Source of the DNA: Gammaproteobacteria bacterium
GTDB lineage: Bacteria > Pseudomonadota > Gammaproteobacteria > Xanthomonadales > SZUA-36
Assembly: GCA_021772915.1 (NCBI GenBank)
Contig: JAJFLB010000046.1
Location: 62,001 to 126,000, forward strand
Length of the DNA: 64,000 bases
Direction: 5' to 3'
The first letter of the stretch is position 1; every line of letters begins with the position of its first letter. The notes under the pieces are model-generated. The model saw only the letters and a program-made list of their open reading frames with translations, searched no databases and had not been told where the DNA came from. Shown one piece after another: positions 1 through 64,000 of the stretch. The translations under genes were made by a program, and so were the position numbers.

Positions 1-2
1 CG

Positions 3-50
3 ACGGGTCCGGGTGCACCCAAGAGCGAGGAACAGGGTGACAAGGAATGA
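3..50 (+). CDS. 3' end of an upstream gene (partial)
   Basis: The frame starting at base 3 is open to a TGA at 48-50. That stop overlaps the ATG of the next gene at 47 in the ATGA arrangement typical of translationally coupled genes. Only about 15 hydrophilic residues (ending SEEQGDKE) are visible, so the product cannot be named. A ferredoxin-type subunit ahead of the oxidoreductase would fit such operons, but that is inference. A second frame also ends close by (TGA at 38-40), so even the choice of frame is tentative. Confidence 0.35.
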   Translation, partial: TGPGAPKSEEQGDKE

Positions 51-1855
51 AGTTGGATGTTCATGACAGCAGTCCGGGGGTGAACCCGAAGTTGCTGCGG
101 GGTAAACTCCGTGAGGACTTGACTGTGATGGTTGCGGGACAGGGTGGTGATGGCTCGTTGACGATCATCGCGCTGGTTTCCCGTGTGTTGCTGCAGCGTA
201 GATATTTCATTTACCGCTCCAGCAATATCGCATCGCGCATCAAGGGCGGACACGCCGCAGCCTGTCTGCGTGCGACACTAAAACCACGTAGTAATTTGGG
301 TGACCACATTGATATCCTGGTTGCGTTCGATATTGAGGCCGTGGAAAAAGCCTCTTCACGACTGGCCCCTGGCAGTGTTGTAATTTTCGACAGTTCACGT
401 GACGCACTGCCACCAGGGCTGATAGCCGATAATGTGGTAGTGCTGCCGGTACCCTTCAGTCGTCTCGCAGTCAGGGACATGCGTCGGGACCTGTTCAAGA
501 ACAGTCTCGGGTTTGGGTTGCTGGGGCGGGTTATCGGTCTGCGGGATGAGGAAGTGGAATCCTGCCTCAGAAGCCATTTCAAAAAGTTGTCCAGCACCCA
601 GCTGGAACCAAACATCAAGGCATTACGGGAAGGCCATGGATTTGCCGACAAGGTCGGTATCACGAGCAGTAGCTCTTTCCTGACCCTGCCACCCCTTGAA
701 TCGGGGCCGGAGCGAATGTTCATATCGGGCAACCACGCAACAGCCATGGGTTTCATGGCGGCAGGGGGGCGGTTTTTTGCCGGTTACCCGATTACACCGG
801 CGACCGATATAATGAACTTTCTGAACCGGAACCTGCCCCCTGTGGGCGGTGTGGTGATGCAGGCTGAGGACGAAATGGCTTCGATCAACCTGGCCATTGG
901 GGCGGCACTCACCGGTGTCCGTGCCATGACCGCATCTTCAGGGCCGGGCATAGCACTAATGCTCGAGAGCATAGGTCACTGCGGTTCGGCAGAGATCCCA
1001 CTGGTGATTGTCGATTGCCAGCGGGCGGGCCCATCCACCGGTATGCCGACAAAACCGGAGCAGAGTGATATCAACATGCTCACCCGTGGTGGCAACGGTG
1101 ATTATCCACGCATCGTATTGGCGCCAGGAGACCCTGAAGAGTGCTTTTATGACAGTGTTTTGGCCATTAATCTGGCCCACAGGGCGCAGTGCCCGGTGAT
1201 CATCGCACTGGATGCGGTTTGCCACGATACAAACACGGTTCCGCGATTTGATTTGGAGCGTGTCGCTATCGATTCTGGTAAACGGGTCAGTGAAAGCGAG
1301 TTGGTGAAGATGGATGAATACCGTCGTTACCAGATTACGGAGGATGGTATTTCGCCGTGGGCCGTGCCCGGTATGCCCGAGGCCATGAATCTTGTTACCG
1401 GCAATGAACGAAACGAGTGGGGCCGGGTGACGACGGAGCCGGAGATGCGGGTGATGATGGTAGAAAAACGCAGCCGCAAGATCGAAACAGTAAAACCACA
1501 GTTGCCCAGGGCCGTTGAGTGGGGTAAGGAAAGTGCAGCCACGGGTATCATCGCCGTGGGTATCCTGGGTGGCGTTGTTACCGAGGCATGTGAGCGTATG
1601 GCAGAGGAGGGGCGCTATTTCCATTGCCACAGACCCCGTACGCTGTGGCCCGTACTGCAGGACACCATCGACTTCGTCAACGCACACGAGCGTGTTTACG
1701 TGGTCGAACAGAATGAGGGCGCACAAGTCACCGGATTACTGCAAAGTGAAGGCGCGCGGGCGGAGAATATCATCAGCATCCTCAAGTACGACGGTCTACA
1801 GTTTTCTGCTGCAGGCTTGGTAAAGAGGATTATGGAAAAGGAACAGCGGTCATGA
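47..1855 (+). CDS. korA: 2-oxoacid:acceptor oxidoreductase, fused gamma-alpha subunit
   Basis: This is the larger subunit of a CoA-dependent 2-oxoacid:ferredoxin oxidoreductase, which decarboxylates a 2-oxoacid to acyl-CoA and reduces ferredoxin. The N-terminal gamma domain (about residues 25-200) has GQGGDG at 31-36 and KGGHA near 66-70. The alpha (pyrimidine-binding) domain follows, with GYPITP at 246-251, QAEDE at 272-276 and TASSGPG at 295-301. A C-terminal domain II runs to residue 602. Gamma-alpha fusions of about 580-620 residues are common in bacterial KorA. The gene overlaps the beta gene by 4 bp, so the two should form one enzyme. The substrate (2-oxoglutarate, pyruvate or a branched or aromatic oxoacid) cannot be read from sequence. 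The start is supported by overlap with an upstream stop. A second fused copy lies at 59435. Confidence 0.9.
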   Translation: MKLDVHDSSPGVNPKLLRGKLREDLTVMVAGQGGDGSLTIIALVSRVLLQRRYFIYRSSNIASRIKGGHAAACLRATLKPRSNLGDHIDILVAFDIEAVEKASSRLAPGSVVIFDSSRDALPPGLIADNVVVLPVPFSRLAVRDMRRDLFKNSLGFGLLGRVIGLRDEEVESCLRSHFKKLSSTQLEPNIKALREGHGFADKVGITSSSSFLTLPPLESGPERMFISGNHATAMGFMAAGGRFFAGYPITPATDIMNFLNRNLPPVGGVVMQAEDEMASINLAIGAALTGVRAMTASSGPGIALMLESIGHCGSAEIPLVIVDCQRAGPSTGMPTKPEQSDINMLTRGGNGDYPRIVLAPGDPEECFYDSVLAINLAHRAQCPVIIALDAVCHDTNTVPRFDLERVAIDSGKRVSESELVKMDEYRRYQITEDGISPWAVPGMPEAMNLVTGNERNEWGRVTTEPEMRVMMVEKRSRKIETVKPQLPRAVEWGKESAATGIIAVGILGGVVTEACERMAEEGRYFHCHRPRTLWPVLQDTIDFVNAHERVYVVEQNEGAQVTGLLQSEGARAENIISILKYDGLQFSAAGLVKRIMEKEQRS

Positions 1856-2715
1856 CTAAAACCTACCAGACAGGACACCCGATCTGGTGTGCCGGATGTG
1901 GTCATTTTGGTGTGCAAAGCGCCCTGCAAGACGCCCTGAAGCGGTCCGGCGTGGAACTGCACGACACGCTGGTGCTGGCCGGGATTGGCTGTTCCGGTAC
2001 GGTCCAGAACAATATCGGCGCCTACGGTTATCACGCAATGCATGGAAGGGTACTGCCAACGGCCATTGGTGCCTCGCTGGCTAACCCCGAGCTCACTGTC
2101 ATTGCAACCGGCGGTGACGGTGATGGCTACGCTATCGGTGGCGGCCACCTGATGCACGGCTTGAAACGCAATCCAAATTTACTCTACCTGGTCATGAACA
2201 ATGGTGTTTACGGTCTGACCAAAGGCCAGGATTCGCCTACCCGGGAGGTTTCGGTTTCCGCTCCGGAGGAGGATCCCTTGGACGCCATGTTGCTGGGTTT
2301 GTCCATCCTCAGCACCACGTTTCTTGCACGCGCCATCACCACCCGCTCAGAGCAGCTCAATGAACTGCTGCTCATGGGTCTGAAACACGCACAGGAGAAA
2401 AAGGGAATGGCGTTTGTTGAAGTGCTGTCTCCCTGTGTTACGTATAACGACAGCTACCCCCGGTGGATGAACAAAGTGTATGACGTGGACGCCGATCCGG
2501 ATTATGACAAGCACGATCGGGGCCGGGCTTTTCTTGATTTGCAGCGCCTTGGTGAGCAGTCCCGGATACCCATCGGTCTGATTTACCACGGGGAGCATGC
2601 CACTCTGCACACGTCTTTATTATCTGATATCGCGCCGGCCCACTCTCTCGAAGAGCAATATGCAGAATCTACCAGAACACACATGGAGAATGTTCTGGCC
2701 TCTTATGCTGTGTAG
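1852..2715 (+). CDS. korB: 2-oxoacid:acceptor oxidoreductase beta subunit
   Basis: This is the thiamine-diphosphate-binding beta subunit that partners the fused subunit directly upstream (ATGA overlap). Visible motifs are the paired cysteines C13 and C16 in the WCAGCGHFG segment, GIGCSG at 44-49, HGR at 64-66, the ThDP/Mg motif GGDGDG at 87-92 and NNGVYG at 116-121, followed by LTKGQ. The two N-terminal cysteines fit the short beta type that holds one 4Fe-4S cluster. No extra ferredoxin domain is present, so electrons must leave to a separate ferredoxin. The length of 287 residues is normal for the family. Substrate specificity is not determinable here. Confidence 0.9.
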   Translation: MTKTYQTGHPIWCAGCGHFGVQSALQDALKRSGVELHDTLVLAGIGCSGTVQNNIGAYGYHAMHGRVLPTAIGASLANPELTVIATGGDGDGYAIGGGHLMHGLKRNPNLLYLVMNNGVYGLTKGQDSPTREVSVSAPEEDPLDAMLLGLSILSTTFLARAITTRSEQLNELLLMGLKHAQEKKGMAFVEVLSPCVTYNDSYPRWMNKVYDVDADPDYDKHDRGRAFLDLQRLGEQSRIPIGLIYHGEHATLHTSLLSDIAPAHSLEEQYAESTRTHMENVLASYAV

Positions 2716-2727
2716 AGATCAAAGGTA

Positions 2728-3477
2728 ATGAACGGATCGGATTCCGGCGACGATCTCGAGACCAAGTGGTGGCGGGGAAGACCGACCGGCCGTTGCGGTG
2801 AAGAATTGTGGGTGCTGATCCCTGTCAAGATGCTGGAAGATGCAAAGCAACGTCTGCGTGGGAGTCTGGGTGCAGACACGGAAAGGTTGGCTGTTGCCAT
2901 GTTCAAAGACGTCCTGGCAGCGTTGGCACATGCCAGGTCTGCAACACGTGTTGTGGTGGTGACTGCTGACCCTCAGGTTGCTGAGATCGCGGGGCAGGGT
3001 GGCGCGCTGGTCGTGGGAGAGAAACCCCCATTCGGGATGATTTCAGCCATTGAGTTGGGCGTCTCGACGATCCGAAAACGGGGGGGCAAGTGGATTGTAA
3101 TCCTACCCGCGGACGTGCCGTTACTCACGGGTCGGGAGTTTGACCGCATTGCCGGGGAATTTGAACACGAAATTCAAAATGAAGATTACGATGCGGTTGG
3201 CATCAGCCCGTCCGCGGATGAAGGTGGCACCAACTGTCTATTTGTCAATACGCAACGGGTAATCAGCCTCCGTTATGGTCCTGACAGTTTCAGGCTGCAC
3301 TGTGAAAGTGCGGTTGAAAATGGCCACCGGCCGATTCGTCTCCACTCGCCGACCATTTCCATGGATGTTGATGAGCAACCGGATCTGGATGCATTGCTCG
3401 CATTCTGTGACCGGAATCCCGAATTTCAACAAACCGAGACGTGGCAGCTTCTGTACAATACGGGTCGCGCCGTATGA
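2728..3477 (+). CDS. cofC: 2-phospholactate-type guanylyltransferase (F420 biosynthesis, CofC/FbiD family)
   Basis: The family activates a three-carbon phospho-acid (2-phospholactate, PEP or 3-phosphoglycerate, depending on lineage) with GTP to build the side chain of coenzyme F420. Diagnostic blocks are LIPVK at 30-34 followed by DAKQRLR, VVVVTADP at 75-82, the LPADVPLLT segment near 126-134, the GGTN motif after SADE, and PDSFRLH. A leader of about 26 residues (MNGSDSGDDL...) before the first beta strand is longer than usual, so a later start is possible. An AAAGG-like ribosome site precedes the ATG. It lies 12 bp after korB and 41 bp before fbiC, so it is probably in one operon with both. 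Which phospho-acid it uses is unknown. Confidence 0.85.
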   Translation: MNGSDSGDDLETKWWRGRPTGRCGEELWVLIPVKMLEDAKQRLRGSLGADTERLAVAMFKDVLAALAHARSATRVVVVTADPQVAEIAGQGGALVVGEKPPFGMISAIELGVSTIRKRGGKWIVILPADVPLLTGREFDRIAGEFEHEIQNEDYDAVGISPSADEGGTNCLFVNTQRVISLRYGPDSFRLHCESAVENGHRPIRLHSPTISMDVDEQPDLDALLAFCDRNPEFQQTETWQLLYNTGRAV

Positions 3478-3518
3478 GTGCGTAATTTACGATGCAATAT
3501 ACGGGTTAGGAAAGAGAT

Positions 3519-5894
3519 ATGAGAGACCGCATTCGACAAGTTGCCCTGCCGGATACGAAGACCGTTCATGAAATGGCGACGACGCTGTCGTTGACCCAAT
3601 TGTGTGAGCTGGCCTCCGAATCAAGAGACACCGGCCATGGAAGTCGTGTGAGCTATTCCCGTAAAGTATTCATTCCGTTGACCCGCTTGTGCCGGGACTT
3701 CTGCCACTACTGTACGTTTGCCACGACCCCAAAACATCTGGGGGCGATCTACATGTCCACACAGGAGGCTGTAGACCTTGCACGCCAGGGCCAGGCCATG
3801 GGCTGCAAAGAGGCTTTGTTCACACTGGGAGAAAAACCCGAACTTCGTTATCCCGAAGCCCGTCAGGCACTGGATGAGCTCGGTTTTTCCACCACCCTGG
3901 AATACGTCGCGCATGTCGCCGGCCGGGTACTGTCTGAAACCGGCTTGCTGCCACACATCAATGCGGGCTGTATGACGCCGCAGGAAATTTCGATGCTGCG
4001 TCGCGTTTCGGCTTCAATGGGAATCATGCTGGAGAGTGTTTCAGATAGGTTATGTGAGAAGGGCCAGGTGCATTATGGCTCACCAGACAAGAACCCAGCG
4101 GTTCGATTAAGGACACTCGAGGATGCCGGTAAAGCCAGGGTTCCGTTCACAACCGGAATCCTGATCGGTATCGGTGAAACCCGTGGGGAAAGGTTGAGTT
4201 CCCTGTTGGCTATCCGGGGTTTGCACGAGAAATACGGCCACATCCAGGAAATAATCATTCAGAACTTTATACCCAAAGCCGATACCAAGATGGCTGCGAT
4301 CAAACCGCCGGACAATGAAGATATTTTGTGGACACTGGCCATGGCACGTCTGATTTTTGGACCCGATATGAGTATCCAGGCGCCGCCCAATCTGAACCCC
4401 GGAAGACTGGTAGAACTCCTGTGCGCGGGTATCAATGACTGGGGTGGTGTTTCACCGCTGACTCCCGATCATGTCAATCCGGAATCACCGTGGCCACAAC
4501 TGGAAACCTTGTCCGCCAAGACCCGACAGGGTGGCAAATCCCTGCAGGAAAGATTAACAATCTATCCGCAATACGCGCTTGACCCTGGGCCATGGCTGGA
4601 CGAGGACATCAGACCTTATGTACTGAAGTTAATGGATGGCGCCGGAATGGGCAGGGAAGACGATTGGATCACTGGTACGTCCGTGGAGGTACCCACGGGG
4701 ATAGACCTCCCGACATTTCCAGCCACCAGCTTTAACCGGGGCAGACGAACAAACCGTTTTGCGGGAATCTTAAACAAAGTGCACGGCGGCGATGCCCTGA
4801 CGGTAGACGAAATCAGCGGCTTGTTCGATGCCAGGGATGATGATTTTCTCGCGGTTTGCCAGTCCGCAGACCGATTGCGTGAGAAGCACTGTGGCGATGA
4901 GGTCAGCTATATAGTCAATCGAAATATCAATTACACCAATATCTGCACCTACCGTTGTAAATTCTGCGCCTTTGCAAAGGGCCGCAAGAGAACCCCGGCC
5001 AGCGACGCACCCTATCTCAAGAGTCCCGTGGAGGTTGCAGATTTGGTTGTTGAAGCGTGGCAGCGCGGAGCGACGGAGGTCTGCCTGCAAGGTGGAATCC
5101 ATCCGCATTTTACCGGTCAGTCCTACCTGGATATCTGCGGCGCCGTGCACCGGGCAGTGCCGGATATGCATATCCATGCCTTTTCGCCACTGGAGATCAT
5201 GCATGGGGCAGAATCCCTGGGGCTTACGGTTGCGCAATTTCTGGGGGAATTGCAAAAGGTGGGGCTAAAAACACTACCCGGCACGGCCGCGGAAATCCTG
5301 TCTGATGATGTACGGGCCATTCTCTGCTCGGACAAACTCAGCACAATGCAATGGCTGGATGTGATCGGTACGGCGCATGAGCTCGGCTTGTCAAGCACGG
5401 CCACCATCATGTTTGGACATGTGGACCGATACCGACACTGGGGTATACATTTGCTGAATATTCTCGAACTGCAGCGTCGTACAGGCGGATTCACCGAATT
5501 TGTGCCGCTGCCATTCGTTGCCGGTGAGGCACCGTTATACCGCCGCGGTCAGTCACGCCGCGGTCCTACATTCCGCGAGGCGTTGCTGATGCATGCAGTT
5601 GCGAGACTCGTGCTTTCGCCACACATCGCCAATATCCAGACCTCCTGGGTCAAAATGGGCTTGGCCGGCGCGGGCCTGTGCCTGAATTCGGGGGCAAATG
5701 ATATGGGTGGAACGCTGATGAACGAGAGCATCACCCGTGCCGCGGGCGCCATGCATGGACAGGAAATGACACCCCAGGAGCTGGAGAAAGTTGTAAGGGA
5801 CCACGGACGCCGACCTTACCAACGCACCACGCTTTACGCCAGGGCAGAGGCCAGGGAATCAAATCTGGACCCGTTACGCGTCCAGGCTGTCTGA
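3519..5894 (+). CDS. fbiC: FO synthase, fused CofG-CofH (FbiC)
   Basis: FO synthase makes 7,8-didemethyl-8-hydroxy-5-deazariboflavin, the chromophore of F420, from 5-amino-6-ribitylaminouracil and tyrosine using two radical-SAM halves. Both halves are visible: the CofG-type half has C58-X3-C62-X2-C65 and the CofH-type half has C476-X3-C480-X2-C483. The linker is around residues 395-420. The length of 791 residues lies in the range of actinobacterial FbiC, whereas archaea and cyanobacteria use separate cofG and cofH. An AGGAAAGAG ribosome site precedes the ATG. Together with cofC this argues for full F420, not just FO, although cofD and cofE are not in the window. It is followed by a 110-bp gap with inverted repeats before iorA. 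Confidence 0.93.
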   Translation: MRDRIRQVALPDTKTVHEMATTLSLTQLCELASESRDTGHGSRVSYSRKVFIPLTRLCRDFCHYCTFATTPKHLGAIYMSTQEAVDLARQGQAMGCKEALFTLGEKPELRYPEARQALDELGFSTTLEYVAHVAGRVLSETGLLPHINAGCMTPQEISMLRRVSASMGIMLESVSDRLCEKGQVHYGSPDKNPAVRLRTLEDAGKARVPFTTGILIGIGETRGERLSSLLAIRGLHEKYGHIQEIIIQNFIPKADTKMAAIKPPDNEDILWTLAMARLIFGPDMSIQAPPNLNPGRLVELLCAGINDWGGVSPLTPDHVNPESPWPQLETLSAKTRQGGKSLQERLTIYPQYALDPGPWLDEDIRPYVLKLMDGAGMGREDDWITGTSVEVPTGIDLPTFPATSFNRGRRTNRFAGILNKVHGGDALTVDEISGLFDARDDDFLAVCQSADRLREKHCGDEVSYIVNRNINYTNICTYRCKFCAFAKGRKRTPASDAPYLKSPVEVADLVVEAWQRGATEVCLQGGIHPHFTGQSYLDICGAVHRAVPDMHIHAFSPLEIMHGAESLGLTVAQFLGELQKVGLKTLPGTAAEILSDDVRAILCSDKLSTMQWLDVIGTAHELGLSSTATIMFGHVDRYRHWGIHLLNILELQRRTGGFTEFVPLPFVAGEAPLYRRGQSRRGPTFREALLMHAVARLVLSPHIANIQTSWVKMGLAGAGLCLNSGANDMGGTLMNESITRAAGAMHGQEMTPQELEKVVRDHGRRPYQRTTLYARAEARESNLDPLRVQAV

Positions 5895-5913
5895 TACCCG
5901 TTGTAGCATTGTG

Positions 5914-5985
5914 TTATCAATTTCTTTGATAATTTCGCTCGAATGTGATACAAAAAACATATTATAAAGTGTAAACCTTGTATCA
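5914..5985. promoter_or_regulatory. Two inverted repeats in the fbiC-iorA gap
   Basis: In the AT-rich 110-bp gap, TTATCAA (5914-5920) pairs with TTGATAA (5926-5932). Further on, TGATACAA (5946-5953) pairs perfectly with TTGTATCA (5978-5985) across 24 bases. A possible -10 element (TATTAT) lies between the second pair at 5960-5965. The iorA start follows at 6005 with a GGAG ribosome site. The arrangement looks like an operator around the iorA promoter. No regulator can be assigned, and the first repeat might alternatively act as a weak terminator for fbiC. Confidence 0.35.
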
Positions 5986-6004
5986 TAATATCGGAGCGAC
6001 CTGA

Positions 6005-7855
6005 ATGAGCGAAGTTACCCAGGTATGTGAACCTTCGGCAAGGTCTGTTAAACCGGACGCCGATCCGTTGCCCAGTGATGAAATTCGGCCTATGACCGGC
6101 AACGAGGCGATCGCCCGTGGCGTATGGGAGGCGGGGGTGCGGGTCGCGGCTGCATATCCGGGCACACCCAGTACTGAAATTCTGGAAAACCTGGCGAAGT
6201 ATCCTACCCAGGACCTGCACGCACAGTGGTCAACCAACGAAAAGGTCGCACTGGATGTCGCTTACGGTGCTTCCTATGGTGGCGTTCGGGCGTTTTGCGC
6301 CATGAAGCACGTGGGTCTCAATGTTGCTGCGGATGCCTTACTCACGGAGGCCTATATCGGCGTAAACGGCGGCATGGTGCTTGCGGTCTGTGACGATCCG
6401 GGTATTCACAGCTCACAAAATGAACAGGACACTCGGTTGTTTGGCAAGCTGGCTAACGTACCGGTGCTGGAGCCCTCTGATGCCCAGGAAGCACTGGAAT
6501 TCACCCGCTGGGCCTATGAAATCAGTGAACAATTTGATACACCGGTCATCGTTCGAAGTACCACCCGGATCGCGCATACCCGTAGCCCAGTCAGGGTTGG
6601 GGAACGTCAGGAAATTGAATCCAGGGGATTTGTAGAGCGACCTGAAAATATCGCCCTGCCCACCACTGCACGTAGCCGACACCCGATCGTGATTGAACGC
6701 GAGAAATTGTTGGAAACACACTTTAGTAAGTCCCCGAAGACACAGTGGATTAAAGGTGACAAAGCGGTTGGCGTAATCACCGCTGGTATGTCGTATGGAT
6801 ATCTAAGGGAGGTATTGCCAGGTGTCAGCATATTGAAGCTGGGGGCATCCTTTCCGTTGGCCAGGGATGCTATTCGTGAGTTTTGTGATTCCGTAGAGCG
6901 CGTGATTGTCCTCGAGGAACTGGAGCCGTTTTTGGAAACTGAAATCAAAGCCATGGGCTACCAGGCGGAGGGCAAGGCTTTTTTTCCCCGTGCGGGGGAG
7001 CTGTCACCTGAAGCAGTCCACGAAGGTTTTGCAAAAGCAGGTCTCCTCAAGTCTCGAAAGCTTGAGACCCTGGTTGTAGTCGATGAATTGGTTCGACCAC
7101 CCGTACTGTGTTCGGGCTGTCCACACACGGGCGGCTACATGGCTTTACGGGCTTTAAACGCGCGTGTTGCCGGCGACATAGGCTGTTACACCCTGGCGGC
7201 GATGCAACCCTTACAGGCCATGGATACCTGTGTCTCGATGGGTTCGAGTATCGGTACGGCGGTGGGTCTTGCCAAGGCCGGTACTGAAACCCGGCCCATC
7301 GTGGCCACGATAGGCGATTCCACATTCCTGCACGGTGGTATTACCGGGCTGATCGATGCGGTTTATAACGATGCCAATATTACCGTTTTGCTGCTCAATA
7401 ACAGTACGACCGCAATGACGGGTGGCCAGGAACACCCGGGCACTGGCAGGACCTTGCGTGGTGACGCAACCCACGCGGTTAACTATGCTGAGGTGTGCAG
7501 GGCGGTGGGTGTGCCATCGGTCAAGGAAGTTGATTCCTATGACCTGGGCGTCTTGTACCAGGCAATCCGCGAAGCGACTGAGTACAAGGGTGTCGCGGTC
7601 GTTATCGCCAACCGGCCCTGTGTGCTGGATCCGGTCAAAATAAAGGGACCTGCTTTCCAGATTCGTGCGGCCGGCTGTACTGCCTGTCAATCCTGTATGA
7701 ACCTGGGTTGTCCGGCACTTTCCTGGAGTGACGAAATGCTGGACGGACATCACAAGATCAGGATCGATGAATCATCCTGCATTGGTTGCACTCTGTGTGT
7801 GCAGATCTGTCCCAGCGATTGCATTCGTCCGGCTCTGGAGTTGCGGGTATCATGA
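6005..7855 (+). CDS. iorA: Indolepyruvate:ferredoxin oxidoreductase alpha subunit
   Basis: IorA carries the ThDP site and Fe-S clusters of the enzyme that converts arylpyruvates (from aromatic amino acids) to aryl-acetyl-CoA with ferredoxin reduction. Related two-subunit forms act on other aryl or acyl substrates. YPGTPSTE lies at 51-58, where IorA-type proteins carry the alpha-domain signature. The ThDP motif GDST lies around residue 437, followed by LLNNSTTAMTGGQ. Two C-terminal cysteine motifs, near residues 557-571 (CTACQSC...GC) and 590-602 (CIGCTLCVQIC), should bind 4Fe-4S clusters. The first motif is irregular (CX2CX2CX4C), as is usual in IorA. Its stop overlaps the iorB start (ATGA). 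The start has GGAG at suitable spacing. Confidence 0.9.
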   Translation: MSEVTQVCEPSARSVKPDADPLPSDEIRPMTGNEAIARGVWEAGVRVAAAYPGTPSTEILENLAKYPTQDLHAQWSTNEKVALDVAYGASYGGVRAFCAMKHVGLNVAADALLTEAYIGVNGGMVLAVCDDPGIHSSQNEQDTRLFGKLANVPVLEPSDAQEALEFTRWAYEISEQFDTPVIVRSTTRIAHTRSPVRVGERQEIESRGFVERPENIALPTTARSRHPIVIEREKLLETHFSKSPKTQWIKGDKAVGVITAGMSYGYLREVLPGVSILKLGASFPLARDAIREFCDSVERVIVLEELEPFLETEIKAMGYQAEGKAFFPRAGELSPEAVHEGFAKAGLLKSRKLETLVVVDELVRPPVLCSGCPHTGGYMALRALNARVAGDIGCYTLAAMQPLQAMDTCVSMGSSIGTAVGLAKAGTETRPIVATIGDSTFLHGGITGLIDAVYNDANITVLLLNNSTTAMTGGQEHPGTGRTLRGDATHAVNYAEVCRAVGVPSVKEVDSYDLGVLYQAIREATEYKGVAVVIANRPCVLDPVKIKGPAFQIRAAGCTACQSCMNLGCPALSWSDEMLDGHHKIRIDESSCIGCTLCVQICPSDCIRPALELRVS

Positions 7856-8796
7856 ACAGCACGGCGGGAACAAGTGCGGTTCGGCCGGCTGTGATGGCGG
7901 CACCAACAAACGTTCTGATCGTAGGTGTTGGCGGTCAGGGTGTCATCATGGTTTCCAAGATACTCGCCCGGCTGAGCCAGTTACAGGGATTGCAGGTCAA
8001 GCAAAGCGAAGTACATGGTATGGCCAAACGTGGGGGCTCTGTATTCAGTCACATTCGGTTTGGTAATGAAGTATGGTCACCGACGATCCCCATGGGTGAG
8101 GCCGATGTGGTCCTGGGGCTCGAGTGGGCCGAAGGACTGCGCTGGTTGCGGTATCTCAAGCCGGGTGTTGGTACCTTTATTTCGGATACCAAGCGGATTG
8201 TCCCGCCATTTTCCTGTCGTGACCGCCAGCACGACGCCCGGCATGGCTATGCAAACCACTCGGTGGCAGAAATCGTCAACCAGGTACCCAGTGCCTTTGC
8301 ACCGGATGCCACCGGTATGGCAACCCAATTGGGTAACGAGAGAGTGGCCAACACGATTCTGCTCGGTATTTTGTCTACGGTGATGGACTTTCCCGTCGAG
8401 AGTTGGCGTGAAGTGTTACCGGAGTTTGTACCGCCAAAAACTGTAGAGACTAACCTCAAGGCCTTCGAGGCGGGTCGTGAGTGGACGACCAAACCACACG
8501 CGCCGGATCTGAACGAAACGTCGGTTGTCCAGCACGCAATGCCAACCTCTCGCCGTGAAGTGAACCTGGAAATCACCGAGGCGTGGTGTAAGAGTTGTGA
8601 CATCTGCGTAAAGATGTGCCCGGAGCGTTGCCTGGCTCTTGATGATCACCAGATTGTTGAATTGGTCAAGCCGGAAGCCTGCACCGGTTGTCGTGTATGC
8701 GAGTGGCTGTGCCCGGATTTCGCCATTGCCGTGCACGTCTCCAGTGTTCCGATCGTAGCCAATCAAGCCGGTGTTTCCACTGAGGTAAGCGCATGA
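7852..8796 (+). CDS. iorB: IorB-type gamma subunit fused to a 2[4Fe-4S] ferredoxin (delta-like) domain
   Basis: The N-terminal part is the gamma domain of 2-oxoacid oxidoreductases (GVGGQGVIM, then HGMAKRGGSV). From about residue 246 there is a ferredoxin domain with CX2CX2CX3C sets near 246-257 and 276-287. Standard IorB is only the gamma domain of about 200 residues. The added module looks like the delta subunit (KorD) that is normally encoded just ahead of korA, and here korA follows immediately with a 4-bp overlap. I chose the ATG at 7852 because it overlaps the iorA stop; an ATG at 7786 lies deep inside iorA. The fused protein might serve both oxidoreductases, but that is inference. Confidence 0.82.
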   Translation: MNSTAGTSAVRPAVMAAPTNVLIVGVGGQGVIMVSKILARLSQLQGLQVKQSEVHGMAKRGGSVFSHIRFGNEVWSPTIPMGEADVVLGLEWAEGLRWLRYLKPGVGTFISDTKRIVPPFSCRDRQHDARHGYANHSVAEIVNQVPSAFAPDATGMATQLGNERVANTILLGILSTVMDFPVESWREVLPEFVPPKTVETNLKAFEAGREWTTKPHAPDLNETSVVQHAMPTSRREVNLEITEAWCKSCDICVKMCPERCLALDDHQIVELVKPEACTGCRVCEWLCPDFAIAVHVSSVPIVANQAGVSTEVSA

Positions 8797-9953
8797 TGTC
8801 CCAGATACAATCAAACATACCACAACGTCAGTCACTACAAGGCAACCAGGCATGTGCACTGGGTGCAATTGCCGCCGGCTGTCGTTTGTTCGCAGGCTAT
8901 CCGATTACACCCTCATCCGAAATTGCTGAGCGGATGTCAAAGGAATTACCACGTGTCGACGGCGTATTTGTCCAGATGGAGGATGAGATAGCATCGATGG
9001 CAGCGGTCCTTGGCGCTTCGATGGGTGGCGTGAAGTCCATGACCGCGACCTCCGGTCCGGGGTTCTCTCTCAAACAGGAACACATCGGCTATGGCATCCA
9101 GGCGGAAGTGCCTTGTGTTGTGATCAACGTGATGCGCGGCGGCCCCAGCACCGGTATGCCAACCCGTCCGGCCCAGGGTGACGTGATGCAGTCTCGTTGG
9201 GGAACACACGGTGACCATCCGGCGATTGTACTCACACCCTCTTCTGTTCAGGAAATCTATACGCAGACGATTACCGCGTTCAACTTCTCAGAAATTTACC
9301 GGATACCGGTGGTCGTGCTGTATGACGAGGCCATCGGGCATCTGGTCGATACCGTTGACCTGCCGAACCCGGAATCCATAAAGATAAACAACCGGAAGTG
9401 GGCTGACGGCCCGGCGGAGGATTACGAGCCCTATGCACCAGATGCAGACGGTATCCCGCCAATGCCGCTACCCGGCGACGGTTATCGCACACACACAACC
9501 GGTCTGACACACCTGGAATCCGGCTTCCCGACACAAGTGCCCGAGGAGGTCACCCGGGTTACCAGTCGTCTGCTCAACAAAATCGAGCTACACCGTGATG
9601 CGATCGAACAATATGAACTTAGCTGCTGCGATGACGCCGACATACTGGTGGTGGCATTTGGTATTACTGCCCGTGCCAGCGAACGTGCGGTTAACAATGC
9701 GCGCGCAGGTGGAATCAAGGCAGGGCTGTTACGACTGGTTACCCTGTGGCCATTCCCGGAAAGAATTCTGCAACAGCTCGTCGAACGCGCCAGCCACGTA
9801 TTGGTTCCGGAAATGAACGCGGGGCAGTTAATCCTGGAAGTCGAACGTCTGTGTCCCGACAGCACACCGGTAAGCGGTGTCAACAAGTTCGATGGTGACC
9901 CCATTCACCCCGATGAAATCTTGGCGAAAATTGAGGAACTGGCCGATGAGTGA
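8793..9953 (+). CDS. korA: 2-oxoacid:acceptor oxidoreductase alpha subunit (split type)
   Basis: This is a stand-alone alpha subunit of the four-subunit class, with GYPITPSSE, QMEDEIAS, TATSGPG and GGPSTGMPTRPAQGD in order. Domain II ends with the LVPEMNAGQL segment found in KorA and VorA proteins. It has no gamma domain; that is encoded separately at 10815. Start and stop overlap the neighbours (8793/8796 and 9946/9953), so it belongs to one transcript running iorA-iorB-korA-korB-korC. The length of 386 residues is normal. The substrate is not predictable: 2-oxoglutarate and branched-chain 2-oxoacids are both possible. Confidence 0.9.
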   Translation: MMSQIQSNIPQRQSLQGNQACALGAIAAGCRLFAGYPITPSSEIAERMSKELPRVDGVFVQMEDEIASMAAVLGASMGGVKSMTATSGPGFSLKQEHIGYGIQAEVPCVVINVMRGGPSTGMPTRPAQGDVMQSRWGTHGDHPAIVLTPSSVQEIYTQTITAFNFSEIYRIPVVVLYDEAIGHLVDTVDLPNPESIKINNRKWADGPAEDYEPYAPDADGIPPMPLPGDGYRTHTTGLTHLESGFPTQVPEEVTRVTSRLLNKIELHRDAIEQYELSCCDDADILVVAFGITARASERAVNNARAGGIKAGLLRLVTLWPFPERILQQLVERASHVLVPEMNAGQLILEVERLCPDSTPVSGVNKFDGDPIHPDEILAKIEELADE

Positions 9954-10818
9954 AATGGCAGCACCTTTGACTCCCGCACAGAAATCTACGGACCAATTCG
10001 AGATCCGTGACTATCTGCGACTGGATCTGTTTCCTCATTTTCTCTGCCCGGGTTGTGGTCATGGAATTGCACTGCGGGCCTTGCTGTGGGCGATTCACGA
10101 TCTGGATATTGAGAAAGACCAGTTGGCCGTGGTCAGCGGAATTGGTTGCTCGGGCCGGTTGAGTGCTTACATCGATGCCAACACGTTCCACACCACCCAC
10201 GGACGTCCGCTTGCTTTTGCAACCGGTCTCAAGCTGGCGCGGCCGGACCTGCATGTTATCGTCATCACCGGGGATGGAGATTGTCTCGCCATCGGCGGTA
10301 ATCACCTCATTCATGCGGCGCGCCGCAACCTGGATATCACCTGCATCATGCTGAATAACGAGGTCTATGGTATGACCGGTGGGCAGGTTTCACCCACCAC
10401 CAGTCTCGACCGGTTTACAACCACCACTCCGTTGGGTAACCAGGAACCTGGTTTTGACGCCTGTGCACTCGCCACGGGTGCGGGGGCGACATTTGTGGGA
10501 CGCGAGGTCACCTTGCAAACCACCGCGCTAAAGATCCTGATGCAGGAAGGCATTGTCCACCGGGGCTTTTCGTTTGTAGAGGTCATTTCTGACTGCACTG
10601 AGATCTACGGCCGCAAGAATGACCTTGGTTCATCACCGGAAATGGTCTTGAGTCAGAAGCGCAGCGTTTTACCCAAGTTTGACGGTAGCGCGGTCGACAA
10701 ACCTTTCCGCGCGGGTAACTGGGATACTGGTGTGCTCTTGCGTAAAGAGCGGCCCGAATACTACGAGGCCTACCGGGCGCATTGCCACAGGGTGCTTGGC
10801 GATGGGAAGAGTAAGTGA
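9946..10818 (+). CDS. korB: 2-oxoacid:acceptor oxidoreductase beta subunit (split type)
   Basis: This is the ThDP-binding beta subunit. With the start at 9946 (290 residues) it has C34 and C37 in LCPGCGHG, GIGCSGR at 66-71, HGRP near 85-88, the ThDP motif GDGDC at 109-113 and NNEVYGMTGGQ at 137-147. The upstream in-frame ATG at 9877 lies well inside korA and was rejected. The chosen ATG overlaps the korA stop by 8 bp. The TGGQ after YGM, instead of the TKGQ of the other two beta subunits here, marks it as a distinct paralogue. It partners the alpha gene upstream and the gamma gene downstream. Confidence 0.9.
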   Translation: MSEMAAPLTPAQKSTDQFEIRDYLRLDLFPHFLCPGCGHGIALRALLWAIHDLDIEKDQLAVVSGIGCSGRLSAYIDANTFHTTHGRPLAFATGLKLARPDLHVIVITGDGDCLAIGGNHLIHAARRNLDITCIMLNNEVYGMTGGQVSPTTSLDRFTTTTPLGNQEPGFDACALATGAGATFVGREVTLQTTALKILMQEGIVHRGFSFVEVISDCTEIYGRKNDLGSSPEMVLSQKRSVLPKFDGSAVDKPFRAGNWDTGVLLRKERPEYYEAYRAHCHRVLGDGKSK

Positions 10819-11369
10819 ACAAGAAACAAAAAAGTAATACCGGCGGCTATGAGATCCGACTCAGTGGCACGGGTGGACAGGGGCTTGGTTTGAGTGGCAA
10901 GATGCTGGCCGCAGCCCTGAGCGATGAGGGTCTGCATGTGGCCCAATCGCAAAGCTACGAGCCCACTTCTCGTGGTGGCATGAGCCGCTCAGACCTGGTG
11001 GTTACACCCCAGACCGCCGACTACCCACTGGCGACCGGCCTGGACTATCTGGTAATCCTGGATACACGAGCCATGTCGATTTCAGACGGCATGATCAACA
11101 CCGATGCGGTGGTACTCGTAGACGAAGAATTGGTGCCCGAGCCGCCGAAAGGCGACTTCAAGGTTCACGCTCTGCCTCTGAGCAAGAAGGCTATTTCACT
11201 GGGTAACCTGCGGGTGACCAATGTTGTAAGTCTGGGCGCTCTGATTGCACTGGGTGATATTTGCAGCCTCCGGACACTGGAAGCGGCCATTGAACGTATC
11301 ACTCCGAAGAAGTATGCCCAGATGAATCTGGATGCCGTGCGCGCGGGGTTTGAGTTGGCCGCGCACTGA
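10815..11369 (+). CDS. korC: 2-oxoacid:acceptor oxidoreductase gamma subunit
   Basis: This is a stand-alone gamma subunit of 184 residues. It has GTGGQGLGLSGKML near residues 16-29 and SYEPTSRGGMSRSDLV, where gamma domains have their conserved R-GG segment, and it ends in a typical helical tail. It contributes to CoA binding and to the interface of the alpha-beta core. It overlaps korB by 4 bp and closes the run iorA-iorB-korA-korB-korC. A 173-bp gap follows before the cyanophycin genes. Confidence 0.88.
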   Translation: MNKKQKSNTGGYEIRLSGTGGQGLGLSGKMLAAALSDEGLHVAQSQSYEPTSRGGMSRSDLVVTPQTADYPLATGLDYLVILDTRAMSISDGMINTDAVVLVDEELVPEPPKGDFKVHALPLSKKAISLGNLRVTNVVSLGALIALGDICSLRTLEAAIERITPKKYAQMNLDAVRAGFELAAH

Positions 11370-11485
11370 GCACCGCTGTGCAGGCCTCTACTGGATAAAA
11401 ACGCCGACCTTTGATCAGCCCACGTGACTGATCGAAACAGCTGCGGGACTACGACCCGTATGACTGACACTAAAGTGGTGCTCTA

Positions 11486-11514
11486 CTGCTTTAACAAGTG
11501 AATCCGCGTACAAT
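11486..11514 (+). promoter_or_regulatory. Predicted sigma-70-type promoter of the cyanophycin operon
   Basis: A -35-like CTGCTT (11486-11491) and a -10-like TACAAT (11509-11514) are separated by 17 bp, 28 bp before the iadA ATG at 11543. The -10 is good and the -35 is weak. This is the only sizeable gap between the oxidoreductase run and the iadA-cphB-cphA genes. No operator is obvious. Confidence 0.4.
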
Positions 11515-11542
11515 GTGCGGTCATTTTCAGTCTTGAACCAAA

Positions 11543-12709
11543 ATGCTGCACAGAATCAAAAACGCCACGGTATTTGCCCCGGAATCGTTGGGTGTCTGCC
11601 ACCTTCTGATTGCCTTCGGCCGCATTGTCTATATGGGCAAAGAACAACCGGACGTTGGCGCGGCCTTGCTGTCGACAGATACTGACCTGGAGGGTGCCTG
11701 CGTCGTTCCGGGGCTAATCGACGGCCACGCCCATATCACCGGTGGCGGTGGTGAGGTCGGTTTTAAAACCCGGGTGCCACCCGTGCCTCTAAGTGCGTAC
11801 ACGGCTGCGGGTGTAACGACCGTGATTGGTTTGCTGGGCACAGATGACATGACCCGCTCTACCTCATCCCTGATTGCACAAACCAGGGCACTGCGCGAAG
11901 AAGGTCTTGGTGCCTGGTGTTACACCGGCGGTTATCACCTGCCGCCCACCACGCTTACGGGCTCAGTACAGGGCGATATCGTGCATATCGATTGCATCAT
12001 CGGTGTGGGTGAGGTTGCGATTTCTGATCACCGTTCCAGTCAGCCGACTTTTGATGAACTGGCCCGCTGCGCGGGGGAAGCGCATGTCGGGGGCCTAATG
12101 ACCGGTAAAGCAGGCATCGTACATTTGCACCTGGGTGACGGCCGGCGTGGTCTGGAGTTGGTTCGCCGAATGCTGGTGGAGACTGAGCTGCCAGCGCGCG
12201 TGTTTAATCCAACCCACTGTAACCGCAACAGGACATTGTTTGAGGAAGCCTGTGAACTCAGCTATCAGGGGTGCTGGATAGACCTTACCGCATTCCCGCC
12301 CGGCGGGAACAGTGACGAAGTAAGTGCCGTTGCGGGCTTGCAGCACTTTATGGATAAAGGCTGTCCAGCAGACAAAATCACGATCAGTTCCGATAGTGGT
12401 GGCTGCATGGCGGAGTTTGATGCTCTGGGAGAATGTATCCAGCTTGATTACGGACGTTCAGACCTGCTTGCCGGTGCACTCAGGGAATTGCATTCCCAGG
12501 GTATGCCCATGGAAGCCGTGTTGCCGGCATTTACCTGCAACGTGGCCAGGCTGTTACGGCTGTCCCGCAAGGGCAGACTGGCCCGTGGAATGGATGCTGA
12601 CCTTGTGGTACTGGACGAAAGTAATCAAATTCGCGATGTTATGGCCGACGGTGTCTGGCATCGTCAGTATGGAAAACAATTGTTGAAAGGTAGTTTTGAA
12701 GCGGAATAA
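11543..12709 (+). CDS. iadA: Beta-aspartyl (isoaspartyl) dipeptidase
   Basis: This amidohydrolase-fold zinc peptidase splits beta-Asp dipeptides. The beta-Asp-Arg released from cyanophycin by cyanophycinase is the evident substrate here, because cphB follows 2 bp downstream. Motifs are the metal-binding DGHAH (residues 60-64, H62 and H64), the TGGYHLPPTT substrate segment, VHLHLGDG, FNPTHCNRN and the late SSDSGG metal and catalytic aspartate. The length of 388 residues matches E. coli IadA. It has no signal peptide and acts in the cytoplasm. It yields aspartate and arginine for growth. Confidence 0.9.
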   Translation: MLHRIKNATVFAPESLGVCHLLIAFGRIVYMGKEQPDVGAALLSTDTDLEGACVVPGLIDGHAHITGGGGEVGFKTRVPPVPLSAYTAAGVTTVIGLLGTDDMTRSTSSLIAQTRALREEGLGAWCYTGGYHLPPTTLTGSVQGDIVHIDCIIGVGEVAISDHRSSQPTFDELARCAGEAHVGGLMTGKAGIVHLHLGDGRRGLELVRRMLVETELPARVFNPTHCNRNRTLFEEACELSYQGCWIDLTAFPPGGNSDEVSAVAGLQHFMDKGCPADKITISSDSGGCMAEFDALGECIQLDYGRSDLLAGALRELHSQGMPMEAVLPAFTCNVARLLRLSRKGRLARGMDADLVVLDESNQIRDVMADGVWHRQYGKQLLKGSFEAE

Positions 12710-12711
12710 TT

Positions 12712-13548
12712 ATGTGTCCTGCAAAAAAAACAGGTGATGTGCGACCCGGTTGGTTGATTGCGATCGGAGGTGCGGAAAACAAGCTGAAAAATCCGGAAAT
12801 ACTGGAGCGCTTTCACCAATTGTGCGGTGGTAATAATGCCAGGATCATGGTCATCCCAACGGCGTCTGAACTTGAAGATGCCGGCGACCAGTATGTGCAG
12901 TTATTTGAACGTATGGGCGGTAAGGCACATGCGACCCCGCTTAATGACAGAGAAGATTGTTACAGCGAGGACGTGCGGGCCTCGATGGAAAAAACCAGTG
13001 GAATATTTATCACTGGCGGCAACCAGTTACGTCTGTCCACCATTATTGGTGGCACACCGGTGGCCCACGGTATACGTCGCCTCAATGCAACTGGAACCCC
13101 TGTAGCAGGCACGTCAGCGGGCGCTGCGGTGATCTCTGAACACATGATCGCGGGTGGCCGTTCCCGCAGCACCCCCAGGGAACACGGGGCAACGATGGCG
13201 CCGGGGCTTGGGTTGACGAACAAGGTCATCATCGATCAGCATTTTCGGCAGCGCAACAGGATTGGCAGGCTGCTGACTGCGTTGTCATACAACCCCTTTG
13301 CCTCCGGCTTGGGCATTGATGAAAACACGGCGGTCTTTATTGATCCAGAGGGTGTACTGGAGGTTGTAGGCAGCGGTGCGGTGACCGTGGTTGACCCGGC
13401 GGAACTCAGTCATTCTTCGATGCACGACGCCCACCATATGGACCCGATTACCCTGATCGGCCTCAAGGTACATATTCTGGCTGCCGGGGCGCGGTATGAT
13501 GTCAATACACGGTTAGCCACCCCGCCGCAAGCCAATAACGGCCGTTAA
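12712..13548 (+). CDS. cphB: Cyanophycinase (intracellular)
   Basis: This peptidase-S51-type exopeptidase degrades cyanophycin (multi-L-arginyl-poly-L-aspartate) to beta-Asp-Arg dipeptides. The serine nucleophile is S135 in GTSAGA (133-138). TGGNQ at 101-105 and the IIDQHF-QRNRIGRL segment near 170-186 are also typical. At 278 residues and with no signal peptide it matches the cytoplasmic CphB type, not the secreted CphE type. The gene lies between iadA and cphA, so degradation and synthesis are encoded together. Confidence 0.93.
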   Translation: MCPAKKTGDVRPGWLIAIGGAENKLKNPEILERFHQLCGGNNARIMVIPTASELEDAGDQYVQLFERMGGKAHATPLNDREDCYSEDVRASMEKTSGIFITGGNQLRLSTIIGGTPVAHGIRRLNATGTPVAGTSAGAAVISEHMIAGGRSRSTPREHGATMAPGLGLTNKVIIDQHFRQRNRIGRLLTALSYNPFASGLGIDENTAVFIDPEGVLEVVGSGAVTVVDPAELSHSSMHDAHHMDPITLIGLKVHILAAGARYDVNTRLATPPQANNGR

Positions 13549-13563
13549 CCAGCGAGGTCTGAT

Positions 13564-16371
13564 ATGAAAGTCCTTTCCACAAATGTCTATCTGGGACCCA
13601 ATATTTACGCGCATTTTCCGGTCATCCGGCATCAGGTTGATCTGGGAGTGCTGGAAGACTGGCCGTCCGTGAAAATCGGCGACACGTTTATCGACGGACT
13701 CGTTGTGGCACTGCCCGGACTGGAAGAACACGGTTGTTCCTATGGTGAGACTGGCGGATTCTTGCGGCGTCTCAGGGAAGACGAAGGGACTTGGATGGGG
13801 CATATCTGGGAACACGTAACATTGGAATTGCAAAACATGGCGGGCTCGGATGTGACCTTTGGGCGTACCCGTTCAATCGAGGGTCAGCCCGGTTGTTACA
13901 ACATGGTATTTCAATACAAGCAACGGGATGTTGGGCTGGAGGCAGCACGTATCGGCCAACAACTTTTATTCAGCCTGCTAAGTGGGAAGCTCAGAGCACA
14001 ATTGGGTGAGGAAATCGACGACGAATTTGATTTCGTGGAAGAAAGGGAAACCTTCATCCGCTTTGCCCAACGCAAGGAACTGGGCCCCAGTACTGCTTCA
14101 TTGGTCAGGGCGGCCGAGGCGCGTGATATACCCTGGCTACGCCTGAACAACTACTCATTAGTGCAGTTTGGCCATGGCAAGTTCCAGCAGCGTATCCAGG
14201 CCACAATTACCAGTATGACCACGCATATAGCGGTGGAAGTTTCCTGTGACAAGGAGGACACACATAATTTGTTGAATGACCTGGGCTTGCCGGTGCCGCA
14301 GCAACGCATGGTTTATTCGGCAAGTAGCGCAGCGCGTGCCGCCAGACACATGGGTTTTCCGGTGGTCGTCAAACCACTGAACGCCAATCATGGCCGTGGT
14401 GTAACCATCGATCTTGACAATGAGGCGGACGTGGAAGCTGCTTTCGCCATCGCCCAGGAGAGGGGTACTTCAAGAGCCGTACTGGTCGAATCCTTTATCA
14501 CCGGCTTTGACCATCGCATGTTGGTGGTCAATGGCGAACTGGTTGCCGTCGCCCAGCGTGTACCTGGACATGTCATCGGTGACGGGAGACATTCAATTGA
14601 AGAGCTTGTAGATGCTGTCAACCAGGACCCCCGTCGAGGTATTGGCCATGAAAAAGTACTGACCCGGCTGGATCTGGACCACCAGGCCAAGCGGCTGCTG
14701 GAACAGGCAGGCCATGGTGAAAACACCGTGTTACCTGATGGTGAAGTATTTTACCTGCGTTCAACGGCAAATCTGTCAACCGGCGGCACTGCGGTGGATA
14801 AAACCGACGAGGTGCATCCGGATAACCGCGACATGGCGATACGCTCGGTACAGGCGGTTGGCCTTGACGTTGGCGGTGTGGATTTTCTGACCGATGACAT
14901 TAGCCGTTCCTATAAGGAAATTGGTGGCGGAATCTGCGAAGTTAATGCAGCCCCTGGTTTTCGGATGCACGTAGCGCCGTCTGAGGGGGAGCCGCGGGAT
15001 GTATCAGCCAAGGTTATGGCCATGTTGTTTCCACCCGGTTCTCCGGCACGAATACCGGTGGCGGCCATTACCGGCACCAATGGTAAAACGACCACTTCAC
15101 GGATGTTGTCCCACATCCTCAAGGCCGCGGGTCACACGGTTGGATCGACTTCAACAGATGGTGTCTATGTTGACGGTCACCTGACGGTGAAGGGCGACAT
15201 GACCGGGCCCCGGGCTGCCAGCATCGTATTACGAGACCCGGGTGTAGATTTTGCGGTAATGGAAACTGCGCGTGGCGGAATCCTGCGTGCTGGTTTGGGC
15301 TACCAGCAGTGCGACGTGGCTGCTTGTCTTAACATTTCTGAAGACCACCTGGGCATGAAGGGTATCAATACCCTGGAGCAATTGGCTGAGATCAAACGGG
15401 TGGTGGTTGAAGTTGCACAGGACACCGCGGTACTCAACGCCGATGACGAACATTGCCTGCGAATGGCAGATTACACCGAGGCCCGGCAAATTTGCTATGT
15501 GACCATGAATCCCGCCCATGCCCTGGTGAAGGAACATATCCGTGCCGGTGGCCGCGCACTGGTGCTGGAACAAGGCATCAACGGCGACATGATCACGATT
15601 TACGATAACGGTAATCATATCCCACTGCTATGGACCCACCTGGTTCCAGCCACTCTCGAGGGCAAGGCGGTGCACAATGTACAGAATGCGATGTTTGCTG
15701 CGGCCATGGCGTTTTCATTTGGCAAGTCTCTGGAAGACATTCGCCATGGTTTACGCACGTTTAACACGACCTTCTTCCAGGCGCCAGGACGCATGAACCT
15801 GTTCGATGAACACTCCTTCCGGGTAATACTCGATTATGGTCACAATGCCGCTGCGGTCAAAACAGTGTGCGAGACGGTGGACCGCTTTGAAGTCAGCGGT
15901 CGGCGTATTTGTGTGCTCGCGGCTCCCGGTGACCGTCGGGATGAAGATATTCGGGCCATCGCCAGCGCCGCTAGCGGGTTTTTTGATCAATACATCTGCA
16001 AGGCTGATGATAATCGTCGCGGCCGGGAGCTTGATGAAATCCCAAAAATGTTACAGGCACAATTACTGGAAAATGGCACTAGCGACGCGGCAGTGGAGGT
16101 GCTGGCGGATGAAGCCAGTGCTGTCAGCCGTGCGTTGACGTCCGCCGGTGAAGGGGACCTGTTGGTCATTTTTGGCGATGACATCACCCGCTGTTGGAAG
16201 CAGATCATTAACTTTGAGGCCGTTGCGGGCACTGGTGACAATACCGGGACCTCGGTCCAGACCAGTTATATCAGCCCCGATCCCGACGCATTCAGCATGG
16301 GCGAGCACGATGACCTGATCCGCGATAAGAAGGGTGTGCGCCTGGCAAGGCAGGATGAAGCCGCTGATTGA
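13564..16371 (+). CDS. cphA: Cyanophycin synthetase
   Basis: CphA polymerises aspartate and arginine in two ATP-dependent steps. Visible parts are the N-terminal domain (MKVLSTNVYLGPNIYA), an ATP-grasp domain (about residues 215-480; VVKPLNANHGRGV near 264-276) that adds one amino acid, and a Mur-ligase domain from about residue 490. The P-loop GTNGKTTT lies near 502-509, followed later by a DYGHN segment. The length of 935 residues is slightly above the usual 870-900, with a hydrophilic tail at the end. GCGAGG-like bases precede the ATG at good spacing. It is the third gene of the operon and provides a nitrogen, carbon and energy store. Confidence 0.95.
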   Translation: MKVLSTNVYLGPNIYAHFPVIRHQVDLGVLEDWPSVKIGDTFIDGLVVALPGLEEHGCSYGETGGFLRRLREDEGTWMGHIWEHVTLELQNMAGSDVTFGRTRSIEGQPGCYNMVFQYKQRDVGLEAARIGQQLLFSLLSGKLRAQLGEEIDDEFDFVEERETFIRFAQRKELGPSTASLVRAAEARDIPWLRLNNYSLVQFGHGKFQQRIQATITSMTTHIAVEVSCDKEDTHNLLNDLGLPVPQQRMVYSASSAARAARHMGFPVVVKPLNANHGRGVTIDLDNEADVEAAFAIAQERGTSRAVLVESFITGFDHRMLVVNGELVAVAQRVPGHVIGDGRHSIEELVDAVNQDPRRGIGHEKVLTRLDLDHQAKRLLEQAGHGENTVLPDGEVFYLRSTANLSTGGTAVDKTDEVHPDNRDMAIRSVQAVGLDVGGVDFLTDDISRSYKEIGGGICEVNAAPGFRMHVAPSEGEPRDVSAKVMAMLFPPGSPARIPVAAITGTNGKTTTSRMLSHILKAAGHTVGSTSTDGVYVDGHLTVKGDMTGPRAASIVLRDPGVDFAVMETARGGILRAGLGYQQCDVAACLNISEDHLGMKGINTLEQLAEIKRVVVEVAQDTAVLNADDEHCLRMADYTEARQICYVTMNPAHALVKEHIRAGGRALVLEQGINGDMITIYDNGNHIPLLWTHLVPATLEGKAVHNVQNAMFAAAMAFSFGKSLEDIRHGLRTFNTTFFQAPGRMNLFDEHSFRVILDYGHNAAAVKTVCETVDRFEVSGRRICVLAAPGDRRDEDIRAIASAASGFFDQYICKADDNRRGRELDEIPKMLQAQLLENGTSDAAVEVLADEASAVSRALTSAGEGDLLVIFGDDITRCWKQIINFEAVAGTGDNTGTSVQTSYISPDPDAFSMGEHDDLIRDKKGVRLARQDEAAD

Positions 16372-16485
16372 CCACTGTGCTGTCCACCGACTAATCATTG
16401 GGGAATACGGACCAGTTCATCGACAAGTCTTCATTGTTGAAGTTGCGTTGTTTAGGATGACTCGGGTGTCAGGAATTCCCGGATA

Positions 16486-18216
16486 ATGCCATTCGCATCT
16501 CCCGCAACACGGACACAAGTTATGCGCGTTAGCCTTTTAGAAAGTCGTCGCCTTACTGGCCCTAACCTGTTCTGGCACCTGCCCAGCGCGATCATCGATG
16601 TGGAATATGGGGGTGTGGATGCAGACAGTGTGGTTGCTTGCTGGCAAAATCATGCCCGGCGCTTTATGAATGCTCTGGGCTGGCAGCAGGAACAAACCTG
16701 CCACCGGATTTACGAAGGTGGGATCAGCATGCTGATATCTGCGTCTATCGACGTACTCTATGCCGCTACTGAAGTTAATGAAGCGGCGTTTAACGCCTGT
16801 GTTGCTGATCTGGATGGTGAGGCGAGTTTGGATTTTGATACGGAGTTGATCCGTCTTCGGGCAGAAATTCAGACCCAGAAAAATCCTGCGCTGCTGGCAT
16901 TGCAGCAAGCCGCACTGGAGCACGGCAAACCGTTTTTGTGGGACGATGACGAGGTGTCCATAGGTTTCGGTGCGAACACGCTGGTCTGGCCGACAGATGA
17001 CTTGCCTGATGTTGCGGAAATCGATTGGCCCGCCGTCGCTTCAATACCGGTGGCACTGGTGACCGGCACGAATGGCAAATCGACCACGGTGCGACTGGCG
17101 TCGTCGGTGCTGGACGCCGCCGGCTACACCGCCGGCATTACCACCACGGACTACATTCGGATTGGCAGTGAGATCATCGCGACTGGTGACTACTCAGGCC
17201 CCGGGGGTGCCCGGCTGCTGGTGCGTGACCACCGGACCGATGTGGCAATTCTCGAAGTGGCTCGGGGTGGACTGCTACGACGGGGCCTGGGTGTCACTGA
17301 GGCGGATGTGGTATTGATTACCAACGTCGCGGCTGATCACCTGGGCGAATATGGCATCAACACGGTGCCTGAATTGATAGAAGCCAAATTTATCGTGCAG
17401 AAATCGCTCAAACCCGGGCGACCGCTGATTTTGAATGCCGATGATGAAGGTATAGTTGCGTACGCCAGCGGTATGCAGCAGCGCATTGTCTGGTTTAGCG
17501 AAAACCGTGACGGACCGGTCATCCAGACACACCTGGCCATGGGTGGTGAGGCGGCTGTTTCCGACCGGGGACGGATTGTCTGGTTGCATGGCAGCGACGA
17601 AGTCCGTGTGGCGAGCCTGTCAGACATACCGATCACACTCGGAGGCGCCGCGCGCCACAATGTGCAGAATGCACTGGCTGTGACGGCCTTGGCAATGGTT
17701 CTGGGAATTGCGTCACCGGTGGTCGCCCGGGGTTTGTGTGCCTTTGGCGGTTCTCGTGAAGACAATCCCGGGCGGGGCAATTTCTTTGCAGCCCACGGTG
17801 TACAAGTGTTGGTAGACTTTGCCCATAACGAATCGGGCGTAAACGCGGTCATGGATACGATTGCTGAACTGCCGGCGACTCGCAGGGCGGCAGTGATCTG
17901 TCAGGCCGGTGACCGCAGCGACGGGCTGATCCGTGATCTGGTGCGATCGGTAATGAAAGCGAAACCCGATTGCCTGGTGGTCTGCGACTTGCCCGGTTAT
18001 GAGCGTGGACGGCCGGCAGGTGAAGCGCAGAAATTGATCGCGCGTTATGCGGAGGAGATGGGCATGGATAAGTCGGCCATCCTGTTTGCCGTGGACCCAC
18101 CGGCAGGTGCAGAAAAAGCGCTGGAGTGGTCCAGTGCGGGGGACTTACTCTTAGTATTGGCACTCAATCAGCGTGATGATGTGTTTGATATATTGAAATC
18201 GCGTGGATTTGAGTGA
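16486..18216 (+). CDS. Cyanophycin-synthetase-like Mur ligase without ATP-grasp domain
   Basis: The protein resembles CphA at both ends: an N-terminal segment (SRRLTGPNLFWHLP) like the start of CphA, then directly a Mur-ligase domain with P-loop GTNGKSTTVR near residues 193-202, EVARGGLLRRGLG and DFAHNESG. The central ATP-grasp domain is absent, so it cannot do the full CphA reaction alone. This is unlike cyanobacterial CphA2, which as I recall keeps ATP-grasp and loses Mur activity. A later ATG at 16522 would align better with the CphA start; the one at 16486 has AGGA 11 bp upstream, so the start is uncertain. It sits 114 bp after cphA. It may assist arginine addition or ligate a related substrate, which is inference. 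Confidence 0.8.
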   Translation: MPFASPATRTQVMRVSLLESRRLTGPNLFWHLPSAIIDVEYGGVDADSVVACWQNHARRFMNALGWQQEQTCHRIYEGGISMLISASIDVLYAATEVNEAAFNACVADLDGEASLDFDTELIRLRAEIQTQKNPALLALQQAALEHGKPFLWDDDEVSIGFGANTLVWPTDDLPDVAEIDWPAVASIPVALVTGTNGKSTTVRLASSVLDAAGYTAGITTTDYIRIGSEIIATGDYSGPGGARLLVRDHRTDVAILEVARGGLLRRGLGVTEADVVLITNVAADHLGEYGINTVPELIEAKFIVQKSLKPGRPLILNADDEGIVAYASGMQQRIVWFSENRDGPVIQTHLAMGGEAAVSDRGRIVWLHGSDEVRVASLSDIPITLGGAARHNVQNALAVTALAMVLGIASPVVARGLCAFGGSREDNPGRGNFFAAHGVQVLVDFAHNESGVNAVMDTIAELPATRRAAVICQAGDRSDGLIRDLVRSVMKAKPDCLVVCDLPGYERGRPAGEAQKLIARYAEEMGMDKSAILFAVDPPAGAEKALEWSSAGDLLLVLALNQRDDVFDILKSRGFE

Positions 18217-18340
18217 GAATGATGTGGGCTTATTGCTTTATCAAGAGAGTAAGCGTGTATTGACTTATTTCTGGCGGTCATAATGTGTCCTGTCCAGTAT
18301 TGCCCTGCCTGACAACTACTTACAACTTACGGAGAGAGCA

Positions 18341-18760
18341 TTGAAAGTAAAACAGCAGATTTTGAATTTCTCTCTGCACCTGGTCGGGTTGGCCATGATC
18401 GGTAACGGCCTGTGGATGGTGGTTGGTGCAATGGGTTGGTTTATAAACATTCCGGCCGATATGCCGGCAACAGGTGATCCTAACGGCCACCTAATCCGCG
18501 ACGTCGGTTTCGCCTATATCGTTTTCGGGTTTGCGGTTAATTGGTGTGTGTTACAACTGCATAATCGTCGCCCGGTATTCCTGATGGCGTCATTTTTCAT
18601 GGTCGCTCACGCCCTGGGACACCTGGCCGAAATATTACTGGGGTTATTGCCCACGTCACATTGGTGGATTGACTTTCCACTGGTTTTTTTGCCTGGGCTG
18701 ATTTTCGGTGCGCTTGCCATTCCTGGTGTTTGGCGGGCATTTGTAGATGATCGCAGTTGA
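18341..18760 (+). CDS. Small membrane protein of unknown function
   Basis: This is a 139-residue protein with about four hydrophobic segments (near residues 10-30, 48-66, 75-95 and 103-127) and short loops, so it should be an inner-membrane protein. The start is a TTG preceded by GGAGAGAG at suitable spacing. I do not recognise the family. It stands between the cyanophycin genes and a convergent amidohydrolase gene and is probably monocistronic. A TTGACT box at 18260-18265 may belong to its promoter, but no -10 element sits at ideal spacing. Confidence 0.6.
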   Translation: MKVKQQILNFSLHLVGLAMIGNGLWMVVGAMGWFINIPADMPATGDPNGHLIRDVGFAYIVFGFAVNWCVLQLHNRRPVFLMASFFMVAHALGHLAEILLGLLPTSHWWIDFPLVFLPGLIFGALAIPGVWRAFVDDRS

Positions 18761-18838
18761 TTCAGCAAACTGAGGGAAACAAGAAATGTATCTTTGCCGG
18801 CCGACGTCTCAAACAACAGGCTGGTACGCTGAGGACGC

Positions 18839-20179
18839 CTATCTGCGTTTCAGTGCAACTTTGATGAGTTGTCCGTCCTTGATCACCGTGGTTATCTGCT
18901 CGAGCTGACGAATATCCTCAAGCGGATTATCATCAACGGCGATGATATCGGCAAGTTTTCCCGCTTCAATTGTGCCCAGGTCGGCCGTTAAGCCGAGCAG
19001 GTCGGCGGCGGCAACGGTGGCCGCATATATGGCACTCATTTCACTCATGCCGGCTTTGACCATCAGTGCGAATTCTTCACCGTTCAGACCGTGTGGTGTT
19101 ACTGCTGAATCGGTGCCGAAGGCAATTTTGACGCCGGCTTTATGTGCCAGTCTTACGTTGTTCAAAGAGGCGGCTGCGGCGGCTGTAGCCTTGGCCTTGA
19201 TGGCCTTGGTGAAAAACGGATTACCCTCCATTTTGCTGGGAATTTTTGCGCCTGGCAGCAAAGTGGGTACCAGGTAGGCGCCACTTTTCTTGAAGAGTCT
19301 TATTGACTCCCGGTCCAGGAATGTACCGTGGTCAATGCTGTCGACACCCGCACGCAGGGCGGCGTTAATGCCATCAGTACCGTGTGCATGCGCAGCCACT
19401 TTGACACCCAGTGAGTGCGCTGTAGCCATGATTTCTCCAAGCTCATCGTCGGTCATTTGCTGGTCGGTGCCAGTGGAAGTGTTCGACAAGACGCCACCCG
19501 TGGCCGTTATCTTGATCCAGTCGGCCCCGTATTTGATGGCATGACGGGTGGCGCGGCGACAATCATAGGGCCCGTCGCAGATCGTATCAGGGGTCCATAA
19601 CTTCAGTAACTCTGCCTTGTAACCATCCGCATCACCATGTCCACCGGTTGCCGCGATCGAGCTACCGGCTGCAAGAATTCTTGGGCCTTGTACGTAGCCT
19701 TTTTCGATGGCGTCGCGCAATGCAAATATGGCCTCCGGTTCCGCCCCGAGATCCCGCACCGTGGTAAACCCTGCAGTGAGTGTCTTTTTTGCGTAAAAAG
19801 CGCCGCGCAGTGCATCCATCGAAGTCGTCATATACAAAGCTTCGTTACGCGAATCAGGAGATAGCTCACCGGTTAAATGCACATGCGTGTCCATCAGTCC
19901 CGGCAGTACGAACTGACTGGAAAGATCAATCAGTCGAGCTGCCCGGCTCACTGTAGACGGATCGATAAAACCGTCGACCACAGACACAATGCGATTACCC
20001 TTGAGTACGATGCTTTGTTCAGACACAGGCGCCTGCCCGGGAACCGCCAGCAAGGTACCCGCGTGGATTACCAGTGTTGACCCTGAATCATCCGCAAAAA
20101 CACCGCCCGAAACAACGGCGTACAACACCAGCAATAGCACAAATCGTAGATGCAGGTTCACAAGCTTCTTCCCTTCCAT
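18839..20179 (-). CDS. Exported amidohydrolase family protein (Xaa-Pro/imidazolonepropionase-like)
   Basis: A signal peptide (FVLLLVLYAVVSGGVFA) precedes a metal-dependent hydrolase of the group that includes carboxypeptidase- and prolidase-like amidohydrolases. Motifs are DTHVHLTG (metal histidines), WIKITATGG with the probable carboxylated lysine, HAHGTDGINAALRAG, DSIDHGT and FGTDSAV. The C-terminus carries the usual beta-sandwich with GKLADIIAVDDNPLEDI. Likely substrates are dipeptides or N-acyl amino acids in the periplasm. A GTG at 20161, with GGAAGGGAAG just upstream, would begin exactly at the signal peptide and may be the true start. It is transcribed alone and faces the cyclophilin gene divergently. 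Confidence 0.8.
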   Translation of the reverse strand: MEGKKLVNLHLRFVLLLVLYAVVSGGVFADDSGSTLVIHAGTLLAVPGQAPVSEQSIVLKGNRIVSVVDGFIDPSTVSRAARLIDLSSQFVLPGLMDTHVHLTGELSPDSRNEALYMTTSMDALRGAFYAKKTLTAGFTTVRDLGAEPEAIFALRDAIEKGYVQGPRILAAGSSIAATGGHGDADGYKAELLKLWTPDTICDGPYDCRRATRHAIKYGADWIKITATGGVLSNTSTGTDQQMTDDELGEIMATAHSLGVKVAAHAHGTDGINAALRAGVDSIDHGTFLDRESIRLFKKSGAYLVPTLLPGAKIPSKMEGNPFFTKAIKAKATAAAAASLNNVRLAHKAGVKIAFGTDSAVTPHGLNGEEFALMVKAGMSEMSAIYAATVAAADLLGLTADLGTIEAGKLADIIAVDDNPLEDIRQLEQITTVIKDGQLIKVALKRR

Positions 20180-20304
20180 TCCACGGCCTTCAATTTATGT
20201 AGTCGGTATCATAAGCCAATGATACTGTGTCGCCAATCCTGGCTGTGAGTCATTACGCGAGGCTTCGCATTTGCACCACCTCAGTGCCGCGTATTTTGTA
20301 AGCC

Positions 20305-20332
20305 TTACATATTTTTACCGGTCTGGTATAGC
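20305..20332 (+). promoter_or_regulatory. Predicted promoter of the cyclophilin gene
   Basis: TTACAT (20305-20310) and an extended -10, TGG-TATAGC (hexamer 20327-20332), are separated by 16 bp, 45 bp before the ATG at 20378. The ATG has AGGGA as a ribosome site. The match is reasonable for a sigma-70 promoter. Confidence 0.45.
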
Positions 20333-20377
20333 TCGTTAGTCCCAAACCACTAAAAACCACGGCAGGGATCTCAGAAC

Positions 20378-21433
20378 ATGTTCAGGTTTGCGCGAACTAC
20401 ACCATCCCGGTTGATCCTTTCACTTTTCCTGGTCCTGGTCGCCGTTCCATTGGTCACACAGGCAGAGACCGCGTTGATCTCAACGCCTCTGGGTGACATT
20501 GAAATTGAGTTGCTGGAAGCGGATGCACCCCAAACCGTAGCTAACTTTCTTAACTACGTTACCAATAACCGCTACGACAATACTTTCATGCACCGCAGCG
20601 TGCCGGGATTCATCATTCAGGGTGGCGGTTTTGGTTTTTCAAATGGCCAGGCCTCTCCGGTAACCGCGTTTGCACCGGTCGTCAACGAATTCAAGGTTTC
20701 CAACACACGTGGCACAGTGGCCATGGCAAAACTGGGTGGCGATCCGAATAGCGCGACGGGTCAGTGGTTTATTAACCTGGCCGATAACTCCGGCAACCTT
20801 GACAGCCAAAACGGCGGGTTCACCGTTTTTGCCAGGGTCATTGGCGACGGCATGGAAATTGCCGATGCCATTGCCCAGCTACAGATAGTCAATGCCGGAG
20901 GAGCCTTTGCTTCGTTGCCGGTGATAAATTTTTCTGGCGGATCCATATTGGCTGAAAACCTGGTAATGACGGTTGTCACCGAAACAATCGAAGATGTGAT
21001 AACTTTTAAAATGAATGCCGGGCTTAATGATGCCTGGTTTAATATTGCAACGGACGGCCAGGGTTTTTTCATCACGGTGTTTCCTCAGCTGGGACTAGTC
21101 AGTCTGGCCTGGTTTACCTACGACACGACGCCGCCAGAGGAGGGTGCGACGGCCAAGCTGGGGGCTCCGGACCACCGCTGGCTAACGGCTCTAGGCACAA
21201 TCGACGGCAATACCTCAGTCATGGAAGTCAGCATCGCTTCAGGGGGGGTGTTTGATAAAGCAACCGAGATTACACGGGTAACCGACGGCAGTATTACCCT
21301 GACCTTTATTGACTGCATGAGTGGCAGGGTTGACTACAACATCCCCTCAATTGGACGACTGGGCAGCATACTTATCCGGCGTGTAGCCGATGACAATATT
21401 GATTTGTGTGTCGCGCTGGGAGGCGAAGACTAG
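20378..21433 (+). CDS. Exported cyclophilin-type peptidyl-prolyl isomerase with extra C-terminal domain
   Basis: Residues 1-29 form a signal peptide ending in TQA. Residues about 31-198 are a cyclophilin domain with the family pattern FMHRSVPGFIIQGGG, AMAKLGGDPNSATGQWFINL and GGFTVFARVIGDGMEIADAI, consistent with periplasmic proline isomerase activity. From about residue 212 to the end is a separate domain starting NAGLNDAWFN-ATDGQGFFI and containing AWFTYDT, HRWLTALG and a two-cysteine end. I recall similar modules at the ends of exported gammaproteobacterial proteins but know no named function. Total length is about twice that of a simple PpiA. Confidence 0.85.
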   Translation: MFRFARTTPSRLILSLFLVLVAVPLVTQAETALISTPLGDIEIELLEADAPQTVANFLNYVTNNRYDNTFMHRSVPGFIIQGGGFGFSNGQASPVTAFAPVVNEFKVSNTRGTVAMAKLGGDPNSATGQWFINLADNSGNLDSQNGGFTVFARVIGDGMEIADAIAQLQIVNAGGAFASLPVINFSGGSILAENLVMTVVTETIEDVITFKMNAGLNDAWFNIATDGQGFFITVFPQLGLVSLAWFTYDTTPPEEGATAKLGAPDHRWLTALGTIDGNTSVMEVSIASGGVFDKATEITRVTDGSITLTFIDCMSGRVDYNIPSIGRLGSILIRRVADDNIDLCVALGGED

Positions 21434-21455
21434 GGTCGGTCAGCGGTTGGCACGC

Positions 21456-21929
21456 TCATCCTTGTGCACATGCGAGGCGGGTTCCCGTACAGGCACCAGA
21501 TCTCTTGTAGCTATTACGTACGGCCTTTCTAATGGCTTTTGTTCTTAAGGCTTGCTCACCGTACTTTTTCTTCAGTTTCTCTGCTCTTTTGTGTGCTTGC
21601 TGTTTGTCACCGGTCTGTTGCAGCAATGCATTGCTGTGGTTTATCAACTCTGGTTCGCCAATTTCAGCCGCCAACACCGACCATGCGTAGGCTTTTGTCA
21701 GGTCGGCATTTTTGCCTTCACCGGCGGCATACATTTGCGCGACCCGATTCTGGGCGTAATGGTCACCAAACTTTGCCAGTTTGGTGTAAATTTTGTGCGC
21801 TTTTTTGAAATCGCCTTCAAGGTAGGACTGGTCGGCATCAGTTCGATATTCCTGCAAACTGGTTGCCGCCAGGCTTGGTGCCTGCAGTACAACAAGCATC
21901 AAGGCCATCAACATAAGTACAGATTTCAT
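21456..21929 (-). CDS. Small exported Sel1-like protein
   Basis: The start at 21929 is chosen because a GGGAGAG ribosome site precedes it and a signal peptide (MKSVLMLMALMLVVLQAPSLAA) begins there; an upstream ATG at 22139 lies inside the next gene's 3' end. The mature part has one or two Sel1/TPR-type helical repeats (DQSYLEGDFKKAHKIYTKLA, then NRVAQMYAAGEGKN) and a very basic C-terminus with a cysteine pair. The function is unknown. It lies 142 bp downstream of the seven-gene CRTAC1 operon, in the same direction, and converges with the cyclophilin gene. Confidence 0.65.
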   Translation of the reverse strand: MKSVLMLMALMLVVLQAPSLAATSLQEYRTDADQSYLEGDFKKAHKIYTKLAKFGDHYAQNRVAQMYAAGEGKNADLTKAYAWSVLAAEIGEPELINHSNALLQQTGDKQQAHKRAEKLKKKYGEQALRTKAIRKAVRNSYKRSGACTGTRLACAQG

Positions 21930-22071
21930 AGCACTCTCCCGCCACAAAACTCCCTGTCTGGGGATAATATCAATGACAAACCACATCGTACATATGCCAA
22001 TTGGCCCATATTGAGGGTGTGTTTTATTTTTTGTGCTGTGTTTTGACCTGTAGCGCCTTTCGCCTGGCTGG

Positions 22072-23754
22072 TTATCCGCAGGGCTGATTGTTTTCGTAGC
22101 GCTCGAGCTCTGCCCGTAGGGTTGCTGAGGTTGCTTCATTGCCGGCGTTAAGCGTATCTATCGCCCGCTGTTGCCACTTGGCCGCCTCGCTACACTCGCC
22201 TGCTTCTGCATAGGCCATGGCAACGGTTTGGGCATGCCCAACTGAGGGGCTTGCCTGAAACACTTGCAACGCCAATGGCAGCGCCCTTACACCATCGCGT
22301 ATCGACTTATCGGGGCTTGCTGCCAGGAGTTTCGCCAGTGCGTGGACAACGAGTCCGTTATTGGGGAGGTTTTCATAAGCTTGGTTGAGTACATTTAATG
22401 CCTTGGAGTATTCACCGTTTTGCAATAACAAACGCACACCACCCATCCAGGCGTTTCCGGCAGTTGGATCTATAATTACGGCTTTACGGTAATAATCCAT
22501 GGCCTCTTCAATACGCAGACTTCTCTCCAGTGCCTGGGCAAGCAATTGGTGGGCGCTGGTATCTTCGGTGTTGGCTGATATCACTTTTTCCAGGTGTGGG
22601 ATGGCATCCTGGTGTCTGCCGGTATTTAAATAAAGAAATCCCAGGTTGTAAAGGGCGGTCAGATTATCCGGTTCAAGCGCGAGTGCTTTTTGATGGTGGT
22701 CGATTGCCTCCCCTGTTTCACCCGTTTGCATCAGTGCTGTGCCCAGGTTGATATGGGCCCGTGCGCTATCCCGGTCAAAGGCTAATGCCGTGCGAAAAGC
22801 TTCAATGGATTCTTCAAAACGGCCGGCCGAATAGGCGAGTTTGCCACGCAGCAAGTGGGAACGCTCACCCTGCAGCAATTCCTTCAGACCATCGGCCCAC
22901 GGGTCCCTGGGCTGTATGCCCACGCTGCCCCTTTGCTGTAAATGCTTGACGGCCAGCTCGGTATTGTCCAGCCCACGATATGCCATCGCCAGAGGATAAT
23001 GCAGGCGATTTGCTTCGGGCTGCCTGGCCAGTGCAGTGCTGAGAAACGCGACCGCGGTACGATACTGTTTTTCCTCTACAGCCAGCTCACCGAGACGCGC
23101 CAGCACCACGGTTGCTTCAGGCCTCAGGTAGAACGCCTGCAAGTAGGATTGACGGGCTTCTTCAAGTCGGTTCAGGGCCTGATAAGACTCCCCAATCCGG
23201 ATGTGTAGCAACGCCGGCTGAGGATGAACGGATGCGATCTGATGATAGTGTTCGAGAGCCTCCTTTGGTCTGCCGGTATGCAGGTAAAGCGCAGCCAGAA
23301 AATAGGACCACTGAAATTGGTTCACATCCAGGTGGCTGGCATTGGTATAGCAGATTTCCGCTGCTCGATTGAGCTCATAGGCGTGATAGAGTTTTCCCAA
23401 CTCGCCATAGGCATCAGCCAGTTCGCGGTTGTCCCCGCCTTTCACCTTCAAGGTATCAATCAGGTCACGGTAATGTCGGAGTTGTTCGGCAACGGTTGCT
23501 TCCAGTGACGACAGGTTCTGCTCTGGCAGATCAAGGAGAGTGCCGTTTCTACCAGCAGTTTCTTCCGAATTGATTTCTACCGTTGGGATTTCTGCGGCAT
23601 TTATGGTCGTTGCAAGCACTACCATTGAAAGCACAAAAAGAGTGACCATGAAGTTGCCCACACTGCTTGCATTGGCCGCGGTCACCTCTACTTGAATGTC
23701 TTTTCCGGGCCGCATCTTAGGCCTGATCTCCGGGAGTTTCTTAGTGGCTGTCAT
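22072..23754 (-). CDS. TPR repeat protein with N-terminal membrane anchor or signal
   Basis: This 560-residue protein is built mostly of tetratricopeptide repeats, clearest from about residue 85 to 500 (for example AHINLGTALMQTGETGEAI and ALYNLGFLYLNTGRHQDAI). A hydrophobic stretch near residues 34-54 ending in NAA is either a signal peptide or an anchor. The true start may be a later ATG (23649), which would begin right at the hydrophobic stretch. The annotated ATG overlaps the CRTAC1 gene upstream by 14 bp, so the two are coupled. It is the last gene of the operon starting at 34641. It would act as a periplasmic scaffold for protein-protein contacts, which is inference from the fold. Confidence 0.75.
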   Translation of the reverse strand: MTATKKLPEIRPKMRPGKDIQVEVTAANASSVGNFMVTLFVLSMVVLATTINAAEIPTVEINSEETAGRNGTLLDLPEQNLSSLEATVAEQLRHYRDLIDTLKVKGGDNRELADAYGELGKLYHAYELNRAAEICYTNASHLDVNQFQWSYFLAALYLHTGRPKEALEHYHQIASVHPQPALLHIRIGESYQALNRLEEARQSYLQAFYLRPEATVVLARLGELAVEEKQYRTAVAFLSTALARQPEANRLHYPLAMAYRGLDNTELAVKHLQQRGSVGIQPRDPWADGLKELLQGERSHLLRGKLAYSAGRFEESIEAFRTALAFDRDSARAHINLGTALMQTGETGEAIDHHQKALALEPDNLTALYNLGFLYLNTGRHQDAIPHLEKVISANTEDTSAHQLLAQALERSLRIEEAMDYYRKAVIIDPTAGNAWMGGVRLLLQNGEYSKALNVLNQAYENLPNNGLVVHALAKLLAASPDKSIRDGVRALPLALQVFQASPSVGHAQTVAMAYAEAGECSEAAKWQQRAIDTLNAGNEATSATLRAELERYENNQPCG

Positions 23755-25465
23755 CTGCTTGTCTTATTTCCGTGTATTGTGCCGCGGGTGGAAGTGGCCG
23801 TTTCTCCTGACTGCCATCGGGCCAACTTATTTGCAGGGAGTATTCCTGCGGCTCATCAGGGTAAGCAAACAACACCCGTGGATCGTTTGCGGAACAATAA
23901 CTGCCGTCTGTACCCGACCGGTACCATTGTTGTTTTTTACCCGCCCGATCCAGGTATATTTCCGCTCCCAGCATGTCGCGCCCGGAATCCTTTCCCGTCA
24001 GGCGTAAACCAACCCAGGTTCGGGATTTTGGTGCCACGTTCAGTAATAATCGGGCAGGTCCGTTATTATTGAATACCAGTACGTCCAGATCGCCGTCATT
24101 GTCTACATCACCAAATGCTGCGCCCCTGCTCACATATGAATCTCTTATGGGCGAATCCGGGGAGTAGACAATTTCGGAAAATCCTTTGCCGGACTTGTTA
24201 TGAAACATCTGATTGGGTTGATTCAGCGGGTATAGGGTTCTCTTGCGTACGAGAGGGTCCAATTCAGTTACCGCCCCATTGAGTACGAACAAATCCAGCC
24301 AACCGTCAGTATCATAGTCAAGCCAGGCGGTGCCAAACGCTGTAAAGGGGAAACTATTGACACCAAGACCGTAAAACAGGGTGCGGTCCTCGAACAATCC
24401 ACGTCCCAAGTTGCTGTAAAGAGTATTGGTTTCGCCCATCAGGTGAGTCATGAACAAATCCGGATCCCCATCCCGGTCAAAATCACCAGCATCGACACCC
24501 ATACTCGCCTCTGCACGGCCCTGAATGTTTACTGCAGTGCCGGCAAAAAGTGCATTGTCGGAAAATTTCTGTCCTTGCTGGTTAATCCACATCTGGTTGG
24601 CCTGACCATCATTGGCGACATAGATATCAATCCAGCCGTCCTGGTTGAAATCTGCCGTAATTACACCGAGGCCCGCCCTGGGTTCGTAGCCAACCATCAA
24701 CTGATCGCTGACCTCCTCGAATCTACCGTTGCCCAGGTTATGAAAAAGGCGATCGTGGAGTCCGTTAAAGGCTGACGGGCCACAATAATCCTGTCGACTG
24801 CTTTTGGCGTAGCAGGTCTTGTTCTCCCCAATTGAAAACGCCACATAATTGGCGACATACAGATCAAGCCAGCCGTCACGATCGTAGTCAAAAAATGCCG
24901 CGCTGGTGCCCCATTGGTTATCCGTGGTGTGAGCTTCCTGGGTTACATCGGAGAAAGTGCCGTCACCATTGTTTTTCAACAGGTGATTGCTACCATACTG
25001 GGTGACATAAAGATCCACCCAGCCGTCATTATTGTAGTCCCCTGAAATGACCCCCATTCCGTAACCGGCCATCGTCAAGCCACTTTGCTTTGTGATATCC
25101 TGAAAACTTAGTTCACCCGTGGACTTGCCACTGCGGATCAGGTCATTTCTGAGCAGGCGATCGTTGACGGGTGTAGACCGTGGTTGAAATAACGCATCTT
25201 CCAACGATCTGTCCTCACCAAGCATGCTGCCCTGCACCAGGTATACGTCCAGGTCACCATCATTATCAAAGTCGAACAGGGCGCCTCCAGCACCGGTCAT
25301 TTCGGGAAAGTAAAATTGCCCCGACATACCGTTGAAGTGGACAAAGTCCAGACCGGTTTCAGCTGATGCGTCCCTGAAGATTGCTGTATCTGCCGTTGTG
25401 CCAGGCAGAGGATTCATCAGCCACGCACACAGGCTAAGGATTAAGCCTGGTCGACGGCTGCTCAT
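23741..25465 (-). CDS. Exported CRTAC1-type beta-propeller protein (FG-GAP/VCBS plus ASPIC/UnbV)
   Basis: A signal peptide (LILSLCAWLMNPLPGTTA) is followed by repeated calcium-loop motifs of FG-GAP/VCBS repeats: DFDNDGDLDVY, DYNNDGWVDLY, DYDRDGWLDLY, DFNQDGWIDIY, DFDRDGDPDLF, DYDTDGWLDLF and DVDNDGDLDV. These should fold as an integrin-like beta-propeller. The end (about residues 475-565) is an ASPIC/UnbV domain. The same architecture occurs in human CRTAC1 and many marine bacterial surface proteins, usually of unknown role. It overlaps the cytochrome gene by 4 bp and the TPR gene by 14 bp. The protein is probably periplasmic or on the cell surface. Confidence 0.82.
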   Translation of the reverse strand: MSSRRPGLILSLCAWLMNPLPGTTADTAIFRDASAETGLDFVHFNGMSGQFYFPEMTGAGGALFDFDNDGDLDVYLVQGSMLGEDRSLEDALFQPRSTPVNDRLLRNDLIRSGKSTGELSFQDITKQSGLTMAGYGMGVISGDYNNDGWVDLYVTQYGSNHLLKNNGDGTFSDVTQEAHTTDNQWGTSAAFFDYDRDGWLDLYVANYVAFSIGENKTCYAKSSRQDYCGPSAFNGLHDRLFHNLGNGRFEEVSDQLMVGYEPRAGLGVITADFNQDGWIDIYVANDGQANQMWINQQGQKFSDNALFAGTAVNIQGRAEASMGVDAGDFDRDGDPDLFMTHLMGETNTLYSNLGRGLFEDRTLFYGLGVNSFPFTAFGTAWLDYDTDGWLDLFVLNGAVTELDPLVRKRTLYPLNQPNQMFHNKSGKGFSEIVYSPDSPIRDSYVSRGAAFGDVDNDGDLDVLVFNNNGPARLLLNVAPKSRTWVGLRLTGKDSGRDMLGAEIYLDRAGKKQQWYRSGTDGSYCSANDPRVLFAYPDEPQEYSLQISWPDGSQEKRPLPPAAQYTEIRQADDSH

Positions 25466-27552
25466 TCTCCGGCCAATAGTTGTCGCTGGTTGTTATCCAA
25501 TCTATGCAGTGAGGATATTTCCCTTGCCTGTATCGGAATTCGTATTGACTCGCGTGTAATGGTCGTCACAGGCGTTCGCAGCCCTGCTTCCTCGCCAAAT
25601 AACCGATCCATGAAAGCCGCGTCGGCCTTTTGATACTTGAGTTCAGCGATGATTTCCAGTTCGCTGGCACCGGCCGGCGCGCTGAAGTTAATTGCCCGGT
25701 TTTCGCTATCCGCCTTGCTCGAGGCTAGCGTCATAGCGCTTGGACAGACAAACCTGTAGGTGGCGCTGTCCGACATGCCGGGGAAAAGCACGCGCTTGTA
25801 CTGGGCGCCAACCATTTCCCATAAATTGTGGCGATCGATGGAATTACCCTCACGGTCAATCCCTTCGGCTTTGAATATCACCGCGTCCGGACTCATACGT
25901 CCATGTTCATCCGGCTTTCCGGACTCGAAAACGACATTACCGGAATCATCCAATACAGTAAGTTCCACCCAACTTCGGATGATGTCCATGGGGCCGGTAG
26001 GGAACCCGTGACCGGTTTTGTTGTTGGTGAGTACCAGTTGCAGTTCTACTGCTTCATCCGGGTGCACGAGAGCGGGCCCATTCAGCTCGAGGCGTATGAC
26101 CGGGCCGGCGACCCAGCGTTCTGCTATTTCGGGTATGTCGATTTTACCCTGTAACCATTTTTCGGTTAATTCGACGTGTTCTCTTGCACCGGGCAAATCC
26201 ATCAACAGCGGCATCACCTGGTTGGCGGCCAGGAACCGGTGCGAGCGGTGTTTGCCATCGTTTACGTTGCGATTTACATCACTGCTGTCGCCGGCCGCCG
26301 GATCGGTTGAATCGATCAATGGCATGTGGCATTCGCGGCAGGTTATGGTCTTGCTTTGTTCATCCTCGTTGTGCCAGCGGCTTTCCTTCCAATTGTCGTA
26401 CTGGTTCTGAAGTTGTACCCAACCGATTTTATTGACTTCCTCGTCAATAAACTGCTTATGGCAGGCGGCACAGTATTCGGCTGTCTTGTACATGGGCTTT
26501 GAGAAACTGGCCACGTGTTGCCGGGGATAGGCGCGAATCAAAAAATCACTCATCCACTTGTCGAAACGACCGCTGCTGCGCTCACCTGCATAGCGCAGCG
26601 GCTGGCTGATGGTGTAGTCGGCATTACCACGCACGTCGGTCTGGACAATTGCGTGGCACGCTATGCAGGATACGCCCTCGTCAGCACCGGGTGAGGTCAG
26701 GCCATCGACATTGACATTCTTACTGCCCGAGAACAAGGCAATCGGATCGTGGCAACCCGCGCAATATCTTGTGCCTTCCGGTCCGAGGTCCCGATAGAGC
26801 AGCTCCTGTACCTCCTGGAAGGCGAGATCCGACGAGGCATAGCGGTGTGCGCTGGGTATCCACTCCGCAAGAATCTGATCGTGGCAACCACTGCTGCCGC
26901 AATTCTTCGAACCGGACAAGGTAGCCGGGTCATAGGCGCCGTTGCTTTGTGTATGTCCGAGGCTGGGTGCAAAAGGCCTGTCCTCACCGTAGGGGAAGGT
27001 GTAATCAGCCGGGAAGACATTGTTCGTCTCGGTCGCCGGATTCATGATGGGAATCGCAGCCTGTACGATCAACAGTGCCACCGAACCCCCTGCAACCAGC
27101 CTCAAAAAACGTCGCTTGATGAAGGGCAGGTCGGCATCGGGGTTGCGTCCCCAGATCACTGCCAGGTGCATTACTGTCGCCAATATCAAGGCCAGACCGG
27201 TGTACAGGTGGGCAACCGACCAACCGTAGCTGATACGTTGACCCAAAGTCGCCTCAACAGTCAGCCAGACACCGGTGAGAATACAGGCCAGGATCAGCAC
27301 AAAACCTATGTAACCCAGCAGTTGCACATGATTGAAATTGGAGCGGAAACGCCTGGACCAGTGGTGGATTGAGTACCACAAAAACGTCAGCATCCAGATC
27401 AGGCCAATACCGGTGTGCAGCAGCACCCCATACTGGTTGAATTCACTAAAGGGCGCCAGGTAGACCAGCAATCCGGTCAACGCCTCGAAAGTCAGGCCGA
27501 TCATGCAGATCAGGGTGAGTGGGTTGACCCATTCAGGGGTTGCTTTGCTCAT
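25462..27552 (-). CDS. Membrane cytochrome: b561-like N-terminus fused to multihaem c domain
   Basis: With the start at 27552 (696 residues; an upstream in-frame start at 27582 overlaps the nitrilase gene), about four to five transmembrane helices lie in residues 13-172, with histidines positioned like a cytochrome b561-type haem b domain (LLHTGIG, YSIHHW, VAHLYTG, VMHLAV). The periplasmic part has four CXXCH sites (264-268, 296-300, 361-365, 405-409) and one CX4CH (218-224), so up to five haems c. The last 250 residues are beta-rich, without haem motifs. It could move electrons between the quinone pool and the periplasm or surface. It resembles c554-like multihaem proteins, not NrfA. It is coupled to genes on both sides. 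Confidence 0.78.
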   Translation of the reverse strand: MSKATPEWVNPLTLICMIGLTFEALTGLLVYLAPFSEFNQYGVLLHTGIGLIWMLTFLWYSIHHWSRRFRSNFNHVQLLGYIGFVLILACILTGVWLTVEATLGQRISYGWSVAHLYTGLALILATVMHLAVIWGRNPDADLPFIKRRFLRLVAGGSVALLIVQAAIPIMNPATETNNVFPADYTFPYGEDRPFAPSLGHTQSNGAYDPATLSGSKNCGSSGCHDQILAEWIPSAHRYASSDLAFQEVQELLYRDLGPEGTRYCAGCHDPIALFSGSKNVNVDGLTSPGADEGVSCIACHAIVQTDVRGNADYTISQPLRYAGERSSGRFDKWMSDFLIRAYPRQHVASFSKPMYKTAEYCAACHKQFIDEEVNKIGWVQLQNQYDNWKESRWHNEDEQSKTITCRECHMPLIDSTDPAAGDSSDVNRNVNDGKHRSHRFLAANQVMPLLMDLPGAREHVELTEKWLQGKIDIPEIAERWVAGPVIRLELNGPALVHPDEAVELQLVLTNNKTGHGFPTGPMDIIRSWVELTVLDDSGNVVFESGKPDEHGRMSPDAVIFKAEGIDREGNSIDRHNLWEMVGAQYKRVLFPGMSDSATYRFVCPSAMTLASSKADSENRAINFSAPAGASELEIIAELKYQKADAAFMDRLFGEEAGLRTPVTTITRESIRIPIQAREISSLHRLDNNQRQLLAGE

Positions 27553-27553
27553 T

Positions 27554-28588
27554 TCACTGTCCCGTCTTGGCTGTTTTGTCACCGAAACCCAGCTTCTGCT
27601 TGGTTTTTTCGATCAGCTTTGTCTGTTTGTCCACCGAACGTTCGGCGGCCCCGCTCGAAGCCGGGAACACGGGGTTTCTCTGGGTGGTATAAAGCTCGCT
27701 GCGTAATTGTGCCGGCATGGCATGACCGATACGACGTTGCCGCTCCTGGTGCAAGGCGTCAATATTGATAGGCGCAACCACGATGCGCTCTCCCGGGCCG
27801 GGTGAGGCCTCAGCCAGGATTCGACCGTCGTAGTCCACCACCATGCTACCACCCGGCCATGAAAAGGGTGGGTACTTACCAGCTGTTGCGCCCTGGTTGG
27901 CGGCCACCACATAGCACATATTCTCCAGCGCGCGGCAGCGGTTAACTGTACTCCACCAGTCCATAGGTGCGGTTGCCCCCCAGGGATCCATGTAGGCGGA
28001 AATGCGAATCAATACCTCGGCGCCACGCAGGGTCAACTCACGGGTAACCTCGGGAAAAATCCAGTCGTAGCAGGTGGCGACTGCCAGCTTACCAATCGGC
28101 GTAGCGATGACCGGAAAAGGATCATCCGGATAGTCTGGAATGTCGTGTGGGCTGGCCGCAACTTCCCAGGGTATCCATGGATTTACTTTGCGGTATTTCG
28201 CCAGGATACCATCTGGGCCGATCAGGCAGGTGGTGTTGAATACCACGTCCGGCCAGCGTTTATCGATCTCCAGAAAACTTCCGGTCTGCACGTAAATGTT
28301 CAATTCATGTGCCTTGGCGGTGATACGCTCGGTGTGTTCATTTGGGATCGGTACTGCCAGGTGGTCGAGCAGTTCTGCAACCGTTGGATAAACGGGTGCG
28401 GCATGGGCGAACTCTGGGAAGACCACCAGTTTGACATCGTGGAAGGGCTCATAACCGACAACAGCTTGCTCGATCATCTCCAGCATACGGTCGGTGTTTA
28501 TTTTCATCTGCCGGCGGTGCATCGGGTTTGGCTGATCCACCTGACAGGCAGCGGCATAGTAAGTTTTCAAGGCAGAAACCTTCTCCAT
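27554..28588 (-). CDS. Nitrilase / carbon-nitrogen hydrolase family protein
   Basis: The catalytic triad of the nitrilase superfamily is present: E59 in VVFPEF, K134 in KYRKVNPW and C173 in ATCYDWIFPE. At 344 residues with no signal peptide it should be cytoplasmic, acting on an amide, carbamoyl or nitrile substrate that I cannot name. The C-terminus (SVDKQTKLIEKTKQKLGFG) is a short basic extension. Its ATG overlaps the stop of the giant lipoprotein gene (TAATG), and the next gene begins 1 bp after its stop. It is an unexpected soluble enzyme between genes for exported and membrane proteins. Confidence 0.88.
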   Translation of the reverse strand: MEKVSALKTYYAAACQVDQPNPMHRRQMKINTDRMLEMIEQAVVGYEPFHDVKLVVFPEFAHAAPVYPTVAELLDHLAVPIPNEHTERITAKAHELNIYVQTGSFLEIDKRWPDVVFNTTCLIGPDGILAKYRKVNPWIPWEVAASPHDIPDYPDDPFPVIATPIGKLAVATCYDWIFPEVTRELTLRGAEVLIRISAYMDPWGATAPMDWWSTVNRCRALENMCYVVAANQGATAGKYPPFSWPGGSMVVDYDGRILAEASPGPGERIVVAPINIDALHQERQRRIGHAMPAQLRSELYTTQRNPVFPASSGAAERSVDKQTKLIEKTKQKLGFGDKTAKTGQ

Positions 28589-31500
28589 TAGTTACCTGAC
28601 CGATAGCGCGTGTTGTACTGGCGGTGCAGTTGCTCCGCCACACGTGGATGTTCGCCGCTCGAAGGGAGTGGGCCCACGGTGGCTCCGTCTTTGGTATAGA
28701 GATCCATATCCTTGGCCCAGCCAAAACTCTCAAAGACAAAGGTCCTGCTCCAGTTTTTCCTTACGGGGCCGGCGTCATCCCTGAATGCCATCTCCACCGT
28801 TTCTCCGGGACCGATGATGGCCAAGCCATCATCCTTTTCTGCGACCAGTTCCCGCACATCACCAAATTCAGTATAAAAACCGGCCATGTGCCGCGTATCC
28901 CAAAAGGGAGCCGACCGATCGTAATCGTAGTGCGGCAGACGTTGCGTCCCGGTCGTGCGTTGGGGGAAACCGTTGCTACGAAGCCTGGCGTTGTCAAGTG
29001 GGTATTCGTGGCGTTCCATCGTGGGTGGCAGTTCACTGTAGGCAACCGCTATCCGGTCCCAATAAATTTCCTGATTGGTACGTAAACGCAGCCTGGTGGT
29101 GCCTTTGGGTAGCTCGCCAAGCGGCACTGATATCCGCCTGGGCATGCCCGCCGGATAACCGAATTGGTCTATCAGAACCTGCCATTGTCCATCCTCACCG
29201 GCGGCATCAATCGATGGTGCCAGGTAGGGCGCCCCCGCCTGCCAGGCCCCAAACATGGTTTGTGAATAGGGGTATTCAATCCAACCGTCGATCACCAGCA
29301 TGGGCTCACCCGCGAGCCTGTCCAGTGTTTGCGTGAACTCCAGTGTCAGGCTGTGTTCCTTCTCCAGCAGACCGATAAAGCGTGCATCGGGGGCTCCCAC
29401 CGGTGCTGCTTTCAGGTCAGCGCTCAGAATTGCAGAGGTGACGTTTTGTTGTTGATTGTTTCGTGCGCTTACCGGTAGTAATTCGGTCTGGTAGAACCTG
29501 GGCTCACCACTCGCCTGGGGACCGAGTATTGCAGAGCGCTCGTCCAGCACAAGCTGCCAGCCGGGCGGCAGGTCGTAAGACGTTAGTCGCGCCTGATCCA
29601 GGTAAGCGGTTTCTTCCATCGGCTCTCCCAGACTGATCAGAAAACGACCTTCTTTGGCCTGTAGCAATGCAGACGGTAACTGCAGGTTTTCCCGTGGCCG
29701 TGATTTTGTATATTCAGCGTAACCGGTTTCAAAACCAATACCGCCAACGCCCAGGATATCGCTGATGAAACGATAGCTTTGCCCATCCCAGGCAAACAGC
29801 ACTGGGCAACTGGCAATTTGTCTCTGGGTTTCGGATATCCTGTGTAGTTGACCTGAAGTGACGTCCAGTTCTGATTGAAATACACCATCGGTCCACTCAA
29901 GTGCGATGAAATCTGCCTGCCGTGCCCCACCCAAACCCAGCGTATAAGGTTGCAGGCTTTGACCAGGTCCCGTGCTCTGGCGAAAAGCGGAAACAACCGA
30001 CCAACGGTCCGCAACCCGAACGGCGGCATGGGTGCCAATCCCGGAGGCATTGGACCGCATGGAGAGTGCTCCCTCTTCTTTGCCACTGAAACTCAAGCCG
30101 ATAAATTCGCTGCGACCCCTCCCGGCTTGCCAGTAAAGTAAATCACCCTGTTGGCTGAGACCGACTACCCCCGGGCCTTTCGATACCTGATTGGTAATGG
30201 GTACCCAGTGTAGGAGCCCGGCCTGCTGGTAGCTTGCCACTGGAATCACTTGGTCACCCTTAAGCTTGAATACATCCCAGCCACTTCCGGTTGAGCCCAG
30301 CATTTCACTGACACCATCACCGTTGATATCCAGCATTGCCAGCAGTGTACTCTTGCCCGGCTTCAAATCGGCAGCACCTGCCAGGGTGTATTTCTGCCAG
30401 ACCTGATTTGCATCCGGTTGCCAGCGGCTTAGTAATCCCTGCGCAGAAAGTGTGTAGAGTTCGGGAATGCCATCGGCGTTTCGGTCCTGCGCCAGTGCCG
30501 CGACCGCTGGTGTAGCGGCGAAGTCAACGAACCCCGGTGCCGCCCGGTAATGCCACAACAGGTCGTTCAAGTAGATTTCATGACCACCGGTTTCATTCAT
30601 TATCAGGATGTCTGTGTCCCTATCCCGGTCCAGGTCGGTTAACAGAATCGAGCGACTGCCCGGCCCTGAACCCTGGATACCGGCGACGGCCGCGAGGGGT
30701 CTGAAAGTGCCATCGCGGTTGTTGTTGAGCAGTTCATTGGGTCCATCGGAATTGACCAAAAATACATCCAGATCACCGTCATGATCGGCGTCAAAAAGTG
30801 CACCGTCCCGACTGTCCCAGCGGCCATTGGCCGTCACCGGACTGGTCACGTCTTCCCAGGTGCCTGCAGCCGTCTGACGCCAGTGCTGGTTGGCCCCGTT
30901 TCTGCACAGGTACAGATCCAGTAAACCGTCGTTATCGATATCACCCCAAAGGGCTGCATTGATGGCGGGGGTTTGTGTGAACGGATAATCCTGCTGCACG
31001 GTGAAACCACCATCGTTGTCGCCCAGCAAAACAGTATTCGGGTAAGCTGCACGGGGCTGATTGTTGGCGACAAAAAGATCCAGCTGACCATCGTTATTGA
31101 TGTCAGCGACGGTGATGTGGGGGCCATGCTGCGAGGTCCCTATATCCGGTTTGGTCAGCAACACCATCGGTGGGTCAAAAAGCGGTCCACTCGGTGTAAA
31201 CACAACCTGGGGGCCATCTTCACCATATGCCCTGACCTCGGCTTTGGGTCCCATACGTGTGTATTTGAACTCGGCCTGCCGGGAACGTGGATTGGTCGCC
31301 ATCCTTTGATAGACATCCAGCATTTCCCGGGCCTGGTCGGTGGCACCCAGTTTACGCAGGGTTTGAAAAGCACCGTAATAGCCGCTGCGCAGATGGGGAT
31401 CAAGTTCAATGGTTTTCTGATACCAGCCCAGGGCCGTTTCCAACTGGCCAAGCTGCGCCAGGCTTAATGCCAGATAGTAGCTGGCATAGGCGTCGCCGGG

Positions 31501-31902
31501 GTCTGTTTCTACCACAAATGTAAAGTGCTGTACGGCTTGGGCAAGCATGCCCGAGTTGAGCTTCAGTATGCCGCTAAGGTAGTGACCCCGCAGGTGATGC
31601 TCCGATTTTTCCAGTATCCTGGTAAATCGTTCAAGCGCCTTGGCTTCATCACCTGGCTGTTGCCGGTTGAGGGTTGCTATACCGAGGTCAATCTGCAACT
31701 CAAGCTTGGACGGATTGGCCTCAACAAGTTCGGCCAACACCGTCAATGCTTCCGCATAACGATATTGCCCCATCAACCCTATCGCCCGGTTGTGCCGGCT
31801 CAGATGTTCATTAGACAGCGCATCGGGATCCTGATAGCTACATGCGCTGAGCAAGAGCAGGGCAGGTATTGATAAGCAAATTCTACGGGCCAGATTGAGC
31901 AT
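28588..31902 (-). CDS. Giant lipoprotein: TPR, FG-GAP propeller, ASPIC/UnbV and unknown C-terminal region
   Basis: The N-terminus is a lipoprotein signal with lipobox LLSAC (C21). Residues about 30-205 are TPR repeats. Residues about 255-560 carry FG-GAP/VCBS loops such as DINNDGQLDLF, DIDNDGLLDLY, DADHDGDLDVF and DLDRDRDTDIL. An ASPIC/UnbV-like stretch follows near 600-680. The last 400 residues have no domain I can name; they begin CPVLFAWDGQSYRFISD, look beta-rich and have several tryptophans and tyrosines. The length of 1104 residues is well above the usual 550-700 of CRTAC1 proteins. It is probably anchored to the outer membrane. It starts 26 bp after the next upstream gene and its stop overlaps the nitrilase start. 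Confidence 0.8.
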   Translation of the reverse strand: MLNLARRICLSIPALLLLSACSYQDPDALSNEHLSRHNRAIGLMGQYRYAEALTVLAELVEANPSKLELQIDLGIATLNRQQPGDEAKALERFTRILEKSEHHLRGHYLSGILKLNSGMLAQAVQHFTFVVETDPGDAYASYYLALSLAQLGQLETALGWYQKTIELDPHLRSGYYGAFQTLRKLGATDQAREMLDVYQRMATNPRSRQAEFKYTRMGPKAEVRAYGEDGPQVVFTPSGPLFDPPMVLLTKPDIGTSQHGPHITVADINNDGQLDLFVANNQPRAAYPNTVLLGDNDGGFTVQQDYPFTQTPAINAALWGDIDNDGLLDLYLCRNGANQHWRQTAAGTWEDVTSPVTANGRWDSRDGALFDADHDGDLDVFLVNSDGPNELLNNNRDGTFRPLAAVAGIQGSGPGSRSILLTDLDRDRDTDILIMNETGGHEIYLNDLLWHYRAAPGFVDFAATPAVAALAQDRNADGIPELYTLSAQGLLSRWQPDANQVWQKYTLAGAADLKPGKSTLLAMLDINGDGVSEMLGSTGSGWDVFKLKGDQVIPVASYQQAGLLHWVPITNQVSKGPGVVGLSQQGDLLYWQAGRGRSEFIGLSFSGKEEGALSMRSNASGIGTHAAVRVADRWSVVSAFRQSTGPGQSLQPYTLGLGGARQADFIALEWTDGVFQSELDVTSGQLHRISETQRQIASCPVLFAWDGQSYRFISDILGVGGIGFETGYAEYTKSRPRENLQLPSALLQAKEGRFLISLGEPMEETAYLDQARLTSYDLPPGWQLVLDERSAILGPQASGEPRFYQTELLPVSARNNQQQNVTSAILSADLKAAPVGAPDARFIGLLEKEHSLTLEFTQTLDRLAGEPMLVIDGWIEYPYSQTMFGAWQAGAPYLAPSIDAAGEDGQWQVLIDQFGYPAGMPRRISVPLGELPKGTTRLRLRTNQEIYWDRIAVAYSELPPTMERHEYPLDNARLRSNGFPQRTTGTQRLPHYDYDRSAPFWDTRHMAGFYTEFGDVRELVAEKDDGLAIIGPGETVEMAFRDDAGPVRKNWSRTFVFESFGWAKDMDLYTKDGATVGPLPSSGEHPRVAEQLHRQYNTRYRSGN

Positions 31903-31927
31903 GGTTCAGTCTTGAGGAACCTCTGAT

Positions 31928-33745
31928 TTACTCAGTTGTGTCGTGGCTGTATTTTACGACATGTTGTACTTCATTGACCATGTTCAGGGTGACGTCCCGG
32001 TAAGATTCCTCTACGTTATCCGGCCACCTGATAATCACTTCATCAACGGCGTCCGTCGGTCCCAGCCCAAAGTAGAGATCCGTTGTGTGCTGGGACAGGT
32101 AGCTGCCACCGCCGCCAACCTGAGCGGTCTGGGTCATGGTGGTACTGCGGACCGTTACCATGGCTCCCAGTGCGAATGTGTTACCCCCTCTTTGGCGCAG
32201 ACGCAGACCCAACCAGTTGTTATCCGTTTGGGTCGTATTTTTCAGTAACAACACGGTTCCGGAGTGAACTTGCAGGGCTATATCCACCAGGCCATCGCCA
32301 TCATAATCGCCATGCGCGCCGCCACGACCCACAAAAGGGGCGGTTAGCTCCGGAATGGCCTTTTCGGACACTTCTAAAAAGCCCGCCCCGGGTTCCTGTT
32401 GGTACAGGTGCATTCGTTGTGGTTTGAGGCGCGTGTTATCACCGGGGACCTGCAGCGTACTACCATTGGCCACCCACAAGTCTGCGTGACCATCATGATC
32501 AAAGTCGCTAAACCCGGTTGCCCAGCCGACGCTGCGCAAAGAGACCTGGCCCAGACCTGACATTTCAGCGTTGTCCATGAAAAACAATCTTGGTCTCTCC
32601 GCCGTGTTTGTCAGGCCCTCGGAAATCATATTTTCGAACAAGCCGTTTTCTTGCGCCAGCCAATGGGTGACGAACAAATCCAGATCCCGGTCCTGGTCAA
32701 TATCGGCCACTGCGATGCCCATGGCACCACGGTAATCAGCCGCCAAAGATGACGCACCTATATCGACAAAGGTCCCGTCGCCCAGGTTCTTATACACACC
32801 GTTTGCCGAGACGTCGTTGGCAATGTACAGGTCAGGCCAGCCATCAGTGTCAAAATCCACCCAAACGACTCCAAGCGAGCGCCCCTTGGGGTTGGCGACA
32901 CCCGCTGGTAAGGCGACGTCCGTAAAGCTGCCATCGCCATTGTTGTGATATAGCCGGTTTGGGGCGGGTGGATAGGAAGACGGATTAATAGTGTAGGGGA
33001 TTTCTGCCTCGTACTGACTGGAGGCTCGCTCCTTATCCGTTAACCGGTACGCGAACTGAACATAATTGCTCACATACAGGTCAATGTGACCATCGCGGTC
33101 GTAGTCACCCCAGGCCACAGAGGCGCTGAAGTGACTATCTGCAACACCAGCCTGTACGGAGACTTCTTCGAAGCTTGAATCACCATTATTGCGATACAGA
33201 CGGTTAGCACCATAACTGCTGATATAGAGATCAAGGTAACCATCATTGTCGTAGTCGCCCCAGCCGGCACCAAGACCGAAGTCCGGTTGGTCGAGACCTG
33301 ATTGCCTGGTTACATTTGTAAAACGGCCGTTACCGTCATTGCGGTAAAGGGCATGAATACCAGGCTGGGGGTTGTTCTCCTGCGGTACAATGCCATGCTG
33401 AAAGTTGACCAGAAACAGGTCCGGGTCACCATCGTTGTCATAGTCCCCCCAGGCAATTCCTGAACCCATGTCTTCCGGCAGCAATGAACTGCGTGTGGCG
33501 GGGAAATGTATGGAATCAATTCCGCTGTTTTCGACCAGTTTGAAACTCAGGCGGGTAATTGCTTGCTGACGCCGGTTCAACACACTGGTGATTGCGGTAG
33601 CATCGGGTTGCAGTTCATGTGTATCGCTGGCCGGGTTCAGCAGGCCTGCAATAATTAATACGGCCAGTGTCAAACCGAAGGCAAGCGCGGTGGTGCCCCA
33701 AAGGTAGAGTAGTCGTCGGCGTTTTGTCGTTGAACGAAAAGACAT
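31928..33745 (-). CDS. Membrane-anchored CRTAC1-type beta-propeller protein
   Basis: The ATG at 33745 lies 2 bp after the fructosamine-kinase-like stop and is preferred over an in-frame TTG at 33754. A basic N-terminus (STTKRRRLL) precedes one transmembrane helix near residues 12-35. The exported part has FG-GAP/VCBS loops (DYDNDGDPDLF, DYDNDGYLDLY, DYDRDGHIDLY, DFDTDGWPDLY, DIDQDRDLDLF, DFDHDGHADLW, DYDGDGLVDI) and ends with an ASPIC/UnbV domain (LGLRLRQRGGN, GGGGSYLSQHTTDLYFGLG). It resembles the protein at 23741 but is anchored instead of cleaved. It is the second gene of the operon. Confidence 0.82.
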   Translation of the reverse strand: MSFRSTTKRRRLLYLWGTTALAFGLTLAVLIIAGLLNPASDTHELQPDATAITSVLNRRQQAITRLSFKLVENSGIDSIHFPATRSSLLPEDMGSGIAWGDYDNDGDPDLFLVNFQHGIVPQENNPQPGIHALYRNDGNGRFTNVTRQSGLDQPDFGLGAGWGDYDNDGYLDLYISSYGANRLYRNNGDSSFEEVSVQAGVADSHFSASVAWGDYDRDGHIDLYVSNYVQFAYRLTDKERASSQYEAEIPYTINPSSYPPAPNRLYHNNGDGSFTDVALPAGVANPKGRSLGVVWVDFDTDGWPDLYIANDVSANGVYKNLGDGTFVDIGASSLAADYRGAMGIAVADIDQDRDLDLFVTHWLAQENGLFENMISEGLTNTAERPRLFFMDNAEMSGLGQVSLRSVGWATGFSDFDHDGHADLWVANGSTLQVPGDNTRLKPQRMHLYQQEPGAGFLEVSEKAIPELTAPFVGRGGAHGDYDGDGLVDIALQVHSGTVLLLKNTTQTDNNWLGLRLRQRGGNTFALGAMVTVRSTTMTQTAQVGGGGSYLSQHTTDLYFGLGPTDAVDEVIIRWPDNVEESYRDVTLNMVNEVQHVVKYSHDTTE

Positions 33746-33747
33746 GT

Positions 33748-34641
33748 TTAGCAATTTAATTCATTTAATAACGAATCAATCATTCTCTGTGCCTGACTGG
33801 CATATCCGCCACCGAAAAGGTTGAAGTGGTTCAGGATGTGGTACAGGTTGTAGAGTATCTTACGAATTTTATACCCGGCATCCAACGGCCAGGCGTTGTT
33901 GTATGCCGTATAGAAATCGTTACCAAATCCACCGAACAGCTCAGTCATTGCCAGGTCCGTCTCGCGATCACCAAAGTACACGGCCGGGTCAAAGATGGTG
34001 GGTCGACCGGCCAAAGTGTAGGCGTGGTTTCCGGACCACAAGTCGCCGTGCAAAAGCGAGGCCTTGGGTTGATAGGCCGTAAACAGCAGTGGAATCTGCT
34101 CCAGCAGTTTCTCACCGCTTGAGGCCAGTTCGTTGCCAGCACCATTACTGCTCGCAAGTTCCAGTTGAAATCGCAGGCGTTGCTCACGCCAGAAATCGAC
34201 CCAGCTATCAGTGGGTGAATTTGGTTGCGGTGTAGAGCCGATGGTGTTGTCACGGTGCCAACCGAATTGAGAATGCCTGATACGGTGCATGGCAGCCAGT
34301 CCCTCTCCGAGTGCCACCGGCTGCGGGCTTCCACCCAACTGGAGGTTCTCCATGACCAGCCAGGCCGTCAGACCGTCCTCGCCCCAGCACAACGGCGCTG
34401 GAATGTGCAGCCCGTCTGCACGGCCCAGTTCCTGCAAACCCGCCGCCTCGGCAGCAAACATATCCAGCTTGTCGGCGTTGTTGAACTTTACAAAATAAGT
34501 GACATCGCCATAACGAATGCGCATGGCCTGGTTAATGCAGCCGCCACCGACCGAGCACTCGTGCTCATACTCGGCTTCAACACCAGTTGCCGTGGCGATG
34601 TCAGCGGCCACACTCTTTAAAATAGATTCCAACCGAGCCAT
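33748..34641 (-). CDS. Fructosamine kinase family protein
   Basis: The fructosamine-3-kinase/ketosamine-kinase-like family has a protein-kinase-like fold and removes sugars from glycated amines after phosphorylation. Motifs are the N-terminal VGGGCINQAMRIRYGD, LVMENLQL, the catalytic HGDLWSGN (Brenner-type loop) and FDPAVYFGDRETDLAMTELFGGF with the metal-binding aspartate. The length of 297 residues is typical and the protein should be cytoplasmic. It is the first gene of the seven-gene operon. Its connection to surface propellers and cytochromes is unclear; it may be a housekeeping gene captured at the operon head. Confidence 0.88.
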   Translation of the reverse strand: MARLESILKSVAADIATATGVEAEYEHECSVGGGCINQAMRIRYGDVTYFVKFNNADKLDMFAAEAAGLQELGRADGLHIPAPLCWGEDGLTAWLVMENLQLGGSPQPVALGEGLAAMHRIRHSQFGWHRDNTIGSTPQPNSPTDSWVDFWREQRLRFQLELASSNGAGNELASSGEKLLEQIPLLFTAYQPKASLLHGDLWSGNHAYTLAGRPTIFDPAVYFGDRETDLAMTELFGGFGNDFYTAYNNAWPLDAGYKIRKILYNLYHILNHFNLFGGGYASQAQRMIDSLLNELNC

Positions 34642-34733
34642 GTGGATATTCTAACTTGCCTAAAGCACAGCTGGGTTTGAATTCGCCAACGCTCGTTGGT
34701 ATTTGGTCGTTGTTTTCCTACAAGCAAGATTAA

Positions 34734-34760
34734 AAAATGACCATAGCATATGGTCATTTT
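34734..34760. promoter_or_regulatory. Perfect 12-bp inverted repeat upstream of the toxin-antitoxin genes
   Basis: AAAATGACCATA (34734-34745) and TATGGTCATTTT (34749-34760) are exact reverse complements around a 3-base centre (GCA). The repeat covers the expected -35 region of a -10-like TATGAT at 34767-34772, 37 bp before the antitoxin ATG. Phd/YefM antitoxins and their toxin complexes repress their own promoters from such palindromes, so this is the probable operator. It also resembles a hairpin, but no gene ends on either strand in the right orientation for a terminator. Confidence 0.6.
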
Positions 34761-34808
34761 GTTTGTTATGATCAATTTATCAGGTAAACATGTACTGAAG
34801 AGGTTGGT

Positions 34809-35036
34809 ATGGAAGAGCTTTCCAAGACTGAGTTTAAAGCGCACGCGCTGCAGGTGTTAAGGGAGATTGAGCAAAGTGGTAAGTCCAGAATTATTACCAA
34901 CCACGGCAAGCCGACGATTGAGATCAGAAAACTAAGAGAAAGAAAAGCGAGCCCTTTAGAGGTACTAAAACGTACTGTTGTTGAGGTCTGCGAATTTGAT
35001 CAACCGATTGGCGCTGATGATTGGCAAAATGCCTGA
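34809..35036 (+). CDS. Phd/YefM-family antitoxin
   Basis: A 75-residue protein with the Phd/YefM pattern: ELSKTEFKAHALQVLREIEQSG, then IITNHGKPTIEIRKL, as in DNA-binding antitoxins. The acidic C-terminal tail would wrap and neutralise the toxin. The stop overlaps the toxin ATG by one base. A palindrome at 34734-34760 is its likely operator. Confidence 0.85.
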   Translation: MEELSKTEFKAHALQVLREIEQSGKSRIITNHGKPTIEIRKLRERKASPLEVLKRTVVEVCEFDQPIGADDWQNA

Positions 35037-35434
35037 TGCTGGTCCTCGATACACATGTTTTACTGTGGTGGGTAAGTGGCTCTGGTGCCTTATCTGCGGC
35101 TGCAAACAAAGCCATAAAAAATACTCTAAGCAAGGCAGGTGAAATCATAATCTCCTCCATTTCAGCATGGGAAATATCCATGCTCATCAAAAAAGAACGC
35201 CTGGTTCTAAGCATGGATGCAGAAAGCTGGCTTGATGAAGTTCGTCAAATTGATGGTGTCCGGTTTGTGCCGGTTGATAATGAGATCGGTATCAAATCAA
35301 CCACTTTGCCTGGGGAGTTTCACAAAGACCCTGCAGATCGCATGATAGTGGCGACCGCAAGAAAATTAGCTGCCTCGTTAGTGACGGCTGATAAGAAAAT
35401 GATCAACTACGAGCACGTAAAAACCATCTGGTGA
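35036..35434 (+). CDS. PIN-domain toxin, VapC family
   Basis: With the ATG at 35036 (132 residues) the protein begins MLVLDTHVLLWW, with the first PIN aspartate (D5). It continues with SAWEISML (conserved glutamate) and DPADRMIVATA (third and fourth acidic positions), then LVTADKKM near the end. PIN toxins of this group cleave RNA, often tRNA, when the antitoxin is lost. An upstream TTG at 35021 lies inside the antitoxin gene and was rejected. The operon order of antitoxin first, with one-base overlap, is typical. Confidence 0.88.
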   Translation: MLVLDTHVLLWWVSGSGALSAAANKAIKNTLSKAGEIIISSISAWEISMLIKKERLVLSMDAESWLDEVRQIDGVRFVPVDNEIGIKSTTLPGEFHKDPADRMIVATARKLAASLVTADKKMINYEHVKTIW

Positions 35435-35570
35435 GAATCACCCGGCACGGCGTCCCAAGGTAATTTTGAGATACAACAATGGAGTCCTCTTGCATCACAG
35501 ATTTAGCCACCGGGAACCCTAAGTGCGCAGATTCAGGTTAAAATAGCACCTTTACCGAAGGCTGATTTCC

Positions 35571-36425
35571 ATGTCTGAACAACGCTTTACGGGCACCGAT
35601 CGTTATGTTGCCACCGAAGACCTGACCACCGCCGTCAACGCGGCGGTTACACTGGGACGACCCATACTCATCAAGGGTGAACCCGGCACCGGCAAAACAC
35701 AATTGGCTGAAGAGGTCGCCCGTGGTCTGGGCCGGCCTCTACTGCAGTGGCATGTGAAATCCACGACCAAGGCACAGCAAGGACTGTATGAATATGACGC
35801 GGTCGCCAGGCTGCGAGATTCCCAACTCGGTGACGAGCGGGTTCACGACATCGTGAATTATATTGTCAGGGGACCCATGTGGGAGGCGTTCGAGCAAGAT
35901 GTACAGCCGGTGCTGCTAATCGACGAGATCGATAAGGCGGACATCGAGTTTCCAAACGATCTGCTGCGCGAACTGGATCGGATGGAGTTCTACGTCTACG
36001 AGACAAAACAAACCATCGTGGCCAAGCACCGGCCGATCATCGTGATCACCAGTAACAACGAAAAAGAACTTCCGGATGCGTTCCTGCGTCGGTGTTTCTT
36101 TCACTACATTCGCTTCCCCGACAAGGAAACAATGGCTGATATTGTTGAGGTACATTATCCGGGACTGAAGAAGGAGTTGCTGAGTGAAGCTCTGAATTCC
36201 TTTTATGATTTACGTGAGGTTCCCGGTTTGAAGAAAAAGCCGTCGACCTCAGAACTACTGGATTGGTTAAAGCTACTACTGGCGGAGGATGTACCACCCG
36301 AAGTGCTGGCCGGTGATGACCGTCGCAAAGCACTGCCACCCATGCATGGTGCATTGCTGAAAAACGAGCAGGATGTACACCTGTTCGAACGGCTGATTTT
36401 CCTTAATCAAAGAGACGCCCGTTAG
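35571..36425 (+). CDS. MoxR-family AAA+ ATPase
   Basis: This AAA+ ATPase has Walker A GEPGTGKT at 36-43, Walker B LLIDEID near 115-121 and a sensor segment VITSNNEKELPDAFLRRC. MoxR proteins usually act with a von Willebrand factor A protein to activate or insert cofactors into a client enzyme. The VWA partner is encoded 5 bp downstream. The length of 284 residues is typical. No client enzyme (CO dehydrogenase, methanol dehydrogenase or similar) is next to it. Confidence 0.9.
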   Translation: MSEQRFTGTDRYVATEDLTTAVNAAVTLGRPILIKGEPGTGKTQLAEEVARGLGRPLLQWHVKSTTKAQQGLYEYDAVARLRDSQLGDERVHDIVNYIVRGPMWEAFEQDVQPVLLIDEIDKADIEFPNDLLRELDRMEFYVYETKQTIVAKHRPIIVITSNNEKELPDAFLRRCFFHYIRFPDKETMADIVEVHYPGLKKELLSEALNSFYDLREVPGLKKKPSTSELLDWLKLLLAEDVPPEVLAGDDRRKALPPMHGALLKNEQDVHLFERLIFLNQRDAR

Positions 36426-36430
36426 AGATC

Positions 36431-37606
36431 ATGTTGGTCAGCTTCTTTTTTCTTCTGCGCAAGGGAGGAATAAAGGTTTCCATTACCGAGTTTTTAACCT
36501 TGTTGGAACTGTTACAAAAGCGACTTATACGTTTCGATATTGAGCAATTTTACTACCTCGCACGTGCCTGCCTGGTCAAGGACGAGTCACTTTACGATCG
36601 TTTCGACCGGGTATTTTCACACCACTTCAAGGGCATCCAGGATCTGTTTGGACCAGAGGGTGAAGAACTTCCGGAGGAATGGCTGCGCAAACAGATTGAG
36701 CTTAATCTGAGTGAGGAGGAAAAAGCTCAAATTGAGGCGCTGGGGGGGTGGGAGAAGTTGATGGAAACTCTCAAAAAGCGCCTGGCGGAGCAGGATGAAC
36801 GGCACCAGGGTGGCAGCAAATGGATTGGCACCGGCGGGACCTCACCTTTTGGCGCGTACGGTTACAACCCGGAAGGAATCCGCATTGGCCAGCAGGGTTC
36901 ACGTCACCGCCGTGCAGTAAAGGTCTGGGACAAGCGTGAATTTCGTAACCTTGATGATTCCCTGGAACTGGGCACGCGAAATCTGAAGGTAGCGCTGCGT
37001 CGTTTACGTCGTTTTGCACGTGAAGGTGCAGCAGAAGAGCTGGACTTGCCCGATACGATCGACTCGACGGCCAAAAACGCCGGTTTGCTGGATATCAAGA
37101 TGATTCCGGAACGGCATAATGCTACCAAGGTGCTGCTGTTTCTGGATATTGGCGGGTCCATGGATGATCATGTTCGCATCTGCGAAGAATTGTTTTCAGC
37201 AGCCAGCAGTGAGTTCAAGCATCTTGAGTATTTTTATTTTCACAATTGTGTTTATGAGGGGCTGTGGAAGGACAATAAACGTCGCCACACTAACAGAACG
37301 GCGACCATGGATGTAGTCCACAAGTATTCAGCCGACTACAAGTTGATTCTGGTGGGCGATGCGACCATGAGTCCTTATGAAATCGCACACCCTGGCGGCA
37401 GTGTGGAGCACTGGAACGAAGAGGCTGGTGCGACCTGGCTGAAACGCCTGCTGGATACCTGGCCAAAGGCTATCTGGCTGAATCCGGAACCAGCCCAGCG
37501 CTGGGAGTACACGCCGTCGATCCAGATGTTGTCGCAGTTAATGGAGCAACGCATGTACCCGTTAACCGTTAACGGCCTTGAGCAGGGTATGCGGGAGCTT
37601 TCTTAG
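36431..37606 (+). CDS. VWA-domain protein, CoxE-like partner of MoxR
   Basis: The N-terminal helical region (about residues 1-200) is of the kind found in CoxE-like proteins. From about residue 230 there is a VWA domain with the MIDAS motif DIGGSMDDH near 238. The glycine between aspartate and serine fits DXGXS. It also has an FHNCVYEG segment. It probably forms a metal-dependent complex with the MoxR ATPase just upstream. The length of 391 residues is usual for this pair. It converges with the MarR-GNAT gene. Confidence 0.85.
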   Translation: MLVSFFFLLRKGGIKVSITEFLTLLELLQKRLIRFDIEQFYYLARACLVKDESLYDRFDRVFSHHFKGIQDLFGPEGEELPEEWLRKQIELNLSEEEKAQIEALGGWEKLMETLKKRLAEQDERHQGGSKWIGTGGTSPFGAYGYNPEGIRIGQQGSRHRRAVKVWDKREFRNLDDSLELGTRNLKVALRRLRRFAREGAAEELDLPDTIDSTAKNAGLLDIKMIPERHNATKVLLFLDIGGSMDDHVRICEELFSAASSEFKHLEYFYFHNCVYEGLWKDNKRRHTNRTATMDVVHKYSADYKLILVGDATMSPYEIAHPGGSVEHWNEEAGATWLKRLLDTWPKAIWLNPEPAQRWEYTPSIQMLSQLMEQRMYPLTVNGLEQGMRELS

Positions 37607-37612
37607 CGGTCC

Positions 37613-37744
37613 ATGGAAACAACGGTGACTGGCATGGAAAAAAAGATTTCTACGTTCAGGAACTGTGCGTTCATGGAGGAGGACAGAGGGGCCGCAATCA
37701 TCCGGGTGCGTGGTGAAGCGGGGGTGATCGAGTACCGGTCATGA
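37613..37744 (+). CDS. Possible small ORF after the VWA gene
   Basis: An open frame of 43 codons starts with an ATG 7 bp after the VWA stop (second in-frame ATG at 37634). The product is basic, with one cysteine, and ends in the strand-like IIRVRGEAGVIEYRS. There is no convincing ribosome site at 37613. No family is recognised, and it may be chance. Confidence 0.2.
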   Translation: METTVTGMEKKISTFRNCAFMEEDRGAAIIRVRGEAGVIEYRS

Positions 37745-37751
37745 TGCAGTT

Positions 37752-38666
37752 TCACAGGGGTTTTGTCATGTATACGTTGCATCCAGAATGACCGGTATCG
37801 CCCATGGGTGTGTCGACGAGTTCAAAGCCGTGTCTCAAGTACAAGTGCCGGGCCTGGCCCATGTGCTCCAAAGTTTCGAGATAGCACAGCGTGTACGCCG
37901 CATCCCCGGCGGCATCCAGTATCATACCCAGCAAGCGGTTGCCCAGACCTGTACCACGCATCTCGGGTAGCAGGTACATCTTGCGCAGCTCACAGACACC
38001 GGGATCACCTTCATTCAGTGGCCCCATACCACCACAACCCAGAATCTTACCGCGTTGCTCGATCACGAGAAACGCGGCACCGGGAGCTGGGTAGGCCTCG
38101 TACATTAGATCCACCTCGGGGTCCGCTATCGAATAACTACAGCCGACCGCGTCGTACTCGGTCATGACCTGCCGGATGATGTTTGCAACGGCCGGGTTAT
38201 CCGCTTTACGAATTGGCCTGATCGTGTAGTCCGCACTAATTCGGGCGTATCTCAATGCCTTGGCATAGCGGCTGAGCCCACCCATGATGGTTTCACCTTC
38301 GCCATCCACCACGAAGTCTAATGCGCTGGAGACCTGTTGGTTGGAATAGTCGTTGATACGACCAGCCCCAGCCCGTCCTGCAGCTGTCAGGCTCAGCAGC
38401 CGTCGTCGCCCGTCCACGGGGTCCTGGTCAGAGCAGATATAACGGCGTTCCAGCAGGCCGTTGACCAGCCTGCTCATCGTGGATTTTTCCAGCACCAATC
38501 GCTCGCCCAGTTCAGACGCTGTCGCCTGGCCCATCAGCTCCAGCTCGGTAATCAGGTGACACTCAGAAAAGGTAAATCCGTCAATGCAGTACCGCACATC
38601 AAGAAGGTTGAGCTCCCGCACCAGCTGGCGTGCGGCCTGGCGAATGGGTTGGATAGTCTCGTTCAT
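37752..38666 (-). CDS. MarR-type regulator fused to GNAT acetyltransferase
   Basis: Residues about 1-140 form a MarR winged helix (TFSECHLITELELMGQATASELGERLVLEKSTMSRLVNGLLERRYI, then DGRRRLLSLTAAG). Residues about 150-304 form a GNAT domain with the acetyl-CoA loop MYLLPEMRGTGLGNRLLG. Fused MarR-GNAT proteins form a known class; in described cases the acetyltransferase half modifies a small molecule or a protein. Palindromic boxes upstream (38688-38712) suggest autoregulation. It is transcribed alone. Confidence 0.87.
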   Translation of the reverse strand: MNETIQPIRQAARQLVRELNLLDVRYCIDGFTFSECHLITELELMGQATASELGERLVLEKSTMSRLVNGLLERRYICSDQDPVDGRRRLLSLTAAGRAGAGRINDYSNQQVSSALDFVVDGEGETIMGGLSRYAKALRYARISADYTIRPIRKADNPAVANIIRQVMTEYDAVGCSYSIADPEVDLMYEAYPAPGAAFLVIEQRGKILGCGGMGPLNEGDPGVCELRKMYLLPEMRGTGLGNRLLGMILDAAGDAAYTLCYLETLEHMGQARHLYLRHGFELVDTPMGDTGHSGCNVYMTKPL

Positions 38667-38673
38667 AGATGCA

Positions 38674-38712
38674 CTATAACCCTATATAGTTGTGCTATAC
38701 AACTTATAAGTT
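38674..38712 (-). promoter_or_regulatory. Promoter and palindromic boxes of the MarR-GNAT gene
   Basis: On the minus strand, TTGTAT and TTATAG are separated by exactly 17 bp, with the -10 at 38679-38674. Over them lie two palindromes: AACTTATAAGTT (38701-38712) and AGTTGT...ACAACT (38688-38704, 5-base centre), as expected for a MarR-type operator. If this promoter is used, transcription would begin at or within a base or two of the ATG at 38666, giving a leaderless message. No ribosome site precedes the ATG. Confidence 0.45.
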
Positions 38713-38750
38713 CATCTTAGCTACCATCATCCCGCCAGCGTGCCGGAACC

Positions 38751-39296
38751 TTAATCGAAATCAACACCACCACCATCGTCAAAATCATCTGCCATGTCGT
38801 GGGAGGCCATTCCCATCCCCACTGCGGTTCCTTCGATGACGCCATCGGTGTTCGTATTTGGATCCTTGTTTCTACCGACAAACAGGCAAATCGGGACCAG
38901 TGCCCCAAGTAGAATCGCAAAAACCAGGGCGCCCGTAGCTCCTGAATTGATGTACCCAGCCAGTGGGATCAGGGCAACAATGCCAAAAAACCCAGCCAGG
39001 ATTCCACGTACAATTTTGCCGCTTTTTTGCTGTTTTTGATAATGAGCCTGCCGATCCAGCTGGGCCTGATTCTGGGGTGGAGGGTCAGCAGTGTGCAGGC
39101 CCTGAGATGGGGCATCAGGTGGCGTCACGCTCATGAAGTAATCATAGATATCTTTTACTTCACCAGCCGGCTGCCAATCCGTCGCGCCTTCAAACCAGAC
39201 AAGCGTCTGGGGATTTACCCCATATTGATCAAGCTCCTGTGGTGTAAACGGGCCCTGTTGCTGATTATTCGCATCAAGATAGTAATAAATTTTCAT
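38751..39296 (-). CDS. GYF-domain membrane protein
   Basis: The first 55 residues are a GYF_2-type domain (YYYLDANNQQQGPFTPQEL, WFEGATDWQPAGEV), a fold that in eukaryotes binds proline-rich peptides. Two hydrophobic segments follow at about residues 94-135, then an acidic, glycine-rich tail (DDFDDGGGVDFD). The upstream gene product, 12 bp away in the same direction, has a proline-rich stretch that could be its ligand, which is inference. The function is unknown. Confidence 0.7.
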   Translation of the reverse strand: MKIYYYLDANNQQQGPFTPQELDQYGVNPQTLVWFEGATDWQPAGEVKDIYDYFMSVTPPDAPSQGLHTADPPPQNQAQLDRQAHYQKQQKSGKIVRGILAGFFGIVALIPLAGYINSGATGALVFAILLGALVPICLFVGRNKDPNTNTDGVIEGTAVGMGMASHDMADDFDDGGGVDFD

Positions 39297-39308
39297 GTCA
39301 GGTCCTCC

Positions 39309-39782
39309 CTACCTTTCGACCATTAGGTCGTAGCCCTGGTCGGTAAGTGTTATTCCGGTTTTTGATTCGGGATTTTTGTCAGGTTCAAGAGCCAGACCCT
39401 TAGTGACTAAACCATCAACGCCAACTGAAATATCGCTCATAAGCTGTTGGTCCTGGTTTTTGTCACCGGTTTTTAGTGCTGCCCAGATGGAGAAACGGTT
39501 TCGTTTAACAGTACGTTTGGGTGGTTTTCCAAAACTGCCCGACTTCCTGAATATGTCGAGAACCATCATCTCCTGTGGGGTCAGATTAACTGGCTCACCA
39601 GATTGAGTGGCAGGCGGGGGTGGTGGTGCAACCCCAGGGGCAGGGGGAGCCTGTGTTTGCTGCGGCTGTTCAGAACTATCAGCCTGCTGAGACATGGCCT
39701 GGACGGTCTTCTTATTTCTTGAGAAGGCCCGAATGCCTACTATTGCTGCGACTACGAATGCGATTCCAATGGCTGCTTCCAT
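39309..39782 (-). CDS. Single-pass membrane protein with proline-rich linker
   Basis: An N-terminal transmembrane helix (AAIGIAFVVAAIVGIRAF) precedes a Gln/Pro-rich linker (residues about 40-62, including PPPPP). The C-terminal region (about 65-157) looks like a small winged-helix domain (QEMMVLDIFRKSG, DGLVTKGLALEP, ITLTDQGYDLM). I recognise no named family. It forms a two-gene unit with the GYF protein. Confidence 0.55.
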   Translation of the reverse strand: MEAAIGIAFVVAAIVGIRAFSRNKKTVQAMSQQADSSEQPQQTQAPPAPGVAPPPPPATQSGEPVNLTPQEMMVLDIFRKSGSFGKPPKRTVKRNRFSIWAALKTGDKNQDQQLMSDISVGVDGLVTKGLALEPDKNPESKTGITLTDQGYDLMVER

Positions 39783-39872
39783 TTTCCTGACTCCTGATTG
39801 TTATCTAAAACCAATAAACTGACGTCACCCGGATGGCGCTGTTAAACCCGGGTTTGTTGTGCGAAAAATCAT

Positions 39873-42641
39873 CTAGTCCCCTTTGTATAACCTGAATACA
39901 GGGCGACTGCCGGCTGTGCCGTTGCCATTGGGATCACCCCAGTCACGTCCGGCGGACCAATAGTCACGGAAACCCTCCCGGTAGCTCCCTCCGCGGTGAA
40001 CCTTGCTGCGACCCGTCCCCTCTGACCCGGCGTTGGGTCCCAGCGGATTTTTCCTGGGGCTATTGACATAATAGGTAGACGAATTTGCGTGAATGTCCTG
40101 GCACCATTCGGCCACGTTACCCACCATGTCGTACAGACCATAACCATTGGGCTCCTTTTGTCCAACGGGATGGGTGGATTTACCGGAGTTGTCCTCGTGC
40201 CAACTGTTTTTGTCCAGGCCCTCGTAATCATCTCCCCAATAAAACTTGGTTCGTGTTCCCGCCCGAACTGCCTTTTCCCATTCGGCTTCGGTGGGCAAGA
40301 AGAGCCCGACTTTCTGGACAAACTCATTGTGCTGCTTCCAGGAAACGTGTTCGACGGGGAAGGTATCTCCTTTCTTGTAGCCCCAGGAGGTAGAGATTTC
40401 GCCCATGTATTTTTCCCATACGCCCTGGGTGACTTCATATTTGCTGATCAGGTAATCGTCAATATAAACCTCGTGTTCGGGGCTGAACGGCCCAAATGAA
40501 TCCGTGCCCATGACAAACGGACCCTTTGGTATCAAGACAAACACCATCCAGGTTTCCTGGTGTGTAAACTCCTTGTAACCGAACTTGTTGGTTCCCTTAA
40601 ACGTAAAACCAGGAAACCCCCCGGTGGAGGCGGCAGGATCTGTAGAAACCGGAGTGGTAATCGGTTGCTTGGGCCGGGGTGACCCTGGTTGGGGTTCTAC
40701 CGTCGGGCCCGTTGCAGGTGGGGACTTTGAAACGGGTGCCGGTTTGTTATCCGCTACGGTTTTGGGAGAACCAGTCCCAGTTGTGGGCGTTGGTGACGCA
40801 GACTTCGCTCCTTTCCCCGGTAGTGGTTTAACGGCTCGCCCGGGTACAGGTTTTGTCTGCGGGGTTAATAAAACCGTTTTGGGTATGGTCGGTGGTGGCA
40901 GCGGACCGGTGGCAGGTTTGACACCGGCATTTTGCAGGATCTTGGCGTTTTTGATGCAGCTTTCATTTCCCTTGGCCGCGCACTTTCTGAACCAGCGCAG
41001 CGCCTCCGGGAGGCTCGCGGTGAGACCTATGCCTTTGGTGTAGCAAAACCCCAGGTTTGACTGTGCTTTGGACTGACCCTGTTCCGCTGCCAGGCGCAAC
41101 CAGGCAACCGCTTTGCCCGGGTTTCTTGGCACACCTTCACCGTTCAACAAGGCATTGCCCAGATTGGCCTGACCATCCATGTCGCCCAGTCGGGCTGCCT
41201 TGCGATACCATTCAACCGCAGTTTTTTTGTTTTGTTCTACGCCGTAGCCATAATTATAAAACACACCCAAATAGAATTGCGACGAGGTATTGTCCTGGGC
41301 TGCAGCCTTTTGAAACCACGCCCTGGCCTGATGATAGTCCTGCGCCACTCCGTTACCGTCTTTATAGAAATTGCCCATCCGATTCTGCGCGGCGGCATCC
41401 CCCTGTCTGGCCGCTTTGAGAAGCCATTTGATGGCTTCACTGATATTCTTGGGCGCCCCTTGACCATGCGCAAGCATTATTCCCCGACTACGCTGAGCCG
41501 CGGCATTACCAGCATTTCCGGCCTTAGTGAACAACTCCAGAGCCTTTTTGTAGTCCTTGCGTACACCTCTGCCATAATAGTATTTCACCCCCGAGTTCCT
41601 CAGAGCTTCGGCTTCGGCTTCTTTTTTAGAAAGTAAATCGGCTGCTGCTGGTGCCCCGGCTTTTTTGGTGGCCTGCATGTTAATGGGTTTGTATCGGTTA
41701 CACTTCACAACATACCCGTTAAATGCACTGGAAGAATTCCAGCCACTGGTTCCCGCCGATCCTTCGGGCTTATGCAGACAATGCAGTTGCCTGCCTTCGG
41801 TAATCCATAAATGAAAACTGCCGTCATGGTTGGTCAATCTCACCCAGGTCTCAGAGGCATGTGCCGGGTTATCTTTACTGGCCGGATCCAGTAGCTCGAC
41901 CGTACCTGTTTTTTCCGCGGGCATGGAGGCCAGCTTCTTGATATACCCCTGGTTATTCACCACAAACCCCGGGAAGATACTGGAACGTGTCCACGCGCCC
42001 GTTCCGGGAGAACCCCTGGGCATAAACACGCTTTGCAACTCCCGACCTCCCGTTACCCACATATAGAAACTGCCATCAGCATTCTTCTTGCGCACCCAGG
42101 TTTCATGACCACGGGCGCGGTCACCCTGCTCGGCCGGATCTAATATTTCTACCAGCCCTTCATCCGAGGGTTTCGCCAGCGTGGAGGTCGGGGAACCAGA
42201 CGAGGGTCCAGAGCCTGCATATAACCGGACAAAACCCTGCCCTTGACTCTCCTGGTTTTGACAGACCTGCACCTTTGGGACCTTGATTGCGTAGGTACCG
42301 TCGGTCAGGGTTTCACCTACGTTGGCCTCAGCGTGACACCACTGTCGCTGAAAGGGATCACACTGACCCCTGCTTAGCATGCCACTGAAAATTACGTCCT
42401 GGTTTGAAGTGATGACGGAAAACGGTGTCCTGGTTTCCTCAGCCTGCCAGTGATACCAGACAACTACTGAAGCAACCGTCGATGTTTCGGTAAGTTCAAA
42501 GCGAGAGTATTGGGTGAATTGACAGGCGCTGCGATTCCAATTCTCGTAAACCAGCTTTGACGCATTGGCCAGTGAACTGGTTGTTGTCAGGCTCACAACT
42601 GTCAAACAGATTACAAAAATACAACGCTGCAGCCGCAACAT
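39873..42641 (-). CDS. Exported multi-domain protein: duplicated N-terminal module, Sel1 repeats, SUMF1-like domain
   Basis: The start at 42641 is chosen for its GAGGG ribosome site and signal peptide (RCIFVICLTVVSLTTTSSLANA); a frame start at 42707 lacks both. After a domain of about 130 residues come two copies of a 75-residue module (VEILDPAEQ...ETWVRKKNADGSF and VELLDPASK...ETWVRLTNHDGSF), about six Sel1 repeats (ARAWFQKAAAQDNTSSQFYLG is one), a Pro/Thr-rich linker and a formylglycine-generating-enzyme-like domain (PTEAEWEKAVRAG, GNVAEWCQDI, HRGGSY). The catalytic cysteine pair of true FGE is not seen, so a non-catalytic or other role is likely. The protein is probably periplasmic. Confidence 0.78.
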   Translation of the reverse strand: MLRLQRCIFVICLTVVSLTTTSSLANASKLVYENWNRSACQFTQYSRFELTETSTVASVVVWYHWQAEETRTPFSVITSNQDVIFSGMLSRGQCDPFQRQWCHAEANVGETLTDGTYAIKVPKVQVCQNQESQGQGFVRLYAGSGPSSGSPTSTLAKPSDEGLVEILDPAEQGDRARGHETWVRKKNADGSFYMWVTGGRELQSVFMPRGSPGTGAWTRSSIFPGFVVNNQGYIKKLASMPAEKTGTVELLDPASKDNPAHASETWVRLTNHDGSFHLWITEGRQLHCLHKPEGSAGTSGWNSSSAFNGYVVKCNRYKPINMQATKKAGAPAAADLLSKKEAEAEALRNSGVKYYYGRGVRKDYKKALELFTKAGNAGNAAAQRSRGIMLAHGQGAPKNISEAIKWLLKAARQGDAAAQNRMGNFYKDGNGVAQDYHQARAWFQKAAAQDNTSSQFYLGVFYNYGYGVEQNKKTAVEWYRKAARLGDMDGQANLGNALLNGEGVPRNPGKAVAWLRLAAEQGQSKAQSNLGFCYTKGIGLTASLPEALRWFRKCAAKGNESCIKNAKILQNAGVKPATGPLPPPTIPKTVLLTPQTKPVPGRAVKPLPGKGAKSASPTPTTGTGSPKTVADNKPAPVSKSPPATGPTVEPQPGSPRPKQPITTPVSTDPAASTGGFPGFTFKGTNKFGYKEFTHQETWMVFVLIPKGPFVMGTDSFGPFSPEHEVYIDDYLISKYEVTQGVWEKYMGEISTSWGYKKGDTFPVEHVSWKQHNEFVQKVGLFLPTEAEWEKAVRAGTRTKFYWGDDYEGLDKNSWHEDNSGKSTHPVGQKEPNGYGLYDMVGNVAEWCQDIHANSSTYYVNSPRKNPLGPNAGSEGTGRSKVHRGGSYREGFRDYWSAGRDWGDPNGNGTAGSRPVFRLYKGD

Positions 42642-42847
42642 ACGTGTACCCTCGTTATTATGCGAATAAGCCAAGAGAGTCGGTAGATCGTTAGGTAATA
42701 ATATCAAGGAGATAGAGTATTCAAATTGATCTGGGACAAGTGATCTGCAATAAGCTGTCCGGCACGACTTCGTCTTGTCCTCTTTTGTGTGGACCTCGCG
42801 AGCTCTTCATATTGATTACCATGGTGCCTTAGAGTTTGATAGCACAT

Positions 42848-42888
42848 CCGGTCACCACTACCCGCCCCCCCCTGTGGTGACCGGTTTT
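42848..42888 (+). terminator. Orphan intrinsic-terminator-like hairpin
   Basis: CCGGTCACCAC (42848-42858) and GTGGTGACCGG (42874-42884) are exact reverse complements, with a C-rich 15-base loop, followed on the plus strand by TTTTGCTTT. No plus-strand gene ends just upstream. It lies 35 bp before the GTG start of the thioesterase gene, inside a 281-bp gap (42642-42922) with no gene I can support. It may end a small RNA or act as an attenuator for the downstream genes. Confidence 0.5.
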
Positions 42889-42922
42889 GCTTTCCTGATA
42901 CCTCTTTGCAACAATTGCACAA

Positions 42923-43393
42923 GTGGAATCCAAGTCAGAAAAATCACTTGCCCGTATCAGGGCGCGCTGTAAGCACGAACCATACGCGCAGCTACTTGGA
43001 CTTGAAGTGCTGGAAATCTTTCCCGGCTATGCCAGGGTTGCCATGCAAGTCAAACCTGAAATGCAAAACATATTTGGAATGCTGCATGGCGGTGCGCTGT
43101 TTTCACTGCTGGATGAGGCTTTTCAGCTGGCCTGTAACGCCCACGGGGAAGTGGCGGTGGCGCAGCAGGTCAACACCTATTTTCTCGCTGCGGCACGCCC
43201 CGGCACCCGCCTGATTGCCGAGGCAAAGGAACTGAACGCTACCCGTAAAACGGCGCTTTACGATGTTCGTGTGTATGAGGAAAACCAGGTCGGTGGGGAG
43301 AACCGTTTGCTTGCCACGGCACAGGCGCTTGCCTATCGCAAAGGTGGACTTTTGCCGTTTGACGCCGATGGTGAATTACAGGTCCAGGAGTGA
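42923..43393 (+). CDS. Hotdog-fold acyl-CoA thioesterase, PaaI-like
   Basis: The 156-residue protein has the PaaI/YbdB pattern NIFGMLHGGALFSLLDEAFQLAC, whose H-GG-D/E residues form the thioesterase site, and VNTYFLAAARPGTRLIAEA. The start is a GTG at 42923. Such enzymes hydrolyse aryl- or phenylacetyl-CoA intermediates to free CoA. It is directly coupled to the acyl-CoA ligase gene, whose ribosome site (AGGAG) overlaps its end. The substrate is unknown. Confidence 0.8.
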   Translation: MESKSEKSLARIRARCKHEPYAQLLGLEVLEIFPGYARVAMQVKPEMQNIFGMLHGGALFSLLDEAFQLACNAHGEVAVAQQVNTYFLAAARPGTRLIAEAKELNATRKTALYDVRVYEENQVGGENRLLATAQALAYRKGGLLPFDADGELQVQE

Positions 43394-43397
43394 ACCG

Positions 43398-44936
43398 TTG
43401 ATCAATCTTAGTCGATGGGTTAACCAGCATACTAACGATAAAAAGGGTGCTCCAGGCGACAAGTCCGCCATTATCTTCGGTGATCAGCAATACAGCTACA
43501 CCGACCTTGCAGATGGAATTGCCCGGCTCGCAACAGTCTTGAAACAAGACTTCGGAATCAAGGCGGGCCATCGTATTGCCTTCCTTGGTAATAACTGTCC
43601 ACGGATTATTGAGCTCTTGTTTGCCTGTGCCCGAATCGGTGCGATCCTGGTACCTTTAAACTGGCGTCTGGTAGTGCCTGAATTGTCGGCAATCCTGGCT
43701 GATGGGGGCGTGAGTCTGGTGGTCGTCGGGCAGGATCAGTTGCAAGCAGCTGCAACGATCAAGGCACAACTGGATGGATGCACATTTGCACATGCTTACC
43801 AGCGCCCAGCCGTTGACTTATTGTCGGGATCAAAACCGGGTACCTGGCCCTGCCTGCAGGAGTTAATGGGGCAGGTTGAAGCGGAGAGAAATGATCGCGA
43901 AGACGGCGACGACAATCCCCTTCTCATCCTTTACACCTCCGGAACGACTGGTCAGCCCAAAGGCGTGGTGCTGACGCAGTCCGCACTGATGTGCAGCGCC
44001 GGCAACAGCGTAGCGATGCACACCATGACAGCAGACGATCACGTTCTGATGGTGCTGCCCCTGTTCCACGCTGGTGGGTTTTGCATTCACACATTGCCAG
44101 CCCTGTGGGTGGGAGCCACGATAAACCTGCACGAGGAGTTTGAACCGGGAGCTGTGTTGGCCGCCATTGGAAGTGGCCGGCCCTCGCTGATAGGCCTGGT
44201 ACCTGCACAAATCAGCGCCCTGGTCGGGCATTCCGACTGGTCACAGACTGATGTGAGGCATTTGCGCAGTGTCACAACCGGCTCTGCCGTCGTTCCGGAT
44301 GCATGTATTGAAGTCTGGGCTGAGCGTGGCGTGGCCGCGATCCAGGTTTACGGAACGACCGAAACCTGTGCGTTGGCAATTCACCAGAACTGCAGTAACG
44401 CCGTAGCCACCCGGGGCTCAATCGGTTTTGCCGCAAAACATTGCCGGATTCGAGTTGTGGACGACCAGGGGCAGGATGTTCCGACAGGCCAGCACGGCGA
44501 GATTCTGGTTACAGGATCAAACGTCTTCGCGGGGTACTGGCGTAACCAGCCTGCCACGGATCAGTCACTGCGTGGAGGCTGGTTTCATACTGGCGATATT
44601 GGCTATCAGCGTTCGGACGGCAGCTATGTTATTGCGGGTCGCAAAGCCGAACTCATCATCTCGGGTGGAGAAAATATTTATCCTGCCGAGTTGGAGGCAA
44701 TTCTGCTTGAGCATCCCGAAATTGTTGAAGCGACTGTGGTGGGTCAGGCAGATGAGCGCTGGGGTGAGGTGCCGCTTGCCGTGGTGGTGACTACTCACAA
44801 CAGCGATCTGGATAAGAAGCGTGTGCTGGCTTTGTTCAAGGACAGGCTGGCTCGATTCAAACACCCGCGAGAGGTTAAACTGGTCGAGAAGTTACCGCGT
44901 AATGCCATGGGTAAGGTCGAGAAACATAAACTGTAA
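43398..44936 (+). CDS. Acyl-CoA ligase (AMP-forming), class I adenylate-forming enzyme
   Basis: The TTG at 43398 (512 residues) is chosen because AGGAG lies 7 bp upstream and translation then begins INLSRWV; an in-frame ATG at 43263 lies within the thioesterase gene. Motifs are the P-loop YTSGTTGQPKG at 179-189, YGTTE, the hinge HTGDIGY...GRKAELIISGGENIYP and the catalytic lysine in GKVEKHKL. It activates a carboxylic acid to its CoA thioester. An aromatic acid would fit the benzoyl-CoA genes further along, but fatty-acid substrates are equally compatible by sequence. It is the only acyl-CoA ligase in the window. Confidence 0.85.
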   Translation: MINLSRWVNQHTNDKKGAPGDKSAIIFGDQQYSYTDLADGIARLATVLKQDFGIKAGHRIAFLGNNCPRIIELLFACARIGAILVPLNWRLVVPELSAILADGGVSLVVVGQDQLQAAATIKAQLDGCTFAHAYQRPAVDLLSGSKPGTWPCLQELMGQVEAERNDREDGDDNPLLILYTSGTTGQPKGVVLTQSALMCSAGNSVAMHTMTADDHVLMVLPLFHAGGFCIHTLPALWVGATINLHEEFEPGAVLAAIGSGRPSLIGLVPAQISALVGHSDWSQTDVRHLRSVTTGSAVVPDACIEVWAERGVAAIQVYGTTETCALAIHQNCSNAVATRGSIGFAAKHCRIRVVDDQGQDVPTGQHGEILVTGSNVFAGYWRNQPATDQSLRGGWFHTGDIGYQRSDGSYVIAGRKAELIISGGENIYPAELEAILLEHPEIVEATVVGQADERWGEVPLAVVVTTHNSDLDKKRVLALFKDRLARFKHPREVKLVEKLPRNAMGKVEKHKL

Positions 44937-44949
44937 TCTGGATTAGCGG

Positions 44950-45975
44950 TTGAAAAACAAATCAGGTAAAAAGGCCAGTGCCACGTTTCAATTACACCCC
45001 GAGCAGGCTGCTCTGGTGCCTGATGTATCCGGCAATTCGATCAACGGACAGGGCGAGATTGATTTTCGACGACCCACGCGGATCTACTGGCACAAACCGG
45101 ATGCCATCCCACATGGCAAAATGCAGGCATGGATGGTGGAGCGTTTCAACCGGGTTCCGGTCTTCCGTTCAATATACGCCGAAGGTGATCGTGGACCGGG
45201 GAAACTCGACCCCGTTGCGATGCACCGGACAGATGTCAGTAACGACACCAGGGTAACGGGGCTAAAGAGTTTTGCACTGCAACACGAAGCGGACCTGGTG
45301 GGTATTGCGAAGCTGGATCGCAACTGGACCTACCAGGATTGCGAGACGCGTACTGAGCCATGGATTGTCGTACTTGGTGTTGAGATGGATCACGTAAAGC
45401 TGGCGCGGTCGCCGTCGTCTGATGAGGATACGGCTTCGGCACTGGAAGTTGCGACCCAGTACAACCGGGGTGCAAGAGCCGCTGCCCATACGGCGAACTG
45501 GATTCGGGGTGAGGGTTATCATTCATCAGCGCACGCCGGTCCGTGGGCCGGGTCATTGACCGTGACACCTGCTGCAATGGCCTGTGGGTTTGGCGAGCTC
45601 GGGAAACACGGCAATATAATTAACCGGCAATACGGGTCTTCATTCCGCTTATCTGCCGTTTTGACGGACATGCCGTTGATCGCTGATGAGGCGGATGAAT
45701 TTGGAGCAGACGACTTTTGTACCCGTTGCCAGGTTTGCATCAATGCCTGCCCCGTGTCTGCCATCACCGACGACAAGCAGATCGTACGGGGTGTTGAGAA
45801 GTGGTACGTGGACTTCGACAAGTGCATTCCGTACTTCAATGAAACGCACGGTTGTGGCATATGTATCGCGGTCTGTCCCTGGAGTCGGCCTGGTACCGCG
45901 CCCCGGTTGGCAGAAAAAATGTTGCACCGCAGACAGCGGCGTGCAAAGGAGGGTCAGAGTATAGTGCCGGAGTAG
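44950..45975 (+). CDS. Reductive-dehalogenase-like / QueG-related 4Fe-4S protein, cytoplasmic
   Basis: The central part (GPWAGSLTVTPAAMACGFGELGKHGNIIN, then GSSFRLSAVLTDMPL) matches the corrinoid-binding region of the RdhA/QueG superfamily. Two 4Fe-4S motifs follow: C-X2-C-X2-C-X3-C near residues 256-266 and an RdhA-like second set (KCIPYF...GCGICIAVCPW) near 291-310. There is no twin-arginine signal and no RdhB gene, unlike respiratory dehalogenases, so it would act in the cytoplasm. It starts at a TTG 13 bp after the ligase. It may catalyse reductive removal of a halogen or another ring substituent from an acyl-CoA or acid, which is inference. Confidence 0.7.
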   Translation: MKNKSGKKASATFQLHPEQAALVPDVSGNSINGQGEIDFRRPTRIYWHKPDAIPHGKMQAWMVERFNRVPVFRSIYAEGDRGPGKLDPVAMHRTDVSNDTRVTGLKSFALQHEADLVGIAKLDRNWTYQDCETRTEPWIVVLGVEMDHVKLARSPSSDEDTASALEVATQYNRGARAAAHTANWIRGEGYHSSAHAGPWAGSLTVTPAAMACGFGELGKHGNIINRQYGSSFRLSAVLTDMPLIADEADEFGADDFCTRCQVCINACPVSAITDDKQIVRGVEKWYVDFDKCIPYFNETHGCGICIAVCPWSRPGTAPRLAEKMLHRRQRRAKEGQSIVPE

Positions 45976-46068
45976 GGCTTTCCATTATTCAGAGCGGAAT
46001 CTTCGGAACCTGCTCTGGGGCATTACTCCGACCTCTGGTCACTGGGCGTTACTGATGAGGAGAAAATC

Positions 46069-46824
46069 ATGGCTGGAGTCGAGGGACGGGTTGCGCTGGT
46101 AACTGGTGCCGGTCGCGGGATCGGGCTTGCCACCGCCAGCCTGCTGGCATCGCGGGGTGCCCGCGTGATGGGTGTGGCCCGTAGTGAGCAGGAGTTGGCG
46201 GCTACCGGCCTGGACTACACGGTTGCAGATCTGGGGACGCTCAAGGGCTGCCAACTGGCAGTCTCACAAACTGATGAACGTCTCGGTCCGATCGAGATTT
46301 TGGTCTGCAATCACGGCATCGGTTCAGCCCACGAAAAAGTGATCTGGGAGCAGGATGCAGCGCTGTGGGAACAGACCATGCACATTAACCTGGATGGACC
46401 GTTTCATCTCTCGCGGCTGGCACTGGCAGGCATGGTTGAACACAGCTATGGACGAGTGGTGTACACGAGTTCAACGGCTGGCCAGATCGCGGAGTACGCC
46501 GGCAGTGCCTACAACAGTTCCAAACATGCTTTGCTTGGACTGATGCGTTCGGTGGCGCAGGATGGCGGTGCCTACAATGTGACGTCCAACGCAGTATTAC
46601 CGGGGTGGGTGCGTACCGAAATGGCCGAGCGTTCAGCTCGCGTGGAGGCTGACGAGCGCGGAATTACCTGCGAGCAGGTGTGGGAGGACCGTTCCTCCAT
46701 GTATCCTCCGGGGCGTGTTGCAACACCCCGGGAGGTAGCCGAGATGATTGCATTTCTCGCATCGGAGGAGTCAAGCGGTGTCAGTGGTCAGGCGATCACG
46801 GTTGCCGTCGGTGGAGTTTCGTAG
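46069..46824 (+). CDS. Short-chain dehydrogenase/reductase
   Basis: A classical SDR of 251 residues with nucleotide loop TGAGRGIG at 12-19, NHGIG at 81-85, catalytic serine near 135, Y148 and K152 (YNSSK), and a C-terminal AITVAVGGVS. Such enzymes oxidise or reduce an alcohol/ketone pair using NAD(P). In this context a hydroxyacyl-CoA or ring alcohol is plausible. It follows the RdhA-like gene by 93 bp and converges with the next gene. Confidence 0.87.
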   Translation: MAGVEGRVALVTGAGRGIGLATASLLASRGARVMGVARSEQELAATGLDYTVADLGTLKGCQLAVSQTDERLGPIEILVCNHGIGSAHEKVIWEQDAALWEQTMHINLDGPFHLSRLALAGMVEHSYGRVVYTSSTAGQIAEYAGSAYNSSKHALLGLMRSVAQDGGAYNVTSNAVLPGWVRTEMAERSARVEADERGITCEQVWEDRSSMYPPGRVATPREVAEMIAFLASEESSGVSGQAITVAVGGVS

Positions 46825-46830
46825 GCCGGG

Positions 46831-47241
46831 CTAAAGAATGTTCTGAAAAAGTGTGCGCATATCCTCCGGAATCGGCAGGACGGCGTTGCTATCCAGATCC
46901 ATTAGTACTTTTGTGATTTGCGCCGTAAAGCAAAGTTTTGAGTCCTGCTTGCGGCGAATTTTGTAACCAAACGTGGCAGAGCTGGTGCCTATTTTCTCAA
47001 TGGTAAGCTGGACAAGGGCGATGTCGCCATAGCGCAGCGACGCGGTAAACTCCGAATTAATGGCCACGGTCGGAAACCCACGACGAAACTCATTGATCAG
47101 TCGTGGATAGGAGACACTGGCCGCATCGTCAAAAAAATCCTCGAAGGCCTTATGGCACAGATGGAAAAACTGGGGGTAATAGACGATCCCCGCCCCGTCA
47201 ACGTCGTCGAAACGTATCTTCAATAAGCTTGTAAACGCCAT
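46831..47241 (-). CDS. Acyl-CoA thioesterase of the 4-hydroxybenzoyl-CoA/YbgC type
   Basis: A 136-residue hotdog protein with the signature IRFDDVDGAGIVYYPQFFHLCH; the aspartate in DVDGAG corresponds to the catalytic aspartate of the 4-hydroxybenzoyl-CoA thioesterase class. The substrate is probably an aryl or short acyl-CoA. It is transcribed towards the SDR gene, ending 6 bp from it. Together with the PaaI-like enzyme at 42923, the cluster has two different thioesterases. Confidence 0.82.
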   Translation of the reverse strand: MAFTSLLKIRFDDVDGAGIVYYPQFFHLCHKAFEDFFDDAASVSYPRLINEFRRGFPTVAINSEFTASLRYGDIALVQLTIEKIGTSSATFGYKIRRKQDSKLCFTAQITKVLMDLDSNAVLPIPEDMRTLFQNIL

Positions 47242-47325
47242 GCCTTAATCCCAGGAAGCCCGTCACATCTCCATTATGCATCAGTCTCCCAGACGCGGGC
47301 ACAAAACGTTTCTGGAATAGACTTG

Positions 47326-47440
47326 TAGGACCGATGAGCGTGCTCATCGGGAACCCATAATTCTCGCACGTAACGCCTGCCGGCCCGCGCTGGTCGGTGA
47401 TTGTGGAAAGGCTTCCCGACGAGCAAGCTCATCGGTCCTA
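47326..47440. repeat. REP/BIME-like pair of hairpins
   Basis: TAGGACCGATGAGC (47326-47339) recurs in reverse complement at 47427-47440. Each copy has its own stem: CCGATGAGC-GT-GCTCATCGG (47331-47350) and CCGACGAGC-AA-GCTCATCGG (47416-47435, one mismatch). This head-to-head pair of short GC-rich hairpins, lying between two genes, is the layout of REP/BIME elements. About 65 bp of unrelated sequence lie between. No transposase is nearby. Confidence 0.7.
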
Positions 47441-47481
47441 CCCTACCTATCGGTCAGTGCGAAACTATTCCGGGTCTGGAA

Positions 47482-50184
47482 TCAATCGCATCTAACCTCC
47501 GCCTCCTTACGCCGGTACCACCACCAGGTTGACAGCACGCAAGTCAGGTAAAACGTGCTGAACACAGTCAGGGCGAGGTGGAGTGAACCCGTGGTCTGAA
47601 TCGATGTTGCGACGAATGCCGGTATGAAAAACAAACCCAAAGCGGCGATCGCGCTGGTAAAGCCGAGGGCAACCGATGCTTCAACATCGCCTGCGGTGAT
47701 CGCTGCTTCCTGTGCCGTTTCACCTTTGCCTTCGGCCGTGCGCTGATGCAGTTTTCGGAAAACGTTTGGCACGACGTGGAACACCGAGCCGTTACCGATG
47801 CCTGCTGAAACGAATAACAGCATGAAGGCCGCGAAAAATGGAGTAACCTCTGTAGCACCCGTTTCCGAAGGCAGGGCTGTCAATGCCCAGATTCCGGCGA
47901 TGAACATCGCGGCAAAGTTCCACAACGTGACCCGCGCACCGCCAATTAGATCAGACATCCAGCCACCAATTGGACGGACCAGGGCACCCGCCAGGGGACC
48001 GACAAATGCCCACTTGAGCGCGCTGGATTCCGGAAACAGTACGGCCAGGAGAATTGGAAAGGCCGCTGCGAAACCGATAAATGAGCCGAAGGTTCCCGTG
48101 TAGAGCCAGCCCAGCACCCAGGCGTGCTTACGTCTGAAGATGGAGGACTGCTCAGCGTACGTCTCCTGCACACCACGCAAATTGTTTTGCCCAAATGCGG
48201 CGGCAAGAGCTGCCAACAGGATGAACGGCACCCAGATGAAACCGGCATTTTGTAACCAGATCTGACTTGTCACGCCTGCCACTTCGTGGGTTTGCGACAA
48301 ACCACCCTTGTAAGCCAGTGCACCACTGAAGATCACCAGTGGTACCACGGCCTGCATGATACCAACGCCGAGGTTGCCGACGCCGGCATTCCAGCCCAGG
48401 GCGGTACCCAGTTTTCTCTTGGGGAAGAAAAAGCTGATATGGGCCATGCTGGCAGAGAAATTGCCGCCACCCAGTCCACACAGCAGTGCGATGACGACAA
48501 ACACGATATAACTTGTGTCGGGATTCTGTACTGCAATCGCCATCCACAAAGTTGGAATCAGCAGGGTTAAGGTGCTGAATATCGTGAAATTCCGACCGCC
48601 GAAAATAGGTACAACAAACGAATAAAGAAGTCTGAATACCGCACCGGACAAACCAGGAATCGCGGCCAGCCAGAAGAGCTCGCCGGTGGTGAATTGGAAA
48701 CCTATCCGTGGAAGCTCGATCACCACCACGCTCCAGACAACCCATACTGCGAATGACAAAAGCAATGGTGGCATGGAAAAGATCAGGTTGCGCATGGCAA
48801 TGACACGACCTGATTTCCTCCAGAATTCACGATCATCAGGACGCCAATGGCTCAACCAGCGGCCGGCAGTCTTGAGCGGCTTGGCGAGGCTCTCCTCGAT
48901 CATCTTTTCACGCAGACCCGGTCTGCGAGCCAGGACCTCTTCGCGCTCACCCCGGGCAGCCATCCAGGTCCAGATCATTACACCTGCAAGTACACCAAAC
49001 ATCAGCATGAAAGTAGTGGAGCGGACACCGGTTGCATCCAGGGCGACACCAAACAGTATGGGCAGGCTAAAACCGCCCAATCCACCGATCACCCCGACCA
49101 GGCCACCCACGGGACCCATGTTGCCGCTGTAGTGGTCTGCCAGGCTACGGTAGACACTGGCTTTGCCGATGCCCTGGGCGATACCGACGATAAAAACGAG
49201 TGCCGTAAAGCCCACAATTCCCATGGCGATGTTAAATGTGAAGTCACCATTGACCTGGTGAATGATTACGGACGTTTGTGGATAGGACAAAAAGAACAAA
49301 CAGATGATGCTGACCCAAAAAACCCACCAGGTGACGGTGTCACCACCCCATCTGTCCGAGAACCATCCGCCCAGAGCCCGGATAACCCCGGAAGGCAGGA
49401 CAAAGCACAGTGAGATCAATGCCGCCTGCTGCAGAGTCAGGTTGTACTCTGACATGTAGTACTTGGGCAACCACAGGGAAAGTGCAACAAATCCACCAAA
49501 AACAAAATAGTAGGCGAGTCCATAGCGCCAAATTCGGGTTTCGGTCAATATCTTGAATTGCTCACCCAGAGACGGGAAGCTGTTGTTTCGCTGGCGGTCC
49601 TGGAGTTGTGGGTCCGCGTAGGTGAAGAACCAGAAGATGATGGCCATAACCACCATGGCAATGGAGTAAATGATCGGCACGTAGCGCCAGCCCATTGCGA
49701 CCACAATCAGTGGTGCTACAAAAATATTCAATGCAGCGCCGGCATTGCCCGCACCAAAGATACCCATCGCAAAACCCTGCTGCTTTTTCCCAAACCAGGC
49801 AGACGTGTAGGCGATGCCAATGGCAAACGAGCCACCGGCCAGACCAATGCACAGACCGATAGCAAGGTATTGCCAAAACTGGTCGGCAAAGTGCAGCCCG
49901 TAGGTTGCGACGGCAACCAGTAGCATTTGTACGAAATACACAATCCGGCCACCATATCTGTCTGTCAGGAAACCAAGTGGCAGCCGCACCAGGGAACCGG
50001 TAAGTATGGGTGTGGCGATGAGCAGACCAAACTCGGTTTCACTTAAGCCCAACTCGCCCTTGATCTTGATCCCAATGACAGAAAACATAGTCCACACGGC
50101 AAAGTTGACTGTAAAAGCCAGCGTATTCATCGTGAGAACGGAAAGTTGTTTTTTTCTTTCGTAGGTGTATTCGGTGGTATTCAT
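47482..50184 (-). CDS. narK: Fused NarK1-NarK2 nitrate/nitrite transporter
   Basis: The 900-residue protein is two complete major-facilitator domains in one frame, about residues 1-410 and 465-900, joined by a charged linker (REEVLARRPGLREK...). Both halves carry nitrate-porter signatures: GLAGGSFAIGIAYTSAWF-GKKQ in the first and GLGGGNFSASMAHISFFFPKRK in the second. In denitrifiers such as Paracoccus a similar fusion pairs a nitrate/proton symporter with a nitrate/nitrite antiporter, so nitrate import can start and continue during respiration. It implies nitrate respiration, but narGHJI is not in the window. An FNR-like site lies upstream. Confidence 0.9.
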   Translation of the reverse strand: MNTTEYTYERKKQLSVLTMNTLAFTVNFAVWTMFSVIGIKIKGELGLSETEFGLLIATPILTGSLVRLPLGFLTDRYGGRIVYFVQMLLVAVATYGLHFADQFWQYLAIGLCIGLAGGSFAIGIAYTSAWFGKKQQGFAMGIFGAGNAGAALNIFVAPLIVVAMGWRYVPIIYSIAMVVMAIIFWFFTYADPQLQDRQRNNSFPSLGEQFKILTETRIWRYGLAYYFVFGGFVALSLWLPKYYMSEYNLTLQQAALISLCFVLPSGVIRALGGWFSDRWGGDTVTWWVFWVSIICLFFLSYPQTSVIIHQVNGDFTFNIAMGIVGFTALVFIVGIAQGIGKASVYRSLADHYSGNMGPVGGLVGVIGGLGGFSLPILFGVALDATGVRSTTFMLMFGVLAGVMIWTWMAARGEREEVLARRPGLREKMIEESLAKPLKTAGRWLSHWRPDDREFWRKSGRVIAMRNLIFSMPPLLLSFAVWVVWSVVVIELPRIGFQFTTGELFWLAAIPGLSGAVFRLLYSFVVPIFGGRNFTIFSTLTLLIPTLWMAIAVQNPDTSYIVFVVIALLCGLGGGNFSASMAHISFFFPKRKLGTALGWNAGVGNLGVGIMQAVVPLVIFSGALAYKGGLSQTHEVAGVTSQIWLQNAGFIWVPFILLAALAAAFGQNNLRGVQETYAEQSSIFRRKHAWVLGWLYTGTFGSFIGFAAAFPILLAVLFPESSALKWAFVGPLAGALVRPIGGWMSDLIGGARVTLWNFAAMFIAGIWALTALPSETGATEVTPFFAAFMLLFVSAGIGNGSVFHVVPNVFRKLHQRTAEGKGETAQEAAITAGDVEASVALGFTSAIAALGLFFIPAFVATSIQTTGSLHLALTVFSTFYLTCVLSTWWWYRRKEAEVRCD

Positions 50185-50297
50185 TGCTTTTTTATCTCTG
50201 TCTGTTTTTAACCACCAGTTGCAAGGACAACTGGGCGTACGGTGTTACACCGTCTTATCAGGGACTGTGTTGCCGGTCGACTGCCCCAGCGAAAGAA

Positions 50298-50337
50298 ATT
50301 AGCACATCCGGTGGCCTCATTTACTGATCTGAGTCAA
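50298..50337 (-). promoter_or_regulatory. FNR/ANR-like box and -10 of the narK promoter
   Basis: CTGAT-CTGA-GTCAA (50324-50337) matches the FNR consensus TTGAT-N4-ATCAA at 8 of 10 positions. On the minus strand a -10-like GCTAAT lies at 50303-50298, its centre 30 bp from the box centre. This is the spacing of class II FNR-activated promoters (box near -41.5). Transcription would start near 50290, about 105 bp before the ATG. The rest of the 301-bp gap 50185-50485 shows nothing else I can support. Confidence 0.55.
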
Positions 50338-50485
50338 TAGTTTACAAATAGATTTGCGACTTGCATCCGAATGTATGACTGAGTTAAATACCACCGGCTT
50401 TGGCGTAACAGTCTTGTACTGTGATTTGCGTGTGGGATGGGAAACCATGCGGTTGGCCACCTCAGGATACCGTTTACTGCTTGGT

Positions 50486-51304
50486 TTAGTCGCCCTTGAA
50501 TACAGGTTTTTCCCCGGCTACGAAGGCGTTGTAGGCGCGGGTGAAATCCTGGGTTTGCATACAGATTGCCTGGGCCTCGGCTTCAATTTTGAGTGCTTGC
50601 TCGATACTGACATTCCACTCCTGGTGCAGGCACTTCTTGGTTATGCCATGGGCAAATGTCGGACCCCTAGCCAGTCTTCTGGCGATGTCGGTGGCTTTCT
50701 TCATGACTTCGCCGGCCGGTGCGAGGGCATTATAAAAACCCCAATCGCTGCCTTCTTTGGCGCTCATCGTGCGCCCGGTGTAAAGAAGTTCGGAAGCCCG
50801 TCCCTGGCCGATAATGCGTGGCAATATCGCGCAGGCACCCATATCACAACCGGCCAGACCAACACGTGTGAATAGAAACGCTGTTTTGCAGTCCTCGGCT
50901 CCGTAACGCAGGTCGCTGGCCATGGCGATGATGGCCCCGGCACCCACGCACACACCTTCTACGGCCGAAATGACCGGTTGTGGACAGTGACGCATTTCCT
51001 TAACCAGGTCCCCGGTCATTGTGGTGAATGTGAGCAGTCCGTCCTTGTCCATTTTTGTCAAAGGACCAATGATTTCGTGAACGTCACCACCTGAACAAAA
51101 ATTGCCGCCGGCTCCGGTGATGACAACTACATTGATATCATCCGTGTTTTGCAGCTGGTGGAATGTATCGCGTAACTCGGCGTAACTCTCCAGTGTCAGG
51201 GGATTCTTGCGTTCCGGCCGGTTGAGTGTGAGTGTCGCCACACCCTGCTCGACGTTCCAGTCAAAGTGCTCAGGTTGGAAATCTGCACCTTTTACTTTGG
51301 ACAT
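50486..51304 (-). CDS. Enoyl-CoA hydratase/isomerase family protein
   Basis: A crotonase-fold protein of 272 residues with [16 protein letters not shown] and [22 protein letters not shown], the two oxyanion-hole segments. In the region where hydratases carry their first catalytic glutamate (PEI) this protein has [12 protein letters not shown], while the glutamate in ASELLYTG is kept, so its reaction may not be a standard hydration. A C-terminal [19 protein letters not shown] helix is typical. It is probably monocistronic. A role in aromatic or acyl-CoA metabolism fits the neighbours but is not shown. Confidence 0.8.
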
Positions 51305-51429
51305 GAATTAATGCTCCTGATCCTACGATGGGGGATCGAAAGTACACCCACCGTTGATTAAGTCGATGTGCGGTTTGCCAGGCCATGGGATGCTGCGTCA
51401 ATTTCTGCTCGAAATAAACCCACGCGTAC

Positions 51430-52368
51430 TCAATCCAGGGAGCAGGAAAGGGCAAGGCGTTGTGATGGTACAAAACCACAGCTGTCGAGGAAGCCAAGCA
51501 TCCCGAAATTACTCCACTCAACTTCTGATCTGACCGAGTCGACTTGCAAGGAGGCCAGGTTGGCCAGTAATTGTGCCATCATGGCATGCCCAACATTTTG
51601 TGATCGGAAAGCCTTGGTCACACCGAGTGTATCAATCACGGCCTCGGATGCGGTGCGGCCAAACTCACCGAAATCCACACGCGCCATCATGAAACCGGTC
51701 ACCATATCGTCAATTTCCGCAATCAGGGATATGCGTACACCGGACTCGAACAGGACCTCTTCGAATTTGCGTTGAAAATAAATCTGCCGGTCCTGCCCGG
51801 TTATTTTTCTGTCAATGCGGACAACCTGATCGAGGTCCGCTTTAGCCAGGGAGCGTACCAGTACTTTGTCTTGTGACAGGTCGTCGAAGTCATTGCTGGT
51901 GGGGTCACTGTAATCAGGTGTTGGACGTTCCAGAATCAACCTTGGAGTAAGGCTGAATCCAGTACTGGAAAAGAAGTCCAGTACTTCAGGTTGGTTCCAG
52001 CCGGCCTGTGTTTGCAACCCTTTGCCGCCACGATTGCGTGTTTCAGTGACCAGGTGTTGCATCAGTTCGTGACCGACTCCGTGTCTCTGACTGTGTGGAC
52101 CCACCGCCATTGCATCGACTACAGCGATCAGTTCGTTGCTGCCAAATTCACCATGCAACATGTGGCAGCAAGCGAAACCAACGATGGAGCCGGTCTGAAT
52201 CTCAGCTACCGAGATAAAAGCCTCCGGGTGTTTTTCCTGGGCTTCAAACCGCCGGCTAAAAAAATCACGTCTGCAGTTGCCGTTGGTAAGCTGGTCCAAC
52301 TCGACAACGGTGTCGAGGGATTCGGCCCCTATCGGTTCAATTCTGGCATTGTAGGTTGATTCAACCAT
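51430..52368 (-). CDS. Tandem GNAT acetyltransferase
   Basis: The 312-residue protein contains two GNAT-like domains. The first (about residues 5-150) has the acetyl-CoA loop VGPHSQRHGVGHELMQHL. The second (about 160-305) has LGVTKAFRSQNVGHAMMAQLL. Both loops are close to the Q/R-x-x-G-x-G/A consensus. Its start overlaps the ferredoxin stop by 8 bp, so it is co-expressed with the benzoyl-CoA reductase ferredoxin. Rhodopseudomonas has an acetyltransferase, BadL, that controls benzoate genes through acetylated aminobenzoates. A similar regulatory role here is only a guess. Confidence 0.75.
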   Translation of the reverse strand: MVESTYNARIEPIGAESLDTVVELDQLTNGNCRRDFFSRRFEAQEKHPEAFISVAEIQTGSIVGFACCHMLHGEFGSNELIAVVDAMAVGPHSQRHGVGHELMQHLVTETRNRGGKGLQTQAGWNQPEVLDFFSSTGFSLTPRLILERPTPDYSDPTSNDFDDLSQDKVLVRSLAKADLDQVVRIDRKITGQDRQIYFQRKFEEVLFESGVRISLIAEIDDMVTGFMMARVDFGEFGRTASEAVIDTLGVTKAFRSQNVGHAMMAQLLANLASLQVDSVRSEVEWSNFGMLGFLDSCGFVPSQRLALSCSLD

Positions 52369-52606
52369 GCAACATTTCGTATTTCATTTGCAGCTCTTCC
52401 TGGCTCTCCTGGAAATCCGGATTGGGCACGATACAATCATCGACCGGACAGACCGGTTGACATTGTGGTTCGTCGAATTCACCCACACACTCGGTACACC
52501 GCAAGGCGTCGATGACATAAGGGTCGCCTTCAGATATTGCCTCGTTGGGACAGTCAAGTAGACATGCATCGCAAACTTCGCAGTTGTCTTTGATCATCAG
52601 TGCCAT
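52361..52606 (-). CDS. fdx: Low-potential 2[4Fe-4S] ferredoxin, Allochromatium/YfhL type
   Basis: 81 residues with cluster I cysteines C9, C12, C15 and C19 and cluster II cysteines C37, C40, C49 and C53. Eight residues separate C40 and C49, and an extra C58 follows. This insertion and the C-terminal helix define the Allochromatium-type ferredoxins, known for very negative potentials; the Thauera electron donor of benzoyl-CoA reductase is of this type. It is encoded 126 bp downstream of bcrD. It would carry electrons from KorAB (59435-62013) to BcrABCD. Confidence 0.9.
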   Translation of the reverse strand: MALMIKDNCEVCDACLLDCPNEAISEGDPYVIDALRCTECVGEFDEPQCQPVCPVDDCIVPNPDFQESQEELQMKYEMLHG

Positions 52607-52732
52607 GATTTTTCTCCGGTAATCTTGCGCAGTACATCGCCATCAATGGCATTTGCAGCCGCTTGTGACTTCTGAAGGTACCACTAATTAAGGTGCACTA
52701 CACTAGTTGTGGATTCTGATGCAGTCCGTGGA

Positions 52733-53575
52733 TTATGATGCCTTGGCCAGCAGCTCCTGCTGCTGGAGTTTTTCGTACCTGAACGCACCCCACAAGGCGG
52801 CCCCGATGGCACCGGCATATATCGAATCGGGATGGCTGCGGGCTTCAACGTCAATTTTTTGCTTGACCAGTGACTCATTTAGCGCCGCCATCAGGCCATC
52901 GTCGAGAGCCAATCCGCCCGTGGCCAGGGTGACACCATCCCTGACCTTGATAACACGCAGTAATTTAGCCAGTCGCCCGGCCATAGACAGGTGTATTCCC
53001 TTTAGAATGTTGGATGCAGAAATTCCACGCGATACCATGTTGATGACATCCGTTTCTGCCAGCACAGCACAGATGCTGGAGACCACCTCCGGGTCATCGG
53101 CCTGTTTGGACAAAGTTCCGATTTCATCCTGGGCGATTCCCAGGTAACGTGAGATGTTCTCAAGAAATTGCCCCGAGCCCGATGCACACTGGCTGGTCAT
53201 GCGGTAGCCGAGTACCTTGCCCCGCTCATCCATCTTGACCGCACGGCCATGCAGGGCGCCGATATCCAGTACAGCGCGGGCTTCCGGCTCCAGGTAAATG
53301 GCCCCCCTTGCATGGGTAGTCATCGAATAGAAATGGCCGGTACGAAACGGGATGGTCTCACCATCGCCCGTGGTGGCGACGTATTGGACTTCTTCACGCG
53401 ACAGGCCGGCTTCATCCAGTACCGCAGCGTAGGATTTTTCGGCGAGGTCAAACGGGTCACGTTGCCGGATCCGGTCTGCTCGGCGCGCGAGCCATTCGGT
53501 CTTGTTTTCAGCGACATCGAACAACACGGTCTTGATTGTTCCTGTTCCCAGATCCACTCCAGCTGTGATTGTCAT
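52733..53575 (-). CDS. bcrD: Benzoyl-CoA reductase subunit D (ATP-hydrolysing activator half)
   Basis: An ASKHA-fold ATPase subunit of 280 residues with GVDLGTGTIKT near the N-terminus, TTGDGE and the cluster-binding CASGSGQF near residue 127. With BcrA it should bind a 4Fe-4S cluster between the two subunits and couple ATP hydrolysis to electron delivery into BcrBC. I chose the ATG at 53575, which lies 1 bp after the bcrA stop and has GGAGG 7 bp upstream, over the in-frame upstream start at 53593. The length fits the 30-kDa D subunit of the Thauera enzyme. Confidence 0.92.
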   Translation of the reverse strand: MTITAGVDLGTGTIKTVLFDVAENKTEWLARRADRIRQRDPFDLAEKSYAAVLDEAGLSREEVQYVATTGDGETIPFRTGHFYSMTTHARGAIYLEPEARAVLDIGALHGRAVKMDERGKVLGYRMTSQCASGSGQFLENISRYLGIAQDEIGTLSKQADDPEVVSSICAVLAETDVINMVSRGISASNILKGIHLSMAGRLAKLLRVIKVRDGVTLATGGLALDDGLMAALNESLVKQKIDVEARSHPDSIYAGAIGAALWGAFRYEKLQQQELLAKAS

Positions 53576-53576
53576 A

Positions 53577-54890
53577 TCAAACCTCCGCAGCACGGCGGGC
53601 GAATTCAGCCGCGCCCAGCGCCCCTGTATAAATTGATTCGGGATCGATGTTGATGGTTACATCGCCATAGTTTTCCTTAACCAGCTTCTTCAACTCCCTG
53701 ACCGCTGCCTCGTTTTTCGCCACACCACCTGTAAACGTGAATTCACTGGTCACACCACCTGAGCGTGAAATGATGGAGATGGCCCGCAGCACGATTGCCC
53801 GGTGCAGACCAGCCAGAATGTCAGCGCGGCTCTCACCCATGGCCAGTCGGTCACGCAATTCAGCACCGGCGAATACGGTGCACGTGGAGTTGATGCGGAT
53901 CGTCTTGGTGGCCTTCATGGCGATAGGGCCGAGTTCATGCAGCCCGATGTTCATTTCGTCGGCAATGTAGCCCAGGTAACGGCCGCAGCCGGCCGCGCAC
54001 CGATCGTTCATCTGGAAGTTCACGACGATGCCTTTTTCGTCTACCTGGATACCCTTGGTATCCTGACCGCCGATATCCAGTACTGTCCGGGTTTTCGGGT
54101 ACATCAAGTGCGCGCCCAGTCCATGGCAAAGTATTTCTGAACGGATATGCTCCTTTGGAAAGGGCAGACGCACACGGCCGTAGCCGGTGCCAACAACATA
54201 GGTTTCTTCGAGTTCGATATCGAGGGCTTTAGCGACCATGTCCCTGATGGTCTGTTGCTCGACCGGAAGGTCACCCACTTCGTCCAGCACCCGATCCAGC
54301 GCCCGTAGAAAAGTCGTCACGAGATCCTCGGCTGGTGGTCGGTTCTCCGTTTCAATAATCGATTTATCGTAAATATTGATCAATACATCAAATGGTAAGC
54401 CAGCCTCATCTGCAACTTTTTCAGACTGGTTCATGTATACCGAACCTGCCAGGTCACGAAAGAAATCAGACTTGCGTTCTACGCCAGGTGCGAATAATTT
54501 CGACAGTTGGGTCTGCATCCGATCAAACGTGGTATGCAACGCTGTTACCAGTTCCTGACCTATTTTTTCATGTCGTTCATTGGCTGCATTTTCAAGACAT
54601 GTCTGCTTCAGGTCTTCCAGCATGTTGAGGAAAAGCTCGAGACGAAAGTTACGTTCCAGTGCCGCCAGTAGTTCGTCAACTCTCTGCTTTAGCTCCGGCA
54701 AGTCACTGAGGGCCCGATGGCACAGTTCCAACCGTGCACTGACTACCGCCTCCAGTTTTGAGACCTGGCTCGCAGTGTCATAGTTTGAACGTGAGTTGGT
54801 GATGCCGCGTCCCAGTACCGCACCACTGGTATCCATCATCACCGCCTTGGTGGTGGTCGAGCCGAGGTCAATGCCAATAAAACACTTCAT
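53577..54890 (-). CDS. bcrA: Benzoyl-CoA reductase subunit A (ATP-hydrolysing activator half)
   Basis: An ASKHA-fold subunit of 437 residues: [12 protein letters not shown] at 5-16 and the cluster motif [11 protein letters not shown] near 292-302. Between the first and second halves there is an insertion of about 150 residues (roughly 35-190). This makes the A subunit about 48 kDa and separates the Thauera/Rhodopseudomonas type from the shorter Azoarcus BzdP. It pairs with BcrD to form the ATP-dependent electron activator. Spacing is 10 bp from bcrB and 1 bp to bcrD. Confidence 0.93.
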
Positions 54891-54900
54891 GCTTGCATCC

Positions 54901-56196
54901 TCATGCCGCCGAGCGTATGCCCTGGCGTTTTTGTTCGATCATTTGGAAGTAACTCTCCAGCCGGTTCTTGACGTTTGCGGCCGAGAAGTAGCGAGGGTCT
55001 ACCAGGTCGGTCTCTATAAAAGCTCCTGGTTTGCCGGTGCGTTTTTCAACTTCCTGCATCATTAGCAGCTGACCGGCAGAAAAGCTGTTGCAACTCTTGA
55101 TGGAGTTGATGAGCAATCCATCGGCCTGGTAATCGTTGACATAGTTTTCCAGCATGTCGACACGCTGGGACAGGTTGCGATTGGTATAGCAACCCAGACA
55201 ATAATCGGCCAGGGTTTCAATGGGATTGTCAGGGTCATGACGAAAGCCCAGGTCATAGACGCCGCCAACCTTGGTATAGGTGCTGGCGACTACCACGGCA
55301 CCATCTTCGTAAAACATCTTCCAGAATTCACGGAAGTTGGTCCAGTTGGGTGGGCCCTCGACAACCAGGCGGTAACGCTCATCCTGCATATCCCCTTCCG
55401 GGGTAATCGGACCCTTGCCCTCGGTGATCCGCTGTTCAATTTCCTTGCGCAGCAACTGGTAGTACTCCACGGCCTTATCAGTGCCACGAAATGCGGTGAA
55501 AATGGGGCCGATATAGTAAACGCCACCGAAATAGGCGTCGATCGGTGATGGTTTGTTCTTGGCGCTCTCGAGCACCCATACAAAGTCATCTTCAGCCCTG
55601 GCCGAATTGCGCAGGTTTTCACGCAGACGGTCGATGTCAAATTTCACGCCGCTGACCTTTTCCAAAGCAGGTATGACGACTTCCTTTAGTTGCTTGACCA
55701 CGTAGTCGCGCATGTTTTGCGTGACTACGCCATCACCCTCGTAAGGCACGTGCAGCATGGCGGTCTCACAGCCGTATTCATGCCGCAGCAACTCAAACCA
55801 CTTCATGAACGTGAAACAACCGGTATAGGACAACAACAACAGATCCGGTGACGGCATGGGTTTGCCATTTGGGGCCAGGTTGCCCCTGGACATCGAGCCA
55901 ATATCTGCTTTGACATACGTACAGACATCCTCGGAGTGCCCCTGTTTTTCGGCCTGCATCACCATCGCGCCACTTTTCTTACGCATTCCGTTGTTGATGG
56001 CATTGATCTCGGGCAGATTGTTGAGCATGTCGAAGCACATGACGAGTTCATTGAGGTTGCCCGGCACAAATGTCGCCGAAATTTTCTTGCCGGTCTCCTC
56101 AGTATTGGTCAGCTCGTCATAGTTTTCTGCAATCATGGTTTTTTGCAGGAGCATCGAGGAGTCTTTAATCACCTCTGTTTGTGAATTCGTATTCAT
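54901..56196 (-). CDS. bcrB: Benzoyl-CoA reductase subunit B
   Basis: A 431-residue member of the 2-hydroxyacyl-CoA dehydratase/benzoyl-CoA reductase catalytic family. Typical stretches include [28 protein letters not shown]-like [27 protein letters not shown] and [26 protein letters not shown] with the SCN cysteine. With BcrC it forms the catalytic module that reduces the aromatic ring of benzoyl-CoA to the cyclohexadienoyl-CoA. It lies 10-11 bp from both neighbours, as expected in the bcrCBAD order. Confidence 0.92.
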
Positions 56197-56207
56197 GGTT
56201 TTTCCCG

Positions 56208-57368
56208 CTAACTCCAGAGTTTGATTGAATCGGCAAAGGTTCCGGCCTGCTCGCGGATAGGCTGCATCTGGCCGGAGTTTTCGGCGTACTTGAAAGAGAT
56301 ATGGGGAACATTATGCTCATCCATTCGGTCCGCAAGCATCGGACGTTCCAGCAGTGCCGGGTCGCAGAAGCTCGGGGCGGTAAAAATCACCCCCTCTGCA
56401 CCGGTTTTTTTCACCGTTGACAACAGGTATTGGCCCACATCCTGGGCTCGGTCACAATATTTGGCTGCGCTGTCGGCGGAAAAGTGCAGGAAAGCATCCG
56501 CGAGCCTGGCGAGTGGGTCACCTTCTACCGACACTTCATCCAGTAACCAGCGATTGATCAGCATGTAGTCGTCGTCAACAATGTAGCAACCGGCCATTTC
56601 TATTGAGCGGATCAGGTTCAATGGTGGTTGTTCGCAGAATGCGCCGTTGATAACAATACGGCAGTTGTCCCGCACCGGGCGTTCCTCAACAGCGGCGGCC
56701 GCGAGGTAATCATTGAGCAACTCGTTGTGCTCCTCAACCGGCAGGACCATACCGGCACGCATCAACAAATAGACCTCGACTGAAGGTGCTTTCGAGGGCT
56801 GCTCTGCGCGGAAATCGTAGACTGCATTGATCAGACGACGGTTCTCGTTGTAAACCGCGATCGATTCACGCAACGCTGCATCGGTGATGGGTTTGCCACC
56901 CAGCTTTTCAAGGCCGCTGAGCAATTCCCTGAGTTCTTCGATGTAGTATTTACCACCAATATTGTCGTCGTAATTTTGCGGTACATCGAAGTAGCGTACG
57001 TAGCTGTCCGGGAACATCAATTGCCACATCCCCGAGAGGTTCCGGATCACGTCGCAGATACTTGGAAACAGCATACCGTCGACAAAATCCAGCTTCTTTG
57101 TCAAACCAAGTTCAATCGTTGAGCGCGGAATGCGGCAGATGTAACTCTGGTAGTAAGCGTCGCCGTGAATGACTTCCATCTGGTCACCCCCACCCAAAAT
57201 CCCCAGTGGAAGCATACCGGCGGCGTGAATGATCTCCCTGGGTACGTAAACCGGCATGTAACCGATAACCTTACGTTCCGGGTCGGCGTTTTTCCACGCC
57301 CGTGCACTGGTAAAATCCAGATCGTCGTAAAGGGATTTGCAGCGTGCAGTTATTTCAGCAGTTGACAT
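56208..57368 (-). CDS. bcrC: Benzoyl-CoA reductase subunit C
   Basis: A 386-residue protein of the same catalytic family as BcrB. Landmarks are PVYVPREIIHAAGMLPLGILGGGDQMEV, the SICDVIRNLSGMW segment and FTAPSFCDPALLERPMLADRMDEHNVPHISFKY with the cysteine that likely ligates the 4Fe-4S cluster near the substrate. It is the first bcr gene after dch and oah, as in the Thauera order bcrCBAD. It forms the catalytic core with BcrB in the cytoplasm. Confidence 0.92.
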   Translation of the reverse strand: MSTAEITARCKSLYDDLDFTSARAWKNADPERKVIGYMPVYVPREIIHAAGMLPLGILGGGDQMEVIHGDAYYQSYICRIPRSTIELGLTKKLDFVDGMLFPSICDVIRNLSGMWQLMFPDSYVRYFDVPQNYDDNIGGKYYIEELRELLSGLEKLGGKPITDAALRESIAVYNENRRLINAVYDFRAEQPSKAPSVEVYLLMRAGMVLPVEEHNELLNDYLAAAAVEERPVRDNCRIVINGAFCEQPPLNLIRSIEMAGCYIVDDDYMLINRWLLDEVSVEGDPLARLADAFLHFSADSAAKYCDRAQDVGQYLLSTVKKTGAEGVIFTAPSFCDPALLERPMLADRMDEHNVPHISFKYAENSGQMQPIREQAGTFADSIKLWS

Positions 57369-57380
57369 AAGTTTCAGGCC

Positions 57381-58151
57381 CTAGTTGTTATTCCATGTTG
57401 CCTTGCGTTTTTCCACGAAAGCGGTCAGTCCTTCCAGCGCATCGTGGGTCGACATCAATTCGTTGATGTAAAGCTTCTCGACCCGGGCAAGCTTTTTCAC
57501 AATCCGCTCCACGCTTTGCATGCGTGCGGCTTGCACGGCAAAGCGCAAGGAACTGGCACTCAGTGGGTCGAGGTAGGTGTCAATCCAGTTCAGCGCTGTC
57601 CGCTCCGGTTGGTCATCCACTTGCTGAATCAGGCCCATTCGTACTGCTTCGTGGGCAGAAATACTGCGGCCTGAAAATAGCAGGCTTTCAGCATTAGCCT
57701 GGCCGATGCGCTCCGGCAGCAGGCAAGAGGCCGCCGGGGCAAATACCGCCAGCTTGATTTCTGGCTGACCGAATTTGGCGTCGTTGGCAGCGAAAATTTG
57801 GCTCGCACCACAAACAACCTCAAGTCCGCCACCCAGGCACTGCCCCTGAACCGCCGCCAGAATTGGCACGGGGCTTTTTAACATTTCGACAATCAGGGAA
57901 TGCAAACCGCCGAGCATGTCTGCACATTGCTCGGGGAGGTGTTCTTCCACGCTGGCACCGAAGCTGAAGTGTGGGCCCTCGGCATCCAGCAGGACGCAGG
58001 CAAGTGCCGGTTTGTGCAAATGTTTGGCCAGTGTCTGCGTCAGGGCAGAGATCATGGCGGCGTCGATCAGGTTTGCCTTGGGGCTTGCCAGCCGCAGACG
58101 CAACAGGCGCCCGTCACGTTCCATCCACACTTTAAGTGGTGAATTTCCCAT
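57381..58151 (-). CDS. dch: Cyclohexa-1,5-diene-1-carbonyl-CoA hydratase
   Basis: A crotonase-fold protein of 256 residues that hydrates the dienoyl-CoA made by benzoyl-CoA reductase. Recognisable are FSFGASVEEHLPEQCADML, ILAAVQGQCLGGGLEVVCGASQIFAA and FGQPEIKLAVFAPAASCLLPERIG. The length and the ...SFGASVEEH... segment match Dch of Thauera and Azoarcus. Its position between bcrC and oah supports the assignment. A generic enoyl-CoA hydratase is the alternative. Confidence 0.88.
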   Translation of the reverse strand: MGNSPLKVWMERDGRLLRLRLASPKANLIDAAMISALTQTLAKHLHKPALACVLLDAEGPHFSFGASVEEHLPEQCADMLGGLHSLIVEMLKSPVPILAAVQGQCLGGGLEVVCGASQIFAANDAKFGQPEIKLAVFAPAASCLLPERIGQANAESLLFSGRSISAHEAVRMGLIQQVDDQPERTALNWIDTYLDPLSASSLRFAVQAARMQSVERIVKKLARVEKLYINELMSTHDALEGLTAFVEKRKATWNNN

Positions 58152-58166
58152 GCGTTTAACTCCCGT

Positions 58167-59300
58167 TTAGCCCTTCGATCCGGGCATCAGACTTTCGGTC
58201 AGATCCCGTGTCCACGGCGTGCCACAGGCAAGGGCCTTACGCAATTCGATAAAATCTATCTCGCGACCGGTTTCCCGATTGCCTTCGTTGAATGCCCGAA
58301 AGCCGGCACGCGCTTCCGTCATCATATTCAGTGCCAGCCAAGCGCGTGAATCTTCGTGGTTACGGTTCCAGGCCTCCAGCTTGGGCTTACGCAGTTCTTC
58401 CAGGCTCTTGGTCATGCAGTCGGGGAAGGTCAGCAAGAGTTTGCTGCACATTGCTTCAACCGCTTCGTCCAACAGACTGAGATCTATCTGTCCCTGTTTG
58501 AAAAGTGCCTTGCCTGCCGCGCGCTCCTCCCCGGTTTTGAATTCACCATGTACGATGCGTCCGAACTCATCCAACATGCGGTCGTTAATGACCATTGGGT
58601 TAGCAATAAACTTCCCATCTACTTTCAGAGCCGGCACCAGGCCCGAGGCAATGCCCAGGCGGTAGGCTTTGTGGGCAGAGAAGGGCTCACACAAAGTGCC
58701 TGACACCGTCGCCTGCTCGGCACCGATCATCAACGGTAAAAAGTCAGTTGACCCACCGATCGCGGCGGAGCCGTGCTTGGGTCCTGCCTGTCCAAAGTTG
58801 GCCAGGTCCTGAGCGATGGTAAAGTCGCAGGCCATGCCTATTTCCTGGCCACCACCGATGCGCATACCATTGACACGGCAGATAACGGGTTTGTCACAGC
58901 CGAGAATGCTGGAAACCATGTCATTAAAAAGTCGCATGTACTGCCGGTACTCTTGTGGGTTGCCAGCGTAGTACTCCGCGTACTCCTTGGTGTTGCCACC
59001 GGTACAAAATGCCCGGTCGCCAGTGCCGGTGAATACCACGCAAACGACATCGCGTGCATTTGAGGCCGCCCGGAAAGCCAGGATGACGCTCTTGACCATC
59101 TCGGTCGTATACGAATTGAATTGTGTCGGGTTATTGAGTGTTATCCAGGCGTTGAAAAGTCCCGGAATAATCTCACCGTCGGGCGTTCTTGCGGGCTTTT
59201 TTTCGAATAGCACGCCCGCATCCATGGCAGCGTCTGTTAGGTTGTGATCAATCAGGTCTGAAGGTGCTGTTGAGGCAGAAATATCAGTGGTTTCAGCCAT
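58167..59300 (-). CDS. oah: 6-oxocyclohex-1-ene-1-carbonyl-CoA hydrolase
   Basis: This 377-residue crotonase-family enzyme adds water to the ring ketone and opens the ring to 3-hydroxypimelyl-CoA. Landmarks are FTGTGDRAFCTGGNTKEYAEYY, VICRVNGMRIGGGQEIGMACDF and FGQAGPKHGSAAIGGSTDFLPL. The length matches Oah of known anaerobic aromatic degraders and is much longer than simple hydratases. It is the first gene of the minus-strand operon after the divergent promoter region. Confidence 0.92.
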   Translation of the reverse strand: MAETTDISASTAPSDLIDHNLTDAAMDAGVLFEKKPARTPDGEIIPGLFNAWITLNNPTQFNSYTTEMVKSVILAFRAASNARDVVCVVFTGTGDRAFCTGGNTKEYAEYYAGNPQEYRQYMRLFNDMVSSILGCDKPVICRVNGMRIGGGQEIGMACDFTIAQDLANFGQAGPKHGSAAIGGSTDFLPLMIGAEQATVSGTLCEPFSAHKAYRLGIASGLVPALKVDGKFIANPMVINDRMLDEFGRIVHGEFKTGEERAAGKALFKQGQIDLSLLDEAVEAMCSKLLLTFPDCMTKSLEELRKPKLEAWNRNHEDSRAWLALNMMTEARAGFRAFNEGNRETGREIDFIELRKALACGTPWTRDLTESLMPGSKG

Positions 59301-59351
59301 TTTCTCGGTTTTCCGCGTTGTAGTCTCTAATTTAAACGATCTGTAAGATGT

Positions 59352-59411
59352 ACTATACTGCTCTTTATCATAAAAAACTAGTTATTTGTTATTTATAAGT
59401 GGTATTATAAT
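59352..59411. promoter_or_regulatory. Divergent promoter region of the benzoyl-CoA genes with palindromic operator candidate
   Basis: On the minus strand a -10-like TATAGT lies at 59357-59352 (52 bp before oah). On the plus strand TATAAT lies at 59406-59411 with TTATTT 18 bp upstream at 59382-59387 (24 bp before the korA start). Between them AAAAAACTA/TAGTTATTT (59372-59389) is an inverted repeat with one mismatch, centred on ACTAGT. It is placed to act on both promoters. The likely binder would be the BzdR/BoxR-like protein encoded at 63650, which is inference. Confidence 0.5.
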
Positions 59412-59434
59412 TCATGTTTAACGGAGAAAGTGTA

Positions 59435-61177
59435 ATGAGCCGTCAAAGTTTGTCCATCGCACTGACCGGGAGCGGTGGTTCAGGTGTTATGACCATGGGT
59501 AACATGCTGCTGGAGGCCGTGGCGAAGGCCGGGTGGTATGGAATTATGACACGCTCTGCCGGACCCCAGATCAGGGGTGGGGAAGCGGCCGCGCTGATCC
59601 GTGTTTCAAATATGCCAATCGAGTCACATGACGATAGCTTTGACCTGGTTCTGGCAATTGACCCAGCCAGCATGGGCAGGTTTGTTGCGGAAATTCCGTT
59701 GCGCCCGGACAGCTTTGTTATCAGCGATCCACAAGGCGGCCGCAGGAGCAGCAGTCTTCCGGAATCACCGGCAAAAGTGATTGACCTGCCAATGAAAGAA
59801 CTGGCGAAGAGCGTGAAGGGCGGTCGTCCAAACATGATTGCGCTCGGTGCAATCGCAAGCGTCATCGGACTCTCCGAAACTTCAATATTTGCGATTCTCA
59901 AAACAATGCTGGAAAGCAAAGGTGCAGACGCACTGGGGGCCAGCCGGACCTGTGTTCAAGCAGGTTTTGCAGCCGGCGCAGATCTACTTGAATTTAACAC
60001 TCCGCAAATGCAGCAGGATACTGACACCCAGCGGTGGGGTATAACCGGTAACGAGGCTGCAGGGCTGGGCGCGGTACGTGGCGGTGTCCGTTTTGTCGCG
60101 GCCTATCCGATTACTCCGGCAACCGAAGTGCTGGAGTGGATGGCAGGCGTTCTACCCAGTGTGGGTGGTGTGCTGGTACAGGCCGAGGATGAGTTGGCTT
60201 CCATTAACCAGATCATTGGTGCATCGTTTGGCGGACTGCCCTCGTTAACTGCAACCTCGGGCCCGGGACTGGCCCTGATGACCGAATCGATTGGGTTGGC
60301 GGTATGCTCCGAAGTGCCGGTGGTGGTACTGGATGTCATGCGTTGTGGCCCGTCTACCGGGATTGCAACCAAGACCGAGCAGTCCGACCTGAACATTGCC
60401 CTCAACGGTCTGCATGGAGATGCGCCGCATCTGGTGCTGGCACCTTCATCCATTACTGACTGTGTTTTCACCACGCAATGGGCAGTGCACCTGGCCGAAT
60501 CACTGCAGGCGCCCGCAATTGTATTGTCAGACCAATCGCTGGGTCAGACACGTGCGATCATGAATAGGCCGGCCGATATCACTTTTATGGCAAGGCGCTC
60601 GGTCCCGGCACAAAGTGCGGGGTATGTTGAAGAAAATTACACCCGTTACGCCATTGGGGATTCAGGTGTATCCCCAATGGCCATCCCCGGCCAGCCGGGG
60701 GGGCAGTATACCGCTGACGGCCTGGAGCACAGTCAGTCCGGTGCACCGTCAAGTCTGCCGGAAGACCACTTGGCGCAGCTGGACAAACGGCAACACAAGA
60801 TCAGTCAATTTAACTATGGGGAACACTGGGCTGATATTGAAGGATCGGGTGAGTTGGCCGTGATTAGCTGGGGGTCGACTTGCGGACCGATAAGGGAAGC
60901 CCTGGCAAGAATGCGTGATCAGGGTCAGGAGATTCGTCTGATCGCCATTCGACTGCTGGCACCCGAGCGACCATCGGAAATGGCGGCGGCGCTGGTTGGC
61001 GTCAAACGTCTACTGGTGGTAGAGCAAAGCCATTCCCGGCAGTTTCACCGCTATCTCAGGGCGGCTTATGACTTGCCTGATGAGACCAGGGTGCTCAACC
61101 GTCCCGGGCCACTTCCATTTCGCCCGGCTGAGATCATGGCCCGGCTTGATGACTGGGGGGAGGGCACCGGGTCATGA
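59435..61177 (+). CDS. korA: 2-oxoglutarate-type 2-oxoacid:ferredoxin oxidoreductase, fused gamma-alpha subunit
   Basis: This protein reduces the ferredoxin that feeds benzoyl-CoA reductase; Thauera has a KorAB pair in the same position. With the start at 59435 (580 residues, GGAG 8 bp upstream) the gamma domain has GSGGSG at 12-17 and IRGGEA at 46-51, and the alpha domain has YPITPATE at 224-231, QAEDELASIN and TSGPG. An earlier ATG at 59414 would start only 3 bp after the -10 box and is rejected. It overlaps the beta gene by 4 bp. It is a paralogue of the gene at 47. Confidence 0.9.
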   Translation: MSRQSLSIALTGSGGSGVMTMGNMLLEAVAKAGWYGIMTRSAGPQIRGGEAAALIRVSNMPIESHDDSFDLVLAIDPASMGRFVAEIPLRPDSFVISDPQGGRRSSSLPESPAKVIDLPMKELAKSVKGGRPNMIALGAIASVIGLSETSIFAILKTMLESKGADALGASRTCVQAGFAAGADLLEFNTPQMQQDTDTQRWGITGNEAAGLGAVRGGVRFVAAYPITPATEVLEWMAGVLPSVGGVLVQAEDELASINQIIGASFGGLPSLTATSGPGLALMTESIGLAVCSEVPVVVLDVMRCGPSTGIATKTEQSDLNIALNGLHGDAPHLVLAPSSITDCVFTTQWAVHLAESLQAPAIVLSDQSLGQTRAIMNRPADITFMARRSVPAQSAGYVEENYTRYAIGDSGVSPMAIPGQPGGQYTADGLEHSQSGAPSSLPEDHLAQLDKRQHKISQFNYGEHWADIEGSGELAVISWGSTCGPIREALARMRDQGQEIRLIAIRLLAPERPSEMAAALVGVKRLLVVEQSHSRQFHRYLRAAYDLPDETRVLNRPGPLPFRPAEIMARLDDWGEGTGS

Positions 61178-62013
61178 ATAGAAACACTGCCTGTCCACAC
61201 ATTGAACCACGGGGTTACAAGTCGGGTGTCAAACCCGTCTGGTGCCCTGGCTGTGGGGACTTTGGTGTGCTTGGTTCCATTACCAAGGCACTTTCCGGGT
61301 TGCAGATACGACCGGAGAGCACGGCCATTATTTCCGGAATCGGCTGCTCTTCAAGGATGCCGACTTACCTGAGCACCTATGGGTTCCATGGCGTGCACGG
61401 TCGCGCCCTGTCGTTGGCCACGGGACTCAAGGTAGCGCGGCCCGATTTGACCGTCATTGCCACCGGTGGTGACGGTGACGGTTTTTCCATCGGAGGCAAC
61501 CACTTCCTGCATACCTGTCGCCGTAATACGAATATGACATACATTGTTCTGGATAATCAGGTCTATGGCATGACCAAAGGCCAGGCATCACCGACGACTG
61601 AGCCAAATTGGGAAAAGGGCAAACTTACGCCCAGCGGCACCGGCATCAACCCATTCCAACCGTTGGTCGTGGGGCTGGCATCGGGCGCCAACTTCATTGC
61701 CCGTTGCTCCAGTTCAGACTCGAACGGTACGGCCAGGACCATTATGGAAGCCATCCGTCACCCCGGGTTTTCAATGGTGCAGGTGCTCAGTCCCTGTGTG
61801 ACATTTCGTCCGGAACAACGTGAGTGGAAAAAACTGGTACAGCCAGCGCCGGTTGAGGCGACCTCGGACGCTGCCCAGGCAGCCCGTCGTTTGCTGACTG
61901 ATAAGGGTTTGTTCACCGGTATACTTTTCAGGGGCAGCCGCCCACCCTACCAGCCCGAACTAAAATCCAGTATTGAAAATATTGCGGAACTTGAAGAGGA
62001 ATTCTGTCTGTGA
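61174..62013 (+). CDS. korB: 2-oxoglutarate-type 2-oxoacid:ferredoxin oxidoreductase beta subunit
   Basis: The ThDP-binding subunit of 279 residues has C24 and C27 in WCPGCGDFG, GIGCSSR near 55-61, HGRA near 75-78, the ThDP motif GGDGDG at 98-103 and NQVYGMTKGQ at 128-137. It is coupled by 4-bp overlaps to korA upstream and to the rubrerythrin-like gene downstream. In the proposed pathway it uses 2-oxoglutarate from the citric acid cycle to regenerate low-potential reduced ferredoxin; this substrate is known for the Thauera enzyme and assumed here. Confidence 0.9.
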   Translation: MNRNTACPHIEPRGYKSGVKPVWCPGCGDFGVLGSITKALSGLQIRPESTAIISGIGCSSRMPTYLSTYGFHGVHGRALSLATGLKVARPDLTVIATGGDGDGFSIGGNHFLHTCRRNTNMTYIVLDNQVYGMTKGQASPTTEPNWEKGKLTPSGTGINPFQPLVVGLASGANFIARCSSSDSNGTARTIMEAIRHPGFSMVQVLSPCVTFRPEQREWKKLVQPAPVEATSDAAQAARRLLTDKGLFTGILFRGSRPPYQPELKSSIENIAELEEEFCL

Positions 62014-62543
62014 ACGATAAGCCCCCCGGTGGAAAGATCGATATCAGAAGCTCAGAAGAACTGCTGGCATACGCGCTCGCAATGGAAATAGAGGCGGTGG
62101 ATCGGTTCACCGACCTGGCTGACCAGATGGAGATCCACAACAACCAGGAAGTGGCTGACTTGTTCCGAAAACTTGCAGAGATAGAGGGCAAACACGTCGA
62201 GAATGTTAACCAGGCCTCGCAAGGTAAACAACTGCCAACCCTGTTGGCCTGGGAATTCGATTGGGCCAGTGGTGAATCTCCGGAGGGCGGATCTCTGGAA
62301 GATGCGCATTACCTGATGCAGCCCTGGCATGCCATTGAGTTGGCCATGCAGGGTGAACGGCATGCGGTGGCGTTTTTTCGCCACGTAGCGGATACCTCAA
62401 GTGACAAGCCGGTGGTGCAGATGGCGCTTGAGCTGGTGGCTGAGGAAGAGGAGCACGTTGCACTGCTTGAGACCTGGCAGCAACGGTTTCCAAGACCTGA
62501 CGACGGCTGGGATGATGATCCGGACCCGCCCGCCATTTTGTAA
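62010..62543 (+). CDS. Rubrerythrin-like ferritin-fold protein without rubredoxin domain
   Basis: A four-helix protein of 177 residues with diiron ligand motifs: EIEAVDRF, the EIEGKH pair, GERHAVAFFRH and EEEEH. Rubrerythrins reduce hydrogen peroxide in anaerobes. Here the usual rubredoxin-type end is missing, so electrons must come from another donor. It overlaps korB by 4 bp and precedes had by 37 bp, so it is part of the benzoyl-CoA operon. A role in protecting the oxygen-sensitive radical and Fe-S enzymes is likely but inferred. Confidence 0.8.
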   Translation: MNDKPPGGKIDIRSSEELLAYALAMEIEAVDRFTDLADQMEIHNNQEVADLFRKLAEIEGKHVENVNQASQGKQLPTLLAWEFDWASGESPEGGSLEDAHYLMQPWHAIELAMQGERHAVAFFRHVADTSSDKPVVQMALELVAEEEEHVALLETWQQRFPRPDDGWDDDPDPPAIL

Positions 62544-62580
62544 TAGGGGCAGAATGTGATCCCGTTAAAGGAGCATTAAA

Positions 62581-63648
62581 ATGAGTTACACGATAACGCG
62601 TTGGGAGATGCGCACCGCTGGTGAGCCGTTGGCAAAAACTGAATGCGAAGTGGAAGAACTGGCCACAGGAGACGTGTTGGTGGAAGTGGCTGGTTGCGGT
62701 GTCTGCCACACGGACCTGGGTTTTTACTATGACGGCGTGCGCACCAGACATCCGCTACCGCTTGCCCTGGGCCACGAGATTTCCGGTCGGGTTGTCGCCA
62801 GTGGCGCAAACGTGGGTACCTGGCAGGATGAGGCAGTTATCATCCCCGCGGTCATGCCCTGTGGTGAGTGCGATCTGTGCCTACGGGGAATGGGTAACAT
62901 CTGCGCTAAACAGCTGATGCCGGGTAATGACATACACGGTGGCTTTGCCAGTCACATCGTGGTTCCTGCTCATGGGCTCTGCCGCGTTGACGAGCAGCGT
63001 CTTGCAGCAGTTGGATTGGGTCTGGCCGATGTTTCGGTGCTCGCGGATGCGGTCACTACACCCTACCAGTCGGCCGTTCAGCTTGATATCCAGCCTGGTG
63101 ACCTGGCGATCGTGGTCGGTGTCGGGGGGGTCGGCGGTTACGCCGTGCAGGTGGCCAGCGCCATGGGTGCCAGGGTCGTGGCGATCGATGTGGTGCAGGA
63201 TAAACTCGAGAGCCTCACGGGTTATGGCGCCGACCTGATACTGAATGCGGGCGACATGAGTGGTCGGGACATGAAAAAGGCTGTGCGGAACTATGCCCAG
63301 GAAAACGGTTTGCGTCTGACAGAATGGAAGATTCTTGAGTGCTCAGGCAGTGGCGCGGGACAACAGACGGCTTTCGGCTTGCTCACCCATGGTGCCCGGC
63401 TGGCAGTGGTGGGGTTTACCATGGATAAGGTGGAAGTTCGATTGTCCAACCTGATGGCATTTCACGCACAGGCAGTGGGCAACTGGGGCTGTCTACCTGA
63501 ATATTATCCACCCGCGCTGGAGATGGTGCTGGAAGGAGAAATTTCAATGCAGCCATTTATCCACCGGTTTCCTCTGGATCAAATCAACGAGGTATTCACA
63601 GCGGCACATGCCCATGAAATCAAGCAACGACCCGTATTAGTTCCTTAA
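62581..63648 (+). CDS. had: 6-hydroxycyclohex-1-ene-1-carbonyl-CoA dehydrogenase
   Basis: A zinc-containing medium-chain alcohol dehydrogenase of 355 residues. The catalytic-zinc segment GCGVCHTD is near 38-45 (C42), GHEISG near 64-69, the structural-zinc cysteines are C94, C97, C100 and C108, and the NAD loop VGVGGVGGY lies near 180. In the benzoyl-CoA pathway Had oxidises the 6-hydroxy intermediate to the ketone that Oah opens. Assignment to Had rests on context and similarity; other secondary alcohols are possible. The stop abuts the regulator's GTG start. Confidence 0.9.
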
Positions 63649-63649
63649 T

Positions 63650-64000
63650 GTGACCGCACCCGTACAAAAATCTGGCGGGCTGCTTGGGGACCTGGGACGG
63701 AAAGTAAGGGCACTTCGTGCGGGTCGTGGCATGACACGCAAAATGCTGGCCGCCGATTCAAACGTCTCGACCCGCTACCTGGCCCAACTGGAGCACGGCA
63801 AAGGAAATATCTCAATCGGCTTGCTGCAACGTGTGGCGCAGGCATTGCGGACGGAACTGGCTGACTTGTTACGTACCGGCAATGATTTTACTGCAGAGCA
63901 GGTACTGATCAATGAACTGGTTCAGCGTCTGGACCACGACGGCCAGCACCGGGCTCTGCAGTTGTTGTACCAGAATTTTTCTGCCAACAACGATTGCCGA
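63650..64000 (+). CDS. HTH regulator, BzdR/BoxR-like (5' part only)
   Basis: An open frame of 117 codons from GTG 63650, starting 1 bp after the had stop, runs to the window edge. It has an XRE-type helix-turn-helix (RKVRALRAGRGMTRKMLAAD, then NVSTRYLAQLEHGKGNISIGLL). This matches the N-terminus of BzdR and BoxR, benzoyl-CoA-responsive repressors that also carry a C-terminal shikimate-kinase-like domain. That second domain, if present, lies beyond the window, so the call is provisional. It probably regulates the genes on both sides. Confidence 0.72.
   Translation, partial: MTAPVQKSGGLLGDLGRKVRALRAGRGMTRKMLAADSNVSTRYLAQLEHGKGNISIGLLQRVAQALRTELADLLRTGNDFTAEQVLINELVQRLDHDGQHRALQLLYQNFSANNDCR

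Follow-up and report, generated by a model that had tools for sequence, protein, structure and literature searches.

Gene Organization of the Locus

Within the window, by which we mean the whole stretch of 64,000 nucleotides analyzed, the open-reading-frame listing contains seven genes, all on the minus strand, at the coordinates that the initial annotation had assigned to them (Table 1). For CRTAC1a an alternative ATG at position 33745, and for CYT an ATG at 27552 in place of the GTG of the reading frame at 27582, align with the starts of the corresponding reading frames in the closest relative, the congener locus L045. With those starts the FN3K-like gene and CRTAC1a are separated by 2 bp and NIT and CYT by 1 bp, the alternatives being an overlap of 7 bp with the TTG and one of 29 bp with the GTG. 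A gap of 25 bp lies between CRTAC1a and LP, whereas the remaining pairs overlap, LP and NIT by 1 bp, CYT and CRTAC1b by 4 bp, and CRTAC1b and the TPR gene by 14 bp. The initial description of seven tightly packed genes running in one direction was accordingly borne out, with gaps of 1–25 bp and overlaps of 1–14 bp when the L045-matched starts are used.

Table 1. Positions and predicted properties of the features of the locus, numbered from the first nucleotide of the window.
Feature	Position	Strand	Description
FN3K-like gene	33748-34641	-	PF03881, E 3.6e-103; adjoins the module, not a conserved part
CRTAC1a	31928-33754	-	TTG start; N-terminal hydrophobic anchor, FG-GAP propeller, ASPIC/UnbV
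LP	28588-31902	-	1104-aa predicted lipoprotein; lipobox LSAC|SYQ; TPR at ~31-202; FG-GAP propeller; C-terminal part long and conserved
NIT	27554-28588	-	Predicted cytoplasmic nitrilase-superfamily amidase; Glu59, Lys134, Glu142, Cys173
CYT	25462-27582 from GTG; 25462-27552 from preferred ATG	-	Membrane cytochrome
CYT membrane domain	27013-27540	-	Four invariant His: H56, H74, H125, H139 (ORF numbering)
CYT periplasmic domain	25513-26985	-	Five heme c motifs and Ig-like C-terminal domain
CRTAC1b	23741-25465	-	FG-GAP/ASPIC propeller; signal-like N-terminus
TPR protein	22072-23754	-	TPR (Pfam); hydrophobic N-terminal signal

The Pfam search of the seven proteins found FG-GAP repeats (FG-GAP_3) together with the ASPIC/UnbV domain (UnbV_ASPIC) in both CRTAC1 proteins, TPR and FG-GAP_3 in LP, CN_hydrolase in NIT (E 2.4e-37), and Cytochrome_C554 in CYT (E 3.2e-06). 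A Sel1-like reading frame at 21456-22139, downstream of the TPR gene, had no counterpart at L045 and was not counted as part of the set.

Recurrence of the Gene Set

Loci for comparison came from two sources: a search of genome contigs with LP, in which the best 80 of 426 relatives were kept (79 loci), and a CYT search of the window's order (200 genomes), the hits being fetched with their flanks. From the former, the strong matches (L039–L064, 26 loci) were mapped, and the weaker, mostly propeller-only ones (L065–L117, 53 loci) were left out. Adjacency was then counted over the window and 66 loci, taking for each pair only those loci in which both genes were found and including three duplicate loci (L136=L043, L118=L045, L141=L063). 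On this basis NIT and LP were neighbors, never more than 400 bp apart, in all 37 loci, on the same strand in 36; CYT and CRTAC1a were same-strand neighbors in 49 of 53, and LP and CYT likewise in 42 of 50; and CRTAC1b adjoined the TPR gene in all 14. Removal of the duplicates left these proportions at 34/34, 47/50, 40/47 (one strand), and 11/11, respectively. The common order among the fetched loci was NIT-LP-CYT-CRTAC1a, the CRTAC1a homolog lying directly 3' of the cytochrome gene in most relatives; in the window and L045 the six genes form a single run in the order CRTAC1a-LP-NIT-CYT-CRTAC1b-TPR. Among the LP matches kept, the hosts are labeled as Gamma- and Betaproteobacteria and Planctomycetota, and include Wenzhouxiangella limi C33 (L043); the label Kuenenia of L054 we treated as doubtful because of a G+C content of 61%.

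Of the 32 genomes with this NIT subfamily among the 200 of the window's order, 30 also carried CYT (Fisher p 2e-25, kinship among the genomes being ignored), where presence of CYT means E <1e-30, a limit picked after the table had been seen and below which the next value was 6.6e-16 or weaker. In 25 of those 30 genomes both genes lay on one contig within ~6 kb, and in five (G004, G010, G026, G094, G188) they lay on different contigs. Two genomes (G157, G172) possessed NIT without a strong CYT, and nine had CYT without NIT. Similarly, seven loci contained CYT with neither LP nor NIT in the fetched stretch, one as CYT alone (L127) and the others as CYT-CRTAC1a pairs (L119, L120, L122, L128, L129, L156), while L121, L154, L155, and L157 end at a contig edge and are uninformative in this respect. 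These loci, along with the five genomes in which NIT and CYT are on separate contigs, indicate that CYT does not strictly depend on NIT or LP. Conversely, L041 and L055 have NIT-LP and lack CYT; neither the neighbors of LP in L041, L055, and L067 nor the LP-like gene of L065 gave a functional hint. In a phylum-wide search, with at most five first-look candidates scored for each genome listed, NIT reached E 1e-60 in 1 of 398 genomes, namely the window's own.

Since the arrangement recurs in distant genomes, the neighborhood goes beyond chance, with the exception of the FN3K-like gene. Six of the seven genes, from CRTAC1a to the TPR gene, belong to a recurrent module. Separate occurrence of the genes in related genomes had been named at the outset as the observation that would speak against a unit; they are mostly together, apart from exceptions such as L041, L055, and L119. 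The recurrent order therefore supports the view of a conserved gene set with an electron-transfer part and a predicted cytoplasmic nitrilase, though as a unit of six genes and not of the seven first proposed. In searches of open-license papers we recognized no description of this gene set.

The FN3K-like gene was considered as a member and rejected. Of 31 genomes searched, among them the window's own, 19 carried it: 5 of the 7 with NIT and 14 of the 24 without. In the four other genomes possessing both it and NIT (G107, G132, G004, G009) it lies on a contig other than that of NIT and CYT, and it was missing from the fetched 25 kb of L045, the closest related module locus. Of the two cytoplasmic enzymes that the initial annotation had assigned to the system, the FN3K-like one consequently falls away, and we regard that gene as an ordinary neighbor in the window's genome. 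A different kinase-like gene, with a weak Kdo/WaaP match, adjoins CRTAC1a in L121, L124, and L126, which proximity is probably coincidence.

The Cytochrome

CYT begins with four to five membrane helices, which are followed by five heme c motifs and an Ig-like domain. In the window the C-x2-4-CH motifs stand at residues 228, 274, 306, 371, and 415, and exactly five were present in each of 50 complete CYT sequences. The CYT tree separates a second type, comprising the window, L045, L039, L040, L059, L119, L120, L156, and L157 (support 1.0), from the common type, whose members carry an additional C-terminal TPR.

In ten sequences drawn from both types the membrane domains are only 18–22% identical between the types, yet four histidines are invariant across both, with spacings of 18 and 14 residues. 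A comparable arrangement of histidines holds the two stacked hemes b of cytochrome b proteins, which makes electron transfer across the membrane likely; the CYT membrane domain probably binds two hemes b. The earlier designation of CYT as b561-like holds with regard to these four histidines, whereas no solved heme-b structure resembling the domain was found and the Pfam b561 and DUF4405 matches remain below a reliable score: DUF4405 matched 3 of the 10 domains (best E 0.0092; the window's domain 16.3 bits against a cut-off of 26.7), and Ni_hydr_CYTB matched one (E 0.022).

The periplasmic domain matched Thermochromatium c552 (5ze8), by phmmer with E 0.0034 and by profile at E 1.2e-10 over ~100 residues. 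The same structure was the top Foldseek match of the CYT model (E 1.4e-5, TM-scores 0.22/0.35), which model is weak (pLDDT 57), and no heme geometry was taken from it. The NCBIfam ExtKL model NF040886 matched all 12 CYT members submitted, at best with 1.3e-8 and in the window with only 0.096, where the 11.2 bits lie far below the curated cut-off of 250 bits. As judged from these similarities, the periplasmic part of CYT is a distant relative of the pentaheme group that includes Thermochromatium c552 and ExtKL. All 17 CYT sequences compared carry Pro or Thr at the Sec site of MccSep (U325, after GHxxxxG), a stretch over which MccSep aligns with a negative score. Outside the motifs, four histidines of the periplasmic domain are invariant (H246, H356, H448, H525), and, there being five hemes c, one of these may be open or differently ligated.

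The Nitrilase, the CRTAC1 Proteins, and LP

In NIT, the residues E59, K134, E142, and C173, which we take to be the Glu-Glu-Lys-Cys catalytic set, are invariant in 14 of 14 sequences, and a hydrophobic N-terminus occurs in none of 32. The nearest curated families are formamidase (NF009803, 114 of 406 bits) and aliphatic amidase (80 of 427 bits), with neither cut-off reached. NIT is therefore best described as a predicted cytoplasmic amidase of a separate subfamily.

CRTAC1a, whose homologs have a hydrophobic N-terminus in 41 of 45 cases, had murine CRTAC1 (9etn, E 1.3e-20) as its sole match among solved structures. That structure was also the best fold match of the LP model (pLDDT 81.5), in which a TPR part, a CRTAC1-like propeller, and a long beta-rich C-terminal part can be distinguished. 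A lipobox was found in 27 of 40 LP relatives by a crude test, which also flags 8 of the 32 NIT. The residue after the lipobox Cys is Ser in the LP of the window, and Asp in 4 of the 27. According to the usual sorting rule for lipoproteins a Ser in that position points to the outer membrane, where we accordingly place LP provisionally. We know of no settled function for CRTAC1-type proteins of bacteria.

Evolution of the Module

Among 22 common-type loci—the duplicates and L154 (short, though not a duplicate) having been left out, as also in the neighbor clusters and motif counts—distances in the trees of NIT, LP, CYT, and CRTAC1a showed correlations of r 0.88–0.97, which vertical descent alone could give, a single order supplying the majority of these loci. 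When the window and L045 were added (24 loci), the r for LP-CYT fell to 0.48, while that for CYT-CRTAC1a stayed at 0.93. The CRTAC1a of the second-type loci also group together, along with those of L061 and L135 (support 0.88). LP of the window groups with L045, L039, L040, and L061 (support 1.0) and lies near the LPs of Planctomycetes with weak support (0.31–0.51).

Between the two types, CYT distances exceed LP distances about twofold (ratio 2.05), as compared with ratios of 0.65 within the common type and 1.32 within the second. Because the CYT of the window is of the divergent type while its LP is not, a swap of the cytochrome is suggested, by which one LP family would have been combined with two cytochrome types. 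Alternatively, the second-type CYT could have evolved fast, the within-type ratio of 1.32 being also high. Four genomes (G104, G108, G177, G187) contain a common-type cluster and, separately, a second-type CYT-CRTAC1a pair.

Neighboring Genes and Respiration Markers

Nineteen clusters of neighboring genes were found in at least three loci each, most of them from close relatives, and four (k0, k1, k13, k15) were annotated. The more widely recurring are k1 (UDP-GlcNAc 2-epimerase, 6 loci), k5 (another gene of CRTAC1 type, 4 loci), and k14, which occurs in L122, L129, and L135 from three families and by eye resembles a response regulator. By eye, too, k10, in L043, L132, and L134, is transporter-like. 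In the congener G107 the module lies ~75 kb from a MoxR/vWA pair, and does not adjoin it. A comparison of flank synteny found no clean empty site.

A link to nitrate or nitrous-oxide respiration was considered and set aside, as the counts in the 200 genomes revealed no clear association with the module: narG occurred in 10/32 genomes with NIT versus 31/168 others (p 0.15) and in 12/39 with CYT versus 29/161 others (p 0.08), and nosZ in 4/32 with NIT versus 10/168 others (p 0.25).

Proposed Function of the Module

From the gene content and its conserved order, the correlated distances, the heme c motifs, the invariant histidines, and the conserved active-site residues, we infer, tentatively and short of regarding it as established, that CRTAC1a through TPR, six genes in all, specify a periplasmic redox complex linked to quinone and accompanied by an amidase. 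In such a complex CYT would draw electrons from the quinone pool through its two putative membrane hemes b and pass them to the five periplasmic hemes c, and CRTAC1a, at the inner membrane, would be the propeller protein dedicated to CYT. As a predicted outer-membrane lipoprotein, LP would be a scaffold or the site of electron use, aided by the CRTAC1b-TPR pair, and NIT, in the cytoplasm, might handle a small amide that is a substrate or a product of the complex. The association of LP with either CYT type fits an LP that needs such a partner. A broader formulation, which we hold to be possible though doubtful, is that of a horizontally mobile trans-envelope redox system in which the CRTAC1 propellers serve a pentaheme cytochrome of the b/c type as its dedicated partners and the amidase acts on a nitrogenous substrate or product.

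If, alternatively, the module were a catabolic oxidoreductase, an open heme of the pentaheme domain would oxidize or reduce some small nitrogen compound of the periplasm, and the resulting amide would be imported and split by NIT into ammonia and an acid. The excess of one heme over the invariant non-motif histidines, the weak relation of CYT to multiheme proteins of the c554 and MccSep types, and the proximity of NIT to formamidase and aliphatic amidase would all suit this scheme, which we nevertheless consider unlikely: wide recurrence of a transporter was not demonstrated (one recurrent neighbor, k10, being transporter-like by eye), NIT scores far from the formamidase cut-off, and the Sec site of MccSep is replaced throughout.

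The distant kinship of CYT with ExtKL and the lipobox of LP raise another possibility, that of an extracellular electron conduit, CYT supplying LP at the outer membrane with electrons bound for minerals or other cells, as is thought for the ExtKL-type cytochromes; and in the sections consulted of a paper on cable bacteria, pentaheme proteins are proposed as possible parts of conductive structures (PMC11976967). Such a conduit seems improbable here, since it would leave the cytoplasmic amidase unexplained, and since neither a porin nor a further multiheme cytochrome was found among the seven proteins of the window (Pfam), nor a porin among the four annotated of the 19 recurrent neighbor clusters.

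More improbable still is a role in the envelope, where the redox proteins and the TPR and propeller scaffolds would mature or repair exported proteins while NIT cleared a damaged or side-product amide. The TPR parts of LP, of the TPR gene, and of the common-type CYT would accord with that role, and the relatives of NIT include deaminated-glutathione amidase, an enzyme of repair; yet a client protein was not found beside the module, as far as the 4 of 19 annotated neighbor clusters extend. That the genes are merely co-located and share no function, as the separate occurrence of CYT-CRTAC1a and NIT-LP might suggest, we regard as very improbable in view of the recurrent order in distant genomes, the correlated distances, and the presence of both CYT types alongside LP.

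Relation to Known Systems and Significance

The redox complex that we favor has partial counterparts among described proteins. The fused b/c cytochromes of Geobacter of the CbcL type have a heme-b membrane domain joined to a multiheme c domain, as is proposed for CYT; from CbcL, CYT presumably differs in heme number, domain order, and partners. With the pentaheme cytochrome (PHC) family (Thermochromatium tepidum c552, 5ze8; ExtKL; MccSep) CYT shares five heme c motifs and an Ig-like domain, but the four-His membrane domain is fused to these, as is the C-terminal TPR in CYT of the common type; moreover, it has neither Sec nor Cys at the Sec site of MccSep, and falls far below the ExtKL cut-off. 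In the window both CRTAC1 proteins have the FG-GAP propeller and ASPIC/UnbV of murine CRTAC1 (9etn), whereas the versions of the module are bacterial and tied to a cytochrome gene, LP adding TPR and the long C-terminal part. Likewise, NIT has the superfamily and the Glu-Glu-Lys-Cys residues of formamidase and aliphatic amidase (AmiF, AmiE) while forming a separate subfamily.

The PHC group, its Ig-like domain, and the likeness to an archaeal nanowire cytochrome are treated in the cable-bacteria paper, in whose consulted sections c552 has no clear assigned role, one in sulfur metabolism being suggested, and a fusion to a heme-b membrane domain is not among the PHC features found (PMC11976967). 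The nearest published case that we found, compared here by its description, is that of the HZS-like gene sets, in which, according to the sections consulted, a CRTAC1 gene flanks genes resembling those of hydrazine synthase (PMC12758564); the two arrangements share a CRTAC1 gene beside periplasmic heme proteins, but those sets encode hydrazine-synthase-like subunits.

The module looks like an undescribed electron-transfer system. For the pentaheme family, which the cable-bacteria paper connects with conductive structures (PMC11976967), CYT presents a different architecture. The occurrence of the module in two phyla, as labeled, and in Wenzhouxiangella limi C33 makes it testable without the organism of the window, and the pairing of CRTAC1 with a cytochrome makes the function of bacterial CRTAC1 proteins testable; if the trans-envelope redox reading were true, it would give those proteins a function.

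Genes around the module and at its loci elsewhere

Immediately upstream of the nitrilase-superfamily amidase gene (NIT), one recurring gene was found at nine loci in other genomes (L130, L142, L144–L147, L149, L152, and L153), the sole copy scanned, that of L147, encoding a TonB C-terminal domain. A response-regulator-like gene, so judged by eye, lies near three loci, from three families, that carry the genes for the five-haem membrane cytochrome and its propeller neighbor CRTAC1a (L122, L129, and L135). The contig of locus L054 is titled Candidatus Kuenenia stuttgartiensis, but its G+C content is 61%, a value at odds with that organism's composition; L054 probably represents a mislabelled bin. 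In the window, the PIN-domain gene has the module on one side and an AAA/vWA-like gene pair on the other, which pair was kept in most of the congeners searched, its second gene in 7 of 10.

Features in the window, in its own genome, and at module loci elsewhere
Feature	Location	Strand
Cyanophycin-synthetase-like gene, then shorter Mur-ligase-type gene	window 13564-18216	+
PIN-domain (toxin-type) gene	window 35021-35434	+
AMP-binding enzyme	window 43263-44936	
BadF/BcrA-type ATPase, two HGD-D component, and enoyl-CoA hydratase genes, consecutive	window 53577-58151	-
narG	own genome, contig C52:72225-75929	
TonB C-terminal-domain gene upstream of NIT	L147:3135-4016	
Additional, separate gene for a five-haem cytochrome, upstream of module	L063:6361-8097	

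Metabolic context

Since the gene row that includes the BadF/BcrA-type ATPase resembles a portion of an ATP-dependent benzoyl-CoA reductase cluster, the window's organism may degrade aromatics anaerobically; and, given the narG of its genome, which scored above the curated cut-off, this bacterium may respire nitrate.
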